Shown piece by piece: positions 1-64,000 of a stretch of 64,000 nucleotides of DNA. Position 1 is the stretch's first letter; each line of letters begins with the position of its first letter. This stretch comes from Candidatus Bathyarchaeota archaeon (lineage in GTDB: Archaea; Thermoproteota; Bathyarchaeia; Bathyarchaeales; Bathycorpusculaceae): contig JAGTQX010000010.1 in assembly GCA_018396675.1 (NCBI GenBank), forward strand, positions 1 through 64,000, read 5' to 3'. The translations under genes were made by a program, and so were the position numbers. The notes beneath the pieces were generated by a model. The model was given only the letters and a program-made list of their open reading frames with translations, ran no database searches and had not been told where the DNA came from.

Positions 1-1
1 G

Positions 2-244
2 ATTTCAGCTCTCGCAACAGCACAAAATGCTCCTCCAACCTTAGTCTTTTTACTTCTATTCTTGACCCCGGTTGCATGGTTGGAATTCTTGGCTTATTCA
101 ACCGCTATCACTGAGAGCATATGGCTGGTTAGGCGTGTATTGCAGCGGAGAGGGAAACATGAGCTTGTAAATGCCAGCATATTCGTTTCCATTTGTGCGG
201 TGCTGCTTGCTGTAGCTGCAGTTATAGAAACTGCAATGATATAG
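2..244 (+). CDS. C-terminal part of a multi-pass membrane protein, SpoIIM/DUF95-like (5' end outside window)
   Basis: The frame is open from base 2, so the gene starts upstream of the window; the TTG at 62 in the ORF track is only an internal codon. The visible 80 residues hold two hydrophobic stretches and a basic loop (VRRVLQRRGKH), with the pattern TPVAWLEFLAYSTAITES before the loop and AAVIET near the end. This resembles the last helices of archaeal stage II sporulation protein M (DUF95) membrane proteins, whose role is unclear. The family call is inference from a short piece; that it is the end of an integral membrane protein is solid. Confidence 0.55.
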   Translation: MSALATAQNAPPTLVFLLLFLTPVAWLEFLAYSTAITESIWLVRRVLQRRGKHELVNASIFVSICAVLLAVAAVIETAMI

Positions 245-291
245 TAACCATTAAAAATTTGTTAAACGGTAAATCTGTTTGTTCATCACCT

Positions 292-1155
292 TTACTTTTG
301 TAACTTCACAATTTCTAAGCTTATGTCCAGTGTTTTCGCGCTGTCTGTTATTTCTCCGAGGCTTACGATGTCAACGCCAGTTGATGCATACTCAAGAATG
401 TTTTCTGCTGTTATTCCGCCGCTTGCCTCTAGCAAAATTTTACCATAAAAACCAGTTCTTTCTAACTGCTTAACCGCCTCTTTTATCTGGGTTGGAGAGA
501 AATTATCCAACATTATTATGTCAGCTCCAACCCTCGCGGCGGTTAAGGCTTCCTCTATTGTTGTTACTTCAACTTCGATTTTCTTGCTGAAAGAGCAGCC
601 TTCCTTAGCCCTTTTTACTGCCTCTTCAACACTGCCAACTATGGCGATGTGGTTGTCCTTTATTAAAACCATGTCATCCAAATGAAGTCTATGGGTGTCG
701 CCGCCGCCTATCAAGACAGCTTTCTTATCAAAGTAGAGGAGACCGGGAGCAGTTTTTCTTGTACACGCAACTTTTGTTTTGAGACCAGCCTTTTGGATTT
801 TTTTCACAAGATTTCTTGTGGTTGTTGCTATTCCGCTCATTCGCGATAGAAGGTTTAAGAGAGTGCGCTCCGCTGCGAGAATTGTTTTTGCATCTCCGTG
901 AATTTTCAGCAAAGTCTGTTTTGCTTTTACAACTTCTCCATCAGCGGTTAATGCCTCCACATTAAGTCCTAAACTTTCCAGTAGAACTTTCGCTTCCTCA
1001 ATTCCAGCGACAACACCGTCTTCTTTAGCTATTACTTCAGCTTCTGCCATGCGCCCTTCGGGAACCGTTAACTCTGTGGTTATGTCCCCTTGCCCCACGT
1101 CTTCGGCGAGTATTCTTAGAAGTTTTTCCTCCAAGATTTTCCGCGGCAAGAACAT
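292..1155 (-). CDS. nadC: Nicotinate-nucleotide pyrophosphorylase (carboxylating), quinolinate phosphoribosyltransferase
   Basis: Cytosolic enzyme of de novo NAD synthesis that converts quinolinate and PRPP to nicotinate mononucleotide, CO2 and PPi. At 287 residues it has the usual family length. Family landmarks are clear: the RKTAPGLLYFDKKAV segment, GGGDTHRLHLDDMVLIKDNHI-type active-site region, the KIEVEVTT strand and the closing EASGGI...GVDIVSLGEIT barrel end. The start ATG lies 23 bases downstream of the neighbouring glycosyltransferase stop, so the two may be co-transcribed. nadM, a later NAD-pathway gene, lies 3.3 kb away on the other strand. Confidence 0.95.
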   Translation of the reverse strand: MFLPRKILEEKLLRILAEDVGQGDITTELTVPEGRMAEAEVIAKEDGVVAGIEEAKVLLESLGLNVEALTADGEVVKAKQTLLKIHGDAKTILAAERTLLNLLSRMSGIATTTRNLVKKIQKAGLKTKVACTRKTAPGLLYFDKKAVLIGGGDTHRLHLDDMVLIKDNHIAIVGSVEEAVKRAKEGCSFSKKIEVEVTTIEEALTAARVGADIIMLDNFSPTQIKEAVKQLERTGFYGKILLEASGGITAENILEYASTGVDIVSLGEITDSAKTLDISLEIVKLQK

Positions 1156-1178
1156 ATATTCACTTATAAACAGACAGT

Positions 1179-2384
1179 TTAAAATACTTGCCCATTTTCC
1201 GCCGCTTCAATCACGGCTTTTACTGCGTTTCCCAAGCCATCATATTTCGCCACTTCTTTCCGAATCCTTCTGAGTCTTTTAGGTATCTCACCCTCTAAAA
1301 TCTGTTTAACGTTTTTTAGGAGTTTTTCTCTTGTTAATTCCTTTTGTTGAATGATTTCTGCAACGCCAAGCTTTTCGGCTTGTATTGCATTCCAAAGCTG
1401 TTCCGTGTGATTTGGCGTGGGCACAAGTATCATTGGCTTCCCATAACACAAGCACTGCGTTAGAGTTCCATGTCCAGCGCGTCCAATAACAAGGTCGCAA
1501 GCCTTTAAGTATTCGAAACGATTCGGAATCCATTTATAAATCGTTAGGTTGCCGTGGCGCACCGGGTCAGTGTCAGCGTTTGGATAGCCAAGAGACATAA
1601 CAATTTCATAATCTTCTGGAAAGTTTAGCAAAATTTTTCTCAAAATCCCAATGAGAAAAGCTCTTTCTCTGATTGGGCCGCTTATGGGAACAAAAAGAAC
1701 TGGCTTATCAAGTGGCAGTTGCAGCTCCTTTCGCAGTTCCTCCTGAGTGGGCAGTTCCTCTGGTCTAACCTCCAAAATTGGACCTATCAACTTTACACTT
1801 TTTCTGTAGGATTTTGGAATTGTTAAGTTTCCAGCGCAAATGGTGTAGGGTGGCGGGAAATCTGGAATTAAAACAGTGTTTCCGCCAGTCCATATTTTCC
1901 CGATAATAGTGAGCGTTATGGAATCCGCGAATTTTGCTAGGCGAAGGAAACGTTTCTTTCTGGGTATTATAACCTGAAACTGGTTTAGTATGCAGATTCT
2001 CGGAATCCCTAAAACTCTTGCCGCCAATATCGGTGAAGCTCGAGAATCTGAAACAACAACATTTGGTCTGAAGCCTTCAATAAACCTTATTTCAGCGTTA
2101 ATCTGCCTTAAAAGGGTGAAAGAAGCCAAAAAAGGACCAGGATTTACCGCCGTCTGCTTAAAATCTACAGTTCCGTCAGGCTTAACTTGGAAGCCTATTG
2201 GTGGAGCCTTTATTAAGGGAAGTTTTTCTCGTTCAATATAACGTATGCCCTCGCGGTATGTGGAAAAAACTACCTCAAAACCCTCATCTAAAAGTCTCTT
2301 GGCTATAGGAACACATCTTCCAACATGCCCTAAGCCGATGCCGCATGGAGCAAAATAAACCCGCATGGGCTTATTTCCCGCCAA
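1179..2384 (-). CDS. GT28/MurG-like glycosyltransferase of the MJ1255 type
   Basis: A 401-residue GT-B fold glycosyltransferase. The N-terminus has the GIGLGHVGRCVPIAKRL loop typical of MurG-like enzymes and of the archaeal MJ1255 (TIGR00661) family. The C-terminal half has the nucleotide-sugar site pattern GRAGHGTLTQCLCYGKPMILVP followed by EQLWNA. No signal peptide or membrane helix is seen, so it probably works at the cytosolic membrane face. Acceptor and donor cannot be read from sequence. Its start overlaps the end of the AMMECR1 gene by 14 bases, suggesting one transcript. Confidence 0.85.
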   Translation of the reverse strand: MAGNKPMRVYFAPCGIGLGHVGRCVPIAKRLLDEGFEVVFSTYREGIRYIEREKLPLIKAPPIGFQVKPDGTVDFKQTAVNPGPFLASFTLLRQINAEIRFIEGFRPNVVVSDSRASPILAARVLGIPRICILNQFQVIIPRKKRFLRLAKFADSITLTIIGKIWTGGNTVLIPDFPPPYTICAGNLTIPKSYRKSVKLIGPILEVRPEELPTQEELRKELQLPLDKPVLFVPISGPIRERAFLIGILRKILLNFPEDYEIVMSLGYPNADTDPVRHGNLTIYKWIPNRFEYLKACDLVIGRAGHGTLTQCLCYGKPMILVPTPNHTEQLWNAIQAEKLGVAEIIQQKELTREKLLKNVKQILEGEIPKRLRRIRKEVAKYDGLGNAVKAVIEAAENGQVF

Positions 2385-2997
2385 GGATTTTGCGTTTCAC
2401 CTCTCCGTTCGGCTTTTCCTCTTCAAAGATTATGGCTTGAAATTTGTAGATCTTTGTGTCCTTTAGCAGCCAACTATCCGGAGGTAAGCCTGCCTTTATG
2501 CAGCACTGGCATAGGAACTCTTCTTCGTCCCATTCCCACTCCACGGGCACTTGCGGTAGAAGCAAGCCTTTAAACAAGCCTCTTTCAACAATCAAACCGT
2601 CTTCCCCAATTTTGATTTTAGAGGGGTACTCATTTGTTTTGTTGACTCGAATTAATTCTGGTGGAGTTAGCACGCTTACCTCAAAAACCACATGGTCAAG
2701 TTCACTTAACGAGAGCGGATAAAACCTAGGGTCTTGCGTCGCCGAACTTATGGCTGACTCTATAACCGCCTGAGCCAACGGCGTAGTCGGGTAGGGGTAG
2801 CCAATGCACCCCCTCAACTCTTTTTCACCGTTTCTTACACTGTTTATTGTGACGAAAACTCCGCAGGGCTGGAGAAGTTTCTTTGGGATACCATCGGGAA
2901 TGCCTATTTGTTTTCCAGTTTTCAAGTATTCCTCCACGGCTTCACGTGCAAGTTTGACAAGCAATTTTCCCTCTTCAAGGCTTAAGTGAAATTGCAA
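2371..2997 (-). CDS. AMMECR1-domain protein
   Basis: A 208-residue protein made of a single AMMECR1 domain. Diagnostic features are GVFVTI...LRGCIGYPYPTTPLAQAVIESAISSATQDPRF with the invariant LRGCIG motif, and the later FEVSVLTPPE strand. The family is found in archaea, bacteria and eukaryotes; its biochemical role is not established. A link to radical-SAM and MEMO-family partners is known elsewhere, but no such gene is adjacent here. It overlaps the downstream glycosyltransferase by 14 bases. Confidence 0.92.
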   Translation of the reverse strand: MQFHLSLEEGKLLVKLAREAVEEYLKTGKQIGIPDGIPKKLLQPCGVFVTINSVRNGEKELRGCIGYPYPTTPLAQAVIESAISSATQDPRFYPLSLSELDHVVFEVSVLTPPELIRVNKTNEYPSKIKIGEDGLIVERGLFKGLLLPQVPVEWEWDEEEFLCQCCIKAGLPPDSWLLKDTKIYKFQAIIFEEEKPNGEVKRKILGGK

Positions 2998-3081
2998 TCT
3001 GTAAACACTCCATGTTCTGGCGCAATATTATCTGCCGGATTATGTTATTTTGCCTTGCTAAACTTTGTAGGTTTCGGACTT

Positions 3082-3702
3082 TTAGAATTTCATAGACTCT
3101 TCCGCTATCCCATCTTTTGTTATGATTAGGAAATCTATGCCGTCGCCGCTCATTATGTCTCTGCTGATTGCAGATTTTATGGCTCTAACAACCAAGTCCT
3201 TCGCTTCTTTAACCGTCAATTTTTCATCGTATCCTTCCTCCAGCACACCCATGGCAATTTCCGTTCCAGAACCCACAACCGCATACTTGTCAGGTATAAC
3301 CGAACCTAAAACATCAAGCACGTAGAGGGATGGCCCTTCTTCGTCTATTCCGCCTACAATTGTCTGAGTTATTAGCGGCGCCAGTCTGCGGCTGAAAAGA
3401 AGGTTAGACATGAGTTTGGCTGCAGATCTTACGGAAATGTTTCTTCCAACATCTAAAGTGAACAGGTTTGCGTAGGCTTCAACTTCCCTCACGAGAATCT
3501 GCATATCCGAAACGAGTCCAGCGCACGCTGCGCCTATGTGATCTGTTATTTTGAAAACTTTTTTGCCGCCTTTGCTTACTACCAAATACCCGTATGAAAC
3601 TCTTTTTTCAGAAGCTAAAATAACGCCGTCTGTGCACACCACACCTACGGTGGTTGCACCTGGAACCCACATGTAACCCGCTTGCTGCGCTTGTTTTTCC
3701 AT
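3082..3702 (-). CDS. psmB: Proteasome beta subunit, non-canonical (Ala at the nucleophile position)
   Basis: A 206-residue 20S proteasome beta-type subunit. It lacks the alpha-subunit N-terminal helix and has a short propeptide-like leader ending in Pro-Gly, followed by ATTVGVVCTDGVILASEKR. Aligned from memory with archaeal active subunits (G|TTTVG...), the residue at mature position 1 is Ala, encoded GCA, rather than the catalytic Thr; Glu17 and Lys33 equivalents are kept. The SEKRVSYGYLV and RDIMSGDGID patterns resemble the crenarchaeal PsmB1-type subunit. Infer a structural or regulatory beta subunit, with an active beta encoded elsewhere. A one-residue alignment shift is the main alternative. 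Confidence 0.88.
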   Translation of the reverse strand: MEKQAQQAGYMWVPGATTVGVVCTDGVILASEKRVSYGYLVVSKGGKKVFKITDHIGAACAGLVSDMQILVREVEAYANLFTLDVGRNISVRSAAKLMSNLLFSRRLAPLITQTIVGGIDEEGPSLYVLDVLGSVIPDKYAVVGSGTEIAMGVLEEGYDEKLTVKEAKDLVVRAIKSAISRDIMSGDGIDFLIITKDGIAEESMKF

Positions 3703-3798
3703 TCTTCATCACCTTTTCCGTGATAATATACAAGCAACTTATTAAACTTAATCATCTAAATGTTCTATAAATCCCTAAAGCGTTGAAAGTGACTTGAA

Positions 3799-4416
3799 AT
3801 GATTGGTCTATATACAAAAAATATTGATGAAGTCTGGTTTGGAGTTGCTTGTGATGACAAAGAAGTTTTTGCGGCGTACTTCGCCTTCAGTCGAGAAAAA
3901 GTTCTCAGTAGTTTGTTGAACGCCATTCCTTATAACATGCCATTTCAGCAGTTTGGAGAAACTTCGACTCTTGCTGAACATGTATTGCACGTCTTAAAGG
4001 ATGCTTATGACGGAAAAGGCTCCAATGAAACTTTGCCATTAAGCACCAAACACCTGTCAAGTTATGCAAGAAAGGTTATTGCGGTTGTTTCCATGGTGCC
4101 TTTAGGGTATGTAACCTCTTATGGTTCTGTGGCAAGGGTTGCTGGGGGAAGCCCGAGGGCTGTTGGTCGTGTTATGGCTTTTAACCCGTTCCCGCTGATA
4201 GTTCCATGTCACAGAGTAGTCTCTTGGGATTTTACCTTAGGCGGATATGGCGGCGGTCTGGATATAAAACTGGCAATTTTAAAGCGTGAAAAGCAAGGTT
4301 ATTCTGTTGAAGCCGAGGCTTCCGTGTGCGGTGGAAAATTGCGGTTGTTTCCCGTTGAGTTCGTGCTTGATAAGTTGGAAAAATTGGGTCGGGGAGTAAA
4401 TATTAAAAGCGTTTAG
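3799..4416 (+). CDS. Methylated-DNA--protein-cysteine methyltransferase-like protein
   Basis: A 205-residue protein with the MGMT/Ogt DNA-binding and active-site domain in its middle: VPLGYVTSYGSVARVAGGSPRAVGRVM, then the acceptor-cysteine motif PCHRV and LGGYGGGL. It would repair O6-alkylguanine by suicide transfer to the PCHR cysteine. The N-terminal ~80 residues are divergent, and about 35 residues extend past the usual end. The ATG at 3799 follows a TATA-like ttctataaatcc about 35 bases upstream, so the leader is short. Gene order with nadM is same-strand, 28 bases apart. Confidence 0.9.
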   Translation: MIGLYTKNIDEVWFGVACDDKEVFAAYFAFSREKVLSSLLNAIPYNMPFQQFGETSTLAEHVLHVLKDAYDGKGSNETLPLSTKHLSSYARKVIAVVSMVPLGYVTSYGSVARVAGGSPRAVGRVMAFNPFPLIVPCHRVVSWDFTLGGYGGGLDIKLAILKREKQGYSVEAEASVCGGKLRLFPVEFVLDKLEKLGRGVNIKSV

Positions 4417-4444
4417 AGGTTACACTCAAGAGAGTGGTGGTGTC

Positions 4445-4969
4445 ATGGTTAAACGTGGACTTTTTGTCGGTAGATTCCAGCCCTTCCATTTGGGGCATTT
4501 GGGCGCGGTGGAAGATATTTTGAAGGAGGTTGATGAACTTGTGATAGTTATAGGGAGCGCCCAGTACAGCCATCGTATAGATAACCCTTTTACGGCTGGT
4601 GAAAGGCTTGTTATGGTTCGTAGAGCTTTAGAAGAGGCAAAGATAGATAATTCGCGAATATGGATAGTGCCGGTGCCAGACGTGCATCTGCACATGATGT
4701 GGGTTTCCGCTGTTGAGGGTTATACTCCACGTTTTGATGTTGTTTACTCTAATGAGCCTTTGACACGGAGGCTTTTTATAGAGGCTGGTTACACGGTCAA
4801 ACCCATACGCTTCCACAGAAGGGACGTTTATTCCGCAACAGAAATTAGGGAGAGGATGTTGATCGGGGGAAACTGGGAGGAACTTGTTCCCAAAAGTGTG
4901 GCTGCTTTTATAAAAGAGATTGACGGCACCAAAAGGCTTCAAGACTTGACAAAAAGCGATAAGGTGTAA
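4445..4969 (+). CDS. nadM: Nicotinamide-nucleotide adenylyltransferase, archaeal NadM type
   Basis: A 174-residue enzyme joining NMN (or NaMN) and ATP to give NAD or its deamido form. The N-terminal GLFVGRFQPFHLGHL carries the HxGH nucleotidyltransferase motif, IGSAQYSHRIDNPFTAGER is the archaeal NadM signature, and the C-terminal YSATEIRERM corresponds to the ISSTxIR element. Length matches archaeal NadM. ATG 4445 is preceded by a ggtggtgtc purine-rich stretch. Confidence 0.95.
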   Translation: MVKRGLFVGRFQPFHLGHLGAVEDILKEVDELVIVIGSAQYSHRIDNPFTAGERLVMVRRALEEAKIDNSRIWIVPVPDVHLHMMWVSAVEGYTPRFDVVYSNEPLTRRLFIEAGYTVKPIRFHRRDVYSATEIRERMLIGGNWEELVPKSVAAFIKEIDGTKRLQDLTKSDKV

Positions 4970-5091
4970 CTTTATTCCTATTCTTAAAGTAAAGAAAGGT
5001 TATTAAATTTCAAAGAACTTAAATTAAAAGGGTTGAAACTGAATTATTTGCGTTTCGCCTTAACGGGAAACGTTTAGTGGTTGGATGGAAG

Positions 5092-5601
5092 TTGGGAAGG
5101 AGAAGAAGAAAAGTAGTTCGCATGCCTAAAAAACGTCTACCAAAGTCGTTTGACTGTCCAGAATGTGGGAAGACAAGCACCATTGGTGTTAACATTACGT
5201 CACAGAAGCCGCTAATAATTGCAAGGTGCAGCGAGTGTGGAAAGGAAATAGTAAAAGAGTTTGTTGGAAACAAAGAAATGACCTTTGAATGTCAAAACGA
5301 AAGTTGTCCAAACTATAACCAGACGATATTGCGGGTTCGCCCCTTTTCAGAACACGTAATATTTGCCGAATGCGGTAAATGTCATGGAAAAACCCTTCTT
5401 CAACTGCCTCTGGAAGATGCTCCAATTAACTGTTCCTGTGAAACGCAAAAACAAGTTAGGTTAACAACCCGCCCAGCTGAGAGGCTTGCAACTTTAACTT
5501 GCGGAAGCTGTGAACTAATCTGCTATCTTTTAGCCAGTCCAGTTGATGAACCAGTTGACATTTACGGAAAATTTTTAGATAGATATTATGGCAAAGGATG
5601 A
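5092..5601 (+). CDS. Zinc-ribbon protein with Elf1-like N-terminus
   Basis: A Cys-rich protein with at least two zinc-binding modules. The N-terminal GRRRRKVVRMPKKRLPKSFDCPECGK followed by ARCSECGK has the basic tail plus CxxC...CxxC layout of archaeal/eukaryotic elongation factor Elf1. A second CxxxxC...CGKC module and a third CSC/CGSC pair follow, making it longer than Elf1 (about 170 versus 80-100 residues). The TTG at 5092 is preferred over the tracked GTG at 5077 because it gives the family-typical MGRRRRK start and has GGATGG just upstream. A role in transcription is inference. Confidence 0.75.
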   Translation: MGRRRRKVVRMPKKRLPKSFDCPECGKTSTIGVNITSQKPLIIARCSECGKEIVKEFVGNKEMTFECQNESCPNYNQTILRVRPFSEHVIFAECGKCHGKTLLQLPLEDAPINCSCETQKQVRLTTRPAERLATLTCGSCELICYLLASPVDEPVDIYGKFLDRYYGKG

Positions 5602-5633
5602 CTTCCTCTTCTTTATCCTACATGGTGTGATGG

Positions 5634-5795
5634 TTACAGAACTATGGACAATAATTTTATAATAAATCCTATTAGTCCTACTGCTCCTATTCCTAAGAAG
5701 CAGATTTTAATCGATAGCCAAAGCTCGCTTCTTCCTGGTTTTACAGCGAGTTTTAGTGTTCTTGCACATTGAGATAGAAATGACCTTAAGCCCAT
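5634..5795 (-). CDS. secE: Preprotein translocase subunit SecE / Sec61-gamma (too short for the ORF track)
   Basis: A 53-residue minus-strand reading frame from ATG at 5795 to TAA at 5634. It begins MGLRSFLSQCARTLKLAVKP, then GRSELWLSIKI, then one hydrophobic helix GIGAVGLIGFIIKLL. The amphipathic helix, the KP-x-R-x-E hinge and the single C-terminal membrane span are the hallmark of archaeal SecE, which clamps the SecY channel in the cytoplasmic membrane. The usual partner nusG/spt5 is not adjacent; dtdA lies upstream on the same strand. Confidence 0.88.
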   Translation of the reverse strand: MGLRSFLSQCARTLKLAVKPGRSELWLSIKICFLGIGAVGLIGFIIKLLSIVL

Positions 5796-5864
5796 GGTTC
5801 AACACAAAAATAACATTCAACGTCATATAAGCGTTGCTGAAGCCCTTTTGTCTAATTATATCCT

Positions 5865-6689
5865 TTACACCTTTCGTATAGCCAAGCCCAAATTTTCAAG
5901 CATTTTGATAAGCCCTGTTTTATGTTCGCCTTTTATTCCTTTCCAATCAAGAACTGCATATTCAACCTTTTCCAATGTTTTCTTGACGCATTGCCTAACA
6001 ATTTCTTCGTCAATGTAGGGAACTGCATATTTCGGGATTATGTGACCGAATGCTACGTCACTTTCCAACGCCATCTTCGTAAATTTCATGTTATAATGAG
6101 GCCCTCCTACACCTAACACTGCCCCCGCCTCTATTTTTCCAAAATTGGATATCGCTTCCATTGTTGCAAGCGCCACAGCTTCAGCTGCTTTTTGGTCACT
6201 CCACTGTTTAGGCGAACTCCCCAGCTCAGCGAACATTGCAGGCACATTTAACGATGGACCGTGATGGGTGCATTCATATGAGACTTCGTATTCAAGGTGC
6301 ATCTCGTTTTTGAGTCGCGCCATCGCCTTTAAGCATTCTCTCATGGCTGTTGCGGGCGAGACTGAAACGCTCTTTGGGAGCCCGCCAAGCTCTGCTGCGC
6401 CTAAATTGCCTGGTGTATGCACCGACAATGTTGGAGTGCCGCTTAGACTACTATGTCTTGAAACGAAAATTACAAGTTCAATTTCTTTGAAGAAACTAGT
6501 TAGGTCTTGTGCGAAAACAGGTTCCTTGTTCAACGTCACAAGTTTGATGTCGACGCCATCAACTTCCGCTTCATATACCTTGTTTCCTTGAAAATTCTCT
6601 GACGCTTTCTTGAAATTGAAGTCGCATAAAATTTGTTTCGAGATGTTTAGACCAGCATTGTCTTTATTAGAGGCAACTATCAGAATCAT
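5865..6689 (-). CDS. dtdA: D-aminoacyl-tRNA deacylase, archaeal type
   Basis: A 274-residue zinc-dependent proofreading enzyme that hydrolyses D-aminoacyl-tRNA. Family markers are MILIVASNKDNAGLNI at the start, the VFVSRHSSLSGTPTLSVHTPGNLG block with conserved histidines, TAMRECLKAM, EVSYECTHHGPS and GVGGPHYN. Length and order agree with archaeal DtdA (GEK1 family). secE follows 69 bases downstream on the same strand. Confidence 0.93.
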   Translation of the reverse strand: MILIVASNKDNAGLNISKQILCDFNFKKASENFQGNKVYEAEVDGVDIKLVTLNKEPVFAQDLTSFFKEIELVIFVSRHSSLSGTPTLSVHTPGNLGAAELGGLPKSVSVSPATAMRECLKAMARLKNEMHLEYEVSYECTHHGPSLNVPAMFAELGSSPKQWSDQKAAEAVALATMEAISNFGKIEAGAVLGVGGPHYNMKFTKMALESDVAFGHIIPKYAVPYIDEEIVRQCVKKTLEKVEYAVLDWKGIKGEHKTGLIKMLENLGLAIRKV

Positions 6690-6750
6690 TTGCGCTTCCC
6701 CTTGAAAAGAACACCAGTTGAAGTAAAAACCTTTCTAATGCAACCAAAAA

Positions 6751-6760
6751 ATTTATAAAA
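6751..6760 (+). promoter_or_regulatory. TATA-like box upstream of speH
   Basis: The stretch atttataaaa sits 103 bases before the speH GTG. A start site some 25-30 bases downstream would leave a leader of about 75 bases. Position and composition fit an archaeal TATA box; no BRE was tested. Confidence 0.4.
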
Positions 6761-6862
6761 CAAAGTTTTCGCGAAATCTCGTAGAGATAGAGGATAGAAA
6801 ATATATGTGTAAAATGCTCGTCAACTCGCGTGCAAGCCTAGGGATTTCGACGATAATGTTGG

Positions 6863-7228
6863 GTGTTCGATATGGGCATTCACATTATCGCCGAGTTCCT
6901 GGGCGTAAGCCCGGAAAAGATTGCCAAAGCGGAAAATTTACGGGAGATTTTAGATAGGGTAGTTGCTAAATCTAATTTACATGTGGTTTCCTCTAGTTTT
7001 CATCAATTTGAGCCGTATGGAGTTTCCGCCGTTTACCTTTTGAGTGAATCACATCTAAGTATTCACACGTGGCCCGAATACTCTTATGTGGCATTGGACA
7101 TTTTCACCTGCGGGGAAGATGGTCCTGCATTCAAAGCTTTCAAGTTGCTGGTTGAGGAGCTTCAACCTAAGACTGTTAAAAAGAAGGTTATTAGGAGGGA
7201 AATTCTTGAGGGAAAAAGCGGAAACTAG
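6863..7228 (+). CDS. speH: S-adenosylmethionine decarboxylase proenzyme
   Basis: A 121-residue pyruvoyl enzyme that makes decarboxylated AdoMet, the aminopropyl donor for polyamines. The self-cleavage motif ESHLSIHTWPE is intact, with the serine that becomes the pyruvoyl group, followed by ALDIFTCG. Size matches the prokaryotic class 1B enzyme. GTG at 6863 is used in the track; ATG at 6872 (GIHIIAEFLGV) is an equally good start. An in-frame TAA at 6854 bounds the choice. The 3' end overlaps bpsA. Confidence 0.94.
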   Translation: MFDMGIHIIAEFLGVSPEKIAKAENLREILDRVVAKSNLHVVSSSFHQFEPYGVSAVYLLSESHLSIHTWPEYSYVALDIFTCGEDGPAFKAFKLLVEELQPKTVKKKVIRREILEGKSGN

Positions 7229-8270
7229 AATACTACATATGCTTGCCCCATCAAAGAAAACAATATGGGAACTTCTGGAAAACTTTAATGCTCCATTGAA
7301 AGATTTCATTGTTTCTTTAAAAAACCTTTTAGAAAATGGATTAGTTGCCTCGGACATGGAGGGGTTCTATCTCACTGAAAAGGGCAAAAAAGAGGTTAAC
7401 CCAGAAAGTTTAAAATTTAAAAGCAAAATATGTCCGGAATGCTCTGGAAAAAGGGTGATTTTCGAAGGAAAGTTTAAGGAAATCCTAACAGAATTTAAAC
7501 GTATAACAGAGAAACGACCACCGCCGACAATCGATTTTTTCCAAGGTTATATGCAGGAGCGGGATGTAATATCAAGGGTTGCGTTGATGCATAATTACAA
7601 TGATTTAGATGGAAAGGAAATTATCTTGATGGGTGATGACGACTTATTAAGCATAGCCCTATCCTTAACAAAACTTCCAACACGAATCGTGGTTTTAGAC
7701 ATTGATAAAAGATTAGGTGATTTCCTAAAGGAAGTTAATAGTGAATATGGCTTCACAATAGAGTTCAAAGAGTATGATGTTGCACATCCGTTACCAACCG
7801 ACGTTATCGGAAAATTTGACGTTTTTTCTTCGGAACCACTTGAAACGCTAACAGGGTTGAAGGCGTTTATTTGCAGGGGTATAAGTTGCTTAAAAGAAAA
7901 TGGAGTTGGATATTTTGGACTGACGGTTCTTGAAGCTTCTTACAAAAAATGGTTGGCTGTTCAGAAGCTTTTGATGAAGATGAATTGTGTAATCACAGAC
8001 ATTGTTCAAGGGTTTTCGGCTTATCCAATGGATTATGGCAACGTAAACTATGAAAAATTCGTTTACGATATAGGTTTTGTAGTTGATAAAAACCCCGGAA
8101 TAAACTGGTATAAATCTTCGCTTTTCAGGTTCGAAGTGTTGGGGAAACCTAAACTCCTGGTAAAACCCGACGAGTATGTGAGGGTGAAACCTGTTGACCC
8201 AGAAGAAGATTTAACACATCCATCTTTGTATCCGTCAATTCGGAAGAGATTCGCCAAAAGGTGTTCATAA
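7206..8270 (+). CDS. bpsA: Branched-chain polyamine synthase (N4-bis(aminopropyl)spermidine synthase, DUF43)
   Basis: About 354 residues. An N-terminal winged-helix region (LEKAETRILHML...) is followed by a CPEC zinc-like pair and a Rossmann aminopropyltransferase core: LMGDDDLLSIALSL and VVLDIDKRLGDFL, with FDVFSSEPLET. This matches the BpsA family, which adds two aminopropyl groups to the central nitrogen of spermidine. The tracked start (7086) is rejected: TTG 7206 has a strong AGGAGGG six bases upstream and gives the family length. It overlaps speH by 23 bases, so the donor-making and donor-using enzymes are translationally coupled. Confidence 0.92.
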   Translation: MREKAETRILHMLAPSKKTIWELLENFNAPLKDFIVSLKNLLENGLVASDMEGFYLTEKGKKEVNPESLKFKSKICPECSGKRVIFEGKFKEILTEFKRITEKRPPPTIDFFQGYMQERDVISRVALMHNYNDLDGKEIILMGDDDLLSIALSLTKLPTRIVVLDIDKRLGDFLKEVNSEYGFTIEFKEYDVAHPLPTDVIGKFDVFSSEPLETLTGLKAFICRGISCLKENGVGYFGLTVLEASYKKWLAVQKLLMKMNCVITDIVQGFSAYPMDYGNVNYEKFVYDIGFVVDKNPGINWYKSSLFRFEVLGKPKLLVKPDEYVRVKPVDPEEDLTHPSLYPSIRKRFAKRCS

Positions 8271-8295
8271 CCAGTAATGTTAAGGGGTAGTTTTT

Positions 8296-8817
8296 ATGGT
8301 AACGAATAAAGAGAGCATAACAGAGTTAATTCAAACTAAAGTGCGCATTCGCCGGGCAAAGGAAGAAGATCTGCAAGAAGTTGTTAGATTAGCTATGGAG
8401 CTTGGCAGAGATGAAAGTGTCAGAGACTCTATGATATCGGCTTCTCCAAGCGGGTTTCAAAATCCAGAGTGGATTCTAAAGAATATCAAAGGAGGAAATG
8501 CTGCAGTTTTCGTGGCAGAATTGGATGGAAGGATTGTGGGTTATTCTTTGGGTTGGATAAGCCAGCCTTGGGCTTACAAGGGTAAACGCGGTTACATTTG
8601 CGATTGTTTTGTTGAAAAATCCTACAGAGGTAAGGGTATTGGAAGAATGCTTGTCAACCAAATCCTTGAATGGTTTATCAGCAACGGCGTGGAATGCGTT
8701 GAGGCCGATGTTTACTCTGACAACATACGGTCACTAAAGCTGTTTAAATCACTGGGTTTTAAAGAAATATTCAAAAGACTACGCTTTATGGTAAAAGACC
8801 GCGAGAATCAGCTTTAA
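8296..8817 (+). CDS. GNAT-family N-acetyltransferase
   Basis: A 173-residue single-domain GNAT protein. The acetyl-CoA loop is CFVEKSYRGKGIGRMLVNQIL, followed by ADVYSDNIRSLKLFKSLGFKEI, the typical motif B end. The substrate cannot be read from sequence. It lies 25 bases after bpsA on the same strand and before a carbamoyltransferase, so a polyamine or amine substrate is conceivable, but RimI-like protein acetylation is equally possible. ATG 8296 has aagggg upstream. Confidence 0.88.
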   Translation: MVTNKESITELIQTKVRIRRAKEEDLQEVVRLAMELGRDESVRDSMISASPSGFQNPEWILKNIKGGNAAVFVAELDGRIVGYSLGWISQPWAYKGKRGYICDCFVEKSYRGKGIGRMLVNQILEWFISNGVECVEADVYSDNIRSLKLFKSLGFKEIFKRLRFMVKDRENQL

Positions 8818-8836
8818 AATTATGCTTTTCATAAAA

Positions 8837-8844
8837 CTTATAAT
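8837..8844 (+). promoter_or_regulatory. TATA-like box for the carbamoyltransferase gene
   Basis: The motif cttataat lies about 30 bases before the GTG at 8868. That spacing would place transcription start at or near the start codon, suggesting a leaderless mRNA separate from the speH-bpsA transcript. Confidence 0.4.
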
Positions 8845-8867
8845 GGTTGAGGCTCTCAAGCTAGAAC

Positions 8868-9791
8868 GTGGTTAAAATGCATTTAATCAACTTTAAAGAG
8901 TTATCCGGTAGCCAGCTTATGGAAATAGTTGATAAAGCCATTGACGTCAAGCGTAACCCGGAAAAGTATTGTAATGCCTTGGATGGAAAGTCTCTTGCAA
9001 TGATTTTTCAGAAAACCTCTACCAGAACCAGAGTTTCTTTTGAAGTTGCCATGACCCAGCTTGGTGGACATGCGCTTTACATTGATTGGAGAACTACGAA
9101 CTTCACGATTGCAGATGTTTATGACGAAACGCAATACTTGTCACGTAATGTTGACTGTATAATGGCTAGGCTTCTGCGAAATGCGGATTTGCAGGTTATG
9201 GTTAGGGCTTCCCGCGTTCCAGTAATTAATGGATGCGATGAAAAATATCATCCCAGCCAAGCCATAGGAGACTTGATGACAATGAAGGAAAAGAGAGGAA
9301 AACTAAAGGGCTTAAAGCTTGTCTACATAGGCGTTCACAACAACATCTGCAACTCGCTGATTGAAGGGTGCACAAAAACTGGAGTGAAAATTATCACAGT
9401 GACGCCAATTTTTCATGAACCATGCAGAGATGACGAGCTTTTGGAAAACGCAAGGAAAACTGGGCTTTGGGAAACAACTTTAGATGTCAAGGAAGCGGTG
9501 AAAGACGCGGACTTCGTTTACACGGACACTTGGGTTGACATGGAATTTTTCACAGACCCAAAGTTTGCCGCCGAAAAAGAAAAGCGTGTTAAACTGATGA
9601 TGCCCTACCAAATAAATAAGGAGCTGCTGAAAGGAAGCAACGCTTACATAATGCATGACATGCCAATCCACAGAGGATACGAAATAGCTGAGGATGTCAT
9701 CGAGGATCCAAACTCGGTTATTTATGAGCAAAGCGAGAATAGGCTGTATTCTGCAAAAGCAATACTGTTGAAACTGTTGGGAAAATGCTAA
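8868..9791 (+). CDS. Ornithine-carbamoyltransferase-family protein with altered substrate motifs
   Basis: A 307-residue transcarbamoylase. The carbamoyl-phosphate site is intact (STRTR, HPSQAIGDLM). The amino-substrate side is not that of standard ArgF: the usual SMG loop reads VDMEFF in YTDTWVDMEFF, and the HCLP motif reads HDMPIHRG with Asp in place of Cys. The C-terminus (QSENRLYSAKAILLKLL) is family-typical. It could still be the ArgF of this organism, but an amine other than ornithine is plausible given speH, bpsA and a GNAT just upstream. GTG 8868 is kept because a TATA-like box fits leaderless initiation; ATG 8877 is the alternative. Confidence 0.82.
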   Translation: MVKMHLINFKELSGSQLMEIVDKAIDVKRNPEKYCNALDGKSLAMIFQKTSTRTRVSFEVAMTQLGGHALYIDWRTTNFTIADVYDETQYLSRNVDCIMARLLRNADLQVMVRASRVPVINGCDEKYHPSQAIGDLMTMKEKRGKLKGLKLVYIGVHNNICNSLIEGCTKTGVKIITVTPIFHEPCRDDELLENARKTGLWETTLDVKEAVKDADFVYTDTWVDMEFFTDPKFAAEKEKRVKLMMPYQINKELLKGSNAYIMHDMPIHRGYEIAEDVIEDPNSVIYEQSENRLYSAKAILLKLLGKC

Positions 9792-9846
9792 AATGCAAAA
9801 ACAAGTTTAAGGAATTTATGGAAAAAGAAAGCTGATCTCATCCTGG

Positions 9847-10752
9847 CTATTTTAGAATCATTTGTACGAATTTTTCTGGGTTGAACTCCTCTAGGTCATC
9901 GTATTTTTGTCCAGTTCCTATGAATAGTATGGGCTTTTTTGTTACGTAGGTTACGCTTAGGGCTGAGCCGCCTTTAATGTCCGCATCCACCTTAGTCAAT
10001 ATTGTTGCGTCTACTCCAACGCTTTTGTGGAATTCCTCAGCTTGCATTACTGCGTCGTTTCCGGTGAGCGAATCCACCGTCAATATTGTTAAGTCTGGGT
10101 TTATGACGCGCTTAATCTTTGCAAGCTCGTTCATCAAGTTCTTGTTTGTCTGCATTCTACCGGCTGTATCGATTAAAACGACGTTTATCCCATGAGCTTT
10201 CGCATGGTTTATTGTGTCATAGGCTACGGCGGCGGGGTCAGAGCCATACTTGTGTTTTATCATGCGTATACTTAAGCGTTTTGCATGCTCCTCTAACTGT
10301 TCTATTGAGCCCGCGCGGTAGGTGTCGCTACAGGCAAGAACAACCGAATAGCCTTTATTACTGAGGAAGCGCGCTACTTTCGCTATGGTTGTGGTTTTTC
10401 CTGTGCCGTTTATTCCGACAAAAACTATGACAAAAGGTTCGCCTTTTTTGCGTTTTTCTTCAACAGCCTCTAATAGGTTTATTCTGTTGTTTGTGCGCAT
10501 AATCTCTAATAGCACTTCTCTGAGTTTTTCCTCCACAATTTTTCTGCGGTCTTCAAGCCTTTTAACCTGAAGCCCATCTAACAGTTTTCCCATTTCATCA
10601 CATATCTTTTCAGACACGGGAAAGGCGACATCGTTTTCTACGAGGCTTATTTTGAACTCTGAAAGCACTGGGCGGAGGTTTTCAGCCTTAAGCTCTGTTG
10701 TTGTAACCTTGTTTACAAGCCCTTTGAGGCCTGACTTCAGCCTCTCAAACAT
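9847..10752 (-). CDS. ftsY: Signal recognition particle receptor FtsY
   Basis: A 301-residue SRP-family GTPase that docks ribosome-SRP complexes at the membrane. An N domain (LKSGLKGLVNKV...) precedes the G domain with GINGTGKTTT (P-loop), DTYRAGSIEQL (insertion box), DTAGR, TKVDAD and the closing FIGTGQKYDDLEEFNPEKF. There is no acidic A domain, which is normal for short archaeal FtsY. Its ATG overlaps the pfdA stop by 8 bases, the classic archaeal order. Confidence 0.96.
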   Translation of the reverse strand: MFERLKSGLKGLVNKVTTTELKAENLRPVLSEFKISLVENDVAFPVSEKICDEMGKLLDGLQVKRLEDRRKIVEEKLREVLLEIMRTNNRINLLEAVEEKRKKGEPFVIVFVGINGTGKTTTIAKVARFLSNKGYSVVLACSDTYRAGSIEQLEEHAKRLSIRMIKHKYGSDPAAVAYDTINHAKAHGINVVLIDTAGRMQTNKNLMNELAKIKRVINPDLTILTVDSLTGNDAVMQAEEFHKSVGVDATILTKVDADIKGGSALSVTYVTKKPILFIGTGQKYDDLEEFNPEKFVQMILK

Positions 10753-11194
10753 TTCTTGGCGTTGTCTCCTCTCTGAATTTGGCTAGCAGGTTGTCAAATT
10801 TTTCTTTTCCTTCGCTCATTCTTTCTGCAATTTGGGCGAGTTGCTGCTGAAGGGACATCCTCGTCTTCTCCAAGCTTTCTAGTCGGTTTTTGATGAGTTC
10901 TTTTGCTTCTTGCAGTGTTTTTTCAACGGATATTCCAGCGCCCATTCCAACGATGATTTTGTCTGGGCTTTCAAGTTTCGCTTTTATGTAGGAGCCCCCT
11001 CCTATGGGAACTAGGAGCTCCGAGTTTTCCTTTTCCTTTTCTAATCCTTCCAGCGTCATACTTGCGTAGGTTAGGTCAGTTATGGCGGCGTTTACCATAT
11101 TTATCCTAGCTTGTATCGCTTCGGCAGTCTGCTCAAGAAAACGTAATTCAACGCTTAATCTACGTAGTTCCTCTTCTTCACTTTTGCTTGCCAA
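10745..11194 (-). CDS. pfdA: Prefoldin alpha subunit
   Basis: A coiled-coil chaperone subunit that with prefoldin beta forms the hexameric holdase delivering unfolded proteins to the thermosome. Heptad-rich N- and C-terminal helices flank a beta-hairpin region containing LLVPIGGGSYIKAKL and VGMGAGISVEKTL, as in the family. I prefer TTG 11194 over the tracked 11215 because GGAGAAGGAGA lies immediately upstream and the protein then begins MASKSEEEEL. It overlaps the L18a gene by 17 bases. Confidence 0.92.
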   Translation of the reverse strand: MASKSEEEELRRLSVELRFLEQTAEAIQARINMVNAAITDLTYASMTLEGLEKEKENSELLVPIGGGSYIKAKLESPDKIIVGMGAGISVEKTLQEAKELIKNRLESLEKTRMSLQQQLAQIAERMSEGKEKFDNLLAKFREETTPRNV

Positions 11195-11435
11195 GTTCTC
11201 CTTCTCCAGCAGCAAGTTTTTTCAGTAATAGGCTTTTTATTTCTTCTGGTGGGATTTCTTTAACACTTGCTATTTTTATGTGGAAGCGTTTAACGCGGTG
11301 TTTGCTGCCGAGTTCGCAGTAGACTTTTTCCACGGCGTGTTCTGGTTTGACAGTCATCACTTCCTTTTTGAAGGGTGTTTTCAGGTTTGGTTTTCGAATT
11401 TCGCCTGTGACTCTAAAAACTTTCACTTTGTTCAT
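11178..11435 (-). CDS. rplX: 50S ribosomal protein L18Ae (LX)
   Basis: An 85-residue archaeal large-subunit protein. The sequence KVFRVTGEIRKPNLKTPFKKEV followed by AVEKVYCELGSKHRVKRFHIKI is characteristic of the LX/L18ae domain. It lies between aIF6 and prefoldin alpha, the conserved archaeal order, and overlaps both (23 bases with eif6), implying tight translational coupling. Confidence 0.94.
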   Translation of the reverse strand: MNKVKVFRVTGEIRKPNLKTPFKKEVMTVKPEHAVEKVYCELGSKHRVKRFHIKIASVKEIPPEEIKSLLLKKLAAGEGELGKQK

Positions 11436-12108
11436 CTTCCTTTACAACATCCAATGCATTCCCAATTATAAACATCTCGGGTCCGGTTGTCAAGGAACCA
11501 GCTATGGCAGCATAACTGTTGCTGATCAATCCCGTTTTAACATATGGTATTCCACAGTTAACAGTGCCGACGTCAACTGGAACCTTCAGCACATCCTCCA
11601 AAAGCTTCTTTTCCTCCTCCTTAAGTAGCGGATGGGCTAAAACTCCCTTGTTTGTAGCTACGGCTAACGAACCAACGTAAGGTAAGCCGGCAACTTCACC
11701 AGTCACTACTTCAACTCCTAAAGTGTCAGAAATTAGCCTTATTTCCCAATCTTTTAATCGTGGGTCAACGACTGCTCCACGGTCGTTTGCTAAAATCATG
11801 TTTCCGAAGGCTGTTTTCTTAGTTTCCATGACTGTTATGTTTCCGTCGAATACGCTTTTTATGGCTTCAAGTTCCTCTTCGTTAACAAAATGCGGAAGCA
11901 CAATACCGTTTGAGTTTGCGCATGCGAGGGCGCCGATCAAAACTGAGCCGCCAATCATTGTGTGTATTAGTTTAACTTTCATCCATTCAGCAAGTCTCTC
12001 AGCCTTTTTAATTGGTGTCAACTTTGGAATGATGATGATTTTATCTGTGGCAAGCGCGTAAACGCCTATACTTGCGCTGCCGAAAAGGCTGGAAAAGTAA
12101 ATGGCCAA
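11413..12108 (-). CDS. eif6: Translation initiation factor 6 (ribosome anti-association factor)
   Basis: A 231-residue pentein-fold protein that binds the large ribosomal subunit and prevents premature joining. The repeats are visible: SSLFGSASIGVYALATD at the start, GSVLIGALACANSNGIVLP, GNMILANDRGAVVDP, YVGSLAVATNKGVLAHP and CGIPYVKTGLISNSYAAIAG. Length matches aIF6. It lies 3 bases after the L31e stop and overlaps L18a. Confidence 0.96.
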   Translation of the reverse strand: MAIYFSSLFGSASIGVYALATDKIIIIPKLTPIKKAERLAEWMKVKLIHTMIGGSVLIGALACANSNGIVLPHFVNEEELEAIKSVFDGNITVMETKKTAFGNMILANDRGAVVDPRLKDWEIRLISDTLGVEVVTGEVAGLPYVGSLAVATNKGVLAHPLLKEEEKKLLEDVLKVPVDVGTVNCGIPYVKTGLISNSYAAIAGSLTTGPEMFIIGNALDVVKEDEQSESF

Positions 12109-12111
12109 GGA

Positions 12112-12612
12112 TTAGTCTCCTTCAGCCAAATAAACTGTAACATTTCCTTCCTTGTCTTTTGCGGCTCTTATTCGAATTTTTCGCGGGGGCTTCTCTATGC
12201 CTCTGCTCCAAATTTTTTCGTTTACTTCATTGCTGATGATGAGCCGCTTAGGTTCCTCCCCCTCTTCTTTACGCGCGCCTAACTTCATATGCCTCGTTAT
12301 AAAACTTCTGATTATCCGCATCGCTCTTGGCGCTCTTTTATTCGGCGGCATTATCCATGCCCTGTTAAGGGGGATTGTGTAGATCCTTTCTTCAACAATT
12401 TCCTCTTCGCTAACCTTTTCTTCTCGTATTGGTGGTTTAACTTCCTCTTCGATGGCCTCCGGCACTTCTTCCTCTTTCGCCTCAATTTCGTCCGTCGTCC
12501 CCTCTTCTCCCACCACGGCTTTCTCAATTTCTGGTTCTTTTTCTGCGATGGCTTCAACTAATTCTTCCTGTTCTTCCTCGGTTCTTGGCGATTCTTTTTT
12601 GGCATCCTCCAT
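12112..12612 (-). CDS. rpl31e: 50S ribosomal protein L31e with a long acidic N-terminal extension
   Basis: The last ~90 residues (EERIYTIPLNRAWIMPPNKRAPRAMRII...) are a complete L31e domain that lies near the polypeptide exit. The first ~75 residues are a Glu/Lys-rich, low-complexity tail (many EEE and EAIEE runs), absent from typical 85-95 residue archaeal L31e. No alternative start with a better RBS was found directly before the L31e core; an internal GTG exists but lacks support. The gene lies in the rpl39e-rpl31e-eif6 order. Confidence 0.92.
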   Translation of the reverse strand: MEDAKKESPRTEEEQEELVEAIAEKEPEIEKAVVGEEGTTDEIEAKEEEVPEAIEEEVKPPIREEKVSEEEIVEERIYTIPLNRAWIMPPNKRAPRAMRIIRSFITRHMKLGARKEEGEEPKRLIISNEVNEKIWSRGIEKPPRKIRIRAAKDKEGNVTVYLAEGD

Positions 12613-12624
12613 TTGACAGCCCTC

Positions 12625-12780
12625 CTATGCCTTTATTTTTCTTGTTCGCCATTGTCTTCTTTTTGGGTGTGTTCTAAATTTTCCGGCCGTTTTCGCGATA
12701 ACCCATGATGGAACGGCTCGCTTTTGCTTTCCCGCTTTTGCTAGTCTAAGTTTTTTTGCCGTTGGTTTATTTCGCGCCAT
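12625..12780 (-). CDS. rpl39e: 50S ribosomal protein L39e (too short for the ORF track)
   Basis: A 51-residue, very basic protein from ATG 12780 to TAG 12625. It begins [20 protein letters not shown] and contains [20 protein letters not shown] with the QWRTRKIK end typical of L39e, which lines the ribosomal exit tunnel. Only two bases separate it from the PDCD5-like stop, and it is followed by L31e, the universal archaeal pairing. Confidence 0.95.
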
Positions 12781-12782
12781 AT

Positions 12783-13112
12783 TCATATCCTTCTTATTTT
12801 TGTTTCACGTCTCCTTGCTTGCAGATGTACAAGTATTTGCTTTAGCTGTTCATCTGTTAAGGGCATCGGCAATTTTCCTTGCTGCGCCAGTTGGATTAAC
12901 TGTAATTCAAGTTGAGATGTGAATTCTGGCTTGACCATCTTCAAGTTTGTCAGCCTTTGCCTTGCTTCTGGAGTTAATATGCTTCTAAGTATGGCTTGTT
13001 TCTCAAGTTCCAGTTGTTGCTGCATTTGTACTCTTTTTTCTTCTTCAGCCATTTGGCGTTGTAATTCTAAAAGTTTTCTTTTGCGGAGTTCTTCGAGTTC
13101 TTCGTCTGACAT
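12783..13112 (-). CDS. PDCD5-like DNA-binding protein
   Basis: A 109-residue helical protein of the PDCD5/TFAR19 family. The charged N-terminal helix ([20 protein letters not shown]) leads into the conserved core [21 protein letters not shown] and the C-terminal [18 protein letters not shown]-like basic tail. The family is found beside S19e and L39e in many archaea; nucleic-acid binding is reported for archaeal members, function otherwise open. It sits one base after the S19e stop. Confidence 0.93.
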
Positions 13113-13113
13113 T

Positions 13114-13584
13114 TCAGTCGCCTTTTATTATGTATTTCTCTAATTCTGGAATCTCTTTAACAAGTTCTCTGCTGAGCCCCTCGGCTATTTCCTGTAGGAG
13201 TTTTCTTCCTTCAGCTGTTACTTTTCTTCCGCGTGCTGGAAGCTTTTCAATTAATCCTGCAGTCTCAAGCTGTTGTAGAGCTTTTCTTATTATTGCTCCG
13301 CCAGCCTTTACGGCGTGTTCCGGTCTCACACCGAAGTCCTTTCTTCCACCATATTCAGCTCTTAACCTTTCTAACCCTATTGGTCCGTGAACGTAGATTT
13401 TCCTTAATAGCGAGGCGCATCGGATATACCACCAGTCCGGGTTTTGGGGCGGTTTTTGAACATGAGCGCCTGTTTTAACGAAGATTGACCATGATGGCGG
13501 TTTTATCTCGTCCACATTTTCTTTTAGATGCTGGGCTAATTTTTCTATTAATTTAGATGCTGGTACGTTGTAAACGGTTGTCAA
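13114..13584 (-). CDS. rps19e: 30S ribosomal protein S19e
   Basis: A 156-residue small-subunit protein. Family features are [20 protein letters not shown], the [20 protein letters not shown] block, [19 protein letters not shown] and [15 protein letters not shown], forming the winged-helix-like S19e fold. It is the first gene of the S19e-PDCD5-L39e-L31e-aIF6-L18a-pfdA-ftsY minus-strand run. The 272 bases upstream carry no gene that I can recognise. Confidence 0.95.
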
Positions 13585-13856
13585 TTTTCTTATCCTCTTG
13601 TTCCTTCAGTAAGCGTGTTAAGTATGAAATTTAAAAGTTGTGGTAAAAGTTTTTGGATTTAGAAATAGGCGCCGATTATGAGAAAAATGACGAGGAAAAG
13701 GCGACATTTTTGTCCTACTACAAATAGACTATGCCTCTAAGCGCTTATGGCTCCATATCTTACAATCCTATGCAATGAAGCTCCAGCCTAAGATCTATAA
13801 ACTACGAGGAAAACATACAATGTCCGGATTCAAATAAAAACCAAAAACTTTTTTCT

Positions 13857-14156
13857 TTATTTTGGCGGTTTAAAGCGTTTTTCCCGGCGTTTGTAAAGGA
13901 CAAGCGTGTGTCCTCTAACCTCTACAATGGTTGCTCCAGTTTTGTCAGCAATCACCGAGGCAATCTCGCATGCCTTTTTTCCTTCAAGTGCGCTCTTCAA
14001 GATTTTTACTTTAACCATTTCTCTCTGCTCCAGTTGTTTTCCAATTTCCTCCAACAAATTTTGCGAAGCCCCGCCCTTTCCAACCCATATTGTGGGCTTT
14101 TCACCACTAATTTCCCTCTTGATGCGGCGCTTTATACCCGCAGTAAGTTTACTCAT
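13857..14156 (-). CDS. CRM/YhbY-domain RNA-binding protein
   Basis: A 99-residue protein made of one CRM domain: KRRIKREISGEKPTIWVGKGG with the signature GKGG loop, then KVKILKSALEGKKACEIA and GATIVEVRGHTLVLYKR. The YhbY family binds pre-ribosomal RNA and assists large-subunit assembly. It overlaps the Rpp21 stop by 4 bases, a frequent archaeal pairing. Confidence 0.93.
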   Translation of the reverse strand: MSKLTAGIKRRIKREISGEKPTIWVGKGGASQNLLEEIGKQLEQREMVKVKILKSALEGKKACEIASVIADKTGATIVEVRGHTLVLYKRREKRFKPPK

Positions 14157-14476
14157 TCCCTAACCTTCTCCTTAACACTCTTTAATGGTATCCGCATATG
14201 TTTTCCACAGTTAAAGCATGTAACTACGACATGCGGCTCCCTTTTCTGCTTTATCCGTACACGACAATTCACACCTGGCAAAATAAAGCTTTTACAATAC
14301 CTACAAACCTGCCGCCTATACTCCTTCGGCAAGCGAACCCTCGCAGCCATCGCTACCCTTCGGGCTATGTCAACATAACGCTGAGCCAAAACAGGATTTT
14401 CCAAATAAGTTTCCCTGGCTAAATTGAAAAGTGTTTGAATACGACTTAAAGCTAATCGCTTAGTATCACTATCCAT
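14153..14476 (-). CDS. rnp4: Ribonuclease P protein component 4 (Rpp21)
   Basis: A 107-residue zinc-ribbon subunit of archaeal RNase P, which removes tRNA 5' leaders. Two N-terminal helices (RIQTLFNLARETYLENP, AQRYVDIARRVAMAARVRLP) precede the zinc site CRYCKSFILPGVNC and CFNCGK. The RNase P RNA itself is encoded about 13.4 kb away in this window. Confidence 0.94.
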   Translation of the reverse strand: MDSDTKRLALSRIQTLFNLARETYLENPVLAQRYVDIARRVAMAARVRLPKEYRRQVCRYCKSFILPGVNCRVRIKQKREPHVVVTCFNCGKHMRIPLKSVKEKVRE

Positions 14477-14523
14477 GCGTTTGTCCGCCGAACCTATATA
14501 TTATTCAACCATGTTAATAAAAG

Positions 14524-14548
14524 TGCGACCGCCGGGATTTGAGCCTCA
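14524..14548 (-). pseudogene. tRNA 3'-end relic (acceptor 3' strand, T-stem 3' strand and T-loop only)
   Basis: Read on the minus strand, ctcaaatcccggcggtcgca ends like a tRNA: T-loop, T-stem 3' side cccgg, a seven-base acceptor strand and a discriminator A, then a T-rich stretch. Upstream there is no matching 5' acceptor (gcgaccg), no D or anticodon arm and the T-stem 5' side does not pair. It is therefore a fragment, of the kind left by integration at tRNA 3' ends or by decay. Confidence 0.45.
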
Positions 14549-14610
14549 AAACCGTGGTGCCAAAAGCTTCACATTTTAAGCTTCCTTTTCTGAAAGATCC
14601 TGAGCATAGA

Positions 14611-15378
14611 TTATGTTTGAACTTGAAGTTTTCTGCTTAAGCCGATAATTTTTCGTTTTTCCAGCCAGGAATAGTATGCCTCGTCAATGTTGCATGTGTT
14701 AAGCACGAAATCCCTTATGAATTTGGCGTGTTCTCTAACGAGTTTTTCAGCCTCTTCCCTTGTTAATTTTCCCATTTCTAGGAGAATTTCGAAGGTTTCC
14801 ATGGGTTTGAGGCAGTAAAGCCTCTCAGCACATTTGACATTAGCTTTGTGTCCGAACCCTCTTATTCTTTGAGCCAGTTTCCACCCATTGATGCCTGCTA
14901 AACATACAGTTTTACCTTCAGCTTTGGAGGCTACCACCTCTGCCTCCCAATCGGTTGCTTCTGTTCTAAGAGACCACCTCAAGGTTTTAATCCACTCGTC
15001 AACATCCACTTTGTCGGTGATGTTTACTCTTAAGGTTAGGCTGGCTATTTTGGAAGCTACATCCGCCAACATGTGGTAGTGGTCTACATCCTTGTAGCAG
15101 AAGATTTTAACGTCTTTACGAAGTCTTTGCAAAACCTCTAATATAGGCTCATTTAGATAAAGCCATGAATTCACCGGTTCAGGAATAAAGCTTCCACATT
15201 TTATACGTTCAACCAAATCGTTTAATGATGCAAAGCCATAGGCATAGCTGCAAATAGAAGATTGAAGATTGTATGGATAATTTAGAAAAACTACATTATA
15301 ATTCCCATTAAGCATATTTGCAGCCTTCACAGCTGAACTTCTGAGACTTGGAACTATAAGTACGTCAACTTCAGCCAT
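14611..15378 (-). CDS. Conserved-looking cytosolic protein of unknown function
   Basis: 255 residues, no recognised family. It starts MAEVDVLIVPSLRSSAVKAANML, a hydrophobic strand followed by helix, suggestive of a Rossmann-like fold, and has a helical, charged C-terminal half (LLEMGKLTREEAEKLVREH). Six or more cysteines are scattered without a zinc pattern. There are no membrane helices. It lies alone between the tRNA relic and the remnant zone. The codon pattern looks coding throughout. Confidence 0.6.
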   Translation of the reverse strand: MAEVDVLIVPSLRSSAVKAANMLNGNYNVVFLNYPYNLQSSICSYAYGFASLNDLVERIKCGSFIPEPVNSWLYLNEPILEVLQRLRKDVKIFCYKDVDHYHMLADVASKIASLTLRVNITDKVDVDEWIKTLRWSLRTEATDWEAEVVASKAEGKTVCLAGINGWKLAQRIRGFGHKANVKCAERLYCLKPMETFEILLEMGKLTREEAEKLVREHAKFIRDFVLNTCNIDEAYYSWLEKRKIIGLSRKLQVQT

Positions 15379-15587
15379 ACAAATTTAATAATCGCTCAGC
15401 AACCAATAATAGATTTCGATTTCATGTGTGAAAACTAAAATTAAATTTGTCGCCTAAAGAGTCGACTCCTGCCAATAATATTACTTATCTTCGGTTTAAA
15501 GGTTCGCAGTGTACTATTGCGGCTGAATAATCTTTATTTTTAAATTGCCATTTCGAATTTAATTGAGAAATTGGGGATGGTGCTTAG

Positions 15588-15698
15588 GTGAAAAAGAGGC
15601 GGCGAAAGGCTTCAGATGTGCTGGACGAGATCGACCTTAAAATGATAAAGGAAGCCCTCAAACTGGACAAAAAGCGAAAGAGAGACTACATTGTTTAG
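15588..15698 (+). CDS. Possible 36-residue basic mini-protein
   Basis: GTG 15588 to TAG 15698 encodes MKKRRRKASDVLDEIDLKMI and a Lys/Arg-rich end (KLDKKRKRDYIV). A purine-rich ggggatgg lies upstream. It is helical and charged, with no family recognised. It is the only plausible coding unit between 15.4 and 15.8 kb; it could also be chance. Confidence 0.3.
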   Translation: MKKRRRKASDVLDEIDLKMIKEALKLDKKRKRDYIV

Positions 15699-15777
15699 CC
15701 TTAATCACTCTCAATTAGATAGCTTCTAAACTTTAAATTCTGTTTAAACCCTTTCCTCGGTTTTTCAGTAACGTGTC

Positions 15778-16060
15778 CTATGGTGATTCTCGCTTAAAGT
15801 GTTCCTTGGAAGCGATGTGCCAGAGTAACGGTTCACCAGCCTTTAAGCGAAACCAAGACTTTTCAGCTAGGCTTGGAAGCCTCTTCGCCGTCGCTCTAAA
15901 CAGCACTATCGCAATTATAGATGATAAGAATACGTGGAGCGCGTTGAATACGCCGTTGAGGGCTAATGCCCATAATAGGATGCCAATTGTGGAAGTTACA
16001 GTTATTCCCACGTTTTTAATGAATATTCTGAGAACTTCAGGAATTCAGGCGCAACAAATA
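15778..16060 (-). pseudogene. Frameshifted remnant of a small membrane protein
   Basis: The minus strand reads a hydrophobic protein in two frames. One frame gives AVVLLFVAPEFL; after a shift the second continues LRIFIKNVGITVTSTIGILL, then ALNGVFNALHVFLSSIIAIVLF and a basic tail. No start codon with an RBS serves the full product. The plus-strand ORF over the same bases (15773-16078) has no protein-like features. I read this as a decayed gene of unknown family. Confidence 0.4.
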
Positions 16061-16084
16061 GGAGGACAACAGCGTTAAGGAGTT

Positions 16085-16210
16085 ATGGACGTTGTCGTTG
16101 AGAGGAACGCCTTCGGCAGGCAGAGGGAACTCACCGGAGACACACGAATACACCAGTTGCTCATCAACAGGTTAAACACTTTCTGGCGCAAACTCGACGT
16201 AACCGCTTAA
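16085..16210 (+). CDS. Possible 41-residue protein or gene fragment
   Basis: ATG 16085 to TAA 16210, with AAGGAG two bases upstream. The product begins MDVVVERNAFGRQRELTGDT and is amphipathic-helical (INRLNTFWRKLDV). The composition is protein-like but no family is recognised. It lies between two degenerate genes, so it may itself be a relic. Confidence 0.3.
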   Translation: MDVVVERNAFGRQRELTGDTRIHQLLINRLNTFWRKLDVTA

Positions 16211-16261
16211 AGGGCTGTTCAATAACTTAAACAACTAGATTGAAGTATGAGCACTTGATAC

Positions 16262-16471
16262 TTCGGTGTACGTCGGCTCCTCTACGCAGAGCTTCCTCGG
16301 CGATAGCCACCCCATTCTCCCGGAACTTCTGTTTGTTATAACTCTTATTGGATCAATGTGTTCAAACGTGGGTCCGCCGTTATGAGTAACTTCTTTCCAA
16401 GTAAATCTTTGAATGTGCAAGCTTTCTGATAACCGTGTCTACAACATCCTTTACGTCGGCGATTTTCCTAT
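16262..16471 (-). pseudogene. Decayed fragment of coaBC (phosphopantothenoylcysteine synthase domain)
   Basis: Three consecutive frames of the minus strand together give the CoaB N-terminal region: VKDVVDTVIRKL, then KDLLGKKLLITA, then GPTFEHIDPIRVITNRSSG-RMG, then VAIAEEALRRGADV. The IDPIRVITNRSSG block is the diagnostic CoaB nucleotide-binding motif. At least three frameshifts in about 200 bases make it non-functional. The CoaC (decarboxylase) half that should lie upstream is missing: the similarity stops near 16.47 kb, right where the integrated element begins. Confidence 0.7.
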
Positions 16472-16745
16472 AAACTCTTTAAACACATTTAAATTTCAAT
16501 GCTTGCAAGATGCATTAGAGCCTTTACATCAGCCCCAGCCCAAAAATTAGATTTCCGATGATTTCTTTTAAAATTTCCAAAACTTACATTTCTGTTAAGA
16601 AACGTAAAAGTATAGTTAACTGTTAAAAAAGATATTAACAGCAGTGACTTTCTCATTTTAAAATTCAACTTTCCTAGTTTAATTATTTTATTTATAACGG
16701 AAAATAACACTGATTTAGGCTTCTTTTCTATCATCCTATCAAAGA

Positions 16746-16771
16746 TTAAACCTTATATGCATAAGGTTTAA
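16746..16771. repeat. Perfect inverted repeat, 11-bp arms, 4-bp loop
   Basis: ttaaaccttat, atgc, ataaggtttaa: the arms are exact reverse complements. It lies 73 bases beyond the integrase stop codon, so it may be a terminator for the element's operon, an integrase or RHH-protein binding site, or part of the attachment site. Confidence 0.7.
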
Positions 16772-16843
16772 TTTTCGTTCGGAAAACAAAAAACAACCCC
16801 CAAAACAAGTTGCTTTCCGTCTATGTATATTAAATAAACTAGT

Positions 16844-17596
16844 TTAGGCGTTCAGCTTTGCTTTCCTCATTTTTGACGCTAACCCCTTCCATCCGCGTCT
16901 TGCGTAGGTTAACGCTGTGCCATAATGTTCCCATGAGAAGTAATCCACTAAGTCTGCAACTTCGAAGCCAAAGTCGCTTACCAGTTGGCTGGCTCTTTGG
17001 CTTCGGAACCAGTGAAGCCACAAGTGCAGCTTGTCAGCTACGAGTTTACCATTTTTAATGAAGGGTTTGTCTAAGCCTAGTTTCTGCTTTAATTCAAGTG
17101 GAAGTGTTTTATCTAGGCTTCTTATGAAGTGGTATGCCCAGAAACGTGACAGTGGCTCTCCATGCTTGTATGGGCTTGGAAAAAGCAGATCTTTGCTTTG
17201 CTCAATCCAAGCTAGCAATATTGGAGTTAAAGGTTCTCTGAGCAATATTGGAAAGGGCTTTCGTGTAGCCTGCACCTTCTCAGTTACCCAATGTTTTTTG
17301 CCTGAAACGTCAACTTGCTCAGCTGTCTTTTTGTATCGTTTAAGCAGTGGCATACCACGAACAATCAGGACCCGTTCTCGCCTCCTCAACTCAAAATTTT
17401 CTTTTCGCAGCGACAACACTTCCCCAACTCTTCCACCCGTTAAAAACAGGCAAGCCAAAAAAGCTCTGTTTCTTCCAGACTCTGCATGGTTGATTAATTC
17501 GCAAAGTGGTTGCCACCCGCAAAACTCTTCAACGAAATCTTTAACGCTTAGCCTTGCATAAGTGTGGCTGCTCCAATGTCCAACTCTAACGAACAT
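16844..17596 (-). CDS. Tyrosine recombinase / integrase
   Basis: A 250-residue phage-integrase-family catalytic protein. The catalytic set is visible: Arg56 in LTGGRVGEVLSL, His195-x-x-Arg198 in HLWLHWFRSQRA, a W/H position in SWEHYG and the nucleophile Tyr231 in TALTYARRG. It is short, lacking a long N-terminal core-binding domain, but is not split as in SSV-type integrated viruses, so the element may still recombine. It is the last gene of the element's minus-strand array. Confidence 0.9.
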   Translation of the reverse strand: MFVRVGHWSSHTYARLSVKDFVEEFCGWQPLCELINHAESGRNRAFLACLFLTGGRVGEVLSLRKENFELRRRERVLIVRGMPLLKRYKKTAEQVDVSGKKHWVTEKVQATRKPFPILLREPLTPILLAWIEQSKDLLFPSPYKHGEPLSRFWAYHFIRSLDKTLPLELKQKLGLDKPFIKNGKLVADKLHLWLHWFRSQRASQLVSDFGFEVADLVDYFSWEHYGTALTYARRGWKGLASKMRKAKLNA

Positions 17597-17750
17597 AGCT
17601 TTCCATCTCCTTTCTTTTCACTCTGTTTTGTTCAAGCCTGTAAGCTTCATATGTGATGACGTTTTCCATCCGCACTTGGTTAAGCATCTCTTTTGAAAGT
17701 TGCCTCTCCAAATCCATTCTACGCCTCTGTCTCTGTCTTCGCTTTTTCAT
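17586..17750 (-). CDS. Small highly basic protein, function unknown
   Basis: About 54 residues starting MKKRRQRQRRRMDLERQL; Arg/Lys-rich N-terminus followed by a charged helix. It overlaps the integrase start by 11 bases. The tracked start at 17771 (GTG) is possible, but the ATG at 17750 is preferred. The arrangement suggests a DNA-binding accessory such as an excisionase, which is inference only. Confidence 0.5.
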   Translation of the reverse strand: MKKRRQRQRRRMDLERQLSKEMLNQVRMENVITYEAYRLEQNRVKRKEMESYVR

Positions 17751-17838
17751 TTTTCCCACGTCTACGTTCACCCAACCCGGAAATAATAATGATGATAATC
17801 AAACCGAAAATCAAAAACAAATATTCTCCATTACTCAT
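17719..17838 (-). CDS. 39-residue single-span membrane mini-protein (not in ORF track)
   Basis: ATG 17838 to TAG 17719 encodes MSNGEYLFLIFGLIIIIIIS, then GLGERRRGKNEKAKTETEA: one hydrophobic helix with a basic cytosolic tail. Its ATG overlaps the RHH gene stop (aatgagtaa), a typical coupled junction. Its 3' part overlaps the basic-protein ORF by up to 32 bases, which weakens but does not exclude it. Confidence 0.45.
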   Translation of the reverse strand: MSNGEYLFLIFGLIIIIIISGLGERRRGKNEKAKTETEA

Positions 17839-18004
17839 TTGCCTTTACCCCAAAAATTCGCAGTCGAATAAACTGGCTTACATGTCTCTTACCAGCCAAC
17901 TTCCGCAGCCTTTCATATTCACTCCATGAAACCCTAAAACTGACTACGACACGTTTTGTATTACATCGTTTTTTGCTGTTGCCTAGCCTACTCTTCTCAT
18001 TCAT
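17831..18004 (-). CDS. Ribbon-helix-helix (CopG/Arc-like) DNA-binding protein
   Basis: About 57 residues from ATG 18004. KRVVVSFRVSWSEYERLRKL gives the beta strand and first helix and VSQFIRLRIFGV the second helix of an RHH fold. Such proteins act as dimeric repressors or copy-number regulators in archaeal plasmids and viruses. It overlaps the upstream HTH gene by 8 bases. The tracked start at 18034 lies deeper in that gene and is less likely. Confidence 0.65.
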   Translation of the reverse strand: MNEKSRLGNSKKRCNTKRVVVSFRVSWSEYERLRKLAGKRHVSQFIRLRIFGVKANE

Positions 18005-18518
18005 TTTTATTCTCCCCCATAAACACACATGCATTCTGCAACAGAACCTTACAAGCCAGCTTATGTTTCGGATAGAGCAAGTTTAAGCTGCTGATAAGCT
18101 CCCCAAGCAAGTCTGTTGGCTTGTTAACCGTCGACACAGGTTCAGAGTCTGCTTTTTGTTTTTTGCCAACTGCAATTAAGCCAAGCTCTTTAAGTTTCTT
18201 ATACACCTTATGTTCTTTCAAGCCAAGTTGTTTTGCTATTGCTCTATGTCCTAGCTTTTGGTTTCTTAACAACTTCAGCTTTTCAACAAGCTCTGGTGTC
18301 CATTCTGGCTGGCTTGACTGCTGCGGCTGATTTGACTTTTTACGTAAAAAGAAACATACTTTGCCGTCTAACCTTCCCTGGAGAATCTGCACGCCTTCAC
18401 TGTCCAACTGGCTTGTCCACATGTTCATGTAGTCTTTGCTTGGAACTGGCACAACAGTGCCGAAGGGATCAATTTGTTTTAAGCCGAACTTTTCAGCCAA
18501 CTGTTCAAACAGTGGCAT
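17997..18518 (-). CDS. Helix-turn-helix protein of the element
   Basis: 173 residues from ATG 18518, two bases after the primase-helicase stop; the tracked extension to 18632 runs inside that gene and is rejected. The centre, LLRNQKLGHRAIAKQLGLKEHKVYKKL, is a clear HTH. The N-terminal part (MPLFEQLAEKFGLKQIDPFG) and the C-terminal helical part are unassigned. It may be a replication or transcription accessory of the element. Confidence 0.7.
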   Translation of the reverse strand: MPLFEQLAEKFGLKQIDPFGTVVPVPSKDYMNMWTSQLDSEGVQILQGRLDGKVCFFLRKKSNQPQQSSQPEWTPELVEKLKLLRNQKLGHRAIAKQLGLKEHKVYKKLKELGLIAVGKKQKADSEPVSTVNKPTDLLGELISSLNLLYPKHKLACKVLLQNACVFMGENKNE

Positions 18519-18520
18519 AC

Positions 18521-21109
18521 TCACCCACTCCTTTTTGCTGGCTGTCCAGTGTGCAACCTCAAAACATGCAAGTCTAAGTCTGCTTGTGTGGCGAAAAACA
18601 TTGGCTTGCCAATACTTCTGCAAAACTGGCATTCCAGCAAGACGTTGCCATCTTTGGTGTAAACTTTGCTGCCTTCACGCTTCACAATCCAAGAATCCTC
18701 TAACTGACTCGTAACCGAGTTACTAAGTGCACCGAGTTCCAGAGGCGTAGGAGCCTCTTTTTCAACATTGTTTTTATGGACTTTTTCCATAGTTTCAGAA
18801 GTGCTTACACTCTCGGAACTCGGTTCACTCGGTAACTTAGTTACGAGCTCATAGCCATACTTTTTAGCTATTCTTTTCAGTTTGGTTACGTCGAAGGTGT
18901 AGGCTTTAACTCTTGGACATTCCTCGTCGGGTACTCCCTCTAACTTTTGCCTTATTGTTTTCGATTTTCCACTTAAAATCTCCCTAAGTCTATAACCAAC
19001 TTTGTTTTTTGTCACGTCGTCGAATTCGCTTGTATGCATGACATAGTCTTTCTGCAAGTCTATTTTACCATCCAACTCTTCTTGCAAGCTGCTCCAAATG
19101 GTGGAGAACGGAATTGTTGGCAAGCCATCCAAGTTGCTGTTAAACAAGTCAACCACTACTTTGACGATTTTTCCTTCCAACGTGTCTTGTTTTCCACTCA
19201 GTCTTTCTTTCTGCTGCTCTTCCAGAAAAATCTGCAGTGTTTCGTAAACAGGCAAGCCGTAGGCAACTTGCAGCAGAGGCTTCCACAACTCTTTTAATCT
19301 TCCCTTAATTTTAAGCTGGATTTCCGGCAACTCTTGGTTTCGAGTTAACATTCTCCATTTTAGCAGTTTGTTTCGTAAAGTGTTTAACTGTTCCATCTGC
19401 TCTTTTGTTAAGTCAACCCATTCAAGCTGTGGGTAGCCTTCAACCATCGGCACGAAAATGAATCTTTCGTTGAAGCCTTTCACCTTCGGAATCTGCTCGC
19501 TTGCACATGCCTTGAAGCAAAATACATTGTAGTATTTGATGTACCTAGAATATTCCGTCGCTATCATTCTCGGAACTTTGGCTCCTCGAGTGTAACCAGC
19601 CTTGTAAGCTTTGATTTTATCCGTATCCTTCTCAATTCCCTGCACTTCATCCTCTAAAATGCAGCCAATCGAATCTGAATCTTCCAAGTAGCCATACAAG
19701 TCTGCTGCTGGAATAGTCACTCCGAAAAGAGGCCTATAACAAAGTTTGTTTAACACTTTTAGAACTGTGCTTTTTCCACTTTCGTTGTCTCCGTAAAAGA
19801 AAAGGTACGGCACAGTCTGTAGTTTCTCTTGTTGGTAACTCATTAAAACGCAAACTGCAAGGATGTCTTGGTAAATTGGCTCCGCATCAATGAGCTTTTG
19901 AATCCACATCTTGACATCTTCGAACAAGTTTTGAACGTTAACTTCACCTTCATAGAAACCGTAAGGCTCGTAAGGCATGTTTCTGGCTTCTTTCGGAAGA
20001 AACCTTTTTCCTTGAGTTTCAACCTTTTCCGCAATAAAGAATTTTCCAGTGTTCAAAATCAAGAAGCATGGTTTTCCATTGTCGTAAATTGCCTCAAAAC
20101 ATCCGTCTGGCAGCACACCAGAATCCTTTAATTGTTTCTTCGCTAATTCTTGCTCCTTCATTTCCGCTAGACTGCAGTTTTCCATGTCGCATAAGCTTGC
20201 CAGAACGTTGTCGCTGCATCCGAAAACGTACCGTTTTTCCACTGCACTTTTAAAACAAGCAGAAAGTTCAGTTTCAGGTAAAGGAGGCTGGTTCCACTGG
20301 TTCCACTCTTGAATTTGCTTCCAAGCCTTTTTCGGCTCCAACTTCTTAAAGTTGCAGAGAAAAGCCGCCAGTCGAATGGCATATTCATTGCGTAGCCCCT
20401 GCCTCGTGCCTTCCATCAAGTTTTGAATACACGGCGGAGTCTTGCCTCTGTAAGGTTGTTTGGCTAACTCTGGCTTGTCAAACCAAACTTCGGCTGGCTT
20501 TTCAACTTTAACTCCAGCCTTTTCCAAAGCTGAATAAAACAAAGTTTCCAAATCGGAAACTTCTGTTGGAGTATTGTCATTTAGCCTTCTGTAACCTTGG
20601 CTTGGAGCCATTATTAACAGCTTGTTTTCTCCAATTAATTCCAAAGCAGCCACGTTATGAAAAGCAACAATGCTTTTTGGCTTAACACGGCAATAATAAA
20701 TCCAATGTTGTCCTCTGCTTGGAGTCTCTTCCATCTGAGTTATTGGCATAAACTTTAAAACTTGTTTTCCAACTTCCACAACATTTTCTGAAAGATTTTT
20801 TACGTCAAAATCTAAAGCTGTAAAAAACAAGCCGTTAGACAATTGTGAGCCACATACCACGGCAAAGCTATCAGCTTGGCTCCAAGGTAAACTTTCAAAC
20901 TCTTCCTCAGTTTGTTTTTGGCTTTGCCATTTTTGCCATTCATGCAGTGGCTTCTTTTCTTTTAAAACAACAACTGGCAAACCTTGACTCCAATATTCCT
21001 TTGCAACATCCTTCAGGTTCGCTTTTCTCCATGCTTCCACAAACTTTTTAGCTTCGTTTTGCCCTTTTTCCAGTAGACTCTTCCTCCTTTTTTCTGGTTT
21101 AAGCTTCAA
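18521..21109 (-). CDS. Primase-helicase replication protein with C-terminal C2H2 finger
   Basis: 862 residues. Residues ~40-200 resemble an AEP primase-polymerase domain: FTALDFDVKN (metal-binding acidic pair) and PSRGQHWIYY (SxH-type motif). Residues ~225-315 hold Cys227, Cys298, Cys307 and Cys312 around GTRQGLRNEYAIRLAAFL, an arrangement like PriL-type Fe-S domains; this is inference. A superfamily 3/D5-like ATPase follows: Walker A GDNESGKST (440-448), Walker B CILEDEVQ. The end carries C-x2-C-x17-H-x4-H (CQFC...DLHVLRLH). Together this is the initiator, primase and helicase of a small replicon. Its stop is next to the HTH gene and its start overlaps the RHH gene. Confidence 0.85.
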   Translation of the reverse strand: MKLKPEKRRKSLLEKGQNEAKKFVEAWRKANLKDVAKEYWSQGLPVVVLKEKKPLHEWQKWQSQKQTEEEFESLPWSQADSFAVVCGSQLSNGLFFTALDFDVKNLSENVVEVGKQVLKFMPITQMEETPSRGQHWIYYCRVKPKSIVAFHNVAALELIGENKLLIMAPSQGYRRLNDNTPTEVSDLETLFYSALEKAGVKVEKPAEVWFDKPELAKQPYRGKTPPCIQNLMEGTRQGLRNEYAIRLAAFLCNFKKLEPKKAWKQIQEWNQWNQPPLPETELSACFKSAVEKRYVFGCSDNVLASLCDMENCSLAEMKEQELAKKQLKDSGVLPDGCFEAIYDNGKPCFLILNTGKFFIAEKVETQGKRFLPKEARNMPYEPYGFYEGEVNVQNLFEDVKMWIQKLIDAEPIYQDILAVCVLMSYQQEKLQTVPYLFFYGDNESGKSTVLKVLNKLCYRPLFGVTIPAADLYGYLEDSDSIGCILEDEVQGIEKDTDKIKAYKAGYTRGAKVPRMIATEYSRYIKYYNVFCFKACASEQIPKVKGFNERFIFVPMVEGYPQLEWVDLTKEQMEQLNTLRNKLLKWRMLTRNQELPEIQLKIKGRLKELWKPLLQVAYGLPVYETLQIFLEEQQKERLSGKQDTLEGKIVKVVVDLFNSNLDGLPTIPFSTIWSSLQEELDGKIDLQKDYVMHTSEFDDVTKNKVGYRLREILSGKSKTIRQKLEGVPDEECPRVKAYTFDVTKLKRIAKKYGYELVTKLPSEPSSESVSTSETMEKVHKNNVEKEAPTPLELGALSNSVTSQLEDSWIVKREGSKVYTKDGNVLLECQFCRSIGKPMFFATQADLDLHVLRLHTGQPAKRSG

Positions 21110-21266
21110 CTTCTAAAAGTCCATGATTCTCTAAGTCGCGTCGGATTAAATTTCGCAAGTAGTCTGAGAGAGACATAAATGAGCCGAGCCGTTTTTCCAT
21201 GATTCTGTAAAGTTGTTTTGGGATTTTCGCCGCTATTATCTCGGTTTCCACTTTATTTTTAACCAT
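21099..21266 (-). CDS. Ribbon-helix-helix protein, first gene of the element operon
   Basis: About 55 residues from ATG 21266 (MVKNKVETEIIAAKIPKQLY), with the second helix SDYLRNLIRRDLENHG. GGTGAG three bases upstream supports this start over 21284. It overlaps the primase-helicase start by 11 bases. As promoter-proximal gene it is a good candidate for autoregulation of the replication operon. Confidence 0.7.
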   Translation of the reverse strand: MVKNKVETEIIAAKIPKQLYRIMEKRLGSFMSLSDYLRNLIRRDLENHGLLEVEA

Positions 21267-21382
21267 ACTCTCACCCGTATTCAACCGTGGGTTGTTTAAA
21301 TTTAAATGTTTTTTAAAACAAAATGTAAAATCTTAAAATCAAAAAGTAAAATAAAACGTTAGATTTCTTATGAACACAAAAT

Positions 21383-21399
21383 ATGGATTCTGAATCCAT
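21383..21399. repeat. Palindrome atggattc-t-gaatccat
   Basis: Eight-base perfect arms with a single central base, in the intergenic space between the element's first gene and pepF. The core gattctgaatc recurs upstream of the archaellum operon (54555-54565). It is possibly an operator or an attachment-site component. Confidence 0.55.
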
Positions 21400-21524
21400 T
21401 TTCTAAATTTGACACTGATTTATGGTGCAATCAGAAACTGTATGGAGACATGCTTAATTAGAATAGTCTTAAATTTCGTCAGTGTATTAACACGATATGT
21501 TTTGCTGTTAAGGAAAATGAGAAC

Positions 21525-23309
21525 ATGGCACAAGATGAAATTGCGTGGGATTTATCCGAAGTTTTTCCAAGCGTTACGGATGCTTCCGTTCAAAAAGCTA
21601 TGGAAGAGATAACGAGACTCGCGGAAAAATTTGTTAATGAACATCGTGGAAAAATAAGAGACTTCACAGCTAATGACTTAGCTGTGTGTCTACAAAATTA
21701 TGAAGTTTTTCTTGCAAAACTGCGCGATGTGACCTTATTTGCCGAACTTTCTTTCGCTGCAAACATGACCTTGCCAGAGACGCAGGCATTACGGGACAAG
21801 ACAATGCGATTGGAGGCTAAACTTGGCAAGATGATGGCTTTCTTTGATCTTGAAGTTGGAGAGCTTGTCTATAAAAAGCCAGAATTAGTCAACAACCCGG
21901 TTCTGTCTAATTATAAACATTTTTTGGAAAGACTACAGAGAAAAGTTCCTCATCAGTTGTCCGAAACCGAAGAAAGACTGATAATTGAAAAAGACCAGTT
22001 TGGAGTAAACGCTTGGGAAGAAATTCAGGCTAAATGGCTTAACACACGCATGTTTGAAGTTGTCATCAAAGGTGAAAAGAAAAAGCTTCCGTTCGGCGCA
22101 GCCTACGGTTTATTCACACATCCAGACAGAGCCACCCGCGAGTCTGCCTATAAATCAGTTTTCAGCCTTGTTGGGAAAGATGGTGAAATCTTTGCATCAG
22201 CGTTTAGAAACATCTGCAGCGACTGGCTAAGCGTCTGTGAATGGAGAAAATACAGTTCGCCAATTGAAGCCAGCTTAATAGAAAACGATGTTGACCATCA
22301 AACTATAAGCAATTTGTTCAAAGCGGTTGAGGAAAACGTCGGCATATACCAGCATTATTTGAAGTTAAAGGCGAAGTTAATGAAGTTGCCGAAGTTAAGC
22401 TGCCACGATATTCTCGCGCCTTTGCCAGACGCGCCTGACATAAAGTTCAGTTTTGACGAAGCAAAAGACCTAGTTATTCGCGCATACAACAGTTTCGACG
22501 AAGAATATGCGTTCGCCGTGAAGGATATGTTTGTTAGAAGACATATTGACGCCACTCCGAGATACGGCAAACAGCATGGTGCCTTCTGCGCTGGATGGTA
22601 TAATGGCAAGTCTGCATACGTTCTTCAAAGCTTTAACGGGAGACTAAACGACCTTTACACTTTAGCCCATGAGCTCGGACACGCAACCCATGATTATTAC
22701 TGTCAGAGAAATCAAACCATCTTAAACGTGAGAATTCCAATGGTCGTAGCTGAAACCGCCTCAATATTCGGAGAACTGCTGCTAACAGATTTACTGCTTA
22801 AAGAGGCAAAAACGGACATGGAAAAGAAGGTTATCCTCTGCAGAATCCTTGATGGCGCTGGACGCGTAATCTTCAGCGTAACCGCACGTGCATGGTTTGA
22901 ACAGTCAATCTACGAAGCGATAAAACGTGGAGAATACTTGAGCCACGAGACAATATGCAAGTATTGGGTTGCCGCAAGAGACAAAACCTACGGCGACACC
23001 GTTGAATGGTTCAACGAAATGCTTTCAGAATGGACAATAACACCACACTATTACATGGCAAACTTCCGATTCTACAACTACCCATACGTTTACGCGCAAC
23101 TCTTCGTTTACGCATTGTACCAGAAATATGTAGAACAAGGGAAAGCCTTCATCCCAAAAATGAAACAAATACTTTCTGCAGGAAGCAGCCTAACACCAGT
23201 TGAAATCGGCAAAATAGCAGGTTTTGACGTGACAATAAAAGACTTCTGGCAAATCGGCATAAAACAATACGAAAGCTTCCTAACAGAACTGGAGAAAATA
23301 TCCCAATAA
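21525..23309 (+). CDS. pepF: Oligoendopeptidase F (M3 family metallopeptidase)
   Basis: A 594-residue cytosolic zinc peptidase that degrades short peptides. The zinc motif HELGHATHDYYC is intact, with the third ligand region ETASIFGELLL downstream. The N-terminal helical domain (WDLSEVFPSVTDASVQKAM) is typical of PepF. Length is normal. It lies immediately beyond the integrated element on the opposite strand. Confidence 0.94.
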   Translation: MAQDEIAWDLSEVFPSVTDASVQKAMEEITRLAEKFVNEHRGKIRDFTANDLAVCLQNYEVFLAKLRDVTLFAELSFAANMTLPETQALRDKTMRLEAKLGKMMAFFDLEVGELVYKKPELVNNPVLSNYKHFLERLQRKVPHQLSETEERLIIEKDQFGVNAWEEIQAKWLNTRMFEVVIKGEKKKLPFGAAYGLFTHPDRATRESAYKSVFSLVGKDGEIFASAFRNICSDWLSVCEWRKYSSPIEASLIENDVDHQTISNLFKAVEENVGIYQHYLKLKAKLMKLPKLSCHDILAPLPDAPDIKFSFDEAKDLVIRAYNSFDEEYAFAVKDMFVRRHIDATPRYGKQHGAFCAGWYNGKSAYVLQSFNGRLNDLYTLAHELGHATHDYYCQRNQTILNVRIPMVVAETASIFGELLLTDLLLKEAKTDMEKKVILCRILDGAGRVIFSVTARAWFEQSIYEAIKRGEYLSHETICKYWVAARDKTYGDTVEWFNEMLSEWTITPHYYMANFRFYNYPYVYAQLFVYALYQKYVEQGKAFIPKMKQILSAGSSLTPVEIGKIAGFDVTIKDFWQIGIKQYESFLTELEKISQ

Positions 23310-23319
23310 GCCAGACATC

Positions 23320-23697
23320 CTAAAACAGCTCTATCCAAATCCCATTGGGATCTTCAACGTAAGCCCATCTGCCCTCCTTTGACTTCATCTCAAGAACCAC
23401 ATTGTAGCCAGCTTGCCGTGCCTCATGCAAAGCCTTGTCAAGGTTGTCAACCTTAAAGGCTAAATGGTCAAGGCCCTCTCCCACAAAGTATTCAGTGTTA
23501 AATGAGCTGTCTTCCTCGTAATAGTTCAACTCCAATATTAAGCCGCCTTCTGGACATTGCAGAACAGCTACTTCACCCTTCGTCTGCTCAATTTTGCCTC
23601 TATTCAAAATTTTCATGCCCAACAGCTTTGTGTAAAAGTCAATTGACTTCTGCATATCTAAAACCCTTATTCCAACATATGTAAATTTGGCCTTCAT
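23320..23697 (-). CDS. VOC/glyoxalase-fold protein
   Basis: About 125 residues: KFTYVGIRVLDMQKSIDFYTKLLGMK, then GLDHLAFKVDNLDKALHEARQ and VEDPNGIWIELF, the two beta-alpha-beta modules of the vicinal-oxygen-chelate fold. It could be a lactoylglutathione-lyase-like, methylmalonyl-CoA-epimerase-like or resistance-type protein; substrate is not readable. ATG 23697 is preferred over 23712 because GGATG lies just upstream and the product then begins MKAKFTYVGIRV. Confidence 0.88.
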   Translation of the reverse strand: MKAKFTYVGIRVLDMQKSIDFYTKLLGMKILNRGKIEQTKGEVAVLQCPEGGLILELNYYEEDSSFNTEYFVGEGLDHLAFKVDNLDKALHEARQAGYNVVLEMKSKEGRWAYVEDPNGIWIELF

Positions 23698-23821
23698 AAC
23701 ATCCACGTGCACTTTATGCGCTTGACAATATAAAAAGTTTCTATTTTTTTTGAAATTAAACGTTGTTGTTCCAGTTTAACACTGTGACAACAACATTTGA
23801 ACCAACACACGCCAACAAAAC

Positions 23822-24745
23822 TTAACTCGCTTTTCCGCTACCGTCGATTCCAGCGAGCTCTCTGTGAACCTTAATTATCTGTTCAAGCAGTCTCGACCTG
23901 CAGTCTCTAATTTTAGCATTTGGCGGAGTCGTAGCCAAAACCAAAACTATGTAGTAGTTTTTGTCGCTTTGCTCTTCAACATAAGCTCTAAAATCCCTGA
24001 AATCTCTGCTTACCGCCTCTTTAAGCTTCGCAAGCACAACATCCGGGTCGTACTGCACTGGGAACTCGTACCTAACTCGGACGGTTTTAGGCTCCTCTTT
24101 CTCTTCCATAACGACGCTGCTGGAAAAAGCCATGTTGTTTGGAATCTTCACAATTTCCCCGCTGTCCGACAGAATCTTGGTGTGAAGCAAACCCACCTCA
24201 ACCACAACACCCCGCAGGGTTGGCATAAACTCGTCGCGGCTGAACATTTTATACGCCGGAAAAGTCACAGCTGAAAGCGGCAAGCCGCCGGAAATCTTCA
24301 CTTCGGTTCCAGGACGCAGAAAACCAGTACCCAAAATAATCAAGCCGGCGAACAGATTTGCCAGAATTGGCTGTAAACCCAGACCAAGCACTAGACCTGA
24401 GACAGTGGCGCCGGCAACAGCGCTTACTCCCGTTACCTCAAACACTGCCAAAAGCATAAGCCCTAAAACCACATAGCCAATGACAAGGATAACGTTTCTA
24501 ACGAGGTAGAGTTCTCTGCCGAGGTGTTTAAGTCTCCGAGTTATAAATGAAGCCACAAATTCAAGAGCTAAAGCGCCAAAAACTATAATCGTCAACGCTC
24601 TGACAATGTTGAAATAGTTTAGGTACGACTCGCGAATTTCTTCAGGCAGCACAGATGGAATGGTGAAAATCCAAAGCACGGTCAATATGACGACGGCCAA
24701 CAAGAAGAGATAAAGTCTCCGTGGAGCCTTCACAACCCATCCCAA
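23822..24745 (-). CDS. mscS: Small-conductance mechanosensitive channel (MscS family)
   Basis: A 307-residue membrane channel that releases solutes on osmotic downshock. There are three or four hydrophobic spans, then the pore-lining helix with alternating small residues (GATVSGLVLGLGLQPILANLFAGLIIL), the beta domain (FLRPGTEVKISG, VVEVGLLHTKILSDSGEIVKIPNN) and a C-terminal alpha/beta domain. Length is typical of the short MscS type. Confidence 0.92.
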   Translation of the reverse strand: MGWVVKAPRRLYLFLLAVVILTVLWIFTIPSVLPEEIRESYLNYFNIVRALTIIVFGALALEFVASFITRRLKHLGRELYLVRNVILVIGYVVLGLMLLAVFEVTGVSAVAGATVSGLVLGLGLQPILANLFAGLIILGTGFLRPGTEVKISGGLPLSAVTFPAYKMFSRDEFMPTLRGVVVEVGLLHTKILSDSGEIVKIPNNMAFSSSVVMEEKEEPKTVRVRYEFPVQYDPDVVLAKLKEAVSRDFRDFRAYVEEQSDKNYYIVLVLATTPPNAKIRDCRSRLLEQIIKVHRELAGIDGSGKAS

Positions 24746-24821
24746 TAGACTTCATATACGCATAAAGAAACATAAAAAGGAAACGCTAAACAATCTTTAA
24801 AACAGATATTGCTACACGGTA

Positions 24822-25445
24822 ATGCACATGCAACTCATCTTCGTGATAGAACACTTGGAACCAGAAATTGGCAAATGGCTCCTCTACGAATATGCACATG
24901 CCTCCAAAATAGTTGGCAAAAAACATCTAATGTTTACAAACGTCAGAAACAAAAGCGATTGGACGAAGCTTTCAAAACTTGGAAAAGTTGAAACAAGAAG
25001 CGCCACGGAAATTTTCAGCCGAGAAAAAGTTCTAATTCTCGACCCAAAGGCTGATTTGCCGCTTACGCCTGAAGACTTTGCTGGAAAGGGCGTTCTTGTA
25101 GTCGGTGGGATACTTGGTGATATCCCGCCTAGAGGCAGAACTTTTAGGCTCATCACAAAACGTTTTCGAGAAACTACCGTGCGAAACCTTGGCAAGGCAC
25201 ATTTTTCAATTGACGGTGCCATTTACATGGCGAAACTTGTAAATGAAGGAACACCGCTGGAAAAAATACCTATAAAGAAAGGTTTAACGCTAAAGCTTAA
25301 CGAACACGCTGAAGTTTACCTGCCCTACGCTTACCCATTTAAGGATGGAAAACCCGTCATAAGTCATAACCTTGTAGCCTACCTATGCTCAGACAAAATC
25401 GTCAAAGACGAAGAGAAACTCCTAAAAACACGCGCCCAATTATAA
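24822..25445 (+). CDS. SFM1/DUF431-type SPOUT methyltransferase
   Basis: A 207-residue protein: QLIFVIEHLEPEIGKWLLYEY at the start, a knot-like C-terminal region GKGVLVVGGILGDIPPRGRT and a DGAIYMAKLVNEGTPLEKIP segment. This fits the DUF431/SFM1 family of SPOUT-fold AdoMet methyltransferases; the yeast member methylates an arginine in ribosomal protein uS3. The archaeal target is unproven. ATG 24822 and ATG 24828 are both possible starts. It ends tail-to-tail with the next gene, overlapping by 6 bases. Confidence 0.8.
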   Translation: MHMQLIFVIEHLEPEIGKWLLYEYAHASKIVGKKHLMFTNVRNKSDWTKLSKLGKVETRSATEIFSREKVLILDPKADLPLTPEDFAGKGVLVVGGILGDIPPRGRTFRLITKRFRETTVRNLGKAHFSIDGAIYMAKLVNEGTPLEKIPIKKGLTLKLNEHAEVYLPYAYPFKDGKPVISHNLVAYLCSDKIVKDEEKLLKTRAQL

Positions 25446-25952
25446 ACCCAGTTTAGCCTTTATCTTTGGAAGCCATTCCCGCTGCATCTGTGCTGCGCCG
25501 AAACCGGTTATGCGATAACCTCCATCGCTTGTTTTTTCAACAATTTCGCTTTTTACTAGCTCGCCAAGGCGTGTACTCGTGATTTTAGCGTTTTTACCAA
25601 GCTTCACTTGCAAATCTTCTCTGGTTAGCACATCACTTGTGAGTATGCCAAGCTTAACGCCTATGTAGGCGGCTAAAAGATGCAGCGCCAAAGTCTCATT
25701 ATCCGTCAACTTTTCCTTTGAAATAAGCAAATGCGGTGAGTTATCGGCAAAGCCTATCAAGCCTTTGCAGTCTTCAACAAGTTTCTGCAAGTCAGCGCTT
25801 AAAACCAGAGCTTTCGAAATTTCAAAGGCTGGAATAAATTCACCGAAAAACTTGTTAATCGCAGCCCAAACTTCTTCAACGACGCCTGAAAAAGTTTTTT
25901 CAACACTGCCATACTTGACTTGAACGGTTATTTGCGCTTCGTTTTTTGTCAA
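25440..25952 (-). CDS. Archaeal protein of unknown function, third member of a tandem paralog-like set
   Basis: 170 residues. An N-terminal beta-rich part (AQITVQVKYGSVEKTFSG) and an amphipathic helix (VVEEVWAAINKFFGEFIP) lead to a helical middle and a winged-helix-like end (TSDVLTREDLQVKLG, TRLGELVKSEIVEKTSDGGYRI). The domain order matches the two upstream genes. It overlaps its neighbour by 4 bases. No enzymatic motif is visible; a regulatory or adaptor role is a guess. Confidence 0.7.
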   Translation of the reverse strand: MTKNEAQITVQVKYGSVEKTFSGVVEEVWAAINKFFGEFIPAFEISKALVLSADLQKLVEDCKGLIGFADNSPHLLISKEKLTDNETLALHLLAAYIGVKLGILTSDVLTREDLQVKLGKNAKITSTRLGELVKSEIVEKTSDGGYRITGFGAAQMQREWLPKIKAKLGL

Positions 25953-26422
25953 CTCATTTTCCCTCGAAGCCTAGCCAAAACTTCGTCTTCAACCCAACGC
26001 TCGCCTTGAACAGTAAGCTTGAACTCCGGCCTCTTCGGGTCTGGCTTAAAAACTTGTCCACGCCGCGTCATCTCGTTTAAGCGTGCAGGCACCATGCATT
26101 TTATTCCGCTTGACTCCAAAAGCTTCTGAACTTGCGTAGCAGTGTTCTGCCTACTTTCCGAAGCGTACAAAATCAACCCAATAGCCTCATAATGTGTCAG
26201 CTTCTCCCGCGTTATAAGCACTGGACCTTCGGTTGTGAATTCTATTATGCCTTTAAGCTGAGCTGCGGCTGAAGGAGCCAACTTGCCAGAAACGATGTTT
26301 GAAACGTTTTCCACGAAATCTTTTGGAAACGCCTCAAGCAAGCTTAAGACTTCTTGCGGGTTTTCACCTTCAACAACTATTTCGCCAAACGGCGTTTTGA
26401 TGTGTACTTCCACACGTTTCAT
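25949..26422 (-). CDS. Archaeal protein of unknown function, second member of the set
   Basis: 157 residues: a strand-rich start (RVEVHIKTPFGEIVVEGENP), a helix (EVLSLLEAFPKDFVENV) and a winged-helix-like C-terminus (LNEMTRRGQVFKPDP, FKLTVQGERWVEDEVLARL). Same overall plan as its two neighbours, with a linker containing LITREKLTHYEAIGLILYA that is also seen in the third member (LISKEKLTDNETLALHLLA), which supports common ancestry. Confidence 0.7.
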   Translation of the reverse strand: MKRVEVHIKTPFGEIVVEGENPQEVLSLLEAFPKDFVENVSNIVSGKLAPSAAAQLKGIIEFTTEGPVLITREKLTHYEAIGLILYASESRQNTATQVQKLLESSGIKCMVPARLNEMTRRGQVFKPDPKRPEFKLTVQGERWVEDEVLARLRGKMS

Positions 26423-26434
26423 AAACTTTCCCTC

Positions 26435-26911
26435 CTACTGTACAAAAGCCTCCTTTTCAGCGAGGATATACACGTAACCCTTGTCGGTTTTCCAGCGTCT
26501 AACCAAGCCTTTACGGACAAGCCCAAGCAAGTCTCCAGCCAATGTGCGCCCAGGATAACGGAGATTGTTTGATGCAAGCGCTTCTTTAAGTTCTGTCAAA
26601 GTTCTTGGTCGCCACTTCCCCCAGTCGCTTTCAAGAATCTTTAAGACTGCTTCGCTGCAGCTTCCAGCTTTAGAAATTTTCGGATACTTTTCCACTGGAG
26701 ATTCTGCTTTAACCGTTGCGACTGGCGCTTTAACCGTAACTACTGTAGCGCTTTTAGATTTCAGATTTTCAAAAGCTTTGTTAACGTCCGCCATCAAATT
26801 CGACAACTCTTTCACGGTTTCTAAAACGTCACTGCGGGCGCCTTTAACCTCGACTTCATAATCACCAATCCTCACACGAATAGAAAACTCTTCCCCAGAA
26901 TGCTTCGCCAC
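26435..26911 (-). CDS. Archaeal protein of unknown function, first member of the set
   Basis: 158 residues. It begins EFSIRVRIGDYEVEVKGARSD, then a helix (VLETVKELSNLMADVNKAFENL), a Val/Thr/Lys linker and a winged-helix-like C-terminus (WRPRTLTELKEALASNNLRY, GLVRKGLVRRWKTDKGYVYIL). It is the promoter-proximal gene of the three; a TATA-like catatatgc lies about 20-25 bases upstream on the minus strand. Confidence 0.7.
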   Translation of the reverse strand: MAKHSGEEFSIRVRIGDYEVEVKGARSDVLETVKELSNLMADVNKAFENLKSKSATVVTVKAPVATVKAESPVEKYPKISKAGSCSEAVLKILESDWGKWRPRTLTELKEALASNNLRYPGRTLAGDLLGLVRKGLVRRWKTDKGYVYILAEKEAFVQ

Positions 26912-27249
26912 CTTCTCACCCGAACTGTTCCACGCATATATGAAGGCGTGTTCTCCTTTTAGAATTTACGCGAAAAAACAACCATCACAACCTTAAGAAT
27001 ACAATCAATTTTAGTAATAAAACCTAGCTTTATGTTTGCAACTGCCGGACAAAATGCGTGAAGCATGGCTCCAGACCTAGCTATCCCATACGACGCAACA
27101 ATCCACTTGTTACACAATTAATGATACCGATCAATATCGCTTGAAAAATTCCATTTATAATTAAGCTTATATGCAGATGTAATCGGGTTGCGGATGAAAT
27201 ATTGCCTTGGCCTCAATGCTTATTATTTTATTGCTTAGAACAAATGAAC
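26912..27249. other. 338-base intergenic region, no gene seen
   Basis: AT-rich, with stops in all frames. It holds the TATA-like box of the minus-strand three-gene set near 26935 and the 3' flank of the next minus-strand gene. I see no RNA gene or convincing repeat. Confidence 0.5.
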
Positions 27250-27639
27250 TTAATTGTGATTTTTGGTGTTCTGCTTATTTTCCAGAATTTTCTTTAAATT
27301 TTCCTCACTGGGGATGCCTTTAAATATTTTATTTCTATATTCAATCGAGGGTATTTGAACGCCTTTAATTCTTAATCTCAATTTGTTAGCAAAATTCATA
27401 GCGCCGACATCGACAACTTCAAACTCCAACCCATTATTACTGCAAAACTTCTTCAAGCGTTCCAAAGCCTCACCGTCTTCGTCGCTTAAGTAACGATTAC
27501 CAAATATGTTTGAAATGCGTTCCAATCCCTCAAAAGCCGTCTTCTGGGCATGTGCACATGCATGTACAGCGCCATCCCTATCAACAAAACCAACCGTCGG
27601 AACACTAAAACTATATACATAAACTTTTATTTTGGCCAT
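27250..27639 (-). CDS. Thioredoxin-fold-like protein lacking a CxxC motif
   Basis: 129 residues: an initial strand (KIKVYVYSFSVPTVGF), a helical middle and an ending VQIPSIEYRNKIFKGIPSEENLKKIL, which has the cis-proline strand and terminal helix of a thioredoxin or glutaredoxin fold. The redox CxxC is absent (SVPT occupies the place), so it is probably not an oxidoreductase. No closer assignment. There is a good ATG at 27639. Confidence 0.55.
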   Translation of the reverse strand: MAKIKVYVYSFSVPTVGFVDRDGAVHACAHAQKTAFEGLERISNIFGNRYLSDEDGEALERLKKFCSNNGLEFEVVDVGAMNFANKLRLRIKGVQIPSIEYRNKIFKGIPSEENLKKILENKQNTKNHN

Positions 27640-27858
27640 TCAAGGTCCTTATTAAATAAACGCATTACGTGATAATTAAGCTTTAACCAAGAATGTCACC
27701 CAAAATGCAAGAGCCAAAATATTCTTAAAACGCCGTTACTTCTACCTCAAAATCTTGGAGTGAAAAATAGAAAAAATATGCCTCAATAAGCAGCTTACAA
27801 AACTTTCTAATCATACATATCTCTTAAAATCCCAGTAGAAATATGCGTGTTATTTATA

Positions 27859-28181
27859 GGGCTGGCGTGTTGGCTGTAACCCGCCTTCTGTTTTATGTGG
27901 CATTCGACTAATCGGGCTACCCGCGCTTTGGGTAGATGCGTCATCAGCGCTTGTTTGCCCTTTCCACGTGCAGGACGGCCGTTTCATCGTTTCCAACTCA
28001 GCATTCTCGACAACTTAACATGCGTCATTGGCATCTGCTGAGTGGACGTTTCGTTTCTGCTCCGTTGCCAAGGCTCTCGCCTTACGCCCTTGCGGGCGTT
28101 GCACTTCTACGTGTGGGCGGAGTTTCCTCAAGCCTTTTTTTAAGTAAGGGCTCGAAAGCCACTCGCCAACTCGCCAGCCCC
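27859..28181 (-). ncRNA. rnpB: RNase P RNA, archaeal
   Basis: The minus strand starts ggggctggcga and ends acgccagccc, forming helix P1. Near the 5' side is gaggaaactccgcccac, matching the conserved GAGGAAA-TCC element, and near the 3' end is acagaaggcgggttacag, matching ACAGAA...GG-TTA; the two form the P4 core. A cgcccgcaagggcg hairpin lies between. The length of about 323 bases with a specificity half suggests type A. It is the catalytic subunit that removes tRNA 5' leaders; Rpp21 is encoded at 14.2-14.5 kb. The overlapping plus ORF 27936-28193 is spurious. Confidence 0.93.
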
Positions 28182-28283
28182 AAGATAGTATAGATAAAAG
28201 TGCGCAATAAAAATTTTGGAAAGTTTAATTTTGCCGTGGGCGTTTATGTTGTATTAGCTAATGTATAATCTGGTGTGAATGTT

Positions 28284-28871
28284 ATGGTCAGGTTTGTGGT
28301 TCTGGTTACCGGGACACCTTGCGTTGGGAAAACATCTGTTGCGACTCTGCTTACTTCTAGACTTGATGGTCTGTATGTTAATTTAACCGAGTTGGCCATG
28401 CGCGAAAATCTCGTGTTAGGAAAGGATGGCTTGAGAGGTTCTGTGATTGTTGACGAAGTTAAAATGCGGCGTAAAATTGTTGAAATTATTAAAAACTGCG
28501 TTAAGGACGACATTGTGGTTGATGGGCACTACGCTGCAAGTGTTGTTCCAGAAAAGCTTGTTAGCCGCGTTTTCGTTTTAAGGCGTGATCCGGCGGAACT
28601 GCGGGGGTTTATGGAGAAAGCGGGTTTTTGTGGAAACAAGCTTTGGGAAAATCTGGCGGCTGAAATTTTGGATGTTTGTCTTGTTGACGCTTTGAATGCT
28701 TATGGCGAGGATAAGGTTTGTGAATTGAATGTTTCAGGTAGAAGCGTTGAGGATGTTGTTGCTGAAATTTTGGATGTCTTGAAAGGCTCTGTTAAATGTC
28801 GGGTCGGAGTTGTTGATTGGCTGGGCAAACTGGAAAGTGAAGGCTTAATAGATGAGTTTTTGAAAATTTAA
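28284..28871 (+). CDS. Adenylate kinase-like NTPase (AK6/Fap7 family)
   Basis: About 195 residues: P-loop VTGTPCVGKTSV, then YVNLTELAMRENL, DGHYAASVVPEKLVSRVFVLRRDP and NLAAEILDVCLVDAL, as in archaeal Fap7/AK6. Family members act in small ribosomal subunit maturation and have adenylate kinase activity. ATG 28284 is preferred over the tracked GTG 28275; ggtgtg lies six bases upstream. The C-terminal ~25 residues are an extension of unknown use. Confidence 0.85.
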   Translation: MVRFVVLVTGTPCVGKTSVATLLTSRLDGLYVNLTELAMRENLVLGKDGLRGSVIVDEVKMRRKIVEIIKNCVKDDIVVDGHYAASVVPEKLVSRVFVLRRDPAELRGFMEKAGFCGNKLWENLAAEILDVCLVDALNAYGEDKVCELNVSGRSVEDVVAEILDVLKGSVKCRVGVVDWLGKLESEGLIDEFLKI

Positions 28872-28889
28872 AAGCGGCTTAGGCGCCTT

Positions 28890-29252
28890 TTATCTTAGGC
28901 TTTGAATTATTTGTTGTTTTGTTAGCAGCATTATTTTTCTTCTGTTAGCGTAAGCCTTTGCATGATCGCTGAATTTTTCTCCAACTATTATGGGGTTTGA
29001 CAGGCCTACTTCTTCGGAAGCTTTGTCGAGGTTTATTACAATGTTTATGCCTATTGTTCTGCTCCAGTCTTTTATCCAGACGCCTTGGGTTAAGCGTCCC
29101 TTCTGTATTATTAGGTCGAAGCTTCTGGATATTCCTCTATAACCTTCAAGGCTTATGTTTTCCTCCACTTTGTAGCCTTTCTTTCTGAAATACTGTGCTG
29201 CAAGCTGTTTGAAATCGGAGGTTTTTTTGGGTTTTTGTTCTTCAGTGTTCAT
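28890..29252 (-). CDS. Small protein with restriction-endonuclease-like fold features
   Basis: 120 residues. FKQLAAQYFRKKGYKVEENI followed by SFDLIIQKGRLTQGVWIKDWS resembles the helix, strand and D-x(n)-K layout of PD-(D/E)xK proteins (Mrr or archaeal RecB-like). The catalytic triad is not fully convincing, and the end (ANRRKIMLLTKQQIIQSL) fits such a fold. It may be an inactive or nucleic-acid-binding version. Function unknown. Confidence 0.6.
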   Translation of the reverse strand: MNTEEQKPKKTSDFKQLAAQYFRKKGYKVEENISLEGYRGISRSFDLIIQKGRLTQGVWIKDWSRTIGINIVINLDKASEEVGLSNPIIVGEKFSDHAKAYANRRKIMLLTKQQIIQSLR

Positions 29253-29290
29253 CGGTATCCTCTTTTGTTAAAGGGTTATTTAGCTGATTA

Positions 29291-29548
29291 GTGAAAAAGG
29301 TTTTCGGAGCGTGCGCAAATTTGACCAGCTACTCTGTTGTTGTTTGCGGCAAGTGCGGTGGTTATTTGTTGGCTAAAACTGACCAGCAAACGAGAACATG
29401 CCCCTACTGCGGCTCAAAAGTCTTGCTGGAAAAAGCGAAGAAGGTTGCTGCAGCCAGAAACGCTTACGAAGCGTCAGAGTTGCTGCGCAAATTCAAGGAG
29501 AAAGCTGCGGCGAAAAATGGCAAAGTTAAGCTTCAAAAAAGATTTTGA
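29291..29548 (+). CDS. Zinc-ribbon protein, DUF1922-like
   Basis: 85 residues with CGKCGGYLLAKTDQQTRTCPYCG, a four-Cys zinc ribbon, followed by the helical AYEASELLRKFKEK end that characterises the archaeal DUF1922 family. Function unknown. GTG 29291 is used; later TTG starts are possible. Its end overlaps the convergent ZIP gene by 23 bases. Confidence 0.78.
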   Translation: MKKVFGACANLTSYSVVVCGKCGGYLLAKTDQQTRTCPYCGSKVLLEKAKKVAAARNAYEASELLRKFKEKAAAKNGKVKLQKRF

Positions 29549-30272
29549 GGAACGCCATCAAAGCTATTCCAAGAAGTATTACAATTAGCTGAACGAGAGA
29601 CTCGTCGGCGTGCGTTTTCTTGTGAAGTTCAGGCATAAGGTCTGTCGCGGCTATGTAAATGAAACCACCAGCGGCAAAAGGAACCAATAAAGTTTCTATA
29701 CTTCTCAAGTATACCAGAAAATAGGTCAGTAACGCGCCCATGACGGCTGTAATGGCTGAAATAAAATTGTACACCAAGGCTTTCCTTCGGCTTAATCCTC
29801 CATATACTAGGACTCCGAAGTCGCCTATCTCCTGCGGGATTTCGTGGAAAATCACCGCCAGAGTTGTCGTTAACCCTAACTCGAAAGAGAGCATGAAAGT
29901 TGCGGCTATAACCATTCCGTCAATGAAGTTGTGGACTCCGTCTCCAACGAGGTTTAAGTATACAAACGTGTGGGTTGGGCACTCGCTTTCGTGGCAGTGG
30001 CGCCAGTACAGAAACTTCTCAAGAGCGAAGAAAGTAACGATGCCGACAATAACATAGAAGAAGACGGTTATCGAATCTATTTCGCTGTTTACGGCTTCTG
30101 GCAGAAGATGAAGAAAAGCGCCACCCAGAAGAGTGCCAGACGCGAAACCAACCAACACCATTGTGATACGTTTCAATATTTCTTCTTTTAAGCCTACGAA
30201 GATTACTCCGATAAAGGCAATGAGACTCACTGCTGTAACAGAAGCTAGAATTGCAACTAATTCATTCATCAT
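29526..30272 (-). CDS. ZIP-family metal transporter
   Basis: 248 residues with eight predicted membrane helices. The metal-site motifs of ZIP helices IV and V are present: HNFIDGMVIAATF and FHEIPQEIGDFGVL. A short His/Cys-containing loop (YWRHCHESECPTH) precedes helix IV and may bind metal. It imports zinc or a related divalent metal into the cytosol. Confidence 0.92.
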   Translation of the reverse strand: MMNELVAILASVTAVSLIAFIGVIFVGLKEEILKRITMVLVGFASGTLLGGAFLHLLPEAVNSEIDSITVFFYVIVGIVTFFALEKFLYWRHCHESECPTHTFVYLNLVGDGVHNFIDGMVIAATFMLSFELGLTTTLAVIFHEIPQEIGDFGVLVYGGLSRRKALVYNFISAITAVMGALLTYFLVYLRSIETLLVPFAAGGFIYIAATDLMPELHKKTHADESLVQLIVILLGIALMAFLKIFFEA

Positions 30273-30323
30273 TGATTAATGAGTAAAAAGGGCTTGTGTT
30301 TATTAGAGTATCGGTCAGAAGTA

Positions 30324-31259
30324 TTAACGTTCAGTTTTTATGGCTTGAAGCATTTCACACGCTTTACATACTGTTTGCGCAGCCGGTTCGCCACATAACA
30401 AGCACTTTTTTATTTTTTCCGGTTGTGTTGCTTTTTCCAGAGTTTGCCTCATTTTTTCCACAGTGTTAAACAGCGTATATTTTATCCCCGCATGTTTCTC
30501 TTCCATTCGGTTTAGGAAAAGGCGTACATCGTTTCGCATGGCTTCTGAAGCGTATGGGCATGGAACACTTTGAAACTCAATTTTTTTGGCATAAGCATAA
30601 AGTGCTGTTTCCTTTTCTGGAATCATGCAAAAAGGCTTTACCCGTCTTACAAGTTTTGGATTGTTCTCATCCGTGACTGGCTTTTCTCTTGTTATCCGCA
30701 AAGCGTCTCCATGAAGCATGTTCAACAAGATGGTCTGAGCCTCATCATCTAGAGTATGCGCAGTCGCAAGTCTATTCGCTCCAACTTTTCTGGCTATCAC
30801 ATTTAACGCCTTTCTGCGGAGTACACCGCAGTATGCACACGGCGTCAACTCATTCGTGCCTTTCTTTTTTATGTTGTCTACGATTTCGTCGAGTGTGAAG
30901 CCGTAAAGTTCCTTAAAAGAAATTATATGATGTTCAACACCGAGTTTTCTGCAGTTTTCTTCAGCGATTTTCATTGCTTCGTCACGATATCCTCTGATTC
31001 CTTCATCCACAGAAACCGCCACAAGCGAAGCCTTTGGGTAGTCACGTTCAATTTTAACCATAACATGTAATAGGCTTACACTATCTTTTCCGCCGGAAAC
31101 AGCAACCGCGATTTTATTGTTGAAATCAAGCATTTTGTATTTTGCTATAGTGGCACGGGTTTTGTTTTCAATGGACTGCGTAAAACATTTTTTGCAAAGC
31201 TTTTCTCCTGAATATGACCTAAAAAAGAAAGCTTCTTTACGCTTGCAAACAGTGCACAT
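30324..31259 (-). CDS. tRNA 2-thiolation ATPase, TtuA/Ctu1 (NcsA) type
   Basis: About 311 residues. N-terminal zinc ribbon CTVCKRKE...GEKLCKKCF; PP-loop SGGKDS with VSVDEGIRGYRDE; a CAYCGVLRR cysteine site; and a C-terminal zinc pair CLLCGEP...CKAC. This is the layout of archaeal TtuA/NcsA enzymes that thiolate tRNA uridines using AMP activation. The tracked start (31448) overlaps the divergent gene and lacks family similarity; ATG 31259 or the adjacent ATG gives the usual N-terminus. Confidence 0.9.
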   Translation of the reverse strand: MCTVCKRKEAFFFRSYSGEKLCKKCFTQSIENKTRATIAKYKMLDFNNKIAVAVSGGKDSVSLLHVMVKIERDYPKASLVAVSVDEGIRGYRDEAMKIAEENCRKLGVEHHIISFKELYGFTLDEIVDNIKKKGTNELTPCAYCGVLRRKALNVIARKVGANRLATAHTLDDEAQTILLNMLHGDALRITREKPVTDENNPKLVRRVKPFCMIPEKETALYAYAKKIEFQSVPCPYASEAMRNDVRLFLNRMEEKHAGIKYTLFNTVEKMRQTLEKATQPEKIKKCLLCGEPAAQTVCKACEMLQAIKTER

Positions 31260-31379
31260 CATGCCGTTAACAGCCGAAAGTTTCACTTTTCCAGTTCGCT
31301 CCAAAACTATTTTTGGCAGTTTGAGAAAAATAGCCTCACCGGATAAATTTAACATTTCCCCGCATAATTTAAACATGTG

Positions 31380-32096
31380 ATGCTTGAAATGGTTGAGAAA
31401 CCGTTGAAGCGCGTAGAATTCAGAGAGGTTATTTACAGTGTTGAACATTGGAAACTGCTTGAAAGGTTCAGAGCAAAAGCCGTTTGGTTGATGGAGGCTC
31501 TAGAAAAATTTAACCTGGAGGCGACAGTTCATGGAAGCGTTGCAAGAGGCGACGTTACCGCGAAAAGCGATGTTGATGTTTTCGTACCGAATCCAACATC
31601 ATCGTTCGTTGTTGAAACTGCACTTGAACAGGCGGGTGTTCCCGTAAATAAGCGGTTCATCGTGCAAGCCACACCGACATACGCTATGAAAGCCTACATA
31701 GAAATTGACCCAAATACTTGCGTGTCGTTTCCTCTAATGCAGATGCGCAAGATTGAAAGAGAATTCTATAGATTCGGCGGAGAAGCCACGCTAAAAAATT
31801 TGCGGGACGGCTTGCGTGTTTCAGGCGTGGATAAACGTTTGATGCTTATTGAACCTACTGACAAGGGGCACAGAGAAACCACAATTATTGGATGCGAAGA
31901 ACAAATCGCAAAAAGACTTGGAATATCCATTGAAACCGTTTTTGACAGAGTGCACGCCCTACTACGACGTGACGAAGTTGGTCGAACAGGAGTGTTCATC
32001 AAAAAGGAATTGACGGAGAATGAAACCTTTGAACGGGCTATGGAAAGGCTTGCGGAACAAAACCCAGCGGTTCGCAGAAGACTGAAAGCTGCTTAA
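31380..32096 (+). CDS. Nucleotidyltransferase-domain protein
   Basis: About 238 residues. The minimal polymerase-beta-like motif is HGSVARGDVTAKSDVDVFV (GS...DxD). A helical C-terminus with CEEQIAKRLGISIETVFDRV resembles an HTH. The substrate is unknown; archaeal relatives are annotated only as nucleotidyltransferases. Adjacent start codons exist (GTG 31377, ATG 31380, ATG 31389). A TATA-like gataaattta about 35 bases upstream suggests a leaderless or very short leader mRNA. Confidence 0.8.
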   Translation: MLEMVEKPLKRVEFREVIYSVEHWKLLERFRAKAVWLMEALEKFNLEATVHGSVARGDVTAKSDVDVFVPNPTSSFVVETALEQAGVPVNKRFIVQATPTYAMKAYIEIDPNTCVSFPLMQMRKIEREFYRFGGEATLKNLRDGLRVSGVDKRLMLIEPTDKGHRETTIIGCEEQIAKRLGISIETVFDRVHALLRRDEVGRTGVFIKKELTENETFERAMERLAEQNPAVRRRLKAA

Positions 32097-32117
32097 CCGT
32101 CCCCTATCCTCTATTTT

Positions 32118-33203
32118 TCATGTTGAATGTGGCAACGCGAACCTTAAAAGTGCGGCTATTCCGCCTAGCGAGACCAGTTTTGCTCCTGCCTCGTGCTCTG
32201 TGCTGACAACTATAATTTTCCCGTTTTTGTTCTCAACATCCTTCATCAACTGCTCCAGTAATAAGCGCTTTTCGTCTGGAGATTCACGCAAAATAGTGTC
32301 TGCCAAAGTAAGGGTTTCAACTGCTCCAAACTCAACGGCTTTCTGCACTTCTTCCAAGCCATAGGCAACATTATGTTCACCTTTGCCTAATCTTTTAAAA
32401 ATCTCTTCCACAACCATTGTTTCTTCTGCAACCCTCAAATTTTTCATTGTTTTCGCAAGGACACCTGAACGTAAAGCTTCGTAGATTCCGGCGACTCCAC
32501 TGTTGTTTACGCCTTTCACATCCAAGACTGATTTTGCTATTTCCGGGGCTTCTTTCTCCAAAAACTTTGCGAAATAGTTTTTAACGTAGCCAACGCCGAT
32601 TATCGCCATCGGACTGCTTTTCACGTCTAAAATTTGGCGTAAACTGTTTATGACTTTTTGGAAGTATTCTCTGAACGCGGCTTCTCTTTTTTCGGCTTCA
32701 AGTTTTCCAGGCAGTTTTACATGTTCTTCTGCTTTCACATCAACACCATACTGGGTTGTCACGGCTATCGCGTAACCTTCATCATCAACAGCGACAATTA
32801 ATACTGGTTTTTCCGAGGTTTTCTTAGCAGTTTCCAACCTTTCAATGTGGTACGGCGCCCACTTTTCCTTAACTATGGTTATCGGCGAATTTAACCCCAC
32901 GTTAAGCGTGTGATGAGCGCCTGTTGGAACAATTTCAGGCGCGCTGCAGATAACCCCGTGAATTCTTAGTCTGCCAAGAAGTTTGTCCCAAACAATTTTT
33001 TCCACTTTGACACCTATAAAAACTGACACTCTTTCGCCGCGTTTACTCCTAGCATATTTTTCGTCTTGCCTAATCTCCCGTGTAGTGTAAGCGTAAACCT
33101 CGTCGCCAACATTTATAATGTTGTATAAGTGCCACAAATCGTCTAATGTTTCAGGGACAACCTTTACAAAGCCCTTTTTCAAATTCATTTCTGTTATTTT
33201 CAA
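32118..33203 (-). CDS. pelA: Pelota / Dom34 ribosome-rescue factor
   Basis: A 361-residue eRF1-like protein that with an aEF1A/ABCE1 partner splits stalled ribosomes. Domain 1 is MKITEMNLKKGFVKVVPETLDDLWHLYN-type with an Sm-like fold, domain 2 includes IVAVDDEGYAIAVTTQYGVDV, and domain 3 includes IIVVSTEHEAGAKLVSLGGIAALLRF. The GGQ of eRF1 is absent, as expected for Pelota. Confidence 0.95.
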   Translation of the reverse strand: MKITEMNLKKGFVKVVPETLDDLWHLYNIINVGDEVYAYTTREIRQDEKYARSKRGERVSVFIGVKVEKIVWDKLLGRLRIHGVICSAPEIVPTGAHHTLNVGLNSPITIVKEKWAPYHIERLETAKKTSEKPVLIVAVDDEGYAIAVTTQYGVDVKAEEHVKLPGKLEAEKREAAFREYFQKVINSLRQILDVKSSPMAIIGVGYVKNYFAKFLEKEAPEIAKSVLDVKGVNNSGVAGIYEALRSGVLAKTMKNLRVAEETMVVEEIFKRLGKGEHNVAYGLEEVQKAVEFGAVETLTLADTILRESPDEKRLLLEQLMKDVENKNGKIIVVSTEHEAGAKLVSLGGIAALLRFALPHST

Positions 33204-33269
33204 AGCTTCGCCCTCGCCAAGTCAACGCCTAAACTTAAATTATACTAAAAAATGTCGAAAATTTAGTTC

Positions 33270-33734
33270 TTAATATGCGCGGCGGTGAGGTCTCACTAAC
33301 TCCTCTAGTATGGTTAACATGTCCGGAACTTTTGCAACTATGTCCGTAAAAGTGATTATGCCTGCAAGCTTGTCACTGTTGCGAGTTACTAGAAGCCTTT
33401 TAACCCCTTTCTTTGCCATAAGTTTAGCCGCCTCATTTATGCTCGCATTCTCGTCAATCGTAACAACTGGACTCGTCATAACCTGCCTAGCCGTCAAGGT
33501 TTCCGGAGCTAAACAGGGCTCAACAATTCTCCGCAATATATCCCTCTCCGTTATTATTCCAACTGGTCTCTCGCCCTGAACAACAACTATCGAACCAATA
33601 TCAAACTTGTTCATTGTCGCAACAACCTCTTTAACGCTTGAATCCGGCCTAACAACCTTAACATTTTTTGACATAACATCTCTAACGAGAACTATGCCAG
33701 CCAACTCAACGCCTCCAACAAACACTAGATACAT
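33270..33734 (-). CDS. CBS-domain pair protein
   Basis: 154 residues of two tandem CBS domains: VRDVMSKNVKVVRPDSSVKEV...GIITERDILRRIV, then ARQVMTSPVVTIDENASINEA...GIITFTDIVAKV. Such pairs bind adenine nucleotides and sense energy state. No effector domain is attached. The first ~15 residues (MYLVFVGGVELAG) may be untranslated if a later start is used. Confidence 0.92.
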   Translation of the reverse strand: MYLVFVGGVELAGIVLVRDVMSKNVKVVRPDSSVKEVVATMNKFDIGSIVVVQGERPVGIITERDILRRIVEPCLAPETLTARQVMTSPVVTIDENASINEAAKLMAKKGVKRLLVTRNSDKLAGIITFTDIVAKVPDMLTILEELVRPHRRAY

Positions 33735-33844
33735 TCAAAGTATTATTAAAAACTATTTGCATCAGATTCAGATGACGCTTACACGTAAATATCACGCACA
33801 CTGAAGATTGGCGGAGACGATGAATCGTGAAAACAGTCAATGCG

Positions 33845-33853
33845 TATATAAGC
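33845..33853 (+). promoter_or_regulatory. TATA box for the Cys-rich gene at 33926
   Basis: tatataagc in gcgtatataagcaag is a near-ideal archaeal TATA box. A start about 25 bases later would give a leader of about 50 bases. Confidence 0.5.
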
Positions 33854-33925
33854 AAGTTTTAAGCAATAACTGTCGAGACTCTTAAAGAAATCCTAAAGAA
33901 ACAGGACTAAGCGGATGTAGGAAGT

Positions 33926-34384
33926 TTGAGAGTATTAAAGATAAAATGGCAGAGGTTTGTATCTGATGGACAAACGTGCCCAAGATGCAGTTCAACAGAC
34001 AAAGAAATTGAAAAAGCAATTTCCATTCTTAAACAAGTTCTCGCACCACTTGAAATAGAAGTTACAATAGAAAAAAGCGAACTTTCTGTTACGGAATTTA
34101 GCAAAAACCCTTTAGAATCCAACAAAATTTGGATCGGAGACAAACCATTAGAAGAGTGGATAAACGCAACAGTAGGACAGAGCCCATGCTGCGAAGTGTG
34201 CAGCCCCCATGAATGCAGGACAGTCGAAGTGGAAGGAAAAATCTACGAAACAATTACTGCAGATTTAATAGTCAAAGCTGGAATTCACGCAGCTTTGCAA
34301 CTACTCAACACTGAACAGAATAAGCCATGCTGCGATAACAAAGACAACAAAACAAGCTGCCTTGGTAAATGCACAGAGCATTAG
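33926..34384 (+). CDS. Cysteine-rich protein resembling DUF2703
   Basis: 152 residues. CPRCSSTDKEIEKAISILKQ is a thioredoxin-like start with a CxxC, and SPCCEVCSPHECRTVEV plus PCCDNKDNKTSCLGKC are Cys clusters. The pattern resembles DUF2703 proteins, often linked to metal or arsenic stress, but here no ars genes are adjacent. TTG 33926 is used with aggaag directly upstream. Confidence 0.7.
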   Translation: MRVLKIKWQRFVSDGQTCPRCSSTDKEIEKAISILKQVLAPLEIEVTIEKSELSVTEFSKNPLESNKIWIGDKPLEEWINATVGQSPCCEVCSPHECRTVEVEGKIYETITADLIVKAGIHAALQLLNTEQNKPCCDNKDNKTSCLGKCTEH

Positions 34385-34478
34385 CCGCAAAATTACACTT
34401 TGTCACAATTTGGTTTGCTTGAAATAATTAAAATTGAGCTCTCATTTTTCTAAAACCTTGCTCTTGTTTCAACAAAAT

Positions 34479-34490
34479 CCTTAATAAACG
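34479..34490 (+). promoter_or_regulatory. TATA-like box of tRNA-Ala(GGC)
   Basis: ccttaataaacg centred about 26 bases before the mature tRNA 5' end. Confidence 0.45.
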
Positions 34491-34510
34491 TCTTGCAGAG
34501 TTTAAATCTG

Positions 34511-34585
34511 GGGCCGGTAGATCAGCTTGGTATGATCGCAGCGTTGGCATCGCTGAGGTCGCGGGTTCGAATCCCGCCCGGTCCA
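34511..34585 (+). tRNA. tRNA-Ala (anticodon GGC)
   Basis: Acceptor gggccgg pairs with ccggtcc, giving the G3-U70 alanine identity pair; anticodon stem cagcg/cgctg with loop ttggcat (GGC); T-arm gcggg-ttcgaat-cccgc; discriminator A. CCA is not encoded. No intron. Confidence 0.95.
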
Positions 34586-34704
34586 CTAATGCCCAGATTT
34601 TTTATGATCTATAAAATCAAGTGTCAAGTATTGTCGCAATTCCACGTCATGGAAAAATATATATGCTACGTTTTATAGACGCGCGCTAAATAAGAGCCAT
34701 AAAA

Positions 34705-36018
34705 ATGGCGGTTCGGGGGAGCGAGTCTGTCATGCAAGAGTCTGCTAAAGTATTTGGTGTGAAGGCTGAAAGTGGAAGATGGCTTATTGTAATTGCTGGT
34801 TTAATGACGATGTTTTGTCTTGGCGCAATTTATGCCTACAGCGTAATTGCTGTGCCGTTGAGAAAAGTGTTTGAAGCTTCGCCTCCAGAAGGTTATGGTT
34901 TAGCGGTTACGTCTACCGAGATGCAGATTCCCTTCATAGTTTTCCTATTTGTTTTCGCGGTTACAATGCCGTTGACGGGAAAGTACATCGAGAAGTATGG
35001 CCCGAAAAAAATTGCCTTGGTTGGAGCAGTTTTCGTTGGTCTTGGATGGTTTTTGGCTTCCTTTGCCACTTCTCCGTGGACTCTTATTTTCCTCTACGGA
35101 GTAATCGGCGGCCTAGGAGTGGGAATCGCATACAACTGTCCAATAGTGACCTCAACTAGATGGTTCCCTGATAGGAGAGGCTTAGCGGTTGGGTTAACCG
35201 TTTTGGGATTCGGCTTTTCAGCAGCCATAGTCGGACCGCTTGTAGACTTTCTTGTGGCAAACTTCGGCGTATTCACAATGTTCCAAATCCTCGGCGTTTT
35301 ATTCTTTGTTCTAATGGTCATCTTCGCATTCTTTCTACGTTTTCCACCCGCGGGCTGGAAACCGAAAGGATGGAAGCCTCCGGAGTCAAAAGCCGCCGCA
35401 AGAGCCGAGTTAACGCGTGGCGAGATGGTGAAAACTGGTTCGTTTTATGCTTTATGGATTTGCTATACTATTGGAACGCTTGCTGGGCTAATGGCGATAG
35501 GCGTAGCCAAAAGCGTTGGGTTAGAAGTAGCCAACAATGCTGGCATAAATGAGGCGGAAATCTCCACGCTGTTAACTGCCTTAATGATACCGTTTGCTTG
35601 CTGTAATGGTTTCGGCCGCCCATTGTTCGGATGGATAACGGACAAGCTTGCCCCGAAAAAAATGGCCATAATCTCCTTCACATTAATCCTGCTGGCTTCT
35701 CTGCTGATTTACACCAACCCAGCCTCAATCATAGCCTACGTTATAACGTTCGCAATTTTATGGCTGAACCTAGGCGGATGGCTAGCCATAGCACCAGCCG
35801 CAACCGCATATTTCTTTGGAACAAAGGATTACGCCCGCAACTATGGATTGGTATTCACGGCTTACGGTGCAGGAGCAGTTATCGGCAACATTTTGGCTGG
35901 ACAGGCTAAAGACTTGTTCGGGGCATACATAATGGTGTTTCCATATGTGATGGCCCTTGCCATTGTAGGGATAATTATAGCTGCGGTGGCGCTTAAATCG
36001 CCGAAACCAAAAGACTGA
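34705..36018 (+). CDS. MFS transporter, oxalate/formate-antiporter (OFA) type
   Basis: 437 residues, twelve predicted membrane helices. The start WLIVIAGLMTMFCLGAIYAYSVIAVPL and the motif RWFPDRRGLAVGLTVLGFG between helices are typical of OFA-family carriers. A second half begins near TGSFYALWICYTIGTLAG. Substrate unknown (small organic anions are likely). Isolated gene downstream of a tRNA. Confidence 0.88.
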   Translation: MAVRGSESVMQESAKVFGVKAESGRWLIVIAGLMTMFCLGAIYAYSVIAVPLRKVFEASPPEGYGLAVTSTEMQIPFIVFLFVFAVTMPLTGKYIEKYGPKKIALVGAVFVGLGWFLASFATSPWTLIFLYGVIGGLGVGIAYNCPIVTSTRWFPDRRGLAVGLTVLGFGFSAAIVGPLVDFLVANFGVFTMFQILGVLFFVLMVIFAFFLRFPPAGWKPKGWKPPESKAAARAELTRGEMVKTGSFYALWICYTIGTLAGLMAIGVAKSVGLEVANNAGINEAEISTLLTALMIPFACCNGFGRPLFGWITDKLAPKKMAIISFTLILLASLLIYTNPASIIAYVITFAILWLNLGGWLAIAPAATAYFFGTKDYARNYGLVFTAYGAGAVIGNILAGQAKDLFGAYIMVFPYVMALAIVGIIIAAVALKSPKPKD

Positions 36019-36051
36019 AAACCAAAAAGGCATGCATTAAGTCTGGAATTT

Positions 36052-37575
36052 CTATTTTCGTTTCAAACGCAGTTTAATCCGCGTTTTTGTTCTGCTTATC
36101 CAGTTGTAAACTGGAATGAGCGGGTATTTTATTGGCTGCGGCAGAACATCTTTAAGTTCCGTGTGTAGTCCTAGTTTTATTGCGATTTTGCCTTTACGCG
36201 ATAAAGGTATGTAGTAACGTGTTAAGTGGAACTGTGTGAAGCCGTTGTTCTCTTTGAACTTGTCAAGAGAAGGATGATTTCCCATTCTGCCATACATTAT
36301 CCACGGAATCTGTCTGGTTGCACAAACTTCAACTGTTTTGGCGATTAACGCGTTGTTTATTGCTTTATCCCAATGTCTCTGCAATGAAAGTATCTGTGAA
36401 ATAATGGCTATGTTTTCGCCTTTAACAAGCTGCACAAACCCGACAAGTTCGTCTTGAAGATATGCTCCAACATAAATGATGTTATCATCTGAAGCGGAGA
36501 CCATTTTCCTCACTGCTTCAAAGGGTTTTCCGTAATGTGGAAAACCGCGCTCCTGCCTTATCGGAGTCTCATTGTATATTTTCCATATGTCTTCAGCCAG
36601 CTTCTCGCTCGGTTCGACTGTTTCGGTTCGTATACCGCTTTTTTCCGCTTTACGGATCATGTTACGCGTTTTCTTTCCTATGTTTTTCCACCATTCTTCA
36701 AATGATGTGACGCGCAGAAGTGCAACGTTATCTTTTCCTTTCACCCAAAAATTCGGCAGGTTTGGAAGTGTTGAACACCATTTCCGTTCTATAAACGTAA
36801 ATATGTCTATGCCCATGTCTCTGATTTTACTGATAAATTTCTCTGTGGGGACGATGTCTCTTTCATATTCTTTAGCGTCCCTTGCAATTCTGAAAAACAA
36901 TTTTTTTCGGATGGTCACCGTTTCAAGTTCTCTGTCCACGTTTAATATCCGCCTTAATGCTTCGTAGAACCTTCCTCTGTAATTTATTTTTCCTCTTTGA
37001 AAAAGCCATATAGGATGAATATGCAGTGCATAACCCTTTTTAACGTGAACCTCAGCCATCTTTACGGCTTCGTCCACGCTGTGCCTATAACAAATTACAT
37101 CTAAACCCATTGAAAGAAATTGGTAAAAGGACTGCAAAGGATAATTCTCTGGAATAGGCGGCGACTTATAATTCCATCGTTTCCACATCAGTCTGGCGAG
37201 CAAACGTGCGGTTCCATGAACCGTGTAATAGTTCACTTTTTTTCCAGTCAACTTCTCGAGCATTTTAAGCTCTTTGTATGGATCATTTGCTACGTGTAAT
37301 GCAATCTCATGTCTGCTGTTGTCAAGCAGTTTTAACAACTCCAAATCTGGAAACGTTTTAGGCGTGAAAAACCAGTAGGCCTTAACTTCTTTCGGCGAAT
37401 CATTAATCATTTTCGCGATTATCTTTGAATTTTTAAGGTAGTCACCACCGCACTTCATTCCTAAAGTCGTGTAAATGAAGCTTCTAAACCGCGAAGGATA
37501 AGGATAGTCAACATCTATTCTAAGCTTTATCAATTTTTTCCCTTTTTCCATCTCTTGGTATTTCAATTGAAACAC
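36052..37575 (-). CDS. Fusion of a polysaccharide-deacetylase-like domain and a GNAT/FemAB-like acyltransferase
   Basis: 507 residues. The N-terminal ~230 residues have LRIDVDYPYPSRF (the RxDxD start of NodB-like folds), NSRHEIALHVANDP and ALHIHPIWLFQRG, i.e. metal-binding-type His/Asp. Residues ~280-470 resemble a FemAB/GNAT acyltransferase: KKTRNMIRKAEKSGIRTE, YVGAYLQDELVGFVQLVKG and WIMYGRMGNHPSLDKFKENNGF. A role in glycan or surface-polymer modification is inferred. An ATG at 37551 is an alternative start. Confidence 0.72.
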   Translation of the reverse strand: MFQLKYQEMEKGKKLIKLRIDVDYPYPSRFRSFIYTTLGMKCGGDYLKNSKIIAKMINDSPKEVKAYWFFTPKTFPDLELLKLLDNSRHEIALHVANDPYKELKMLEKLTGKKVNYYTVHGTARLLARLMWKRWNYKSPPIPENYPLQSFYQFLSMGLDVICYRHSVDEAVKMAEVHVKKGYALHIHPIWLFQRGKINYRGRFYEALRRILNVDRELETVTIRKKLFFRIARDAKEYERDIVPTEKFISKIRDMGIDIFTFIERKWCSTLPNLPNFWVKGKDNVALLRVTSFEEWWKNIGKKTRNMIRKAEKSGIRTETVEPSEKLAEDIWKIYNETPIRQERGFPHYGKPFEAVRKMVSASDDNIIYVGAYLQDELVGFVQLVKGENIAIISQILSLQRHWDKAINNALIAKTVEVCATRQIPWIMYGRMGNHPSLDKFKENNGFTQFHLTRYYIPLSRKGKIAIKLGLHTELKDVLPQPIKYPLIPVYNWISRTKTRIKLRLKRK

Positions 37576-37664
37576 TGTTTAAACTTATAAAATCTTTATC
37601 GTTGTGTCCAATCATCAGTTGCAAAACACTATTTTTTTATATTGTTGATGTCTAATCATTATTT

Positions 37665-38339
37665 ATGATAACTATCGGAGAAGCGGTAGCAACTGCGTTA
37701 CTTTTCGCTTGGGTTGTTTTCGTAGCTGAAGTTTTAACAAGAAAGCTTTATGCGTATATGATGCGGCGGAACGTGCAGCATTACGTCGCGGTCTACTACA
37801 ACAGGAAGGTTATACATATTTTGACTGGAGGAGTGGTTGCATTGCTTGTGCCTTACATTTTTGCAACTCCTGTGCTTCCGCTTGCAATGGCTGTTCTTTT
37901 GGCTGTTTTCCTTTACATACCGCATAGGAGAGGAAAAATTTTCTACTGGTTTCAGACAGAAGACAACGCTTACGAGGTTTCATTCTGCATCATGTGGGGA
38001 ATAGTGATAACGCTTGGATGGTTCGTCTCCGAAGGCAACTTTTGGTTCGGAGTTCTGCCAGTAATCTTCATGTCAATCGGGGACGCAATAACCGGAATCG
38101 TGCGAAACATAATCTACAAACGCAGAACAAAATCCTGGTGGGGAAACCTAGCAATGGCCTCATTCTCGATACCAGTAGGTGCAGTGCTAGGTGCAGCAGG
38201 CATAATCGCCGGAGCAGCAGCCTCATTCATAGAACACTTCGAATCAAACCCCATAGACGATAACATAACCGTACCCTTATCATCGTTCATGATACTGCTG
38301 TTAGCAAAAATTTTCACACCTTGGCTTCTAACAATTTAA
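37665..38339 (+). CDS. Dolichol-kinase-like integral membrane protein
   Basis: 224 residues, about six or seven helices. NRKVIHILTGGVVALLVP, VIFMSIGDAITGIVRN and WWGNLAMASFSIPVGAVLG...IEHFESNPIDDNITVPL match the CTP-dependent polyprenol (dolichol/phytol) kinase superfamily. It probably phosphorylates an isoprenoid alcohol for lipid or N-glycan carrier recycling. Exact substrate unknown. Confidence 0.82.
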   Translation: MITIGEAVATALLFAWVVFVAEVLTRKLYAYMMRRNVQHYVAVYYNRKVIHILTGGVVALLVPYIFATPVLPLAMAVLLAVFLYIPHRRGKIFYWFQTEDNAYEVSFCIMWGIVITLGWFVSEGNFWFGVLPVIFMSIGDAITGIVRNIIYKRRTKSWWGNLAMASFSIPVGAVLGAAGIIAGAAASFIEHFESNPIDDNITVPLSSFMILLLAKIFTPWLLTI

Positions 38340-38360
38340 ACCGTAAAGACTTTTTTGAAG

Positions 38361-38434
38361 TGGACCGGGGGGGATTTGAACCCCCGACCTCCCGAGTGCA
38401 AGTCGGGCGTTCATACCAGCTGAACTACCGGCCC
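38361..38434 (-). tRNA. tRNA-Ala (anticodon TGC)
   Basis: Minus strand: acceptor gggccgg/ccggtcc with G3-U70, anticodon stem cccga/tcggg with loop cttgcac (TGC), T-loop ttcaaat, discriminator A. The acceptor is identical to the GGC isoacceptor 4 kb away. No CCA, no intron. Confidence 0.95.
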
Positions 38435-38554
38435 GTGTCGTTTCTTTCTGAAAAGAACCGACGTTAAGAAATTTAGAGGTTTCGGTTCGTGTTTGGTTAG
38501 TGTATGTGCCTAAAGTTTAAAATGGTGATTTCAGGGTTTAGGTTGGGTTGAGGG

Positions 38555-38947
38555 GTGCACAATTTGACTTTGAATGTGAGTGGAAGGTTTGTTGTTCAGC
38601 GGCATCATGCGAGGCGTTTGCATTATGATTTTAGGCTTGAGATGGATGGCGTTTTGAAGAGTTGGGCTGTTCCGAAAGAGCCGCCGCTTGAGGCGGGCGT
38701 TAGACGATTAGCTGTTGAAGTTGAAGACCATGCTTTAAGCTACTTGAATTTTGAAGGCGTAATACCGGAAGGGATGTATGGCGCTGGAACTGTGGAGATT
38801 TGGGATAAAGGCGTTTACACGCTTAAGAGTAGAAGCAGCGACAAGATAGAATTCACTTTGAATGGTGATAAGATGAATGGTGACTATGCACTGATAAGGT
38901 TTAAAGGCGACGAAAACTGGCTTCTAATAAAAAAGAAAAGCCGTTGA
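38555..38947 (+). CDS. Stand-alone LigD-type 3'-phosphoesterase domain protein
   Basis: 130 residues: FVVQRHHARRLHYDFRLEMDGVLKSWAVPK with the HxDxR active-site pattern, then EVEDHALSYLNFEGVIPEGMYGAGTVEIWD. In bacteria this domain trims 3' ends in non-homologous end joining as part of LigD; archaea encode it alone. No Ku, ligase or polymerase partner is in the window. GTG 38555 or TTG 38564 can start it. Confidence 0.9.
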   Translation: MHNLTLNVSGRFVVQRHHARRLHYDFRLEMDGVLKSWAVPKEPPLEAGVRRLAVEVEDHALSYLNFEGVIPEGMYGAGTVEIWDKGVYTLKSRSSDKIEFTLNGDKMNGDYALIRFKGDENWLLIKKKSR

Positions 38948-38984
38948 AAGAAGTCAAAAAATCGAAAAGGAAGCGCAATAACAC

Positions 38985-40292
38985 TTGCAACTGCAAAATT
39001 CACGTGGTAAATGGCTAAACAGAATCTTTTACAACCTTGGCATTTTCCAGTTTCTAACTTTTCTAAGAAGAGGAATTTTCTACACTTTCATGATTAACTA
39101 TCTCTACTCGCTTATGCATACTGCCACTTCGACAGCTTCACTTGGGACGTTAAACATGGTGGCTTCGGCTTTGGGTCAAAACCTGATTTGGGGGAAAATC
39201 TGCGACCGTTATAAGGCTAGAACACGTCTAATAATAGCTGGAGAAACAATCGCGGGCATAACCTACATACTCGTGTTTTTCGCCCACCGTTTTCTATTGG
39301 ACGCTGGAGAAAGCTTCACGGCTGGTTTGGCAATAATTTTCGGATTGTCTTTCCTAGAATTTTTCTGGTCAATGTCAGATGTTGGCTGGGCTGCGCTTTT
39401 GACCGACGTTACAACGCCGAAAATCCGCGGAAGAATCGTAGGCATACTGAACTTTGTGGCTTCACTTGGCAGAATGGTCGGCATATTTGTTGCAGGTTTT
39501 CTTTACGCTGGAGGCGAAGGATTCAGAAACGGAACAATATTCTTCACAGTGGTGCTTCTCCTCTTCGCCGGAGCCGCACTTATGGCTTTCATCTCCACAA
39601 GAGTAAAAAAGGCTAACTTTACGCAGACACAAAACATCACAGTTGCAGAAACAGAAAACACACGCGAAACTTCTGTTGGAAACGAGAAGGCATACAACTG
39701 GTTCCTAGCGGCGCTGATAATAATTGTTTTAGGCGCTTCATGCATCAACCAAATATTTCTGCTCTTCATAAAGCTTCCAAGTGGTTTAAACGCGAGTGAC
39801 GGTGAAATGAGCATAATAATCAGCGCTTGGACGGTTGGTGGAATGATTGCGAGCGCCACATCCGGGAGACTTGCAGACAAAATTGGACGAGAAAAAACAA
39901 TACTGGCCGCGCTTGTTCTGGCGATAATTACACCGCTGCTTTACGGCGTAGCCGCGAATTTCCTGTTAATGGCCCTAATTTACGGGCTTAACGGCATATC
40001 GTTCTGGAGCATCCAAACAGTAAGCTTCACTCTTGCAGGAGACCTAATACCAGAAACCAAACGTGGACGATTATTCAGCAGATACAACACCGTTATCGCA
40101 TTAAGCTGGGGACCCGCTGGAATACTTATAGGCGGACCGCTCGCGGATATTCAAGTTAAAATTTTGGGAGCAACCGAATATACCGCGTTTCTAAACACTT
40201 TTTACGTTTCATCAATTATAGTTGCGCTGGGAACAGCCTTATTCAGCATAAAATTTTTGAAAAAACCAGCGACGGAACAGCCTAAACTTTAA
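38985..40292 (+). CDS. MFS transporter
   Basis: 435 residues with about twelve membrane helices. ICDRYKARTRLIIAGETIAG and TSGRLADKIGREKTILAALV are the conserved loops after helices 2 and 8 (GxxxDRxGRr-like). The central cytosolic loop is acidic and Thr/Glu-rich. It could be a drug or metabolite exporter; no substrate can be read. Probably starts at TTG 38985. Confidence 0.85.
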   Translation: MQLQNSRGKWLNRIFYNLGIFQFLTFLRRGIFYTFMINYLYSLMHTATSTASLGTLNMVASALGQNLIWGKICDRYKARTRLIIAGETIAGITYILVFFAHRFLLDAGESFTAGLAIIFGLSFLEFFWSMSDVGWAALLTDVTTPKIRGRIVGILNFVASLGRMVGIFVAGFLYAGGEGFRNGTIFFTVVLLLFAGAALMAFISTRVKKANFTQTQNITVAETENTRETSVGNEKAYNWFLAALIIIVLGASCINQIFLLFIKLPSGLNASDGEMSIIISAWTVGGMIASATSGRLADKIGREKTILAALVLAIITPLLYGVAANFLLMALIYGLNGISFWSIQTVSFTLAGDLIPETKRGRLFSRYNTVIALSWGPAGILIGGPLADIQVKILGATEYTAFLNTFYVSSIIVALGTALFSIKFLKKPATEQPKL

Positions 40293-40330
40293 AGCCATAA
40301 TGAAAACACTAGATTTCAGTGGGATTTGAC

Positions 40331-40819
40331 ATGTTAAAGTTTGAAACTGTAAAGGTTGAAGTGCCTAAAGAGTGCAATGTGATTTTGGGGATGGCGCATT
40401 TCATCAAAACAGTTGAAGACTTATACGAGGCTTTGGTTAACTCTGTCCCAAACATAAAATTCGGCATAGGCTTCTGCGAAAGCTCTGGACCATGCCTAGT
40501 GAGGCACGAGGGAAACGACGAGGAATTAAGGCGGCTTGCAGCTGAAAAAGCCTTCGAAATAGCATGCGGTCACAGCTTCATAATCTTCCTAAAAAACGCT
40601 TATCCAATAAACGTTCTTGACAAAATCCGAAAAGTGCCGGAAGTCTGCACAATTTACGCGGCTACCGCAAACCCGCTTGAAATTATAATCGCGGAAACAG
40701 CACAGGGCAGAGGAATAATTGGCGTCGTTGACGGCTTAAAAAGCCGAGGAATAGAAGCGGAAAACGATATAAGAGAAAGAAAGGAGTTTTTGCGGAAAAT
40801 AGGCTACAAGCTTGGCTGA
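40331..40819 (+). CDS. Adenosine-specific kinase family protein (PF04008)
   Basis: About 162 residues: [31 protein letters not shown], then [20 protein letters not shown] and [28 protein letters not shown]. These motifs define the COG1839/Adenosine_kin family of thermophile proteins thought to bind adenosine; activity is weakly documented. ATG 40331 is preferred to GTG 40319 (gtgggatttgac upstream). Confidence 0.9.
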
Positions 40820-40945
40820 AACTGAATTCGGACTAAAACAAAAAAGGCATCGCAGGGTGGATTGCGCTGGGCGACTGGTTATTCATGGAAACCTTTTATT
40901 CTGGTTCACAGCGCTTTTTTGAGTGAGGCGGTTTTCATTTATTCT

Positions 40946-41182
40946 TTATCGGGAGGCTATTAACTCCTGTTGGATTTCAAATGGAACTTTTTCTCTCATT
41001 CTTTCGGCGGCATAAGTGACAAGTGTTCTAAACTGTTTTTCTGTCAAAACGTTGCGTGCCCTTGACAAAATTTCGAGACATATTTCTTTAAAAACCAAGT
41101 CGGCGCAACTCATTTTTGCGTCGTCAATTAATTCCTTGCACGCTTGAAGGATTCTGTTGTCCAACGCTATTCCACCCTGCAA
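40946..41182 (-). CDS. Small helical protein, function unknown
   Basis: 78 residues, all-helical pattern: ILQACKELIDDAKMSCADLVFKEICLEILSRARNVLTEKQFRTL. Not recognised. The start could be ATG 41182 or the internal TTG. Coding-like third positions and its isolation on the minus strand support reality moderately. Confidence 0.5.
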   Translation of the reverse strand: MQGGIALDNRILQACKELIDDAKMSCADLVFKEICLEILSRARNVLTEKQFRTLVTYAAERMREKVPFEIQQELIASR

Positions 41183-41269
41183 GCAGATACTTAACGCTGA
41201 AACATTAAAACACTTATGAATTCAAAAACTGAATTGAAAATAAATAATTTTATGCAGCGAAAAATCGTG

Positions 41270-43288
41270 TTAAAGCACCTTGAATATCATGTAATTATAA
41301 CCGTTGAGCATTTGGTCGTAAACTTTCTCAAATTTTGCAGAATCCATGAAAAATTGAACATTTATTCTGAAATTGTTCTCGATGGCGAACATTCTTTCAT
41401 ATTTTGTTACCACTATGAAGTTTACGCCATATGCCTTAATTAGCGTGTAGTTGCCCTTAAACATCTCTATCACGTCTTTTTTAACTTCTTGAACGCGGCT
41501 CCAGTCTATCCCGTGGCTCCAAAGCCATCCCTCATAGCCCAAAACTATTTGTCTGCCCGCAATCGTAACCACTGGATGAAGATAATGTGTGCTTGTTAAA
41601 AAGAGCGATTCAGGAGGAGTGTTCTCTCTTATCCAGTCTGCAAAAGCAACGTCATCGTCAGACCACATCAGATAACTTTCCTGAAAAGCCTTTGCGTGGC
41701 TTAAAAAGCCTGTTGCCATGCTAAAAAAGAGTATAACCACCACAGCTATGGATGCGAAGGCTTTTCTTAAAAACGGTTTATTGAACACGCACAAAAAGGT
41801 GCGTTTGAAGTTTGGAAGCTCTTGCGGAAGCCTCGCGATTTCGATAATGCCATACGCTGCGACTATCACTGTGAGCATGTGCCATTGCATGAAAATCTTG
41901 TAATTATCCCAGTCCCACGGTTGAAACCTTACAAAGTTTCCTAAAACGAAAAGCGTGATGTACGGCGAATAAAATTGTCTAACAAGCCTATCCGATTTTA
42001 GAAGTCCGATGGCAAATGGCACTATTATTAGGCCTATGTTCATCAGCCAAAATTTGGCAAGTATCGAGATGCTTCCGACAGTAGACGCGATTATACTTAA
42101 AGGCGTGCTCCAATCTAACGCTTTCATTTTCGCCAAGTTTTCATTAAGCCAACCAATAGTTAAGCCCATAAACCCGCCTCTGACCTGCGTTTGAATAATG
42201 AGCACTTGTGGAAGCGCCAAAAGCGCTAATGGAACCAGAAAGTAAGCGGCGAATTTCGCGTCTTTTTTGAACTCGAAGATTAAGAAGAAGAACACGACGG
42301 ACACAGCTATAAACGAGTGCGGATGAACGCTCGGAAGAACACCGGACAAAATTCCGGCAAAAACAAGCTCTCGCGTGCTTCCCGAGTTTTGAAGCGCATA
42401 AAGCACAAGTATGTAAACAACCAGTGAAATGCCGATTCCAAGCATGCTGGATCTTTGAGGCATAAGCATGACTGCAATTGGGTTTCCGAAACGCATTTCA
42501 GGTAAAGGTGAAATGCTTGAGCCAGAATAGTCTGTTGGTAAACTTGTTATCCACTTCATAAAATCACCGTAGTTTACGGCGTCGTTAATCGCGTAAATTA
42601 TGCCCATGTTTCCGGCAAAGAAAAACATTAACGCAGAAAGCACTCCAACATATCTTTTCTTGATTAATCTTGAGGCTAAAGAAGCCACCAAGTAAAGGGT
42701 TGAAGCTTGTAAAAGCACGTTTGGAATTATTATGCTGCTTCTAAGGTCGAAGCCTGTTTTAATCAGGATTGAGGAAAGGAAGTCGACCATGAAAGGGTAG
42801 TTCATCGAAGCGTTAACCATTATTGGATATTGGGGTGGAAAATTGTCTCTGTAAGCGAATGAGTTGATTACTGAAACGTGAAAGCTGTAGTCGCCTTGAA
42901 TAAACAGTGAACCGTATAAAGCGTTGGAGTTGTCACTCGCCAAAACGCATTTGAGGTTGAGAGCGGAAAAAGCCGCAATTGCAAACAGCAGCACAATCAA
43001 ATTTTCGGTTCTTACTGCCTTGTCGATGGGGTTTCCACCTAAAGTTTTTCGCCATTTAAAAATGCTTACAGCAGCAATTGTAATGCAGACTAAACCTGCA
43101 ATGATGCTTAGGAAATTAAGTGTTTTTTGTATGCTCGAGAAGACGTAAATGAGTATTGTTGATGTGGTGCATCCGACAATTATTGAGAAGCATACGCGTT
43201 CTTCCAAAGTGAAAATTATTTTTAAAAGCGTTGAAATTGCCAAGCCAAATACTGTGCTAAGAATTATCTGCAGGATTCCTAGAAACAT
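41270..43288 (-). CDS. Large polytopic membrane protein, GT-C glycosyltransferase-like
   Basis: 672 residues with about a dozen helices and a final soluble domain. An extracytoplasmic loop after the second or third helix (SVINSFAYRDNFPPQYPIMV) carries acidic residues, and the tail has WSDDDVAFADWIRENTPPES, common in membrane mannosyl/oligosaccharyl-type transferases that use lipid-linked sugars. Substrate and reaction are not determinable. It is not clearly STT3 (no WWDYG). Confidence 0.65.
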   Translation of the reverse strand: MFLGILQIILSTVFGLAISTLLKIIFTLEERVCFSIIVGCTTSTILIYVFSSIQKTLNFLSIIAGLVCITIAAVSIFKWRKTLGGNPIDKAVRTENLIVLLFAIAAFSALNLKCVLASDNSNALYGSLFIQGDYSFHVSVINSFAYRDNFPPQYPIMVNASMNYPFMVDFLSSILIKTGFDLRSSIIIPNVLLQASTLYLVASLASRLIKKRYVGVLSALMFFFAGNMGIIYAINDAVNYGDFMKWITSLPTDYSGSSISPLPEMRFGNPIAVMLMPQRSSMLGIGISLVVYILVLYALQNSGSTRELVFAGILSGVLPSVHPHSFIAVSVVFFFLIFEFKKDAKFAAYFLVPLALLALPQVLIIQTQVRGGFMGLTIGWLNENLAKMKALDWSTPLSIIASTVGSISILAKFWLMNIGLIIVPFAIGLLKSDRLVRQFYSPYITLFVLGNFVRFQPWDWDNYKIFMQWHMLTVIVAAYGIIEIARLPQELPNFKRTFLCVFNKPFLRKAFASIAVVVILFFSMATGFLSHAKAFQESYLMWSDDDVAFADWIRENTPPESLFLTSTHYLHPVVTIAGRQIVLGYEGWLWSHGIDWSRVQEVKKDVIEMFKGNYTLIKAYGVNFIVVTKYERMFAIENNFRINVQFFMDSAKFEKVYDQMLNGYNYMIFKVL

Positions 43289-43380
43289 TTGCTGTCACCA
43301 TAAACCGTAGTTCAGTCTAATAGTTATAAAGACTTTTACGCATGGATGAATGATTAAAATAACAGATTTGAAAACGCGAT

Positions 43381-43818
43381 GTGTATTGGTTTATGCGCGG
43401 CATGAAAAATAAAGGCGTAGTTCAATTCGTAGGCGTTGTTGAAAAAGTCGAGGGAGAAAAAGCGGAAATACGGATTTTCCAAAAGTTCTGCAGCGGACTT
43501 AAGGGAATAGAAGGTTTCTCTCACTTAATCGTACTTTATTGGATTCATTTACGCAACAGCGAGGAGGAAAGGCGAACATTGCTGGTTTTTCCAAGAAGAC
43601 ACACTGCGAAAACGGAGACTGGAGTCTTCGCGTGTAGAAGTCCATCGCGTCCAAACCCCATAGGCTTGTGCGTCGTGGAACTATTAAAGAGGGAAAACTG
43701 CGTTTTGACGGTTAAGGGATTAGACGCTTTAGAAGGTTCGCCGATAATAGATGTTAAACCATATATCCCGCGGACAGACTCCGTTCACAATGCACGCCTT
43801 CCAGAATGGGCAAACTAG
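43381..43818 (+). CDS. trmO: tRNA (N6-threonylcarbamoyladenosine) methyltransferase TrmO-like (TsaA/YaeB)
   Basis: A single TrmO beta-barrel domain: GVVEKVEGEKAEIRIFQKFCSGLKGIEGFSHLIVLYWIH, RRHTAKTETGVFACRSPSRPNPIG with the invariant RSPxRPNPIG motif, and GSPIIDVKPYIPRTDS. It methylates t6A37 in tRNA in characterised homologues. Starts at GTG 43381, ATG 43393 or ATG 43402; the last gives the most typical N-terminus. Confidence 0.92.
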   Translation: MYWFMRGMKNKGVVQFVGVVEKVEGEKAEIRIFQKFCSGLKGIEGFSHLIVLYWIHLRNSEEERRTLLVFPRRHTAKTETGVFACRSPSRPNPIGLCVVELLKRENCVLTVKGLDALEGSPIIDVKPYIPRTDSVHNARLPEWAN

Positions 43819-43939
43819 CAAACCAGAAACCGAAAATGGGGACAAATAGAGGAGGCGTTCACTCTGCCTCATGATGATTTTTTATGAATAACATTTTATA
43901 GCAACTAAACAGTAGCATTTATATTAGAAAGGATGAGGC

Positions 43940-44734
43940 ATGACGCAAGCAACTATAACCACAGCAGATTTGCATGCCGTTAAGTTAATGGGAGTTTCAA
44001 AACGGTACGGAAACGTGACAGCGGTTGATTACTTGGATTTAGAGGTTAAGAAGGGTGAAATACTTGGTCTTCTCGGTCCTAATGGTTCCGGCAAATCAAC
44101 GACAATAAAAATGGTTTTGGGAATTGTTAAACCTGACACGGGAGCAGTAAATGTTTTAGGCATTAATGTTGGAGACGATCCAATAACGGTTAAACGTCGA
44201 ATAGGCTACGTTCCTGAAGCGCCACGCATCTACGAGTTTTTGACCGGACTCGAGTTTCTGGATTTCACAGGAGACGTTTACGGAATGAGCCTCGAAGAGA
44301 AAAAAAGGCGAATAGAAGAATTTCTTAAGGCTTTGGATTTGGAGGGACGCGAAGGCGATATGATAAGCTCCTACTCGGAAGGAATGAAGCAAAAAGTAGT
44401 CATAATATCGGCACTCATGCACCGGCCGGAGCTTCTGCTTTTAGATGAGCCTTTAAGCGGTTTAGACCCTAAATCGGCGAGAATTGTGAAGGATTTGCTC
44501 CGTGAGTTAGCCTCTCAAGGCGTTACAACAATAATGTCAACGCATGTTCTGGAAATAGCCCAAGCAATGTGCGACCGAATAGCAATAATGTACAATGGAA
44601 GACTATTAGCGTTAGGCACAATGCGTGAGCTTAGGCAGAAAGCTAAAATGCCCGAGTCAGGGCTTGAGGATATTTTCCTCAAGCTTACTGGAACAGGCGA
44701 CGTTAAGCCTGTGGTTGAGGCGTTGACAAAGTGA
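43940..44734 (+). CDS. ABC transporter ATP-binding protein (ABC-2 system 1)
   Basis: 264 residues: Walker A GPNGSGKST, signature YSEGMKQKVV, Walker B LLLLDEPLSGLDP and the switch His in STHVLEIAQ. It energises the permease immediately downstream (stop and start overlap by 4 bases). The substrate is unknown; DrrA-like exporters of lipids or drugs have this form. Confidence 0.94.
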   Translation: MTQATITTADLHAVKLMGVSKRYGNVTAVDYLDLEVKKGEILGLLGPNGSGKSTTIKMVLGIVKPDTGAVNVLGINVGDDPITVKRRIGYVPEAPRIYEFLTGLEFLDFTGDVYGMSLEEKKRRIEEFLKALDLEGREGDMISSYSEGMKQKVVIISALMHRPELLLLDEPLSGLDPKSARIVKDLLRELASQGVTTIMSTHVLEIAQAMCDRIAIMYNGRLLALGTMRELRQKAKMPESGLEDIFLKLTGTGDVKPVVEALTK

Positions 44735-46422
44735 ACTGGAAAACCGTTTTAAGGCTAGTAAGCATAGACGTTAAATCTTCCCGAATGATTAGGGGAACCA
44801 GTATCAGCAAAATACTAGAAAACAAGATTTTGACATACGCGTTATATGTTGGGGCATGCCTATGCGGATTGCTTGTAGGATGGCTTATTGGAAACCTCTA
44901 TGACGGGATGCCCGATGAAGCTTCAAGGAAAATTATTTTTGACGGCGCAGTAAGCCTATTCGTAACGCTTCCAACTCTGGCGCTTATTTATGGGCTTGTG
45001 TTTACGCAGATGAGTCAAATTCAACGAATCGGCGCGAAGGTTATAATTCAACCTTTATATTGGTATCCAATAACCTGGGAAGAACATACATTAGCGTCTG
45101 TGATAGCCAGTCTCATCGGTGCACCGCTGATAATCACGGTTTTCGTGTGCTCGCTGGCTCTGGTTGCGTCAGCGTTTTTGGGGCTTTTGCCTTTGGCGGT
45201 TTGCATGGTTCTCGCTTTACTTGGCAGCCTTTTATCGTCAAGCATAACAACCGAAATCGTTAAAGTTCTTCAAGTTAGAGTTTCTGGAGCAGTTACAAAA
45301 GCTGCTGGCAGAACTGCAGTTTGGATTAGGCTTCTGGGAACGCTAATCTTTCTTATAGCATTTTACGTTATCTATTTCACGATTGTCTACGGCGCTTCTT
45401 TTCCAGCACTAATAGAGTCTTTGGCTGGTGGACAGCGAACACTCTGGTTTATCCCTTACCTCTGGTTTGGCATAAGCCTATCCGCGTTTGTCAGCGGTTT
45501 AAGCCTAGAAACCATAGCTTTTTCTCTCGCATCCATAGGCTTCATTTACGTGCTTTTCGCCGCCGCCGTCCGTTTAAACGCCAAATTCGGCTTGTACGAG
45601 GCACCGTCAATAACCATATCACGCGGAGAATATGTTCCAAAAACCGGTTTACTGGGCAAACTTGGCTTCTCATCTCTGGAGGCAGCCATCATAAGGAAGG
45701 ATTTTAAGGCGTTCACTCGTCGCCGCGAGTTAATGTACATTTTCATTGTGCCAATAGTCTTCATTATTATGCCGATTCTCTCGTCAATGCAGGGAACCAT
45801 GGACTCTGCGTCGTCAACCCTATACTCATTCATGTTCGTCTACATTACATTGCTTCCTGGAACATTGATGGCGGTTTCTCTTGGCGGCATACTAACCGGT
45901 TCGGAGGGAAGCGGTATATGGTACATTTACGCTTCGCCAATATCTGCCAAAAGCTTTGTGAAAGCCAAATATTTCTTTACAGTTTCCTTCAGCCTAACAG
46001 TGACGATAATATGTTCAATATTTGCTACATTCTGGTTTACGCCTTCGCTGCGTGCAGCTCTTGTCGGCTTAATCGAGGGCGTCCTCCTTGTGTTTGCTTT
46101 AAGCATGGTTGCAATAAGCTTTGGGATAAAAGGCGCAGACTTCACTGAACTGCCTAGACCCAGAATGGTTAACCCTCTTTGGAACCTTGTGAATTTGGCG
46201 GTTTGCTTCGTCCTAGCCATCGCCATTCTTTTGCCTGTAATCCCATACGCCTTAAGCGCCCTGTTTAAATTCTTTCTTACGCCAGTGGAAATTGTGCCAG
46301 TTTCAGACGCTTATTTGGGCGTTGCTTTGCTCATAAGCGCCGTCATAGCATCAGCAATATTTCTTGTTTTCCGCCACATAGCCGTCAAAAACGCAGAAAA
46401 CCTGTTCGCAAAAATTGAGTAA
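44731..46422 (+). CDS. ABC-2 permease (system 1)
   Basis: 563 residues, about twelve hydrophobic segments. The N-terminal cytosolic part is followed by helices such as LYVGACLCGLLVGWLIGNL and LPTLALIYGLVFTQMS; the pattern of two six-helix halves suits a large ABC-2-type or ABC-exporter subunit. GTG 44731 overlaps the ATPase stop, so stoichiometric translation is likely. Confidence 0.85.
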   Translation: MNWKTVLRLVSIDVKSSRMIRGTSISKILENKILTYALYVGACLCGLLVGWLIGNLYDGMPDEASRKIIFDGAVSLFVTLPTLALIYGLVFTQMSQIQRIGAKVIIQPLYWYPITWEEHTLASVIASLIGAPLIITVFVCSLALVASAFLGLLPLAVCMVLALLGSLLSSSITTEIVKVLQVRVSGAVTKAAGRTAVWIRLLGTLIFLIAFYVIYFTIVYGASFPALIESLAGGQRTLWFIPYLWFGISLSAFVSGLSLETIAFSLASIGFIYVLFAAAVRLNAKFGLYEAPSITISRGEYVPKTGLLGKLGFSSLEAAIIRKDFKAFTRRRELMYIFIVPIVFIIMPILSSMQGTMDSASSTLYSFMFVYITLLPGTLMAVSLGGILTGSEGSGIWYIYASPISAKSFVKAKYFFTVSFSLTVTIICSIFATFWFTPSLRAALVGLIEGVLLVFALSMVAISFGIKGADFTELPRPRMVNPLWNLVNLAVCFVLAIAILLPVIPYALSALFKFFLTPVEIVPVSDAYLGVALLISAVIASAIFLVFRHIAVKNAENLFAKIE

Positions 46423-46501
46423 CGCAACCCACCACAAAACCAAAAATTTAACTCCCAAGCCGCCACCTTTATATTTGAACATTCCACGGAGCAAAAAAAT
46501 A

Positions 46502-47443
46502 ATGAAACATGCAATAGAAACAGTTGGACTAACAAAACGTTACGGCTCACTAACCGCAGTAAACAAGCTTGACTTAAAAGTTGAACACGGCACAGTCCAC
46601 GGTTTTCTTGGACCAAACGGCGCCGGCAAGACTACCACAATAAAAATTTTGATGGGGTTATTGAGACCTGATGAAGGCACAATCAAAATTCTTGATCGCG
46701 AAATACGCGGAGACACCCCAGAAGCTCGTCTAAAGGTGGGCTACATGCCCGAGCTTCCAAGGTTTCCAAAGCATTTGAAAGGATGGGAGCTGCTGGACAT
46801 TTATGGAAAAATGTATGGAATGACCACACAGCAGAGAGGAGAACAGATACCGAAACTTTTGGAAATGGTTGGGCTTAAAGGCAGAGAAAAAGACCTCATT
46901 GGAAAGTATAGTAAAGGAATGCAGCAGCGTTTAGGCATTGCACAAGCGCTGTTGAATGAGCCAGAGCTGGTCATTCTGGATGAGCCAAGCCTAGGCTTGG
47001 ACCCCGTTGGCATGGTTGAGGTTAGAGAGCTAGTAAGGGAAATCGCTAAAGAAGGCAGAACCGTCTTCTTGTCTTCACATTTGCTTTTTGAGGTTGAACA
47101 AGTCTGCACGCACATAACCATAATCCATAAAGGAGTAGCCCTAGCCTCAGACACTATTCAAAACATTTACAGCAAGCTTTCGGGATCATCAACGTTGCAT
47201 GTTGAGCTTGCAACCCCATCAGACATAATCGTTGAAGCCTTAAAGAAACTTTCATTCGTGTCAGACGTGACGCCTGATGGAAACATGTTAACAATAGAAT
47301 TGAAAACAAACGACGATGTTAGACCACAAATCTCTCAAGAGATAACGAAACTTGGAGGAGTAATAGTTTCAATGAACTTAAAGGGGCAGACGCTAGAAGA
47401 TGTTTTTATGCAGCTTATAACGAAAACTGGAGGAGAAAAGTGA
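46502..47443 (+). CDS. ABC transporter ATP-binding protein (ABC-2 system 2)
   Basis: About 313 residues from ATG 46502; the tracked start 46415 lies inside the preceding permease gene. Walker A GPNGAGKTT, signature YSKGMQQRLG, Walker B LVILDEPSLGLDP, His switch SSHLLFEVE. The ~80-residue C-terminal extension (DDVRPQISQEITKLGG) is typical of drug/antibiotic or lipid exporter ATPases. It is a paralog of the first ATPase with a second permease directly after it. Confidence 0.94.
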   Translation: MKHAIETVGLTKRYGSLTAVNKLDLKVEHGTVHGFLGPNGAGKTTTIKILMGLLRPDEGTIKILDREIRGDTPEARLKVGYMPELPRFPKHLKGWELLDIYGKMYGMTTQQRGEQIPKLLEMVGLKGREKDLIGKYSKGMQQRLGIAQALLNEPELVILDEPSLGLDPVGMVEVRELVREIAKEGRTVFLSSHLLFEVEQVCTHITIIHKGVALASDTIQNIYSKLSGSSTLHVELATPSDIIVEALKKLSFVSDVTPDGNMLTIELKTNDDVRPQISQEITKLGGVIVSMNLKGQTLEDVFMQLITKTGGEK

Positions 47444-47444
47444 G

Positions 47445-48383
47445 ATGCGTGAAAAAACTGGTGGAGACTGGAAAACTCGTTTTTTGGCTGTTGTAAAGTA
47501 TGAGCTTCTGTGGAATATTCGGAAGAAAAAATTCATAGGCGTAATAACCCTTGCTTTTACTCTTGCGACGCTCTCGTTGGTTTTGCCAGTTGCCCTAAGC
47601 AACATGAGTGGCGGAGAGCTTGAAGCGAATCCGGAATACGTTATCAGCACCGGAGCGGGAATTGGTGGACTTGGCATGTTCCTCTTCGCAGTTGTAATGG
47701 TCATGAACAGCATTTCAGGCGAGTTTGAAAGCGGCACAATTGTGCCACTCTTGACGAAGCCAGTTTCAAGGACGACTGTTTTTCTCGGCAAGCTTCTCGC
47801 AGCTTTTATAACGCTTCTTTCAGCCTACGCCAGCTTGTTCATCTATATGACAGTTGGAGGATGGATAATTTACGGACCGCAAAACGACCTCTACCTTCTG
47901 CCGCTCTCGCTGCTTGGAACAATCATCAGCACACTTGTGTGGATGGCGATAGTCCTAGCCATTGGAACAATTTCAAAAAGTTCTTTACTTGCCGCGCTTG
48001 GAACCTTCGGCATTTTTATGGCGTTAACCATAAGCTCTCCTATAATCTCGTTTTTCACAAACCAAGCTTGGATCATGCATTATCTGCCTGGAAGCGGCGC
48101 ATACGGCTTAATCCAAATTCAAACCGAAATTCAAGGAGTGCCAGTAATAAAAAGCATATCGGCATTAACTGGAACAGACAGCATTGCCGCCAACCTTGTC
48201 AATTATGCACGTTATCCATCGGCGAACGTGACCTTCTATAGTTTAAGCAGCAACCCGCTGGAGCCAATCACAGAACCCTTATCCTTTATACTTTTAAGAT
48301 CGCTTGCAGTGGCATCCGCTTACATTATAGGCTTCTTATTTGCCGCTTGGTACTTCTTCAAACGGACGCAAGTGCTCGAATAA
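47445..48383 (+). CDS. ABC-2 permease (system 2)
   Basis: 312 residues with six helices: FLAVVKYELLWNIRKKKFIGVITLAFTLATL at the start and MNSISGEFESGTIVPLLTKPVSRTTVFLGKLLAAF, the conserved ABC-2 family block. It starts one base after the ATPase stop. A PVIKSISALTG loop region lies outside. Substrate unknown. Confidence 0.9.
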   Translation: MREKTGGDWKTRFLAVVKYELLWNIRKKKFIGVITLAFTLATLSLVLPVALSNMSGGELEANPEYVISTGAGIGGLGMFLFAVVMVMNSISGEFESGTIVPLLTKPVSRTTVFLGKLLAAFITLLSAYASLFIYMTVGGWIIYGPQNDLYLLPLSLLGTIISTLVWMAIVLAIGTISKSSLLAALGTFGIFMALTISSPIISFFTNQAWIMHYLPGSGAYGLIQIQTEIQGVPVIKSISALTGTDSIAANLVNYARYPSANVTFYSLSSNPLEPITEPLSFILLRSLAVASAYIIGFLFAAWYFFKRTQVLE

Positions 48384-48391
48384 AAAAGGGG

Positions 48392-48847
48392 CTAGTATCT
48401 AATGCTGAGATAAAGCAGAACGAAAAGCGCCGCGAACGTGAATAGGTCCGGCAGAAGCGCGAATGGTCCTAAACCGAACAGCCTAAAGCCGAAGGCGCGT
48501 ATCACTATTGGGTTAGATGAGAGGGCGTACAAGAGCAGAATCACTGAGAATATTATGAGGCCAGCCGTGAATTCTGAACGTGTCTTTCTGTATATGTCAG
48601 CATAGATAATCAGCAGAAAAACCAGCAGAGTTATGTTGATTGTGGAAACCACTGTTTTAGCTATGTAGTAGAATTCTATGTCGCCTGGAATCTCAAACGG
48701 CGGGAATTCTGGGTGTTGCCATGGAAGACGTGGAGACCAAAAGGTTGAGGCTGCCCATATGGCGGCTAGTATGCCTACGGCTAAAAGAACTGGAATGAGT
48801 ATTAACAGTAGCAACGTTCGCGTTTTCTGGTTCATTTGCTGGTTCAT
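48392..48847 (-). CDS. Four-helix membrane protein beside a winged-helix regulator
   Basis: About 151 residues. ATG 48847 is chosen over the tracked 48877 because a perfect GGAGGT lies seven bases upstream. Four hydrophobic spans are visible (LLLLILIPVLLAVGILAAIW, TLLVFLLIIYADIY, LIIFSVILLLYALS, FTFAALFVLLYLSI). No family recognised. It is convergent with the ABC permease and co-directional with the HTH gene 17 bases upstream, suggesting a regulator-effector pair. Confidence 0.7.
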   Translation of the reverse strand: MNQQMNQKTRTLLLLILIPVLLAVGILAAIWAASTFWSPRLPWQHPEFPPFEIPGDIEFYYIAKTVVSTINITLLVFLLIIYADIYRKTRSEFTAGLIIFSVILLLYALSSNPIVIRAFGFRLFGLGPFALLPDLFTFAALFVLLYLSIRY

Positions 48848-48864
48848 TCGTTTTACCTCCTTTT

Positions 48865-49167
48865 CTACTTTTTCCAAATTTTCTTCAAAATTTCCTCGAA
48901 CAAAGCATAATTCTCCTCCATAACTGGAGATAGGAAATACGTTTTGCCATATCCTTCACCTGCAGAAACGATTAGCCTATTTTTTTCAAGGACCTCAAGA
49001 TGGTGCCTTATCGTTCTATAATCCAGTTTAAGCATGCCCGCCAGCTGATTCGCGTTCTGCGGAGCATCCTTTAACGCTTCAATTATTCTTGCCCGTGTTA
49101 AGCCGCCCCGTGTGCCAGCGATGAGCCAACCGAGCAAATACTTAAGTGGACGCGCGCTAGCAGACAT
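48865..49167 (-). CDS. Winged-helix (ArsR-like) transcriptional regulator
   Basis: 100 residues. RARIIEALKDAPQNANQLAGMLKLDYRTIRHHLEVLEKNRLI is a classic ArsR/MarR-type winged helix, followed by a wing (SAGEGYGKTYFLSP) and a C-terminal helix. No metal-binding Cys/His set is seen, so it probably senses something else. Likely controls the adjacent membrane protein and possibly the ABC cluster. Confidence 0.88.
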   Translation of the reverse strand: MSASARPLKYLLGWLIAGTRGGLTRARIIEALKDAPQNANQLAGMLKLDYRTIRHHLEVLEKNRLIVSAGEGYGKTYFLSPVMEENYALFEEILKKIWKK

Positions 49168-49310
49168 GCATACCGCCTAAACTGGCTAAACCTTATTCTG
49201 ATTTAATAATAAAAGTGTGTCTTCCCAAACTGTGGTTTATGGATTATGGCTGCATTCTGATATAATCTGGAAAAACCTTTACTAACAACCTTTTCGCGTT
49301 AATATCTGAT

Positions 49311-49372
49311 GGTTGGGGATGGGGAAACAATTTTTTCCTCTCCTTTCTCCCCCTTTTTGATCATCCCCAACC
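49311..49372. repeat. Long-range inverted repeat, possible structured leader RNA or terminator
   Basis: ggttggggatg (49311-49321) and catccccaacc (49362-49372) are perfect 11-base complements enclosing 40 bases. Inside, ggggaaa and tttctcccc can extend the stem. It lies in the 364-base gap between the winged-helix gene and the secreted-protein gene, 160 bases before the latter; the gap otherwise shows no gene. Function unknown. Confidence 0.55.
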
Positions 49373-49531
49373 GTTACCCAAAAACTGCGTTAGTAGGTTA
49401 CATTTTTGTTTAATAGTTGTAATTAAATGTGAATAGATTTGGTGTTAATTTTGAAAATTGCTTAATAAAACCACCATGCCTTGGGTATCAAGGTGCGCGC
49501 ACCCTTTCAATAAGTAATGGAGGTGATGTAA

Positions 49532-50053
49532 ATAGACAAAAGAAAAAGTTTGATTCTACTATCGGTTGTGATTGCAGCTGCAGTCATAAGCGGCATCGTT
49601 TTAAACGCATATTCTTCAGCTGTCAGCGCATCACCAGTTGGTGAAGGGACAGTGCAAGGATTACTTGCGCGGAACGGTTTAGGCCTTGAGGGTTTAAACA
49701 ATGGCAACTTTACAGCGGACATGTTTCCGTCAGCGCGTGGCGGAATGCGTGGTCATGGATGCGGCGGATTTTTAATTGAGGTCAGTGAGGAATTTAAGGA
49801 AAACGTGATCAGCATAGCTGAAAACGACAGTGATGTGCAGAGTTTGCTGAATGAAGGATACAATATCACACAAGTGAAACCTATGATAAAAATGGTGGTT
49901 GAGGGCGACGGTAGCGTCACAACAAAGGCAACAAGCGCAGTCTTGACGCTTGAGAAGGATACAACTGGGCGAGCAACCGTTTGGGTAGACCTAGAGCAGG
50001 GAAAAGTAACAAAAATAGCCATAATGACATTAACAGTCATTGACAAATCCTAA
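49532..50053 (+). CDS. Small membrane-anchored or secreted protein, function unknown
   Basis: About 173 residues. A strong GGAGGTGA at 49519-49526 sits five bases before an in-frame ATA (49532), which would give xDKRKSLILLSVVIAAAVIS: positive residues then a membrane helix, as expected for a signal anchor. The tracked TTG (49550) would lose the positive charges. The exported part has a Gly-rich GGMRGHGCGGFLIEV and a beta-rich C-terminus (ATVWVDLEQGKVTKIAIM). It lies upstream of a MacB-like ABC pair and an HtrA protease. Confidence 0.7.
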   Translation: MDKRKSLILLSVVIAAAVISGIVLNAYSSAVSASPVGEGTVQGLLARNGLGLEGLNNGNFTADMFPSARGGMRGHGCGGFLIEVSEEFKENVISIAENDSDVQSLLNEGYNITQVKPMIKMVVEGDGSVTTKATSAVLTLEKDTTGRATVWVDLEQGKVTKIAIMTLTVIDKS

Positions 50054-50233
50054 AAACCATTTAAGTAATGAAACACTGCTCTCTTTCCCCTATTTTTGGT
50101 TAATGTTATGGCTTTGATACCGCCTTCTCATATCATGCAGATTGGGAGTTAATTTTGGTCTAATTTTGAAAAATCCTAATATTTCACGCGACGTTCGAGT
50201 CAACAAACTTAGAATACGCCGAACGGTGAGAAC

Positions 50234-51613
50234 TTGGGTGCATTAACAAGAGCTGCTAAAAATATTTCGCGAAGAAAGATGCGCACATTACTGGTTGTAA
50301 TCGCTTTAGGTTTTTCAATAGCAATCATGATTTCCATACCCGCAGGAATAATGGCAAATCAGGAATCTATGCAGACGCTAAGTGAAAACCTCACCAGCAC
50401 AATCACTACAATGCAAGAGGAAATCAACAAAACAGCAACATTAATTGAATGCAGCACAACCCCAAATCAGGGTATGCAGACATTTAGGCCGGGTGGTGGC
50501 TTTTTCGGAGGTGTGAATGAAACTTTTATAAACGAATCCATAGTGGATGAAATATACTCTATTAACGTTAGTGGTGTTAGAGTCGTAAAGGATGTTATAC
50601 CTTCACTTGAGAAATCATCCAGCGAAAACATTACTGAAACGATAACTACACCATTTGGAAACCGCACAGTGTACAGGTCAGCTTATACCATAATTGGCGT
50701 CTGCCTCAACTCCTCAATCATCAGCAGCTACTCGATACTGCCAACAAACATAACAGCAGGAGAAAATCTTTCAGAAGGTGACAGCTGCTACGTTCTTATA
50801 AGTTCAAACTTGACGGAGTACTTTGAAGCAGGCGTCGGCGACACCATAACTATTAACGGCGAACTCTTCACGGTGAAGGGAATATTTGAATCCTCAAGCC
50901 AAACCCGAACCGTTTATATGAACATTTCCGACGCGCAGAGAATCACGGGTCTTACTGGAGAAATAAGCAAGTTATACGTGTATGTGGTGGATTCCTCCTA
51001 TGCAACTCAAGTGGCTGACGTTATAAAAGCGGCGTATCCAGAACTTTACGTGACAAGCTACCAAGACCGTTTAGAAAACCTTCAACAAATGCAGAGCATG
51101 TACACGCAAACTTTGAGCAACGCCGAATCCTCAATTGCTCAAGCGCAATCAACAGCAACTCAAGTAATAATCATAGCTGTTGCAGCCACAAGCCTAATTG
51201 TCCTATTCGTAATGCTGTACTCAGTTAGAGAAAGAACAAAAGAAATTGGAATCTTGAAAGCTATAGGTTTCAGCAACTGGAACGTCATGAGCCAATTCAT
51301 GCTTGAAGGTGTGCTTATAGGCCTAATAGGCGGAGCCACTGGAGTCTTAATTGGAAGCACAATTGCGCCGTTCTTGTCATCGTTTTTAATTCCTCAAATA
51401 AACTTGTTCGGTGGAACACAAAGACCGCAGGCTTCAGTGCAGATGCCATCAACAAACATTGTTGGGCTTCAAAGTTACACGACTGTTACACTGAGTCCAG
51501 AGCTTATTCTTCTGGCGCTTGGCGCGGCTGTTCTTCTCGGCGCAATTGGAAGTTTATACCCTGCTTGGAGAGCCTCTAAAATATCGCCAATCGAGGCGTT
51601 GAGGTATGAATGA
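50234..51613 (+). CDS. MacB/LolC-like ABC permease (FtsX family)
   Basis: 459 residues: N-terminal helix after NISRRKMRTLLVVIALGFSIAIMI, a large external domain with Asn-Ser/Thr glycosylation-like sites (50-310), then three helices around TKEIGILKAIGFSNWNVMSQFMLEG, ending AWRASKISPIEALRYE, the FtsX-superfamily signature. TTG 50234 has GGTGA five bases upstream. It overlaps the ATPase gene by 8 bases. These exporters transduce force to or move periplasmic-side substrates. Confidence 0.92.
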   Translation: MGALTRAAKNISRRKMRTLLVVIALGFSIAIMISIPAGIMANQESMQTLSENLTSTITTMQEEINKTATLIECSTTPNQGMQTFRPGGGFFGGVNETFINESIVDEIYSINVSGVRVVKDVIPSLEKSSSENITETITTPFGNRTVYRSAYTIIGVCLNSSIISSYSILPTNITAGENLSEGDSCYVLISSNLTEYFEAGVGDTITINGELFTVKGIFESSSQTRTVYMNISDAQRITGLTGEISKLYVYVVDSSYATQVADVIKAAYPELYVTSYQDRLENLQQMQSMYTQTLSNAESSIAQAQSTATQVIIIAVAATSLIVLFVMLYSVRERTKEIGILKAIGFSNWNVMSQFMLEGVLIGLIGGATGVLIGSTIAPFLSSFLIPQINLFGGTQRPQASVQMPSTNIVGLQSYTTVTLSPELILLALGAAVLLGAIGSLYPAWRASKISPIEALRYE

Positions 51614-52394
51614 GACTGTTTTGGAAACGGAGAAACTGGATAAAGTTTACAAGCTTGGAGGACGCAGCATCCGCGCACTTTCAGATGTCAACTTGCAAGT
51701 GAAGAAAGGCGACTTTGTCTCAATCATGGGGCCGTCTGGTTCTGGCAAAACAACACTGCTGAATATACTCGGCTGTCTCGACAAACCGACAAGTGGGAGA
51801 ATAATCCTTGACGACGTTGACGTTACCACTGTTCCAGAGAAAGAACTGTACAAGATTAGACGGTACAAGATTGGATTTGTCTTCCAGACTTTTAATTTAC
51901 TTCCGTACTTGAGCGCCATTGAGAATGTTGAACTTCCAATGGAGGGCACTGGAAAATCGAAAGAGGAAAAACTCAAAAGAGCTCGAGAATTGTTAAAGCT
52001 TGTTGGGTTGGCTGAAAGAGAAAACCATAAACCGCTCCGCTTAAGCGCAGGAGAACAACAAAGAGTCGCAATAGCCCGTGCCTTGGCTAACGGTCCATCC
52101 ATACTATTGGCAGACGAGCCTACTGGCAACCTAGACGCCAAAACAAAATACGAAATAGTTAGACTTTTGGGAAAATTGAACACGGAGCATGGAACAACAA
52201 TTGTGATGGTTACTCATGACAACGCCATCGCCTCACATGCGCGCAGAGTACTTTTTATCAACGATGGAAAGATGTTGTCGAAAGAAAAAATGGGCTTGTT
52301 CGCAAAAGAAAAATTAACGTGCCCAGCATGCGGCAGAGAGATTCAAATAACCCATGTTTTTTGTCCTCACTGTGGCAGAAAACTGTCAAATTAA
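51606..52394 (+). CDS. LolD/MacB-type ABC ATPase with C-terminal zinc ribbon
   Basis: 262 residues. Walker A GPSGSGKTT, signature LSAGEQQRVAIARAL, Walker B ILLADEPTGNLD, switch His TVMVTHD-like region. The end adds CPACGREIQITHVFCPHCG, a four-Cys zinc ribbon not found on standard LolD/MacB ATPases but common as a tail on archaeal proteins. Partner of the upstream permease. Confidence 0.92.
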   Translation: MNETVLETEKLDKVYKLGGRSIRALSDVNLQVKKGDFVSIMGPSGSGKTTLLNILGCLDKPTSGRIILDDVDVTTVPEKELYKIRRYKIGFVFQTFNLLPYLSAIENVELPMEGTGKSKEEKLKRARELLKLVGLAERENHKPLRLSAGEQQRVAIARALANGPSILLADEPTGNLDAKTKYEIVRLLGKLNTEHGTTIVMVTHDNAIASHARRVLFINDGKMLSKEKMGLFAKEKLTCPACGREIQITHVFCPHCGRKLSN

Positions 52395-52402
52395 AATGGT
52401 AG

Positions 52403-53632
52403 GTGAAAATTTTGGATTTTGTTCAAAAACCGAACGGAAAAAACCTTTCAACAATCCTTATCGTGATGATTGTGTTAATCAGTCTAGTTTCAGGTGGGCT
52501 GCTCGGATATTTAGCTGGCTATTTGACGTTTTCGAATAAAATCAACGATTTAAACAGCCAACTTTCAGATTTGCAGACGCAAGTGGCGAATCTCCAGCTA
52601 ACACAGACCATAATAAGCCAGAACAACACTTACATCCTCGGAGAAAATGCTTCACTATCAGAGCTTTACGAGAAAGTCAAAGAATCCGTTGTCGTCGTCC
52701 GCGGAGTAATAGTTCAGTACGACATTTTCCATCGCGCTCACTACACTCAAGTGCAAGGCTCAGGCTTCGTCTACAACCATACTGGACAAATGGTGATAAT
52801 TACAAACTACCACGTGATTGAAGACGCAATCAACATCACAGTCACGTTTATAGACGGCGACGGATACGCGGCAACGGTGCTTGGCTATGACCCCTACGCG
52901 GATTTGGCAGTGCTTTCAACAACGGCACCGCAAAGCGAACTGAAACCTCTCGAAATCATCAGTTCCTCAACATTAGAAGTAGGCGATATCGTAGTTGCAG
53001 TTGGTAACCCCTACGGGCTAGCGGGCTCAATGAGCATAGGCATAGTAAGCGCACTGGGCAGAACAATAACTGAAGAGGAAACCGGCGGATACCCAATCGC
53101 CGACATAATTCAAACGACGACGCCGCTTAACCCGGGCAACTCCGGCGGTCCACTGTTGAACCTTCAAGGCCAAGTTATCGGCATAACAACAGCCATAATA
53201 AGTGACTCGCAAGGTTTAGGCTTTGCAATTCCGTCGAACACCATACTGCGGGAAATCAGCCTACTTATAACATACGGTTATTATGACCAGCATCCTTGGC
53301 TTGGAATAAGCGGCGTAGACATGACCTACGAAATCGCACAAGCCATGAACACAAACGTAACTTACGGAGTACTCATAACACAAGTAATAAGCGATAGCCC
53401 AGCGGATAAAGCGGGATTAAAAGGCGGAACACAAACAGTGCTAGTTTCAGGAGAATACGTCACTATAGGCGGCGACGTAATAACAGCAATAAACGGCACA
53501 AAGATAACAAGCACTGATGAATTATCAGCGTACCTTGAGGAACACACCGCACCGGGGCAAACAATCACATTGACAATAGTTAGAAGCAACCAGGCGGTTA
53601 ATGTTTCTGTTGAGTTAGAAAAGCGGCCGTAG
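52403..53632 (+). CDS. HtrA/DegP-like membrane-anchored serine protease with PDZ domain
   Basis: 409 residues: N-terminal anchor (STILIVMIVLISLVSGGLLGYL), a coiled coil (DLNSQLSDLQTQVANLQ), a trypsin-like domain with the His (ITNYHVIED), Asp (DPYADLAVL) and Ser (NPGNSGGPL) triad, then one PDZ domain (GVLITQVISDSPADKAGL). It would degrade or refold misfolded envelope proteins. GTG 52403 or TTG 52412 (AGGTGA upstream) starts it. Nine bases after the ABC ATPase, so probably one operon. Confidence 0.94.
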   Translation: MKILDFVQKPNGKNLSTILIVMIVLISLVSGGLLGYLAGYLTFSNKINDLNSQLSDLQTQVANLQLTQTIISQNNTYILGENASLSELYEKVKESVVVVRGVIVQYDIFHRAHYTQVQGSGFVYNHTGQMVIITNYHVIEDAINITVTFIDGDGYAATVLGYDPYADLAVLSTTAPQSELKPLEIISSSTLEVGDIVVAVGNPYGLAGSMSIGIVSALGRTITEEETGGYPIADIIQTTTPLNPGNSGGPLLNLQGQVIGITTAIISDSQGLGFAIPSNTILREISLLITYGYYDQHPWLGISGVDMTYEIAQAMNTNVTYGVLITQVISDSPADKAGLKGGTQTVLVSGEYVTIGGDVITAINGTKITSTDELSAYLEEHTAPGQTITLTIVRSNQAVNVSVELEKRP

Positions 53633-53717
53633 ACCGCCAACTTTTATTTTTTGTGCAGCAAAATTAATATTTTAAAATTTGATATATTAACGGCGTGCTC
53701 CATGGGAGAATGTAAGC

Positions 53718-54533
53718 ATGGCCAGCAAAAAAATGGAAGAGGGATTCAGGCCAATTCTTGAAATTATTTCGTTGAAGGGAAAACGAGCGCTTATCACTGG
53801 TTCAGGCGCAGGTATAGGTCGGGCAATTGCCAAAAGATTTGCAGAAGCCGGAGCGGCATTAGAGCTTGTGGACGTTAATGAGCGAACATTGGAAGAAGCA
53901 AAGAAGGAGTTGATTCAGTTTGGCGTTGAAGTTAACACTTATAGAGTGAATCTTTCAAAAAAACAAGAGATAGATGATTTATGGGAGAAACTGAAGGGGA
54001 AAGAGCCTGACATACTTATTAACAACGCGGGGATATATCCGACAAAGCCTTTTTTGGAGGTTGACGAGTCATTTCTGAAAAGGGTTTTGGACATAAACTT
54101 AAACTCGGTCTTCTGGATGTGCCAACACATGATAAGAAGTCGGATGAAAAAAGGCGGTGTAATCATAAACATCGGCTCAATTGAAGCCGTTATGCCATTC
54201 AAAGAGGAGCTTGGGCATTATGACGTAAGCAAAGCAGGCGTAATGGTTCTAACAAGAGCCCTAGCCCACGAATACGGAAAAAACGGCTTCAGAATAAACG
54301 CCCTAGTGCCCGGCGGAATATGGACGCCTGGAGCAAAAAACCTAGCGAAGGACGCTTTAAGACTGAAGTTCAACGTGGTTAAGGCTGGCGTCGAATACAC
54401 TATGCGAACACCGCTTGGCAGAATTGGAAGGCCAGACGAAGTTGCATTAATGGCTCTGGTTCTTGCAAGCGACTTGTCAAGTTACGTTCACGGAGCCTTG
54501 ATACCGGTGGATGGTGGCTTCCTGTCGGCTTAA
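53718..54533 (+). CDS. Short-chain dehydrogenase/reductase
   Basis: 271 residues: Rossmann motif ITGSGAGIGRAIAKRF, NNAG in ILINNAGIYP, catalytic Ser region NIGSIEA and Tyr-x3-Lys in HYDVSKAGV. Asp at VDVNERT suggests NAD(H) preference. FabG-like, but the substrate is not readable. Lies alone before the archaellum operon. Confidence 0.92.
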   Translation: MASKKMEEGFRPILEIISLKGKRALITGSGAGIGRAIAKRFAEAGAALELVDVNERTLEEAKKELIQFGVEVNTYRVNLSKKQEIDDLWEKLKGKEPDILINNAGIYPTKPFLEVDESFLKRVLDINLNSVFWMCQHMIRSRMKKGGVIINIGSIEAVMPFKEELGHYDVSKAGVMVLTRALAHEYGKNGFRINALVPGGIWTPGAKNLAKDALRLKFNVVKAGVEYTMRTPLGRIGRPDEVALMALVLASDLSSYVHGALIPVDGGFLSA

Positions 54534-54554
54534 TCATTCGCTAGTTTTTGTTTG

Positions 54555-54565
54555 GATTCTGAATC
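54555..54565. promoter_or_regulatory. Palindrome gattc-t-gaatc upstream of the archaellum operon
   Basis: Five-base arms around one base, 144 bases before the FlaD/E-like start. The same gattctgaatc core occurs in the longer palindrome at 21383-21399, and a near match (tattctgattc, 60589-60599) lies before the archaellin genes. It may be a binding site of a shared regulator; the evidence is pattern only. Confidence 0.35.
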
Positions 54566-54631
54566 AGATTTTGTATTTTTTACAAATTTAAAATCTAAAT
54601 TTATAATATTTACAAATACTTATTCTTGCTT

Positions 54632-54643
54632 CATATAATTTAA
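54632..54643 (+). promoter_or_regulatory. TATA-like box of the archaellum operon
   Basis: catataatttaa about 60 bases before the first gene. The whole region 54.59-54.65 kb is very AT-rich, so the exact box is uncertain. Confidence 0.35.
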
Positions 54644-54698
54644 ATGTAAATCATGAATCCGTATAGTAAATCAGCAGTCTTCAAGGATGTTTGCAAAT

Positions 54699-55478
54699 AT
54701 GGCAAAATCAGAAAACGTCAAAAAAGAAGAACAAGCAACAGTGGCTGAATCAAACGAGGATAAACCGGAAAAACAGGAAATCGAAAAGCTAAAATTCAAT
54801 GTAGAAAAACTGTCTGAAGAGTTAAACACTGCAGTAGCAGAGCTTAAAAGATCAATAATTGATATACGGTCAGCAGTAAGCGAAATTGAAAATCCATTCA
54901 ACCTTTTACGTGTAATATCAAGCGAAAAAGACTTGAAAAAATTGAATGGTGAAAGACTCCCGCCTGGAGTTAAATCCCTAGTACTTGGAAAACCTGAAGA
55001 AAAAACAGAAGAAAGAACAGAAACATTACCAAAACCCACTGCGCCTTTAATGCCTGCACCAGTTTTTGCTCCTGACAAAGAAAAGGAAGCTTTTGAGGCG
55101 AAGGAAACCGCGGCGGCAACAACAGAAGAAGAGAAACAGCGCCCGAAAAGCGAGTTACCTCCATCTGGAACTGTTTACTTGGACTGGGTTTGGTCGCTTC
55201 TCGATTTAGGATTCTCGCCTGACGACATAAAACAACTTTCAGAATCTTATGAACGGTTAGGCTTCTTGCCAGAAGGCTCCAACGAACAAGTTTATTCCCT
55301 AGCAATAGCGGCTGAAAAAGCAAAATCTAAGGGACTCACAAGAAGCAAACTTTTGCTTAACATGTATAAAGCATCAGCAATTTCTGGGATGTGCATAGGT
55401 TTAGAGGACGTGAAACGGTTGATTTCAATAGCTGAAGGACGAGTTAGAGAGGCAAAAAATGCGAAAAGGGTTGCCTAA
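54699..55478 (+). CDS. Archaellum accessory protein, FlaD/E-like
   Basis: About 259 residues from ATG 54699 (AAGGATG eight bases upstream); ATG 54687 is the alternative. The N-terminal charged coiled coil contains DIRSAVSEIENPFNLL, a FlaC/D motif. A Pro/Glu/Ala linker leads to a C-terminal domain TVYLDWVWSLLDLGFSPDDIKQLSESYERLGFL, like the FlaD/E 'WL..L...G...l...l.yY..lGW' domain. In euryarchaea this protein docks the archaellum motor to chemotaxis components; none is encoded nearby. Its stop overlaps the arlG ATG. Confidence 0.75.
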   Translation: MAKSENVKKEEQATVAESNEDKPEKQEIEKLKFNVEKLSEELNTAVAELKRSIIDIRSAVSEIENPFNLLRVISSEKDLKKLNGERLPPGVKSLVLGKPEEKTEERTETLPKPTAPLMPAPVFAPDKEKEAFEAKETAAATTEEEKQRPKSELPPSGTVYLDWVWSLLDLGFSPDDIKQLSESYERLGFLPEGSNEQVYSLAIAAEKAKSKGLTRSKLLLNMYKASAISGMCIGLEDVKRLISIAEGRVREAKNAKRVA

Positions 55479-55978
55479 TGGGATTTTCTCTAACGCTATC
55501 GCACATCATAATGGTTATTTCCTCTGTTTGTTTAGCGAGCGCCTTCTCCGTATATGCGTTCTACACGGGAAACCTTGTTCAAAACGAATTGGCGCAAAAT
55601 GTTAACGACTACAAGAGAATAGTCAGCATGCAGCTGGAGATAGTCTACGCAACGATAGACAACTCTACAAACCCGCCGCACTTTGTAATCTACGCCAAAA
55701 ACATCGGATACCTTTCACTTACAGACTTCACCTTCTTGGACGTTTACGTCGGCGAATACGGAAAAGCACAATTGTTCCTTTACAACGCGGCGGCAGAGGC
55801 TGGAAGTGGACAATTTAAAGTGACCACAGCCAATGGAGACCTCGTATGGGAGCCGCGTGAAACAGTCACAATACGCGCTTATCCATTAAACAATGTGAAC
55901 GGAACAATTTTCGAAGCAAAGCTAGTGCCTTCAAAGGGAATAGGCAGCAGTTACCTCTTTCCAGCGCCGCCGTCTTGA
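55478..55978 (+). CDS. arlG: Archaellum stator-like protein ArlG (FlaG)
   Basis: 166 residues: one N-terminal membrane helix (LSHIIMVISSVCLASAFSVYAFYTG) followed by a beta-sandwich external domain. The gene order D/E-G-F-H-I-J points to ArlG, which with ArlF anchors the motor to the S-layer. The GFxLTLSHII start resembles ArlF/G. Distinguishing G from F rests on order, so the label could be swapped with the next gene. Confidence 0.8.
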   Translation: MGFSLTLSHIIMVISSVCLASAFSVYAFYTGNLVQNELAQNVNDYKRIVSMQLEIVYATIDNSTNPPHFVIYAKNIGYLSLTDFTFLDVYVGEYGKAQLFLYNAAAEAGSGQFKVTTANGDLVWEPRETVTIRAYPLNNVNGTIFEAKLVPSKGIGSSYLFPAPPS

Positions 55979-55997
55979 GGAGAGGAGGATTCAAGGC

Positions 55998-56522
55998 ATG
56001 GGGTTTTCGGTTACAATAACATCATCCATCATTCTAATAGCTATGTTCGCAATATCAACCTCTTTTCTGATAACGCTTTTCCAAGGATTAAAGGAGATAT
56101 CTTACATTGCTGAAAATTACGTTAGCCGTAACAGAGAAAAACTGGATGTTGCCTTGCAGTTGGAAGTGTATCCGGTCAACGCTACTTTATGCAACATAAC
56201 GGTAAGAAACACGGGGTATAACGTTATTTTCCTAGAAGACCAGTCAGGCTTCAAATGGAACACTATACTGCTTTCTTATGGCAATGAGTCTTTCTGGGTT
56301 TCCTACTCCATTGAGGATTATGAAGTTTTAGAAGTTAAGGTTTCAGGAACAAGCTATACCTTTACGCCAAACAGCCACAACTACATAGAGTCTGGAGAGG
56401 AAGCACTAATCTTTTTTAACATTCCAAGCGGAGCGCCAGAAATTCCCGTGAACGGGCTGGTTTCAGTTGTTTTTGTTACGCATTATGGAGTTGCAGCCAA
56501 AGCGGAGGCGGTTAGAGAATAA
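55998..56522 (+). CDS. arlF: Archaellum stator-like protein ArlF (FlaF)
   Basis: 174 residues, N-terminal helix (SIILIAMFAISTSFLITLFQG) then a beta-sandwich domain with NITVRNTGYNVIF and SYSIEDYEVLEV. This arrangement fits ArlF, which binds S-layer protein and restrains the stator. A purine-rich gaggagaggagg lies upstream. Its stop overlaps the arlH start. Confidence 0.8.
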   Translation: MGFSVTITSSIILIAMFAISTSFLITLFQGLKEISYIAENYVSRNREKLDVALQLEVYPVNATLCNITVRNTGYNVIFLEDQSGFKWNTILLSYGNESFWVSYSIEDYEVLEVKVSGTSYTFTPNSHNYIESGEEALIFFNIPSGAPEIPVNGLVSVVFVTHYGVAAKAEAVRE

Positions 56523-57223
56523 TGAAAGTTGTAAGTTTAGGAATTACGGAACTTGACAGAGACCTTGGCGGCGGAATTCCTCATCCAAGCCTCATATCTA
56601 TTGAAGGCGATTATGGTTCTGGAAAAACCATTTTTGTTCAGCAAATAGCAAGCGCAATGCTCAACACTGGATTACGAGTCTGCATCATAACAAGCGAAGC
56701 AACGGTTAAGGAGTATTTGTCAATGATGCGTTCCGTGAAACTCGACGCAGACGGCTATTACCTTTCAGGACAGCTTAACATTTACCCGCTACACATTGAA
56801 GGCGGAAGATGGAACGACTTCCTAAGCTCATTCTTTCTAAAAGTAACCTCAAACTTTCTCGAATTAAAAAAGCAATACTATGATGCCGTGATAATCGACA
56901 GTCTAAGCGTCTTAACAGTGAACACTCCAAGATCTGAGTTCCTCACTTTCGTTACAAGAATGAAAAACCTGGTGTCAGACGACAGGACGGTTGTTGCCAC
57001 TTTTCACCCAGAATTTCTTTCAGAAGACACAATCATGAAGTTGAGAGCCAGCTCAGATGTTTACCTCGTGCTGAAAAATGCTAGTATCTCCGGAATCGAC
57101 GTCAAAGTGCTGAGAGTTGTAAAGCTTTGGGGAGTAAGCGGCGAAAGAAAAAGCGCGATAACTCTTGAAATTAACCCGCAAATCGGCTTAAGAGTCATGC
57201 CGTTAAGCGGAGTAAAAGTGTAG
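56522..57223 (+). CDS. arlH: Archaellum ATP-binding protein ArlH (FlaH)
   Basis: 233 residues, RecA/KaiC-like: ELDRDLGGGIPHPSLISIEGDYGSGKTIFVQQI with the Walker A, VIIDSLSVLT as Walker B and an intact P-loop lysine. ArlH forms a ring on ArlI and acts as a nucleotide-dependent switch for assembly or rotation. TAATG junction with arlF. Confidence 0.93.
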   Translation: MKVVSLGITELDRDLGGGIPHPSLISIEGDYGSGKTIFVQQIASAMLNTGLRVCIITSEATVKEYLSMMRSVKLDADGYYLSGQLNIYPLHIEGGRWNDFLSSFFLKVTSNFLELKKQYYDAVIIDSLSVLTVNTPRSEFLTFVTRMKNLVSDDRTVVATFHPEFLSEDTIMKLRASSDVYLVLKNASISGIDVKVLRVVKLWGVSGERKSAITLEINPQIGLRVMPLSGVKV

Positions 57224-57232
57224 GAGGAAACA

Positions 57233-58918
57233 TTGTTGGCGAGTAAGCTAAAGCTGAACTTGAACCAAAAACTTCCAAGCTTCAAGCTGTCGTTGTTCAA
57301 GAAAGAAGAAGAGGAGAAAAAAGAAGATGAAATATGGCCATTCAAGCGGGAAATATGTGAAACGTTAGAAGAAGCATTAACCGCGCATCCATACTTGAAG
57401 ACGTATCTAGATTCGTTGCCAGACAAGCCCAGATACACTTTAAACATTGACTTGGAAGAGTACAGCAAAGAAACCAACATTCTATACCCGCTGGGCTTAG
57501 GAATATACACGCATATCGATATTGGCGGAGAAATTGGAAGGTACAATCTGATAGAGCCTGAAAAACCGGACAGTAAACTTTTAGACGAACTTGAAGCCGC
57601 TGTCGCAATGCTTGTTGGAGACAAGGAGTATAAGGAAAACAAAGAAAACGTTTTAGCTTCACTTTTTAGACAAGCCATCAAAAAGAAAATGGTTAAAATC
57701 CCCAAAGACAGAGACGAAGGCGCAATACTTTACCATTTTCTGCGGGAAAAAATTGGACACGGCTTTCTAGACGGTTTCTTGGCTGACCCATGGCTGGAAG
57801 ACGTGAGTATCCCAGGAGCAGGCAAAGTTTTCGTTTATCACAAGATGTTTGGCCATCTTGAAACCAACGTTGATGTGACAAAGGAAGAGATTAACAGGTT
57901 GCTGCGGAATATATCAGAGAGATATGGTAAAGTCTTAAGCTACACACATCCGATAATAGATATACACTTGCCTGACGGTTCCAGGTTCAACATAGTTTAC
58001 GGCGAAGACATAAGCCTCAGAGGAAGCAATTTTACGATTAGAAAGTTTCCAAAAGAGCCAATTTCGGTGGCGCAGTTAATCCGTTGGAAAACTTTTTCGC
58101 CGGAGTTAGCCGCATATCTCTGGATGCTTTTCGAAGTTGGAGTTTCAGCAATGGTTTGTGGAGAAACAGCTTCAGGAAAAACCACGACTCTAAACGCTCT
58201 CACCGCTTTCATAAACTCTGACTCAAAAATAATAAGCATAGAAGAAACTCCAGAAGTGAACCTGTTCCATAAGAACTGGATTAGAGAAGTAACGCGGCTG
58301 CATACTGGTGTTCCAGTGACAATGTTTGACCTTCTAAAAGCCGCTTTGAGGCAGAGGCCGGACTACATAATTGTAGGTGAAATTAGAGGCGAAGAAGGCA
58401 GAGTGGCCTTTCAAGCTATTGAAACGGGGCACCCGGTTTTGTCTACAATGCACGCTGGAACATTAAGTCAGCTTTTCCAGAGGCTTACTTCGCACCCCAT
58501 CGATGTTCCCAAAACGCACATTGATGGTTTAAACTTGGCTGTTTTCCAAGCGAGAATGGAACGAGGAAAACGGTTCATACGGCGAGTCACGTCAATCAAC
58601 GAGATAATAGGATACGAGTCTGATGAGGGCAGGCTTAATTATTTGCCAACTTTCATTTACGACGCGGACTTGGACAAAATAAGGTTTATGGGTTCAAGCT
58701 TTCATCTGGAGTCAAAAGTTCTCACATTTAGGGGATGGGGCAAAGAAAGATTAAGGGAGCTCTACGACGAGCTGAAAGCCAGAGCAGAAATCCTCACTTT
58801 CCTATCCGAAAACTTCCCAACATACACGGATGTTTGGAAAACATGCATTGCTGTCCGGGAAAGAGGTGTCTGGGAAGTTTATCGTAAAGTCAAAGAGATG
58901 AAGATTCCTTGGGAGTGA
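57233..58918 (+). CDS. arlI: Archaellum motor ATPase ArlI (FlaI)
   Basis: 561 residues, type II/IV secretion ATPase family: Walker A GETASGKTT, Asp box, Walker B IIVGEIRGEEGR and the His box THAGT-like STMHAGTLSQLF. N-terminal ~150 residues are ArlI-specific and acidic. It powers both assembly and rotation. Starts at TTG 57233 with AGGAGG five bases upstream. Confidence 0.95.
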   Translation: MLASKLKLNLNQKLPSFKLSLFKKEEEEKKEDEIWPFKREICETLEEALTAHPYLKTYLDSLPDKPRYTLNIDLEEYSKETNILYPLGLGIYTHIDIGGEIGRYNLIEPEKPDSKLLDELEAAVAMLVGDKEYKENKENVLASLFRQAIKKKMVKIPKDRDEGAILYHFLREKIGHGFLDGFLADPWLEDVSIPGAGKVFVYHKMFGHLETNVDVTKEEINRLLRNISERYGKVLSYTHPIIDIHLPDGSRFNIVYGEDISLRGSNFTIRKFPKEPISVAQLIRWKTFSPELAAYLWMLFEVGVSAMVCGETASGKTTTLNALTAFINSDSKIISIEETPEVNLFHKNWIREVTRLHTGVPVTMFDLLKAALRQRPDYIIVGEIRGEEGRVAFQAIETGHPVLSTMHAGTLSQLFQRLTSHPIDVPKTHIDGLNLAVFQARMERGKRFIRRVTSINEIIGYESDEGRLNYLPTFIYDADLDKIRFMGSSFHLESKVLTFRGWGKERLRELYDELKARAEILTFLSENFPTYTDVWKTCIAVRERGVWEVYRKVKEMKIPWE

Positions 58919-60495
58919 AACCGATAAAAATATCCAGAGATTCCGTTGTTGCTGTTCTACTGCTGGTTCCGTCGCTTCTTTTTGCACTCTACTACTTGTC
59001 TGCGGGCAAAATGCTTGAGGCCATCATCATTTTACCAATAAGCATCGGCGTTTTAATGTTTCTTAAATACATGTCACGTAAACGTTACCCAAAAAAGGTG
59101 GATTTCATGTTAACGACTGTTGTCTTCCACCTGTACGGCTTGTCTCTTGGAGAAACTTCGCCAGATGACCTTGTCAACACAATCGCAGAAAACAGGGAAT
59201 ACGGCTTTTACAGCAGAATTTTTCAAAAAATTCGCAGTTTAGCCAAAGACTTCGGATACGGCATTACAAAGGCTACAGCTCACGTTGCAGACATCGTAAA
59301 GCCACCGTTAAAGGACATTCTTGTGCGTTTTACAAACGTGTTTTCAAGCGTGGAGCCTAAAGGCTACTTGGAGATGGAGTCTTCAATGCTGATTGAAGAA
59401 TATTCAGGTTATTACACGCGTGCGCTTGAAACCTTGAAAACTCTTGGAGGAATCTTTACGTCGTTCCAAAGCGTAACCGTGTTTCTAATAATGACCATAG
59501 TGATTATGGCGATTTTCATGATTGACCCAAGCGCAATAGCTTTCGGCTATTTTATCGCTGCGTTCGCCGTCATAATGATGTACGTTCTTTTCAGGGCGTC
59601 ATCTCCAAGAGAAAACCTTGTTTACATAGGGAAGTATCCGCCAAAACTTTATGTGGCCATGAGATGGAGCCTAATCGCTACTGGAGCCTCCTCAACATTG
59701 CTTGCAGTTCTTCTATACTTTTCTAAAGGTCCCGCCTTCGCTTTTATGGCGTTAGGTTTAGGCATGATTATGCCTGGAATTTTTGGGTACATGCTTGAAA
59801 AGCATGTTAACAAGATTGACAGAAATTATCCGACTTTTTTGAAGGCTTTGGGTGAAAACTTGGCTTCAACATCAGATTTGAGGGCTGCTTTTTCTTATAT
59901 AGTTCAGATGGAACTAGGCCCTTTTAAGAAGCTTGTTAAAGAGGCTTTGGCAAGGTTGAGGCTTGGGATAGGGCATGAGCAAACTTTTGAAACGCTTTCT
60001 TCTGAGGCTGCTTCCTATCAAGTGCATATTAGTAACAGGATATTTTTGGATTCTATGAGTAGAGGAGCGAATCCTCTTGAGATAGGCAACGCTTTGGGAA
60101 ATCGTGTTGTCAAGTTTATCGAGTTTCGGAAATCTAGGGATGTAACTGCGAAGGGTTTCCAAATGATAATAATGGTTATGCAGCCGCTCACCGTTGTCTT
60201 GTTGGTTGTTGTGCAAGTGCTTGCAGAGTTTATGTCCCAGTACCTAGTTAATCTGCCATATTTTGGATTTAACGCTATTCCGATACCAGTAATTGAAACT
60301 GGGAACATAATTCTAGTTTTCATAATGGCTGTTGTTAACGCTTTGACAATCAAAGAGGTTTCAGCTGGTTACTGGGGAACATTTTTCCTCAACTTGGGGA
60401 TTTTGTTGATTGTCAGCGGTATAACGTGGATGGCTGCTGGAGTCTTTATTGAAATGGCTTTAGGCTCGATGCCGAGCATCGAGTTACCTGTGTAA
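58909..60495 (+). CDS. arlJ: Archaellum membrane platform protein ArlJ (FlaJ)
   Basis: 528 residues, polytopic inner-membrane protein of the GspF/TadB superfamily. Two conserved cytosolic modules (LETLKTLGGIFTSFQSVTVFL...; LGENLASTSDLRAAFSYIVQ...GANPLEIGNALG) separate the helices. It forms the membrane core on which ArlI sits. TTG/GTG start overlaps arlI by 10 bases. Confidence 0.94.
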   Translation: MGVKPIKISRDSVVAVLLLVPSLLFALYYLSAGKMLEAIIILPISIGVLMFLKYMSRKRYPKKVDFMLTTVVFHLYGLSLGETSPDDLVNTIAENREYGFYSRIFQKIRSLAKDFGYGITKATAHVADIVKPPLKDILVRFTNVFSSVEPKGYLEMESSMLIEEYSGYYTRALETLKTLGGIFTSFQSVTVFLIMTIVIMAIFMIDPSAIAFGYFIAAFAVIMMYVLFRASSPRENLVYIGKYPPKLYVAMRWSLIATGASSTLLAVLLYFSKGPAFAFMALGLGMIMPGIFGYMLEKHVNKIDRNYPTFLKALGENLASTSDLRAAFSYIVQMELGPFKKLVKEALARLRLGIGHEQTFETLSSEAASYQVHISNRIFLDSMSRGANPLEIGNALGNRVVKFIEFRKSRDVTAKGFQMIIMVMQPLTVVLLVVVQVLAEFMSQYLVNLPYFGFNAIPIPVIETGNIILVFIMAVVNALTIKEVSAGYWGTFFLNLGILLIVSGITWMAAGVFIEMALGSMPSIELPV

Positions 60496-60603
60496 TATTC
60501 CATTTTTGCAGATGCTTGTTGTCGCTTGACAACTGTGATGGTGGCTATTTACTTGTTGTATGTAGTGTGGATTCATATTCGGAGTTTGTATTCTGATTCG
60601 CGA

Positions 60604-60613
60604 TTTTAAATAA
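60604..60613 (+). promoter_or_regulatory. TATA-like box of the first archaellin pair
   Basis: ttttaaataa, about 85 bases before the archaellin ATG and just after the tattctgattc motif; supports a separate archaellin transcript. Confidence 0.4.
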
Positions 60614-60692
60614 CGCTTTATTATGTCTTAAGACTCGCTATAGTGTTGGTGGAGGTAGTGGTGGAGTAAGTATAAGAGTAGGTGGTGGAAAT

Positions 60693-61574
60693 ATGGGAGA
60701 AAAACCAAACATCAAATGCCAAAAATGCGGGTACGAATGGCACACACGGTCAAAGCTTAAAATGGTGACATGCCCTTCATGTAACCAAAAAATTCCAAAC
60801 GTTGCATTGTACAAACGCCGCCGTTTAGTAAAGGCGCTTGTGCATCAGAAACGTGCAATTATAGGTTTAGAAGCCGCAATAGTTCTTATAGCCTTCGTCA
60901 TAATTGCCGCAGCCTTCAGCTTCATGGTCGTCAACCAAGGCTTGTACGCCACGGAAAGGGGCAAAGTCGTAATTCAAGAAGGTTTAAAACAAGCGAGCAC
61001 ACCCTTGACGATAGACGGAACAACGTTTGTCAGAACGACTCCTGACGGAAAAGCAGTAAACGTCATAATAATTCCAGTAAAAGCCTTCGGAGTGAAATTC
61101 GTAGCCGTTGGGAGAAACCAAACAGTCATAGTCCTACGCGTTGGCGAAAGAGCGTGGGCAAACGCCTATTTGGGCGTGTTATACACGGGCTATCCGAATG
61201 GAACATATTATTATACTGATGATGAGACGTACGACCCAACTGGACAGGAATTCGACGACTTTGTAGGTTTCAGATACGCCAATCAAACCACTGTAGGAGA
61301 AGAACGCAACGTTTACGTAAACGGAACATACGCCAGCGGATATAGTGAGGGGTTGTTCACTGGAGCGGTTCTTGCTATTGCTTATAGCAACGGCGACGAA
61401 GCATTAGATACGAATGAGAAAGGCTTCCTAATAATAACGCTATCGGAGGACGCTGCAGCTCCTGCCAGATCACAGATAAACATTGAGATAAGGCTTGAGA
61501 AGAGTGCTACGCTTTCAGTTGAGATTACGATACCGGAGTCAATGCCGAAGAACACGTATGTGCCAATATTCTAG
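60693..61574 (+). CDS. arlB: Archaellin (type A) with an N-terminal zinc ribbon before the signal peptide
   Basis: 293 residues. Residues 9-30 form a zinc ribbon (CQKC...CPSC). Then comes the class III signal peptide region KALVHQKRAIIG|LEAAIVLIAFVIIAAAFSFMV; PibD/FlaK should cleave after Gly58 and the hydrophobic helix assembles into the filament core. The outer domain (residues ~115-293) is larger than in the sister type A archaellin and Thr/Asn-rich with many N-x-S/T sites. A GTG at codon 50 (60840), with AAAGG five bases upstream, could yield a product with a normal short leader. ATG 60693 has a clear GGTGG. First gene of an A-B pair. Confidence 0.9.
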   Translation: MGEKPNIKCQKCGYEWHTRSKLKMVTCPSCNQKIPNVALYKRRRLVKALVHQKRAIIGLEAAIVLIAFVIIAAAFSFMVVNQGLYATERGKVVIQEGLKQASTPLTIDGTTFVRTTPDGKAVNVIIIPVKAFGVKFVAVGRNQTVIVLRVGERAWANAYLGVLYTGYPNGTYYYTDDETYDPTGQEFDDFVGFRYANQTTVGEERNVYVNGTYASGYSEGLFTGAVLAIAYSNGDEALDTNEKGFLIITLSEDAAAPARSQINIEIRLEKSATLSVEITIPESMPKNTYVPIF

Positions 61575-61586
61575 GAGGAGAAAGTC

Positions 61587-62210
61587 ATGCGGAGAATAAC
61601 GAGAAACAAAAGGGGTATTGTTGGCATCGAAGCCGCCATCGTCCTCATAGCCTTTATTATAATTGCTGCAGCGCTCAGCTATGTAGTTATCAACATGGGT
61701 TTCTATACAACGCAAAAGACGAAAGAAACAATGCAGGGAGGCCTCGACGAGTCTTTAACCGCCCTGCAACTTGATGGAATAGTGACTGCAAAAACCGACA
61801 GTTCCGGGCACATAGAATATTTAGCCATTCCAGTGAAACTTTCTGCTGGTCGTGCTGCTATAGACCTTGGTGAAAACGCGGTTGTGGTTTCGGTATATCT
61901 TCAAAACGCAACGCTTATGAACGTGTATCAGGGCGCTACTCCGGCGAATGAAACAACTTGGGATGCTCTGATCAGTGCTCTTGGTTTAACTAGCGAAGGC
62001 GCAAAGTTCGCCATATATAATGGGAATAATAACACGGTGATTGAGTCAACCGAAAAAGCGTTTCTGATAATCTGCCTCGACGAGCAACATAGGATTAGTG
62101 ACTACGAAACTGTAAAGATTGAGGTCAGAGGTGCAAAGGGCGCCGCTTTGACGGTTGTACGAACTGCTCCAGGCGGCATGCTTCCAGATTCGTTTGTAGA
62201 CCTGGGTTAG
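61587..62210 (+). CDS. arlB: Archaellin (type B), first copy
   Basis: 207 residues. Short leader MRRITRNKRGIVG|IEAAIVLIAFIIIAAALSYVV, then INMGFYTTQKTKETMQGGL. N-glycosylation-like sites (NAT, NET, NNT) lie in the outer domain; it ends APGGMLPDSFVDLG like the other type B copy. GGAGGAG precedes the ATG. It sits 12 bases after the type A gene, so the pair is probably co-translated. Confidence 0.92.
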   Translation: MRRITRNKRGIVGIEAAIVLIAFIIIAAALSYVVINMGFYTTQKTKETMQGGLDESLTALQLDGIVTAKTDSSGHIEYLAIPVKLSAGRAAIDLGENAVVVSVYLQNATLMNVYQGATPANETTWDALISALGLTSEGAKFAIYNGNNNTVIESTEKAFLIICLDEQHRISDYETVKIEVRGAKGAALTVVRTAPGGMLPDSFVDLG

Positions 62211-62278
62211 CCCCGCTTTCCCATTTTTATGCTGCGTCATTGCCGTCGGTGGTTTTCGTTGTTTTTCTTTGTCGGATT

Positions 62279-62293
62279 TCGAATTGAATTCGA
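62279..62293. repeat. Palindrome tcgaatt-g-aattcga
   Basis: Seven-base perfect arms around one base, in the 193-base gap between the two archaellin pairs and about 70 bases before the TATA-like box of the second pair. Possible operator. Confidence 0.45.
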
Positions 62294-62357
62294 TATTTTA
62301 TTCATTTTTTGAATCAAAATTAGCAATTTTACCAATCTAAATTATCATTTCATAACT

Positions 62358-62368
62358 CTTAATATAAG
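62358..62368 (+). promoter_or_regulatory. TATA-like box of the second archaellin pair
   Basis: cttaatataag, about 40 bases before the ATG at 62404; good archaeal TATA shape. Indicates that the second pair can be transcribed on its own. Confidence 0.45.
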
Positions 62369-62403
62369 AACAAGCATAACTCAAAAAGCACCAAAAAAGG
62401 AAG

Positions 62404-63045
62404 ATGAAAAAAATGAACTGGAAGAAAACTTTGATGAAACTAGTAAAACAGAAACGTGCCATGGTGGGTCTAGAAGCTGCAATAATCCTCATAGCCTTCG
62501 TCATCATCGCAGGCGCCTTCAGCTTCATGGTCATCAACCAAGGCTTATTTGCAACAGAACGAGGCAAAACAGTAGTTCAAGACAGCCTAAGACAAGCAAG
62601 CACACCCTTGATAGTGGACGGAAGCATATACCTAAATGCTGACTCATCAACAACTATTAACGCTATTGTCATCCCATTAAGGGCTTACGGTGTTAAGTAT
62701 GTGGCGCTCGGAGAAGACGCAACCTCTGTTTCCCTTCAAGTGGCTGGAAGCGCTTGGCCAAACGTATATGAGGGCATAAACGGAACATTTACTACGAGCG
62801 ACAATTTCGGCGACCTTGTTGCCAACGTAACTACTGGTCACGCGGCTCTGTTCATCCAAAACAGTAATGGAGACGACTCTTTGGATTCCAACGAGAAAGG
62901 CTTTCTTGTTATATCTTTGAGTGCTTCTGCAAATGCTAGAGACCACATAGTTGTTGAAATCAAGCCAGAGAAAGCTGCGCCGTTGACAATTGACTTCTAC
63001 GTGCCCGAATCTTTGCCAAGCGGCTGGATAACGGTGGCTGGCTAA
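62404..63045 (+). CDS. arlB: Archaellin (type A), second copy
   Basis: 213 residues. Leader MKKMNWKKTLMKLVKQKRAMVG|LEAAIILIAFVIIAGAFSFMV (about 22 residues, no zinc ribbon), then INQGLFATERGKTVVQDSLRQASTP as in the first type A copy. The outer domain is shorter than that of the zinc-ribbon copy. It ends LPSGWITVAG. ATG 62404 or 62413 can start it. Confidence 0.92.
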   Translation: MKKMNWKKTLMKLVKQKRAMVGLEAAIILIAFVIIAGAFSFMVINQGLFATERGKTVVQDSLRQASTPLIVDGSIYLNADSSTTINAIVIPLRAYGVKYVALGEDATSVSLQVAGSAWPNVYEGINGTFTTSDNFGDLVANVTTGHAALFIQNSNGDDSLDSNEKGFLVISLSASANARDHIVVEIKPEKAAPLTIDFYVPESLPSGWITVAG

Positions 63046-63046
63046 A

Positions 63047-63691
63047 ATGTTCGCAAAAAAACTGTTTAAAAACCGGAAAGGCATTGTCGGTGTAGAAGCC
63101 GCCATCGTTCTCATAGCCTTCCTGATAATCGCCGCGGCATTAAGCTACGTGGTCATAAACATGGGCTTCTACACAACACAAAAAACAAAAGAGACAATGC
63201 AGACAGGCCTCGATGAATCATTAACAGCTCTACAACTGGACGGCGTGGTCACAGCGAGGACCAACGACACCTCACCTCACATATTGTATATCCTTGTCCC
63301 AGCGAAGCTCTCAGCGGGTAGAGGCGCAGTAGACCTAAGCACAAGCTCAGTCGTAGTGTCGGTGTATTTGCCAAACGCTACTTTAATGAATATATATGAA
63401 GGCTCAAATCCATCAACGGATGATGTGGCATGGGACGATTTGGTTAGCACTTTGTCGCTGAGTGATAAACAAGCCAAGTTCGCAATCTATAATGACGACG
63501 GCGACACTGTGCTGGAATCGAACGAAAAGGCTTTCCTGCTGATACGCCTAGACTCAACAGACGCACAAAGCATGCTAAGCGAATACCAAACAATAAAAAT
63601 TGAAGTCAGAACTGCAAAAGGCGCCGCACTAACAGTAATACGCACAGCCCCAGGCGGCTTAGCGGCAAACTCTTTCGTCGACCTAGGCTAA
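63047..63691 (+). CDS. arlB: Archaellin (type B), second copy
   Basis: 214 residues. Leader MFAKKLFKNRKGIVG|VEAAIVLIAFLIIAAALSYVV, then INMGFYTTQKTKETMQTGLDESL, nearly identical to the first type B through the core helix; the outer domain differs. It ends APGGLAANSFVDLG. Its ATG lies one base after the type A stop. Confidence 0.92.
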   Translation: MFAKKLFKNRKGIVGVEAAIVLIAFLIIAAALSYVVINMGFYTTQKTKETMQTGLDESLTALQLDGVVTARTNDTSPHILYILVPAKLSAGRGAVDLSTSSVVVSVYLPNATLMNIYEGSNPSTDDVAWDDLVSTLSLSDKQAKFAIYNDDGDTVLESNEKAFLLIRLDSTDAQSMLSEYQTIKIEVRTAKGAALTVIRTAPGGLAANSFVDLG

Positions 63692-63795
63692 TAAAGGCTT
63701 TCCCCACTCCACCACCCACCTCCACCATTTTTTCTACAACCCACTACCTTTTTATTTCGTCAAACATTTCCCAAAAAAAGAATGTTTTTGAAAAG

Positions 63796-63906
63796 CGCCG
63801 GGGGTGGGATTTGAACCCACGCGGCCCAAAAGGGCCACAGGCTTTTAGGCGCTTCCAAGTTTTTTCGTCTCCAGGCCTGCTCCCTACCTGACTAGGAGAC
63901 CCCGGC
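63796..63906 (-). tRNA. tRNA-Ser (anticodon GGA) with a 25-base intron
   Basis: Minus strand: acceptor gccgggg/ccccggc, discriminator G, long variable arm gtggccc-tttt-gggccgc, T-loop ttcaaat. The anticodon stem caggc/gcctg encloses 32 bases; removal of 25 leaves a seven-base loop with GGA, the canonical position 37/38 insertion. CCA not encoded. A TATA-like cataaaaaat lies about 28 bases upstream of the 5' end. Confidence 0.88.
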
Positions 63907-64000
63907 TGTGTTGTAGGGTTAATTATGTGATTTTTTATGCGCGCCCTATTATGTTTAAGCATTGTTTTGCGGGTGTTTTATCGTTTTCTCACGCGGTTAA

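Follow-up and report, generated by a model that had tools for sequence, protein, structure and literature searches.

A probable integrated plasmid-like replicon of a Bathyarchaeia-type archaeon with a candidate replication origin inside its initiator gene

Introduction

In the 64,000-nucleotide stretch of archaeal DNA analysed here (hereafter the window), seven closely packed genes, one of them a large gene for a presumed replication protein, form a block, and the locus raises the question of whether this block is a mobile replicon, a derivative of a virus or a set of domesticated chromosomal genes, and where replication would begin if it is a replicon. In our view the block is probably, at roughly 0.7, a compact replicon of plasmid type, integrated in a Bathyarchaeia-type genome and working in the manner of the Sulfolobus plasmid pRN1. 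Plasmids of Bathyarchaeia are hardly described; our literature search found Bathyarchaeia viruses and found no described Bathyarchaeia plasmids.

Gene organization

The seven open reading frames of the block are chained on the minus strand, overlapping or abutting by 2-38 nt as read in the window, in agreement with the tight packing given in a preliminary description of this DNA, and the gene set named there (an integrase, two ribbon-helix-helix (RHH) proteins, a helix-turn-helix (HTH) protein, a mini-protein with one transmembrane (TM) segment and an 862-residue protein) is found among them. RHH61, a CopG-like RHH protein of 61 residues (21099..21284) with a weak CopG-like PHROG match, adjoins the rep gene on its upstream side and overlaps the start of rep by 11 nt, and the related loci L032, L033, L037 and L038 likewise have RHH genes immediately or a short way upstream of rep. 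The rep gene (18521..21109) encodes Rep862, the 862-residue replication initiator recognized by Pfam matches, motifs and structure models. It is followed by the gene of HTH173, an accessory protein of 173 residues with an HTH-like segment (17997..18518), which is delimited by homologue comparison; the listed reading frame has 211 residues, and homologues, which occur in the elements of genomes G006 (L032), G043 (L093) and G027 (L120), begin at its residue 39. The second RHH protein (17831..18034) has 67 residues, or 57 if read from 18004, and its RHH_7 and NikA-like matches are below threshold. Next come a one-TM protein of 39 residues (17719..17838) and the basic protein alongside which it is conserved (54-61 residues, 17586..17771), the latter known as a reading frame with homologues in L093 and L032; the pair is kept in L032, where the TM protein has 35 residues, and in L093, where it has 46, and the gene of the basic protein overlaps that of the recombinase by 11 nt both here and in L093. 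The last gene (16844..17596) encodes a tyrosine recombinase of 250 residues, which consists of the catalytic domain only, without an N-terminal core-binding domain, matches Pfam Phage_integrase above the cut-off (E 1.4e-6), shows all of the R...HxxR...Y motifs (GGRV, HWFR, WEH, TY) and is 60-62% identical to a recombinase of the G043 element.

The replication protein

Rep862 begins with an archaeo-eukaryotic primase (AEP), continues with a helical PriCT/PriL-like domain that bears four cysteines and with an SF3/D5-like ATPase, and ends in a winged helix followed by a C2H2-type finger at the C-terminus. The N-terminal module is, as modelled, an AEP primase, and the AEP-like motifs proposed earlier are borne out by Pfam matches above the cut-offs (Prim-Pol, E 1e-8, together with PriCT_1, E 8e-7), by catalytic residues D100, D102, H135 and E157 (DxD, sxH, hE) that are invariant in all 12 aligned sequences, and by the fold. 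The structure search proposed in the preliminary description matched the AEP fold to pRN1: the model superimposes on the primase of ORF904 from this plasmid with Z 15.6 and an rmsd of 2.9 over 167 residues (1rni) and with Z 15.0 (3m1m), the corresponding Foldseek E value being 4e-6, whereas NrS-1 and other AEP entries score Z 8.7 and below. The four cysteines that had been pointed out (C227, C298, C307 and C312) are likewise present and invariant in 12 of 12 sequences, and the domain that bears them gives weak but repeated PriL/PriX matches, its own model being of low confidence.

The assignment of the ATPase as SF3-like is less well supported. A Walker A motif (GDNESGKS, 440), a Walker B motif (ILEDE, 484) and the arginine of ERFIF are present, and a profile comparison with a D5_N/DUF5906-type module gave 96% and E 1.8e-9, but a Pfam scan of Rep862 gave no SF3 match, and the ATPase alignment run as a profile against the PDB returned nothing but P-loop noise. 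In a model of the C-terminal module built from three input sequences the ATPase region is not folded (pLDDT 20-30), and the Foldseek list from this model was left out of the assignment. Because the model failed for this region, the SF3 call rests on the motifs and the one profile comparison. The winged helix was modelled at residues about 642-750 with a pLDDT of about 70-88, and the C2H2 finger previously noted at the C-terminus can be read directly as C-x2-C-x17-H-x4-H.

Relatives and mobility

Single-protein searches of genome contigs and viral contigs gave no match, and relatives in these collections were reached only with alignment queries. Relatives of Rep862 are found in 30 of 100 related genomes, several per genome and at scattered places, and their neighbour genes differ in every genome; the homologues do not appear as fixed chromosomal genes in synteny. 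The closest relative, L032, is 80% identical and belongs to an inserted segment of G006, about 6.7 kb long, for which the empty site is present in the sister genome G034 with a 15-bp core (TCGTAAnnTCTAAAA). The G043 element, which shares the TM, basic, recombinase and HTH genes with the window element, is bracketed by tRNA-Leu in the form of a 45-bp direct repeat; it also has a second integrase, adjacent to the tRNA. It is from the clean G006 insertion with its empty site and from the tRNA-Leu-bracketed G043 element that the block is concluded to be an integrated replicon.

Mobility is proven by the relatives only and not by the window copy itself. A direct-repeat search between the flanks found no attachment sites of the window element, and no empty site was found, the flanking genes for an M3 peptidase and a 255-residue protein not being neighbours in any relative examined. 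The ends previously placed at 16485 and 21309 are unsupported, since the repeat at 16488/21295 (TTTAAATTTnAATG) is AT-rich and scarcely stands out from several further matches as long as chance would give; its right copy sits about where the promoter of the rep operon is expected. In AT-rich DNA, repeats as long as the candidate pairs at 16488/21295, 16547/21359 and 16705/21410 are expected by chance, and no pair stands out from the rest. Overlapping ends, as expected of an excised circle or plasmid form, were found in 0 of 11 small relative contigs. The missing attachment and empty sites would suit a domesticated chromosomal primase-helicase and recombinase that have lost their mobility, but this explanation is very improbable, as no catalytic residue has been lost, the genes are distributed patchily among ever different neighbours, and the nearest relative is cleanly inserted.

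The preliminary description had suggested a minimal integrative plasmid or viral satellite, and of these the integrated replicon is upheld by the AEP fold, the patchy distribution and the precise insertion of the relative. The satellite is not, as the window element lacks a capsid gene, although L032 has a candidate. The block could nevertheless descend from a spindle-shaped virus, as its remnant or as a satellite, in which case the capsid-like genes carried by its relatives would have been lost from the window element and its packaging left to a helper as for pSSVx. In favour of this notion, the L032 element encodes a 95-residue two-TM protein that weakly matches (E 0.0023) a PHROG of virion structural proteins, a gene adjoining the G043 element likewise matches a virion structural PHROG weakly, the ATPase is found on an IMG/VR contig, and a spindle-shaped provirus of Bathyarchaeia is known (PMC10848311). 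However, the window element is without a capsid-like gene, its own one-TM protein having just 39 residues, the PHROG matches are weak and a search of phage records with the 95-residue protein gave no match, and we regard a viral derivation as quite unlikely.

An inverted iteron repeat inside rep

The 3' part of rep, just after the winged-helix region and inside a linker, contains an inverted repeat (18708..18847) with 33-nt arms (18708-18740 and 18815-18847) and a 74-nt loop, a new feature that we propose, from sequence, as a candidate replication origin. The arms are built of 8-9-bp iterons (ACCGAGT / AACTCGGT), the spacing of which is mirrored as 8,9/9,8 in the window, L032 and L037, while L158 has the 8,9 spacing with a different iteron unit. 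With a score of 20.5 the repeat is the best in the 64-kb window, the next best scoring 14, and 60 synonymous shuffles reached at most 13. It is found at the same place in relatives despite different iteron sequences, and for the window and four relatives 0 of 100 nulls reach the score, the left arm lying about 20 nt past the KKYG codons in most. The right arm of the L037 repeat lies in noncoding DNA. Folded as a single strand, the repeat of the window gives z -7.6, which also speaks for the candidate origin. On the other side, the repeat is weak in L158 (3 of 100 nulls) and decayed in L036 (score 11, 19 of 100 nulls). Synonymous-codon conservation between the window and L032 is uneven along rep and does not single out the arms, and it was not used as evidence. 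The hairpin had been missed in the preliminary description.

The zinc module 3' of the repeat varies, being C2H2 in the window and L032, of other kinds in L038 and L039 and missing in L037, and the elements trade primase, ATPase and zinc modules with one another. Since the module downstream differs between relatives, a breakpoint just at the repeat is suggested, and the repeat of an integrated replicon might accordingly be a recombination junction or regulatory hairpin for the exchange of the C-terminal zinc module, with the origin elsewhere, for example beside the RHH promoter. The folding of the single strand, much more stable than that of shuffled sequences, would fit a hairpin of this kind too. 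Mirrored iterons with a conserved spacing and a changing unit sequence are however needless for a junction, the repeat goes with the ATPase-winged helix module and not with the primase, and in pRN1 an essential stem-loop sits at the equivalent position, 3' of the winged helix (PMC4234260), all of which makes this explanation unlikely. As to the candidate origin, the chances seem to us about even that it is an inverted iteron array passed on together with the helicase-winged helix module as a single cassette, the iteron sequence diverging freely while the arrangement and the 8/9-bp spacing are kept. If so, origin and cognate helicase move together when primase and zinc modules are swapped among archaeal elements.

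Proposed mechanism and implications

In the replicon proposed here the RHH protein would repress the rep operon, and Rep862 may, as the conservation suggests, assemble via its winged helix on the inverted 8-9-bp iteron array in its own gene. By analogy with pRN1, the SF3-like ATPase would open the extruded or melted hairpin, the AEP domain would make the first primer with assistance from the PriL-like domain and its four cysteines, and host polymerases would then take over. The tyrosine recombinase presumably integrates or resolves the element.

With this family, a major group of uncultured archaea would supply a compact pair of initiator and origin on which vectors could possibly be based, as well as natural pairs of iterons and winged helices for the study of origin recognition. 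The role of the stem-loop is debated for pRN1, rolling-circle replication and a primase-opened hairpin being the two views, and with the present elements the reason why AEP-SF3 initiators have an origin of the stem-loop kind becomes open to test.

Comparison with known systems

The pRN1 family of Sulfolobus resembles the window element in having an RHH/CopG-type gene directly upstream of the initiator gene (orf56/orf904) and an initiator in which an AEP domain of the same fold is followed by a helical bundle, an SF3 domain, which is SF3-like in Rep862, and a winged helix. Rep862 differs in that its helical domain keeps four invariant cysteines and a C2H2-type finger is added, and the window operon includes a tyrosine recombinase. 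Replication of pRN1 needs a stem-loop 3' of orf904 (PMC4234260), but that stem-loop is without iterons and outside the gene, whereas the one in the window is made of iterons and lies within the rep frame. In a tblastn search of plasmids with Rep862 the sole archaeal plasmid match was pORA1 (28% identity over 16% of the query, E 0.007); because the sequence relation to pRN replication proteins is not close, we describe the element as working like pRN1 and do not file it as a pRN plasmid.

The integrated elements of Thaumarchaeota with AEP-S3H proteins are, in the parts of the source consulted, similarly archaeal, with tyrosine integrases and AEP-SF3 proteins, but there the genes belong to integrative-conjugative elements of another host class, whereas the window element is minimal with its seven genes (PMC6563490). 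PolpTN2 and AEPs with PriCT/PriL-like domains likewise have a PriS-like catalytic domain followed by a PriL-related one, which in PolpTN2 is a predicted 4Fe-4S PriL domain; in Rep862 one compact PriCT-like domain itself bears the four cysteines, and a helicase of the Rep862 type is unreported for PolpTN2 in the sections of that source consulted (PMC5862659). The combination of an Fe-S domain with a C2H2 finger had been thought unusual, but the four-cysteine module is shared with bacterial plasmid and phage primases, and given this recurrence of the cysteine layout in elements of bacteria we have toned the claim down; as far as sequence comparison goes, the layout of Rep862 is not unique. The primases of Bacillus velezensis plasmid pAD3 and Moorella phage MTATph1 both show the arrangement PPC...YGC...C...C after an AEP-like domain, but there, unlike in Rep862, the helicase is a separate, adjoining DnaB-like protein.

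Gene organization

The preliminary description listed seven minus-strand genes, and indeed all seven ORFs are present. The most upstream is RHH61 (21099-21284), followed on the same strand by rep862, the 862-residue replication protein (18521-21109), an HTH protein (17997-18518), a second RHH protein (17831-18034), a one-TM protein of 39 residues (17719-17838), a basic protein of 54-61 residues (17586-17771) and, most downstream, a 250-residue tyrosine recombinase (16844-17596). The HTH protein is given as 173 residues since its homologues begin at its Met39. Adjacent genes overlap or lie 2 nt apart, and the block therefore reads as a single operon. Its GC content is not distinct from that of its surroundings, no tRNA was found near it, and an 81-residue ORF at 16489-16734 is without any supporting match. 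Between a 255-residue gene and the recombinase, ~1.4 kb of the window (15378-16844) holds short ORF fragments on both strands and no convincing genes, and may be a decayed element or chromosomal DNA.

Domains of the replication protein

Pfam places Prim-Pol at residues 36-181 (E 1e-8) and PriCT_1 at 236-293 (E 8e-7) of rep862, both above the curated cut-offs, and the AEP active site (D100, D102, H135, E157) as well as four cysteines (C227, C298, C307, C312) are invariant in 12 of 12 aligned sequences. Residues 28-345 were modelled with AlphaFold at a mean pLDDT of 74, with values of about 90 or more across most of the AEP and of ~40-80 for the linker and the helical domain. The best match of the model is ORF904 of the Sulfolobus plasmid pRN1 (Foldseek 4e-6), in agreement with the AEP-like motifs noted earlier; superposition on 1rni (pRN1 ORF904) gives Z 15.6 and rmsd 2.9 over 167 residues, the next-best structural group being NrS-1 (Z 8.7). 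The helical part weakly matches PriX (Z 4.7) and likewise PriL (NCBIfam E 0.003; phmmer E 0.5), and PriCT domains have been argued to be PriL homologues (Kazlauskas et al., PMC5862659). The PriCT-type domain of rep862 retains the pattern C-x70-C-x8-C-x4-C. The Bacillus plasmid pAD3 and Moorella phage MTATph1 primases share it, pORA1 and LfeSau lack it, and the pattern is therefore a mark of one branch within the MGE primases, not of the window element.

The ATPase carries a Walker A motif at 440, a Walker B motif at 484 and the arginine segment ERFIF at 548. A profile built from ten ATPase modules matches the D5_N/DUF5906-type module that other reps of the same clade carry (96%, E 1.8e-9), which supports an SF3/D5-like ATPase; none of the Pfam SF3 families was reached. 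Residues about 642-750 are modelled as a helix-strand arrangement (pLDDT about 70-88) that we read as a winged helix, and the protein ends in a C-x2-C-x17-H-x4-H finger.

A candidate origin inside rep

The chief interest of the element is, rather than this list of domains, an origin-like inverted iteron array within rep. With a score of 20.5 (runner-up 14.0) it is the strongest of all inverted repeats in the 64-kb window; it has arms at 18708-18740 and 18815-18847 around a 74-nt loop, spans rep codons 755-801 and directly follows the putative winged-helix region, and the maximum score among 60 codon-shuffled versions of rep is 13. It is found at the same place in the related loci L032, L037, L038 and L039 (0/100 nulls each), is weak in the IMG/VR contig L158 (3/100) and decayed in L036, and only L048 has a comparable repeat among the checked reps with other ATPases. 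Iterons of 8-9 bp make up the arms. In L032 and L037 they are spaced 8,9, with 9,8 as the mirror image, an arrangement shared by the window arms if one degenerate unit is allowed, and L158 has GTTCCAAA three times, spaced 8,9 as in L032 and L037. The iteron units of L038 and L039 (GTAACCnAT and GCGGAnAA) differ from that of the window. Coding constraint is no explanation for the loop and right arm in L037, since rep there stops where the left arm ends and both are noncoding. As single-stranded DNA the segment folds with -34.7 kcal/mol (z -7.6).

For pRN1, a stem-loop located 3' of orf904, with a conserved structure and a variable sequence, is required for replication, and stem-loops of this kind were proposed by the authors as assembly sites of AEP-SF3-winged helix proteins (PMC4234260). 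From this and the conserved repeat in rep we infer that the array is the replication origin, and it was probably inherited together with the ATPase-winged helix module. Residues about 30-315 of rep are matched at 50-59% in the related genomes G002, G006, G013, G027, G037 and G051, and residues about 316-800 at 51-61% in G001, G015, G032 and L158; both segments are matched only rarely (G006 and G023). One exchange breakpoint is the PriCT/ATPase junction and a second the linker preceding the C-terminal zinc module; this zinc module varies between relatives whose ATPase is the same, and an alternative one is common to reps with different ATPases.

Relatives and mobility

Of the 100 related genomes, 30 contain matches, as many as seven in a single genome and with differing neighbour genes, and the majority of related contigs are titled Candidatus Bathyarchaeota. 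The closest relative, L032 of G006 (80% rep identity), is part of an insertion. In G034, a member of the same genus, the two flanks (92% and 89% identical) directly adjoin each other, and the core TCGTAAnnTCTAAAA is present at both element ends and in the empty site of G034. L032 has the TM, basic, HTH and rep genes in common with the window and a different integrase. The recombinase most similar to that of the window (60-62%) belongs to a ~8-kb unit in G043. This unit, with tRNA-Leu at one boundary and a 45-bp copy of the tRNA-Leu 3' end at the other, has the TM, basic, recombinase and HTH genes in common with the window element. Since a second integrase is found in this unit, beside the tRNA copy, the 250-residue recombinase need not be the integrase. 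The TM-basic pair is retained in elements with differing integrases. The earlier notion of an integrated replicon is thus borne out as to the mobility of relatives, but flank repeats and flanking genes in relatives revealed no ends for the window copy.

Window-type, catalytic-only recombinases also occur alone amid chromosomal genes in related-genome pairs (L095, L096, L097, L098), as if chromosomally fixed. On contig 68 of G013 two reps ~17.5 kb apart (L049, L050) have equal length, match scores and E-values, which suggests a duplicated element. A second, larger element of the genome from which the window comes (contig 12, L035 about 2000-12100) carries a 1026-residue AEP rep of another ATPase type, many small genes and a zinc-ribbon recombinase-like gene, its family identified from the L032 member. 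This tyrosine recombinase of 417-454 residues, which bears a zinc ribbon at its N terminus (CPECGS..LYRDGLRYL.....QRWLCR.CGYRFS), recurs downstream of rep at L032, L034, L035, L043, L046, L047, L048 and L049. Small two-TM proteins at L032 8226-8513, within the element carrying the 80%-identical rep, and at L093 17088-17333 of G043 weakly match phrog_11172 (a virion structural PHROG) and are possibly capsid proteins of spindle-shaped viruses.

Comparison with pRN1

In the proposed mechanism, the winged helix would recognise the iterons and the ATPase open the candidate origin, whereupon the AEP would prime, with the four-cysteine domain in the role of PriL, and host polymerases would take over; the recombinase may drive integration or dimer resolution. 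RHH autoregulation would be analogous to that by the pRN1 repressor ORF56, and the element is altogether a rather well-defined pRN1-like integrated replicon in Bathyarchaeia.

Follow-up and report, generated by a model that had tools for sequence, protein, structure and literature searches.

The first archaellin gene of an archaellum locus in Candidatus Bathyarchaeota archaeon (GCA_018396675.1, contig JAGTQX010000010.1, positions 1 to 64,000; this 64,000-nt stretch is referred to as the window) encodes an archaellin, here called type A1, whose class III leader contains a predicted zinc ribbon. As far as comparison of the sequences can tell, this is a real and conserved domain architecture with a single origin, and of its layout and conservation we are nearly certain. 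Both parts are known, the archaellin on the one hand and the archaeal CGYxW micro zinc ribbon on the other. Their fusion appears to be undescribed, and a full-text search of the open-access literature found no description of it. The discarded leader seems to be used inside the cell, most likely for the control of filament synthesis or assembly. The features of the locus are given in Table 1.

Table 1. Features of the archaellum locus. Positions are those of the window; a slash in a motif marks the predicted cut.
Feature	Position	Strand	Remarks
Motor/platform genes: arlD-like, arlF/arlG pair, arlH, arlI, arlJ	54687..60495	+	KaiC-like ATPase, T2SSE by Pfam
TATA-like element TTTATTA of the archaellin unit (putative)	60617..60623	+	conserved in 14 species
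5' leader with GTRG repeats, C-free, unstructured	60646..60692	+	seven GTRG motifs
Type A1 archaellin precursor with zinc-ribbon leader	60693..61574	+	293 aa
Zinc ribbon (predicted), residues 4-36, C9xxC12-x14-C27xxC30	60702..60800	+	kept 14/14; pN/pS 0.167; AlphaFold2
Variable basic linker, predicted helix, ending in KRAIIG	60801..60866	+	predicted cut after G58, between 60866 and 60867
Mature archaellin part	60867..61571	+	235 aa; PF01917 2e-14; PDB archaellin 7txi E 7e-26
Type B archaellin, normal short leader	61587..62210	+	
Type A2 archaellin, no ribbon	62404..63045	+	
Type B archaellin, normal short leader	63047..63691	+	
C-rich tail CCCCACTCCACCACCCACCTCCACCA + T run, complementary to the 5' leader	63703..63731	+	not conserved throughout the group

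The archaellin and its zinc-ribbon leader

The precursor begins with MGEKPNIKCQKCGYEWHTRSKLKMVTCPSCNQKIPN. It is identified as an archaellin by its family score (PF01917, 54.7 bits against a cut-off of 29.5; TIGR02537 of NCBIfam is also above cut-off), by the class III signal motif RAII-G/LEAAIVLIAFVIIAAAFSF with a hydrophobic N-terminal helix, and by its place directly downstream of the motor genes arlD-J. The clear relatives of its body are PDB archaellins. These traits it shares with ArlB/FlaB, from which it differs in the leader. Published archaellin leaders are typically 6-12 residues long (PMC4307647), a usual rather than a strict range, whereas the A1 leader has 58 residues and those of ribbon archaellins generally have 55-59. 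The possible leaders of the ribbon-less archaellins (62 of the 75 collected from relatives) are mostly 10-23 residues.

Within the leader, the variable basic linker separates CxxC-x14-CxxC from the class III site, KRAIIG/LEAA, which is intact. An earlier, sequence-only reading of the window had described this arrangement, with cysteines at positions 9, 12, 27 and 30 and G58 lying 28 residues beyond C30, and had remarked that the second type A copy lacks the ribbon; the translations bear it out on every point. It had also staked its case beforehand on the four cysteines being kept among homologues, and a search for ribbon-archaellin fusions found all four in 14 of 14. Thirteen further leader residues (K4, N6, K11, W16, T18, S20, L22, V25, P28, S29, Q32, K33 and N36) are likewise invariant in the 14-row alignment. 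The start codon, which may be ATG, GTG or TTG, lies three to four residues ahead of K4 in every case, and the cleavage motif is intact throughout, being either invariant or conservatively kept. Both ribbon and linker are strongly basic, the leaders carrying a net charge of +9 to +13.

Mean pairwise identity over the 14 rows is 80% for the ribbon, 32% for the linker, 75% for the first mature segment and 53% for the central insert. The corresponding pN/pS values, read with synonymous differences near saturation in all segments, are 0.167, 0.615 (residues 37-52), 0.235 and 0.427. Both measures imply that the ribbon is made as protein and that selection acts on its amino acids, whereas the linker can change freely in sequence; the linker's length stays within 18-23 residues. 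A chance or frameshift artefact is ruled out by the 14 in-frame homologues and the purifying selection on the ribbon codons. A separate ribbon gene joined by sequencing error was also considered and rejected, there being no separate start or stop in any homologue.

The A1 leader has the two CxxC knuckles with conserved spacing by which a zinc ribbon is recognised. Among the named zinc-ribbon families of Pfam and NCBIfam, nothing matched it above cut-off and only sub-threshold matches were returned; a PHROGs search with the ribbon gave weak matches only. AlphaFold2 predicts short strands (residues 11-40, pLDDT about 81-87) and, at 37-56, a helix that continues into the membrane helix. The model of full-length A1 was poor (mean pLDDT 53.8) and was for that reason left out of the fold search, in which the leader had no match under E 0.001 (best Z 3.5). 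Solved RNA-binding ribbons gave no significant fold or sequence match. With no family model above cut-off and only weak structural matches, zinc binding is a prediction made from the cysteines.

The closest relatives of the ribbon are free proteins of 37-55 aa with the signature C..CGY.W.T.S....VTCP.C, found in archaea and in virus-like contigs. Nine loci with free micro zinc ribbons of this type lie in mobile-element-like or virus-like settings, and several of the genes adjoin integrase, Cas1-like or phage-like genes, as judged by eye. N-terminal copies of the same ribbon type occur on a phosphoribosyltransferase and a NuoE-like [2Fe-2S] protein (L152, 865-1620, minus strand; L094, 1477-2136, plus strand). 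On two sediment contigs, one labelled Aenigmatarchaeota and the other Halanaerobiaceae, a ribbon of this type precedes one predicted membrane helix. One-domain zinc-finger micro-proteins of archaea, such as the C(P)XCG proteins of Haloferax and the stand-alone CGYxW-VTCP proteins, also consist of a single small CxxC...CxxC ribbon, and swarming of Haloferax needs such free proteins (PMC6562870). The A1 ribbon differs in being fused to an archaellin, and it would become free only if the peptidase releases it.

Distribution, origin and gene order

The same fusion is present in 13 other genomes at 60-90% overall identity, 12 of them in the same family. Among 256 genomes of the class, every same-family genome with filament archaellin genes has the ribbon (13/13), and archaellins without it occur in six families (f3, f5, f9, f18, f25 and f27). 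The one carrier from another family, G194, also has a second archaellin set, in which the ribbon is lacking. A maximum-likelihood tree built from 80 mature sequences unites the 14 ribbon archaellins in a single clade (support 100/99); one change accounts for it, and the ribbon was thus gained once, in a lineage of Bathyarchaeia. No further ribbon archaellin was found in 398 genomes of the phylum or in a peptide-pattern scan of 84,980 species. The sole free form met among the homologues is a relic in G191 (L089, about 1465-1614, minus strand), which has the same promoter, the GTRG 5' leader and an intact ribbon reading frame; its start codon has changed from ATG to ACG and its archaellin is decayed.

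Gene order in the family runs arlD, the arlF/G pair, arlH, arlI and arlJ, then ribbon-A1, B, A2 and B. The order of the motor genes is conserved; arlD and arlJ, which have no Pfam match, were named by position and reading. B types are absent in genus g12, and in G194 ribbon-A1 and the motor genes are divergently oriented. Where both sets were mapped in ribbon-less relatives, the archaellins mostly head the motor operon. The compared gene orders therefore place the ribbon gene always first in an archaellin unit of its own. The A-B-A-B alternation formed by A1 and the genes at 61587-63691 suggests paired subunits, as in Methanocaldococcus villosus, where two alternating subunits make up the filament (PMC8821640). 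In G027 the first type B gene is broken by stops or a frameshift (L193/L037, about 4214-5064).

Promoter, 5' leader and C-rich tail

All 14 species have a TTTATTA-type element some 70 nt upstream of the start codon. The sequence-only reading had allowed that transcription might begin inside the ribbon and leave it untranslated; this element is the sole conserved TATA-like one, so the transcript should include the ribbon and a start within it is unlikely. The same reading had offered an internal GTG at 60840, preceded by AAAGG, as a start that would skip the ribbon. The AAAGG-GTG is indeed present in the window, but neither V50 nor its codon is conserved and the ribbon is under strong purifying selection, so that a ribbon bypassed in this way, as a mere by-product, is very improbable. 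M24, an alternative ATG start within the ribbon, is not conserved among the 14 either.

The leader between promoter and start codon is poor in C in all 14 ribbon genes and holds 5-8 GTRG motifs per 45 nt. None of 138 control gene starts has more than 2, and ribbon-less archaellins lack the repeat in their upstream region. The core 16-mer is single-copy, with no other site in the genome within 2 mismatches. An upstream in-frame coding extension (Gly-rich here, Trp-rich in G022) was considered and rejected: the reading frame differs between species, and the repeat is therefore non-coding. It could be a protein-binding or ribosome-binding element.

Immediately after the last archaellin gene there is a C-rich stretch with T runs (63703-63757), single-copy in the genome, which may pair with the 5' leader or act as a terminator. 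Similar tails were seen in G003, G008, G022, G027 and G052; they are weak or absent in G013, G031, G194 and genus g12. Pairing of the two mRNA ends was rejected as a general feature, being strong in six species and weak in G013, G031 and G194. Cognate 5'-3' pairs score only slightly better than non-cognate ones, and those of G000 and G022 are not clearly beyond base composition. Farther on, a tRNA gene (63796-63906, minus strand; 44 bits with Rfam) with what appear to be an intron and a long variable arm, resembling tRNA-Leu, was missed by ARAGORN.

Possible roles of the leader

In the class III pathway the leader of an archaeal precursor lies on the cytosolic side of the membrane and is cut there (PMC4187195, PMC4307647). 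The host genome has a gene of the prepilin peptidase family (peptidase A24), and such a gene turned up in 13 of the 14 ribbon genomes searched. Given this pathway, the peptidase and the intact sites, the ribbon is expected to label the precursor until it is cut free, and not to enter the filament; we regard its cytosolic retention and cleavage as probable. The N-terminus of A1 would thus stay in the cytosol, the ribbon waiting at the membrane on the precursor until the prepilin peptidase frees a zinc-ribbon peptide of about 58 residues. The basic ribbon might then sense how much archaellin precursor is present. Whether still attached to the precursor or already released, it would bind a cytosolic partner, most likely the GTRG 5' leader of the mRNA that encodes it, and thereby match archaellin synthesis to export, as a cis-encoded counterpart of bacterial flagellin homeostasis. 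The feedback step is advanced tentatively, at well below an even chance, and the whole chain, from removable cytosolic leader through sensing of the precursor pool to feedback, is tentative to the same degree. Its most specific form is doubtful: here the peptide freed in step with export (or the uncut form) would bind the GTRG leader, perhaps also the C-rich tail, and thereby couple export to translation in cis. The likeness to Hag-FliW-CsrA, in which the cytosolic level of a filament protein controls translation through the 5' leader, is one of proposed logic only, since the sensor would here be in cis and no CsrA or FliW is involved as far as is known. Against feedback, the GTRG leader may be no more than a strong site for ribosome binding. 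Ribbon and GTRG leader share a single evolutionary origin, and their association therefore counts as one event and not as independent evidence.

The ribbon might instead be a docking tag. Before the cut it would bind a component of the archaellum platform (ArlI, ArlJ, ArlH, ArlD or the peptidase) and decide where or when A1 matures and inserts, for example as first or base subunit; after the hand-over it would be removed. This too is a possibility of roughly a third in our estimation. It agrees with the presence of the ribbon on just one of two to four archaellins, always the first gene, and with a fairly constant linker, predicted to be helical, that would hold the ribbon close to the membrane. 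Membrane proteins with a Zn ribbon at the N-terminus and double Zn-ribbon proteins are known from archaeal type IV pilus loci (PMC4858521); those of arCOG07264 and arCOG06883 are tied to the pilus machinery, as the A1 ribbon is to the archaellum, but are separate proteins and not fused to a subunit. ZitP of Caulobacter, a one-span protein on which pilus biogenesis and polar placement depend (PMC5182063), likewise has a cytosolic N-terminal zinc finger followed by a membrane helix, in the context of a surface appendage. Its zinc finger (2nb9) is among the best structural matches to the A1 leader (Z 3.2, rmsd 2.7 over 42 residues), a weak match that lies within noise. ZitP is, however, neither a pilin nor a substrate of prepilin peptidase and belongs to a different zinc-ribbon family; its zinc_ribbon_5/MJ0042 domain and periplasmic DUF3426 are not found in A1, where the archaellin domain alone exceeds the Pfam cut-off. 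Docking is further weakened by the archaellum genes of ribbon-less relatives, beside which no trans-encoded or free ribbon of this type was found. We lean slightly towards feedback over docking because the 5' element is co-inherited and gene-specific, and because the ribbon gene heads a separate unit.

Conservation of the ribbon like that of a functional domain would also suit a base anchor, in which some of the precursor escapes cleavage and its ribbon keeps the filament base, or a non-filament form of A1, in the membrane or attached to the motor; uncut precursors would presumably be stable membrane proteins. With the cleavage motif kept in 14/14, the peptidase family present and no sign of impaired cutting, an anchor seems unlikely. 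A part in co-translational targeting or timing, the folded basic ribbon binding the ribosome, SRP RNA or anionic lipid and delaying folding or cleavage until insertion, would fit its position at the extreme N-terminus and the positive charge of the leader. This role is of similarly low probability: paralogues from the same operon are exported without a ribbon, and the conserved residues are not only basic.

Class III leaders are usually viewed as short, disposable tags. A conserved domain, predicted to be folded, lies inside this one, which suggests that the discarded leader has a job. How the export of filament subunits is sensed, or how they are ordered, has been answered in bacteria but, to our knowledge, not for archaellins in archaea. 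The ribbon leader offers a testable route by which archaea, with their type IV pilus-like export, may sense archaellin export or order subunits. If feedback is the correct reading, a filament subunit would carry its own cleavable regulator, coupling export to translation in cis.

Follow-up and report, generated by a model that had tools for sequence, protein, structure and literature searches.

Duplicated A-B archaellin pairs and a predicted zinc-ribbon leader in an archaellum cluster of a Candidatus Bathyarchaeota archaeon

Introduction

In Methanocaldococcus villosus, two distinct archaellins, ArlB1 and ArlB2, alternate in the archaellum (PMC8821640; PDB 7ofq). Archaellins and type IV prepilins are made with class III signal peptides, which combine basic residues, G or A at position -1, G at +3 and a hydrophobic helix. 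The leader ahead of the cut is usually short, 6-12 aa in archaellins (PMC4187195, PMC4307647); type IV pilins have 6-26 aa, and those of the type IVb class about 15-30 aa (PMC4471445). The leaders of type IV prepilins do not leave the cytoplasm, and it is there that they are cut (PMC4471445, PMC10191384). Archaea also possess C(P)XCG zinc-finger micro-proteins such as HVO_0758 and HVO_2753, and deletion of the genes for these two affects swarming (PMC10716476).

Here we describe an archaellum cluster in a stretch of 64,000 nucleotides from a Candidatus Bathyarchaeota archaeon (contig JAGTQX010000010.1, positions 1 to 64,000; hereafter the window). The cluster encodes two types of archaellin, each present twice, and its first archaellin is preceded by a conserved pre-sequence with the pattern of a zinc ribbon.

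Results

The archaellum cluster and its four archaellins

The archaellum cluster occupies 54687-63691 on the + strand, where an unassigned first gene is followed by arlG-, arlF-, arlH-, arlI- and arlJ-like genes and then by the archaellins A1, B1, A2 and B2:

54687..55478, + strand, first gene of the cluster, perhaps arlC/D/E-like by position; no family match
55478..55978, + strand, arlG-like gene, assigned by gene order; PF01917 39.2 bits
55998..56522, + strand, arlF-like gene; NF052590 (ArlF) 26.7 bits, below cutoff
56522..57223, + strand, arlH; NF004723 (FlaH) 219.7 bits, over cutoff
57233..58918, + strand, arlI motor/assembly ATPase; NF058587 528 bits, slightly below the cutoff of 550, with T2SSE over cutoff
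58909..60495, + strand, arlJ membrane protein; NF004705 297 bits, below the cutoff of 400
60693..61574, + strand, A1, prearchaellin with a zinc-ribbon pre-sequence, 293 aa; PF01917 54.7 bits, frame open in 14 genomes
61587..62210, + strand, B1 archaellin, 207 aa, 10-residue leader; PF01917 94.5 bits
62413..63045, + strand, A2 archaellin without the ribbon, 16-residue leader; PF01917 67.0 bits, KMNWKK start in relatives
63047..63691, + strand, B2 archaellin, 214 aa, 12-residue leader; PF01917 89.5 bits

Among the motor genes arlH alone exceeds a curated NCBIfam cutoff, and the remaining motor assignments are best matches taken together with gene order. The archaellins are thus encoded beside arl motor genes, with arlH over its cutoff and with the arlI and arlJ equivalog models as best matches below theirs. 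All four archaellins exceed the curated PF01917 cutoff (29.5 bits) as well as that of the class III signal model TIGR02537, and the five places at which PF01917 matches the genome are these four genes and the arlG-like gene. They were read from consecutive + strand open reading frames (60693-61574, 61587-62210, 62404-63045 and 63047-63691), of which the third was shortened from 62404 to its second ATG at 62413, the start position in relatives.

The archaellins of the window lie at the 3' end of the cluster, after arlJ; archaellins are placed first in the arl operon in PMC8821640. Upstream of the cluster, 43940-53632 holds ABC transporter genes and an HtrA-like protease, as judged from translations only. 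On the - strand at 63796-63906, an Rfam tRNA match (111 bases, 44 bits) is long enough that it could hold an intron; ARAGORN with bacterial settings reported no tRNA at this place.

Two archaellin types in two pairs

In a preliminary description of this DNA, two core-helix types were said to alternate as A-B-A-B, each A directly preceding its own B, and the second pair was said to have its own TATA-like box. All three statements are borne out. The core helix reads NQGL(Y/F)ATERGK in A1 and A2 and NMGFYTTQKTKE in B1 and B2, and A1 is 53% identical to A2 and 34-36% identical to B1 and B2. Only 12 bases separate A1 from the start of B1, and a single base separates A2 from that of B2. The TATA-like box CTTAATATAAG (62358-62368) is kept in all relatives in which the region upstream of A2 was compared, and in family f1 every pair has its own conserved promoter-like box:

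60617..60633, + strand, promoter-like box of the first pair (TTTATTATGTCTTAAGA); aligned form TTTATTAAATCTTAATA kept upstream of A1 in 14 genomes, putative promoter
60643..60690, + strand, GTR-repeat, G-rich 5' leader of A1; similar form in 14 genomes
62348..62368, + strand, promoter-like box of the second pair (TTTCATAACTCTTAATATAAG); TTCATAANNCTTAATATAA-like box kept in relatives with A2, putative promoter

The window contains one instance of a 17-base pattern of the G-rich 5' leader where 0.1 would be expected, a count reached in 9 of 100 shuffles.

The pairing of types was further resolved by phylogeny. When 68 archaellins of the order were placed in one tree, a single branch (100/100) split all A rows from all B rows. 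For the four archaellins of the window, a check set beforehand gave A1 with A2 and B1 with B2 at 100/100, and the grouping of A1 with B1 and A2 with B2 was not seen. In a tree extended by rows from the rest of the phylum, A-B pairs from f25, a family of the same class, and from f30, which belongs to another class, placed their first gene in the A clade (100/99) and their second in the B clade (99/96); single-type archaellins of other lineages fell outside both clades. Hence both lineages and the A-then-B order appear older than the class, although the extended tree was rooted at its midpoint and several outgroup rows sit on long branches, which makes the age of the split less certain than the split itself.

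The A-B-A-B arrangement is present in several genera of f1 and in three f9 genomes (G138, G140 and G141), in one of which (G140) the fourth archaellin gene is split between contigs. The f9 genomes and the f1 genomes have their A copies on separate branches, so the pair was duplicated on at least two occasions, in f1 and in f9. That the whole pair was duplicated independently in f9, that A-B pairs occur in another class too, and that each pair in f1 has its own promoter-like box all speak for A and B as functionally linked partners. The proposal that they form a unit is upheld to this extent; the unit is not obligate, since B is absent or broken in some genomes.

B is dispensable to the archaellum locus

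The two types do not accompany each other wherever the system occurs. Three genomes of 95-99% completeness (G072, G085 and G086) contain A1 and A2 and lack B, two others (G143 and G149) show A only in the PF01917 table and in the reading of the A gene's surroundings, and B1 is broken in G028. Thus a genome can have an archaellum locus without B. In G023 (L040, 1900-3444) the ribbon-bearing A1 is followed directly by an archaellin of the B2 clade, an order that deletion of B1 and A2 could have produced; strict pairing is therefore not the rule either. Taken together, the B losses and the G023 arrangement suggest A as the core subunit, with B in an accessory role. On one contig (L121, G097) a third B-type archaellin starts from about 9535, before the contig end.

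A conserved zinc-ribbon leader on A1

The A1 pre-sequence, which is absent from the preliminary description, places 55 residues before the class III site in the window and contains the pattern CxxC-x14-CxxC. This element, KPNIKCQKCGYEWHTRSKLKMVTCPSCNQK, has two CxxC pairs 14 residues apart:

60693..60857, + strand, whole A1 leader, 55 residues, to the predicted class III site KRA|IIG; site residues present in 14 of 14, cleavage predicted
60702..60791, + strand, zinc ribbon of the A1 leader, residues 4-33; cysteines invariant in 14 leaders, pN/pS 0.145 (for comparison between regions), AlphaFold2 pLDDT 78-89

Leaders of 52-56 residues with this ribbon precede A1 in 13 f1 genomes and one f6 genome; wherever a relative sharing this A1 is named, it is a Candidatus Bathyarchaeota MAG. 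None of the other archaellins read carries such a leader. Compared with the 6-12 aa that is typical of archaellins, though not defining for them, the leaders of B1 (10) and B2 (12) are within range, while those of A2 (16) and of A1 in all 14 genomes lie outside it. The ribbon-bearing A1 proteins form one clade in the order tree (100/99) and have a single origin; since the f6 copy branches among those of f1, transfer or a mixed MAG may account for it.

Across the 14 leaders the four cysteines and 13 other positions are invariant, and the leader is basic, with a net charge of +9 to +13. The pN/pS values of A1 were obtained by simple counting, and pS lies near 0.7, which is close to saturation; they therefore serve for comparison between regions and not as rates (ribbon 0.145, linker 0.456, core helix 0.070, head 0.280). 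The ribbon is under purifying selection. A head that diverges more than the core helix is usual for archaellins in general, and reading the locus gave nothing in support of antigenic switching, which had been considered earlier.

AlphaFold2 modelled the leader alone with four short strands, pLDDT reaching 78-89 over the ribbon (in blocks). The invariant cysteines and this four-strand model agree with the C(P)XCG pattern of two CxxC pairs in a small beta-rich domain, and the leader probably binds zinc. The full-length A1 model (mean pLDDT 55.9) is usable only for the order of ribbon, helix and beta-rich head. Searches of the ribbon against Pfam, NCBIfam and PHROGs returned weak sub-threshold matches to many zinc-ribbon families and none over a curated cutoff, and the best Foldseek match of the leader had an E of 0.19.

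The class III site of A1 has A or G at -1 and G at +3 in all 14 proteins, 13 of which fit the FlaFind motif, and one A24 prepilin-peptidase homologue is present in 13 of the 14 ribbon genomes. Considering also that prepilin leaders are cytoplasmic, the ribbon is probably cytoplasmic and removed.

Small free-standing ribbon proteins with the same CxxC pattern exist in the class (L152, L153 and L155). The leader is thus most simply, and most likely, explained by the fusion of a gene of this kind to an archaellin. An orphan ribbon 66% identical to the leader was found in bin1106 (L060, 8983-9133), apparently the same genome as G127. PF01917 has no match in the bin1106 genome, hence this ribbon stands without an archaellin, and no in-frame start codon precedes it. 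It is probably a relic of the fused gene; an assembly error is possible. The GTR-repeat, G-rich 5' leader is found before this relic too.

Discussion

With a probability of roughly 0.5, we read the locus as inherited A-B partner pairs that were duplicated, with A1 as a special ribbon-bearing precursor. A and B would be ancient paralogous archaellins passed on as an A-then-B pair, and duplication of this pair would have given A1-B1-A2-B2 with one promoter per pair, the two pairs being expressed separately. A and B most likely act as partner subunits of one filament, A as the core and B as the dispensable one; judged from the genes, a mixed A/B filament as in M. villosus is a fair prediction. 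Ahead of the class III signal of A1, the gene of a small zinc-ribbon protein would have been fused in frame. As the A1 helix inserts into the membrane, the ribbon would fold in the cytoplasm; cutting at KRA|IIG by prepilin peptidase would then free it. We prefer a role as a cytoplasmic docking or timing domain, through which A1 would be specially handled, probably as an early subunit; docking, timing or motility feedback may each be served. A conserved module on the removable part of A1 points to a control step that has no description in the searched literature.

Joint use of A and B has a competitor that we consider possible, at clearly less than even odds: A1-B1 and A2-B2, or A and B, might build separate filaments or zones that differ in time or place (a hook-like base against the filament, or different environments), with no alternating lattice. 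In its favour, archaellins of the hook and ecoparalogue kinds have been described (PMC4187195, PMC8821640), a conserved promoter box stands before each of the two pairs, and some genomes lost B while keeping A. However, the close spacing within pairs (12 bases and 1 base) and joint duplication on at least two occasions fit joint use better.

For the ribbon, it is rather doubtful that processing of A1 frees a cytoplasmic zinc-ribbon regulator acting on motility gene expression or translation. Such a role would suit a ribbon more constrained than its linker and a basic leader, and C(P)XCG proteins of Haloferax volcanii are required for swarming and motility gene expression (PMC10716476), which is an analogy and not evidence; but no homology to those proteins was shown, no target or stable fragment is known, and the orphan ribbon occurs only as a probable relic. 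The broader idea that one gene supplies both a filament subunit and a cytoplasmic regulator, the freed ribbon controlling motility gene expression or assembly, is in our view similarly unlikely. Conservation of the ribbon as a folded domain could also mean that A1 stays uncut and is anchored by it at the filament base, yet the class III site is kept in 14 of 14 A1 proteins and removal of the signal peptide was essential for archaella assembly in published work (PMC4187195), which renders this quite improbable. We give still less credence to the ribbon being a separate or untranslated frame, with A1 starting downstream behind an ordinary short leader. TTG, GTG or ATG does occur inside some linkers, that of the window included, but 6 of the 14 linkers contain none of them. 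The linker frame is open in all 14 with length differences of whole codons, and the ribbon evolves as protein. A downstream A1 start was rejected because no internal start codon is common to all.

Returning to the reading of duplicated partner pairs, the likeness to M. villosus (PMC8821640; PDB 7ofq) is that of two distinct archaellins from one cluster with proposed joint use. B1 weakly matches both chains (3.6e-6 and 0.0016) and A1 matches neither (E up to 0.01), a pattern in which no one-to-one relation of subunits was found; here, moreover, B is sometimes absent and mixing is predicted from genes. Should A and B indeed be partners, the mixed archaellum would count as a long-standing design of this archaeal phylum instead of a curiosity confined to one methanogen. 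The solved archaellin closest to A1 (94 bits) is 7txi (Probable flagellin 1), which is also the closest to B1 (153 bits); its match to A1 starts at residue 52 and hence does not cover the ribbon. With HVO_0758 and HVO_2753 (PMC10716476) the ribbon shares a small domain with CxxC pairs. Those proteins are free-standing and show no significant homology to it, whereas the ribbon here is fused to a prearchaellin. A1 itself has the basic residues, the G or A at -1, the G at +3 and the hydrophobic helix of class III signal peptides, and differs from the usual forms by a leader of 52-56 aa with a zinc ribbon. A folded, conserved leader of this kind would mean that a class III leader need not be just a short tag, and it turns the function of the cut-off piece into a directly testable question.
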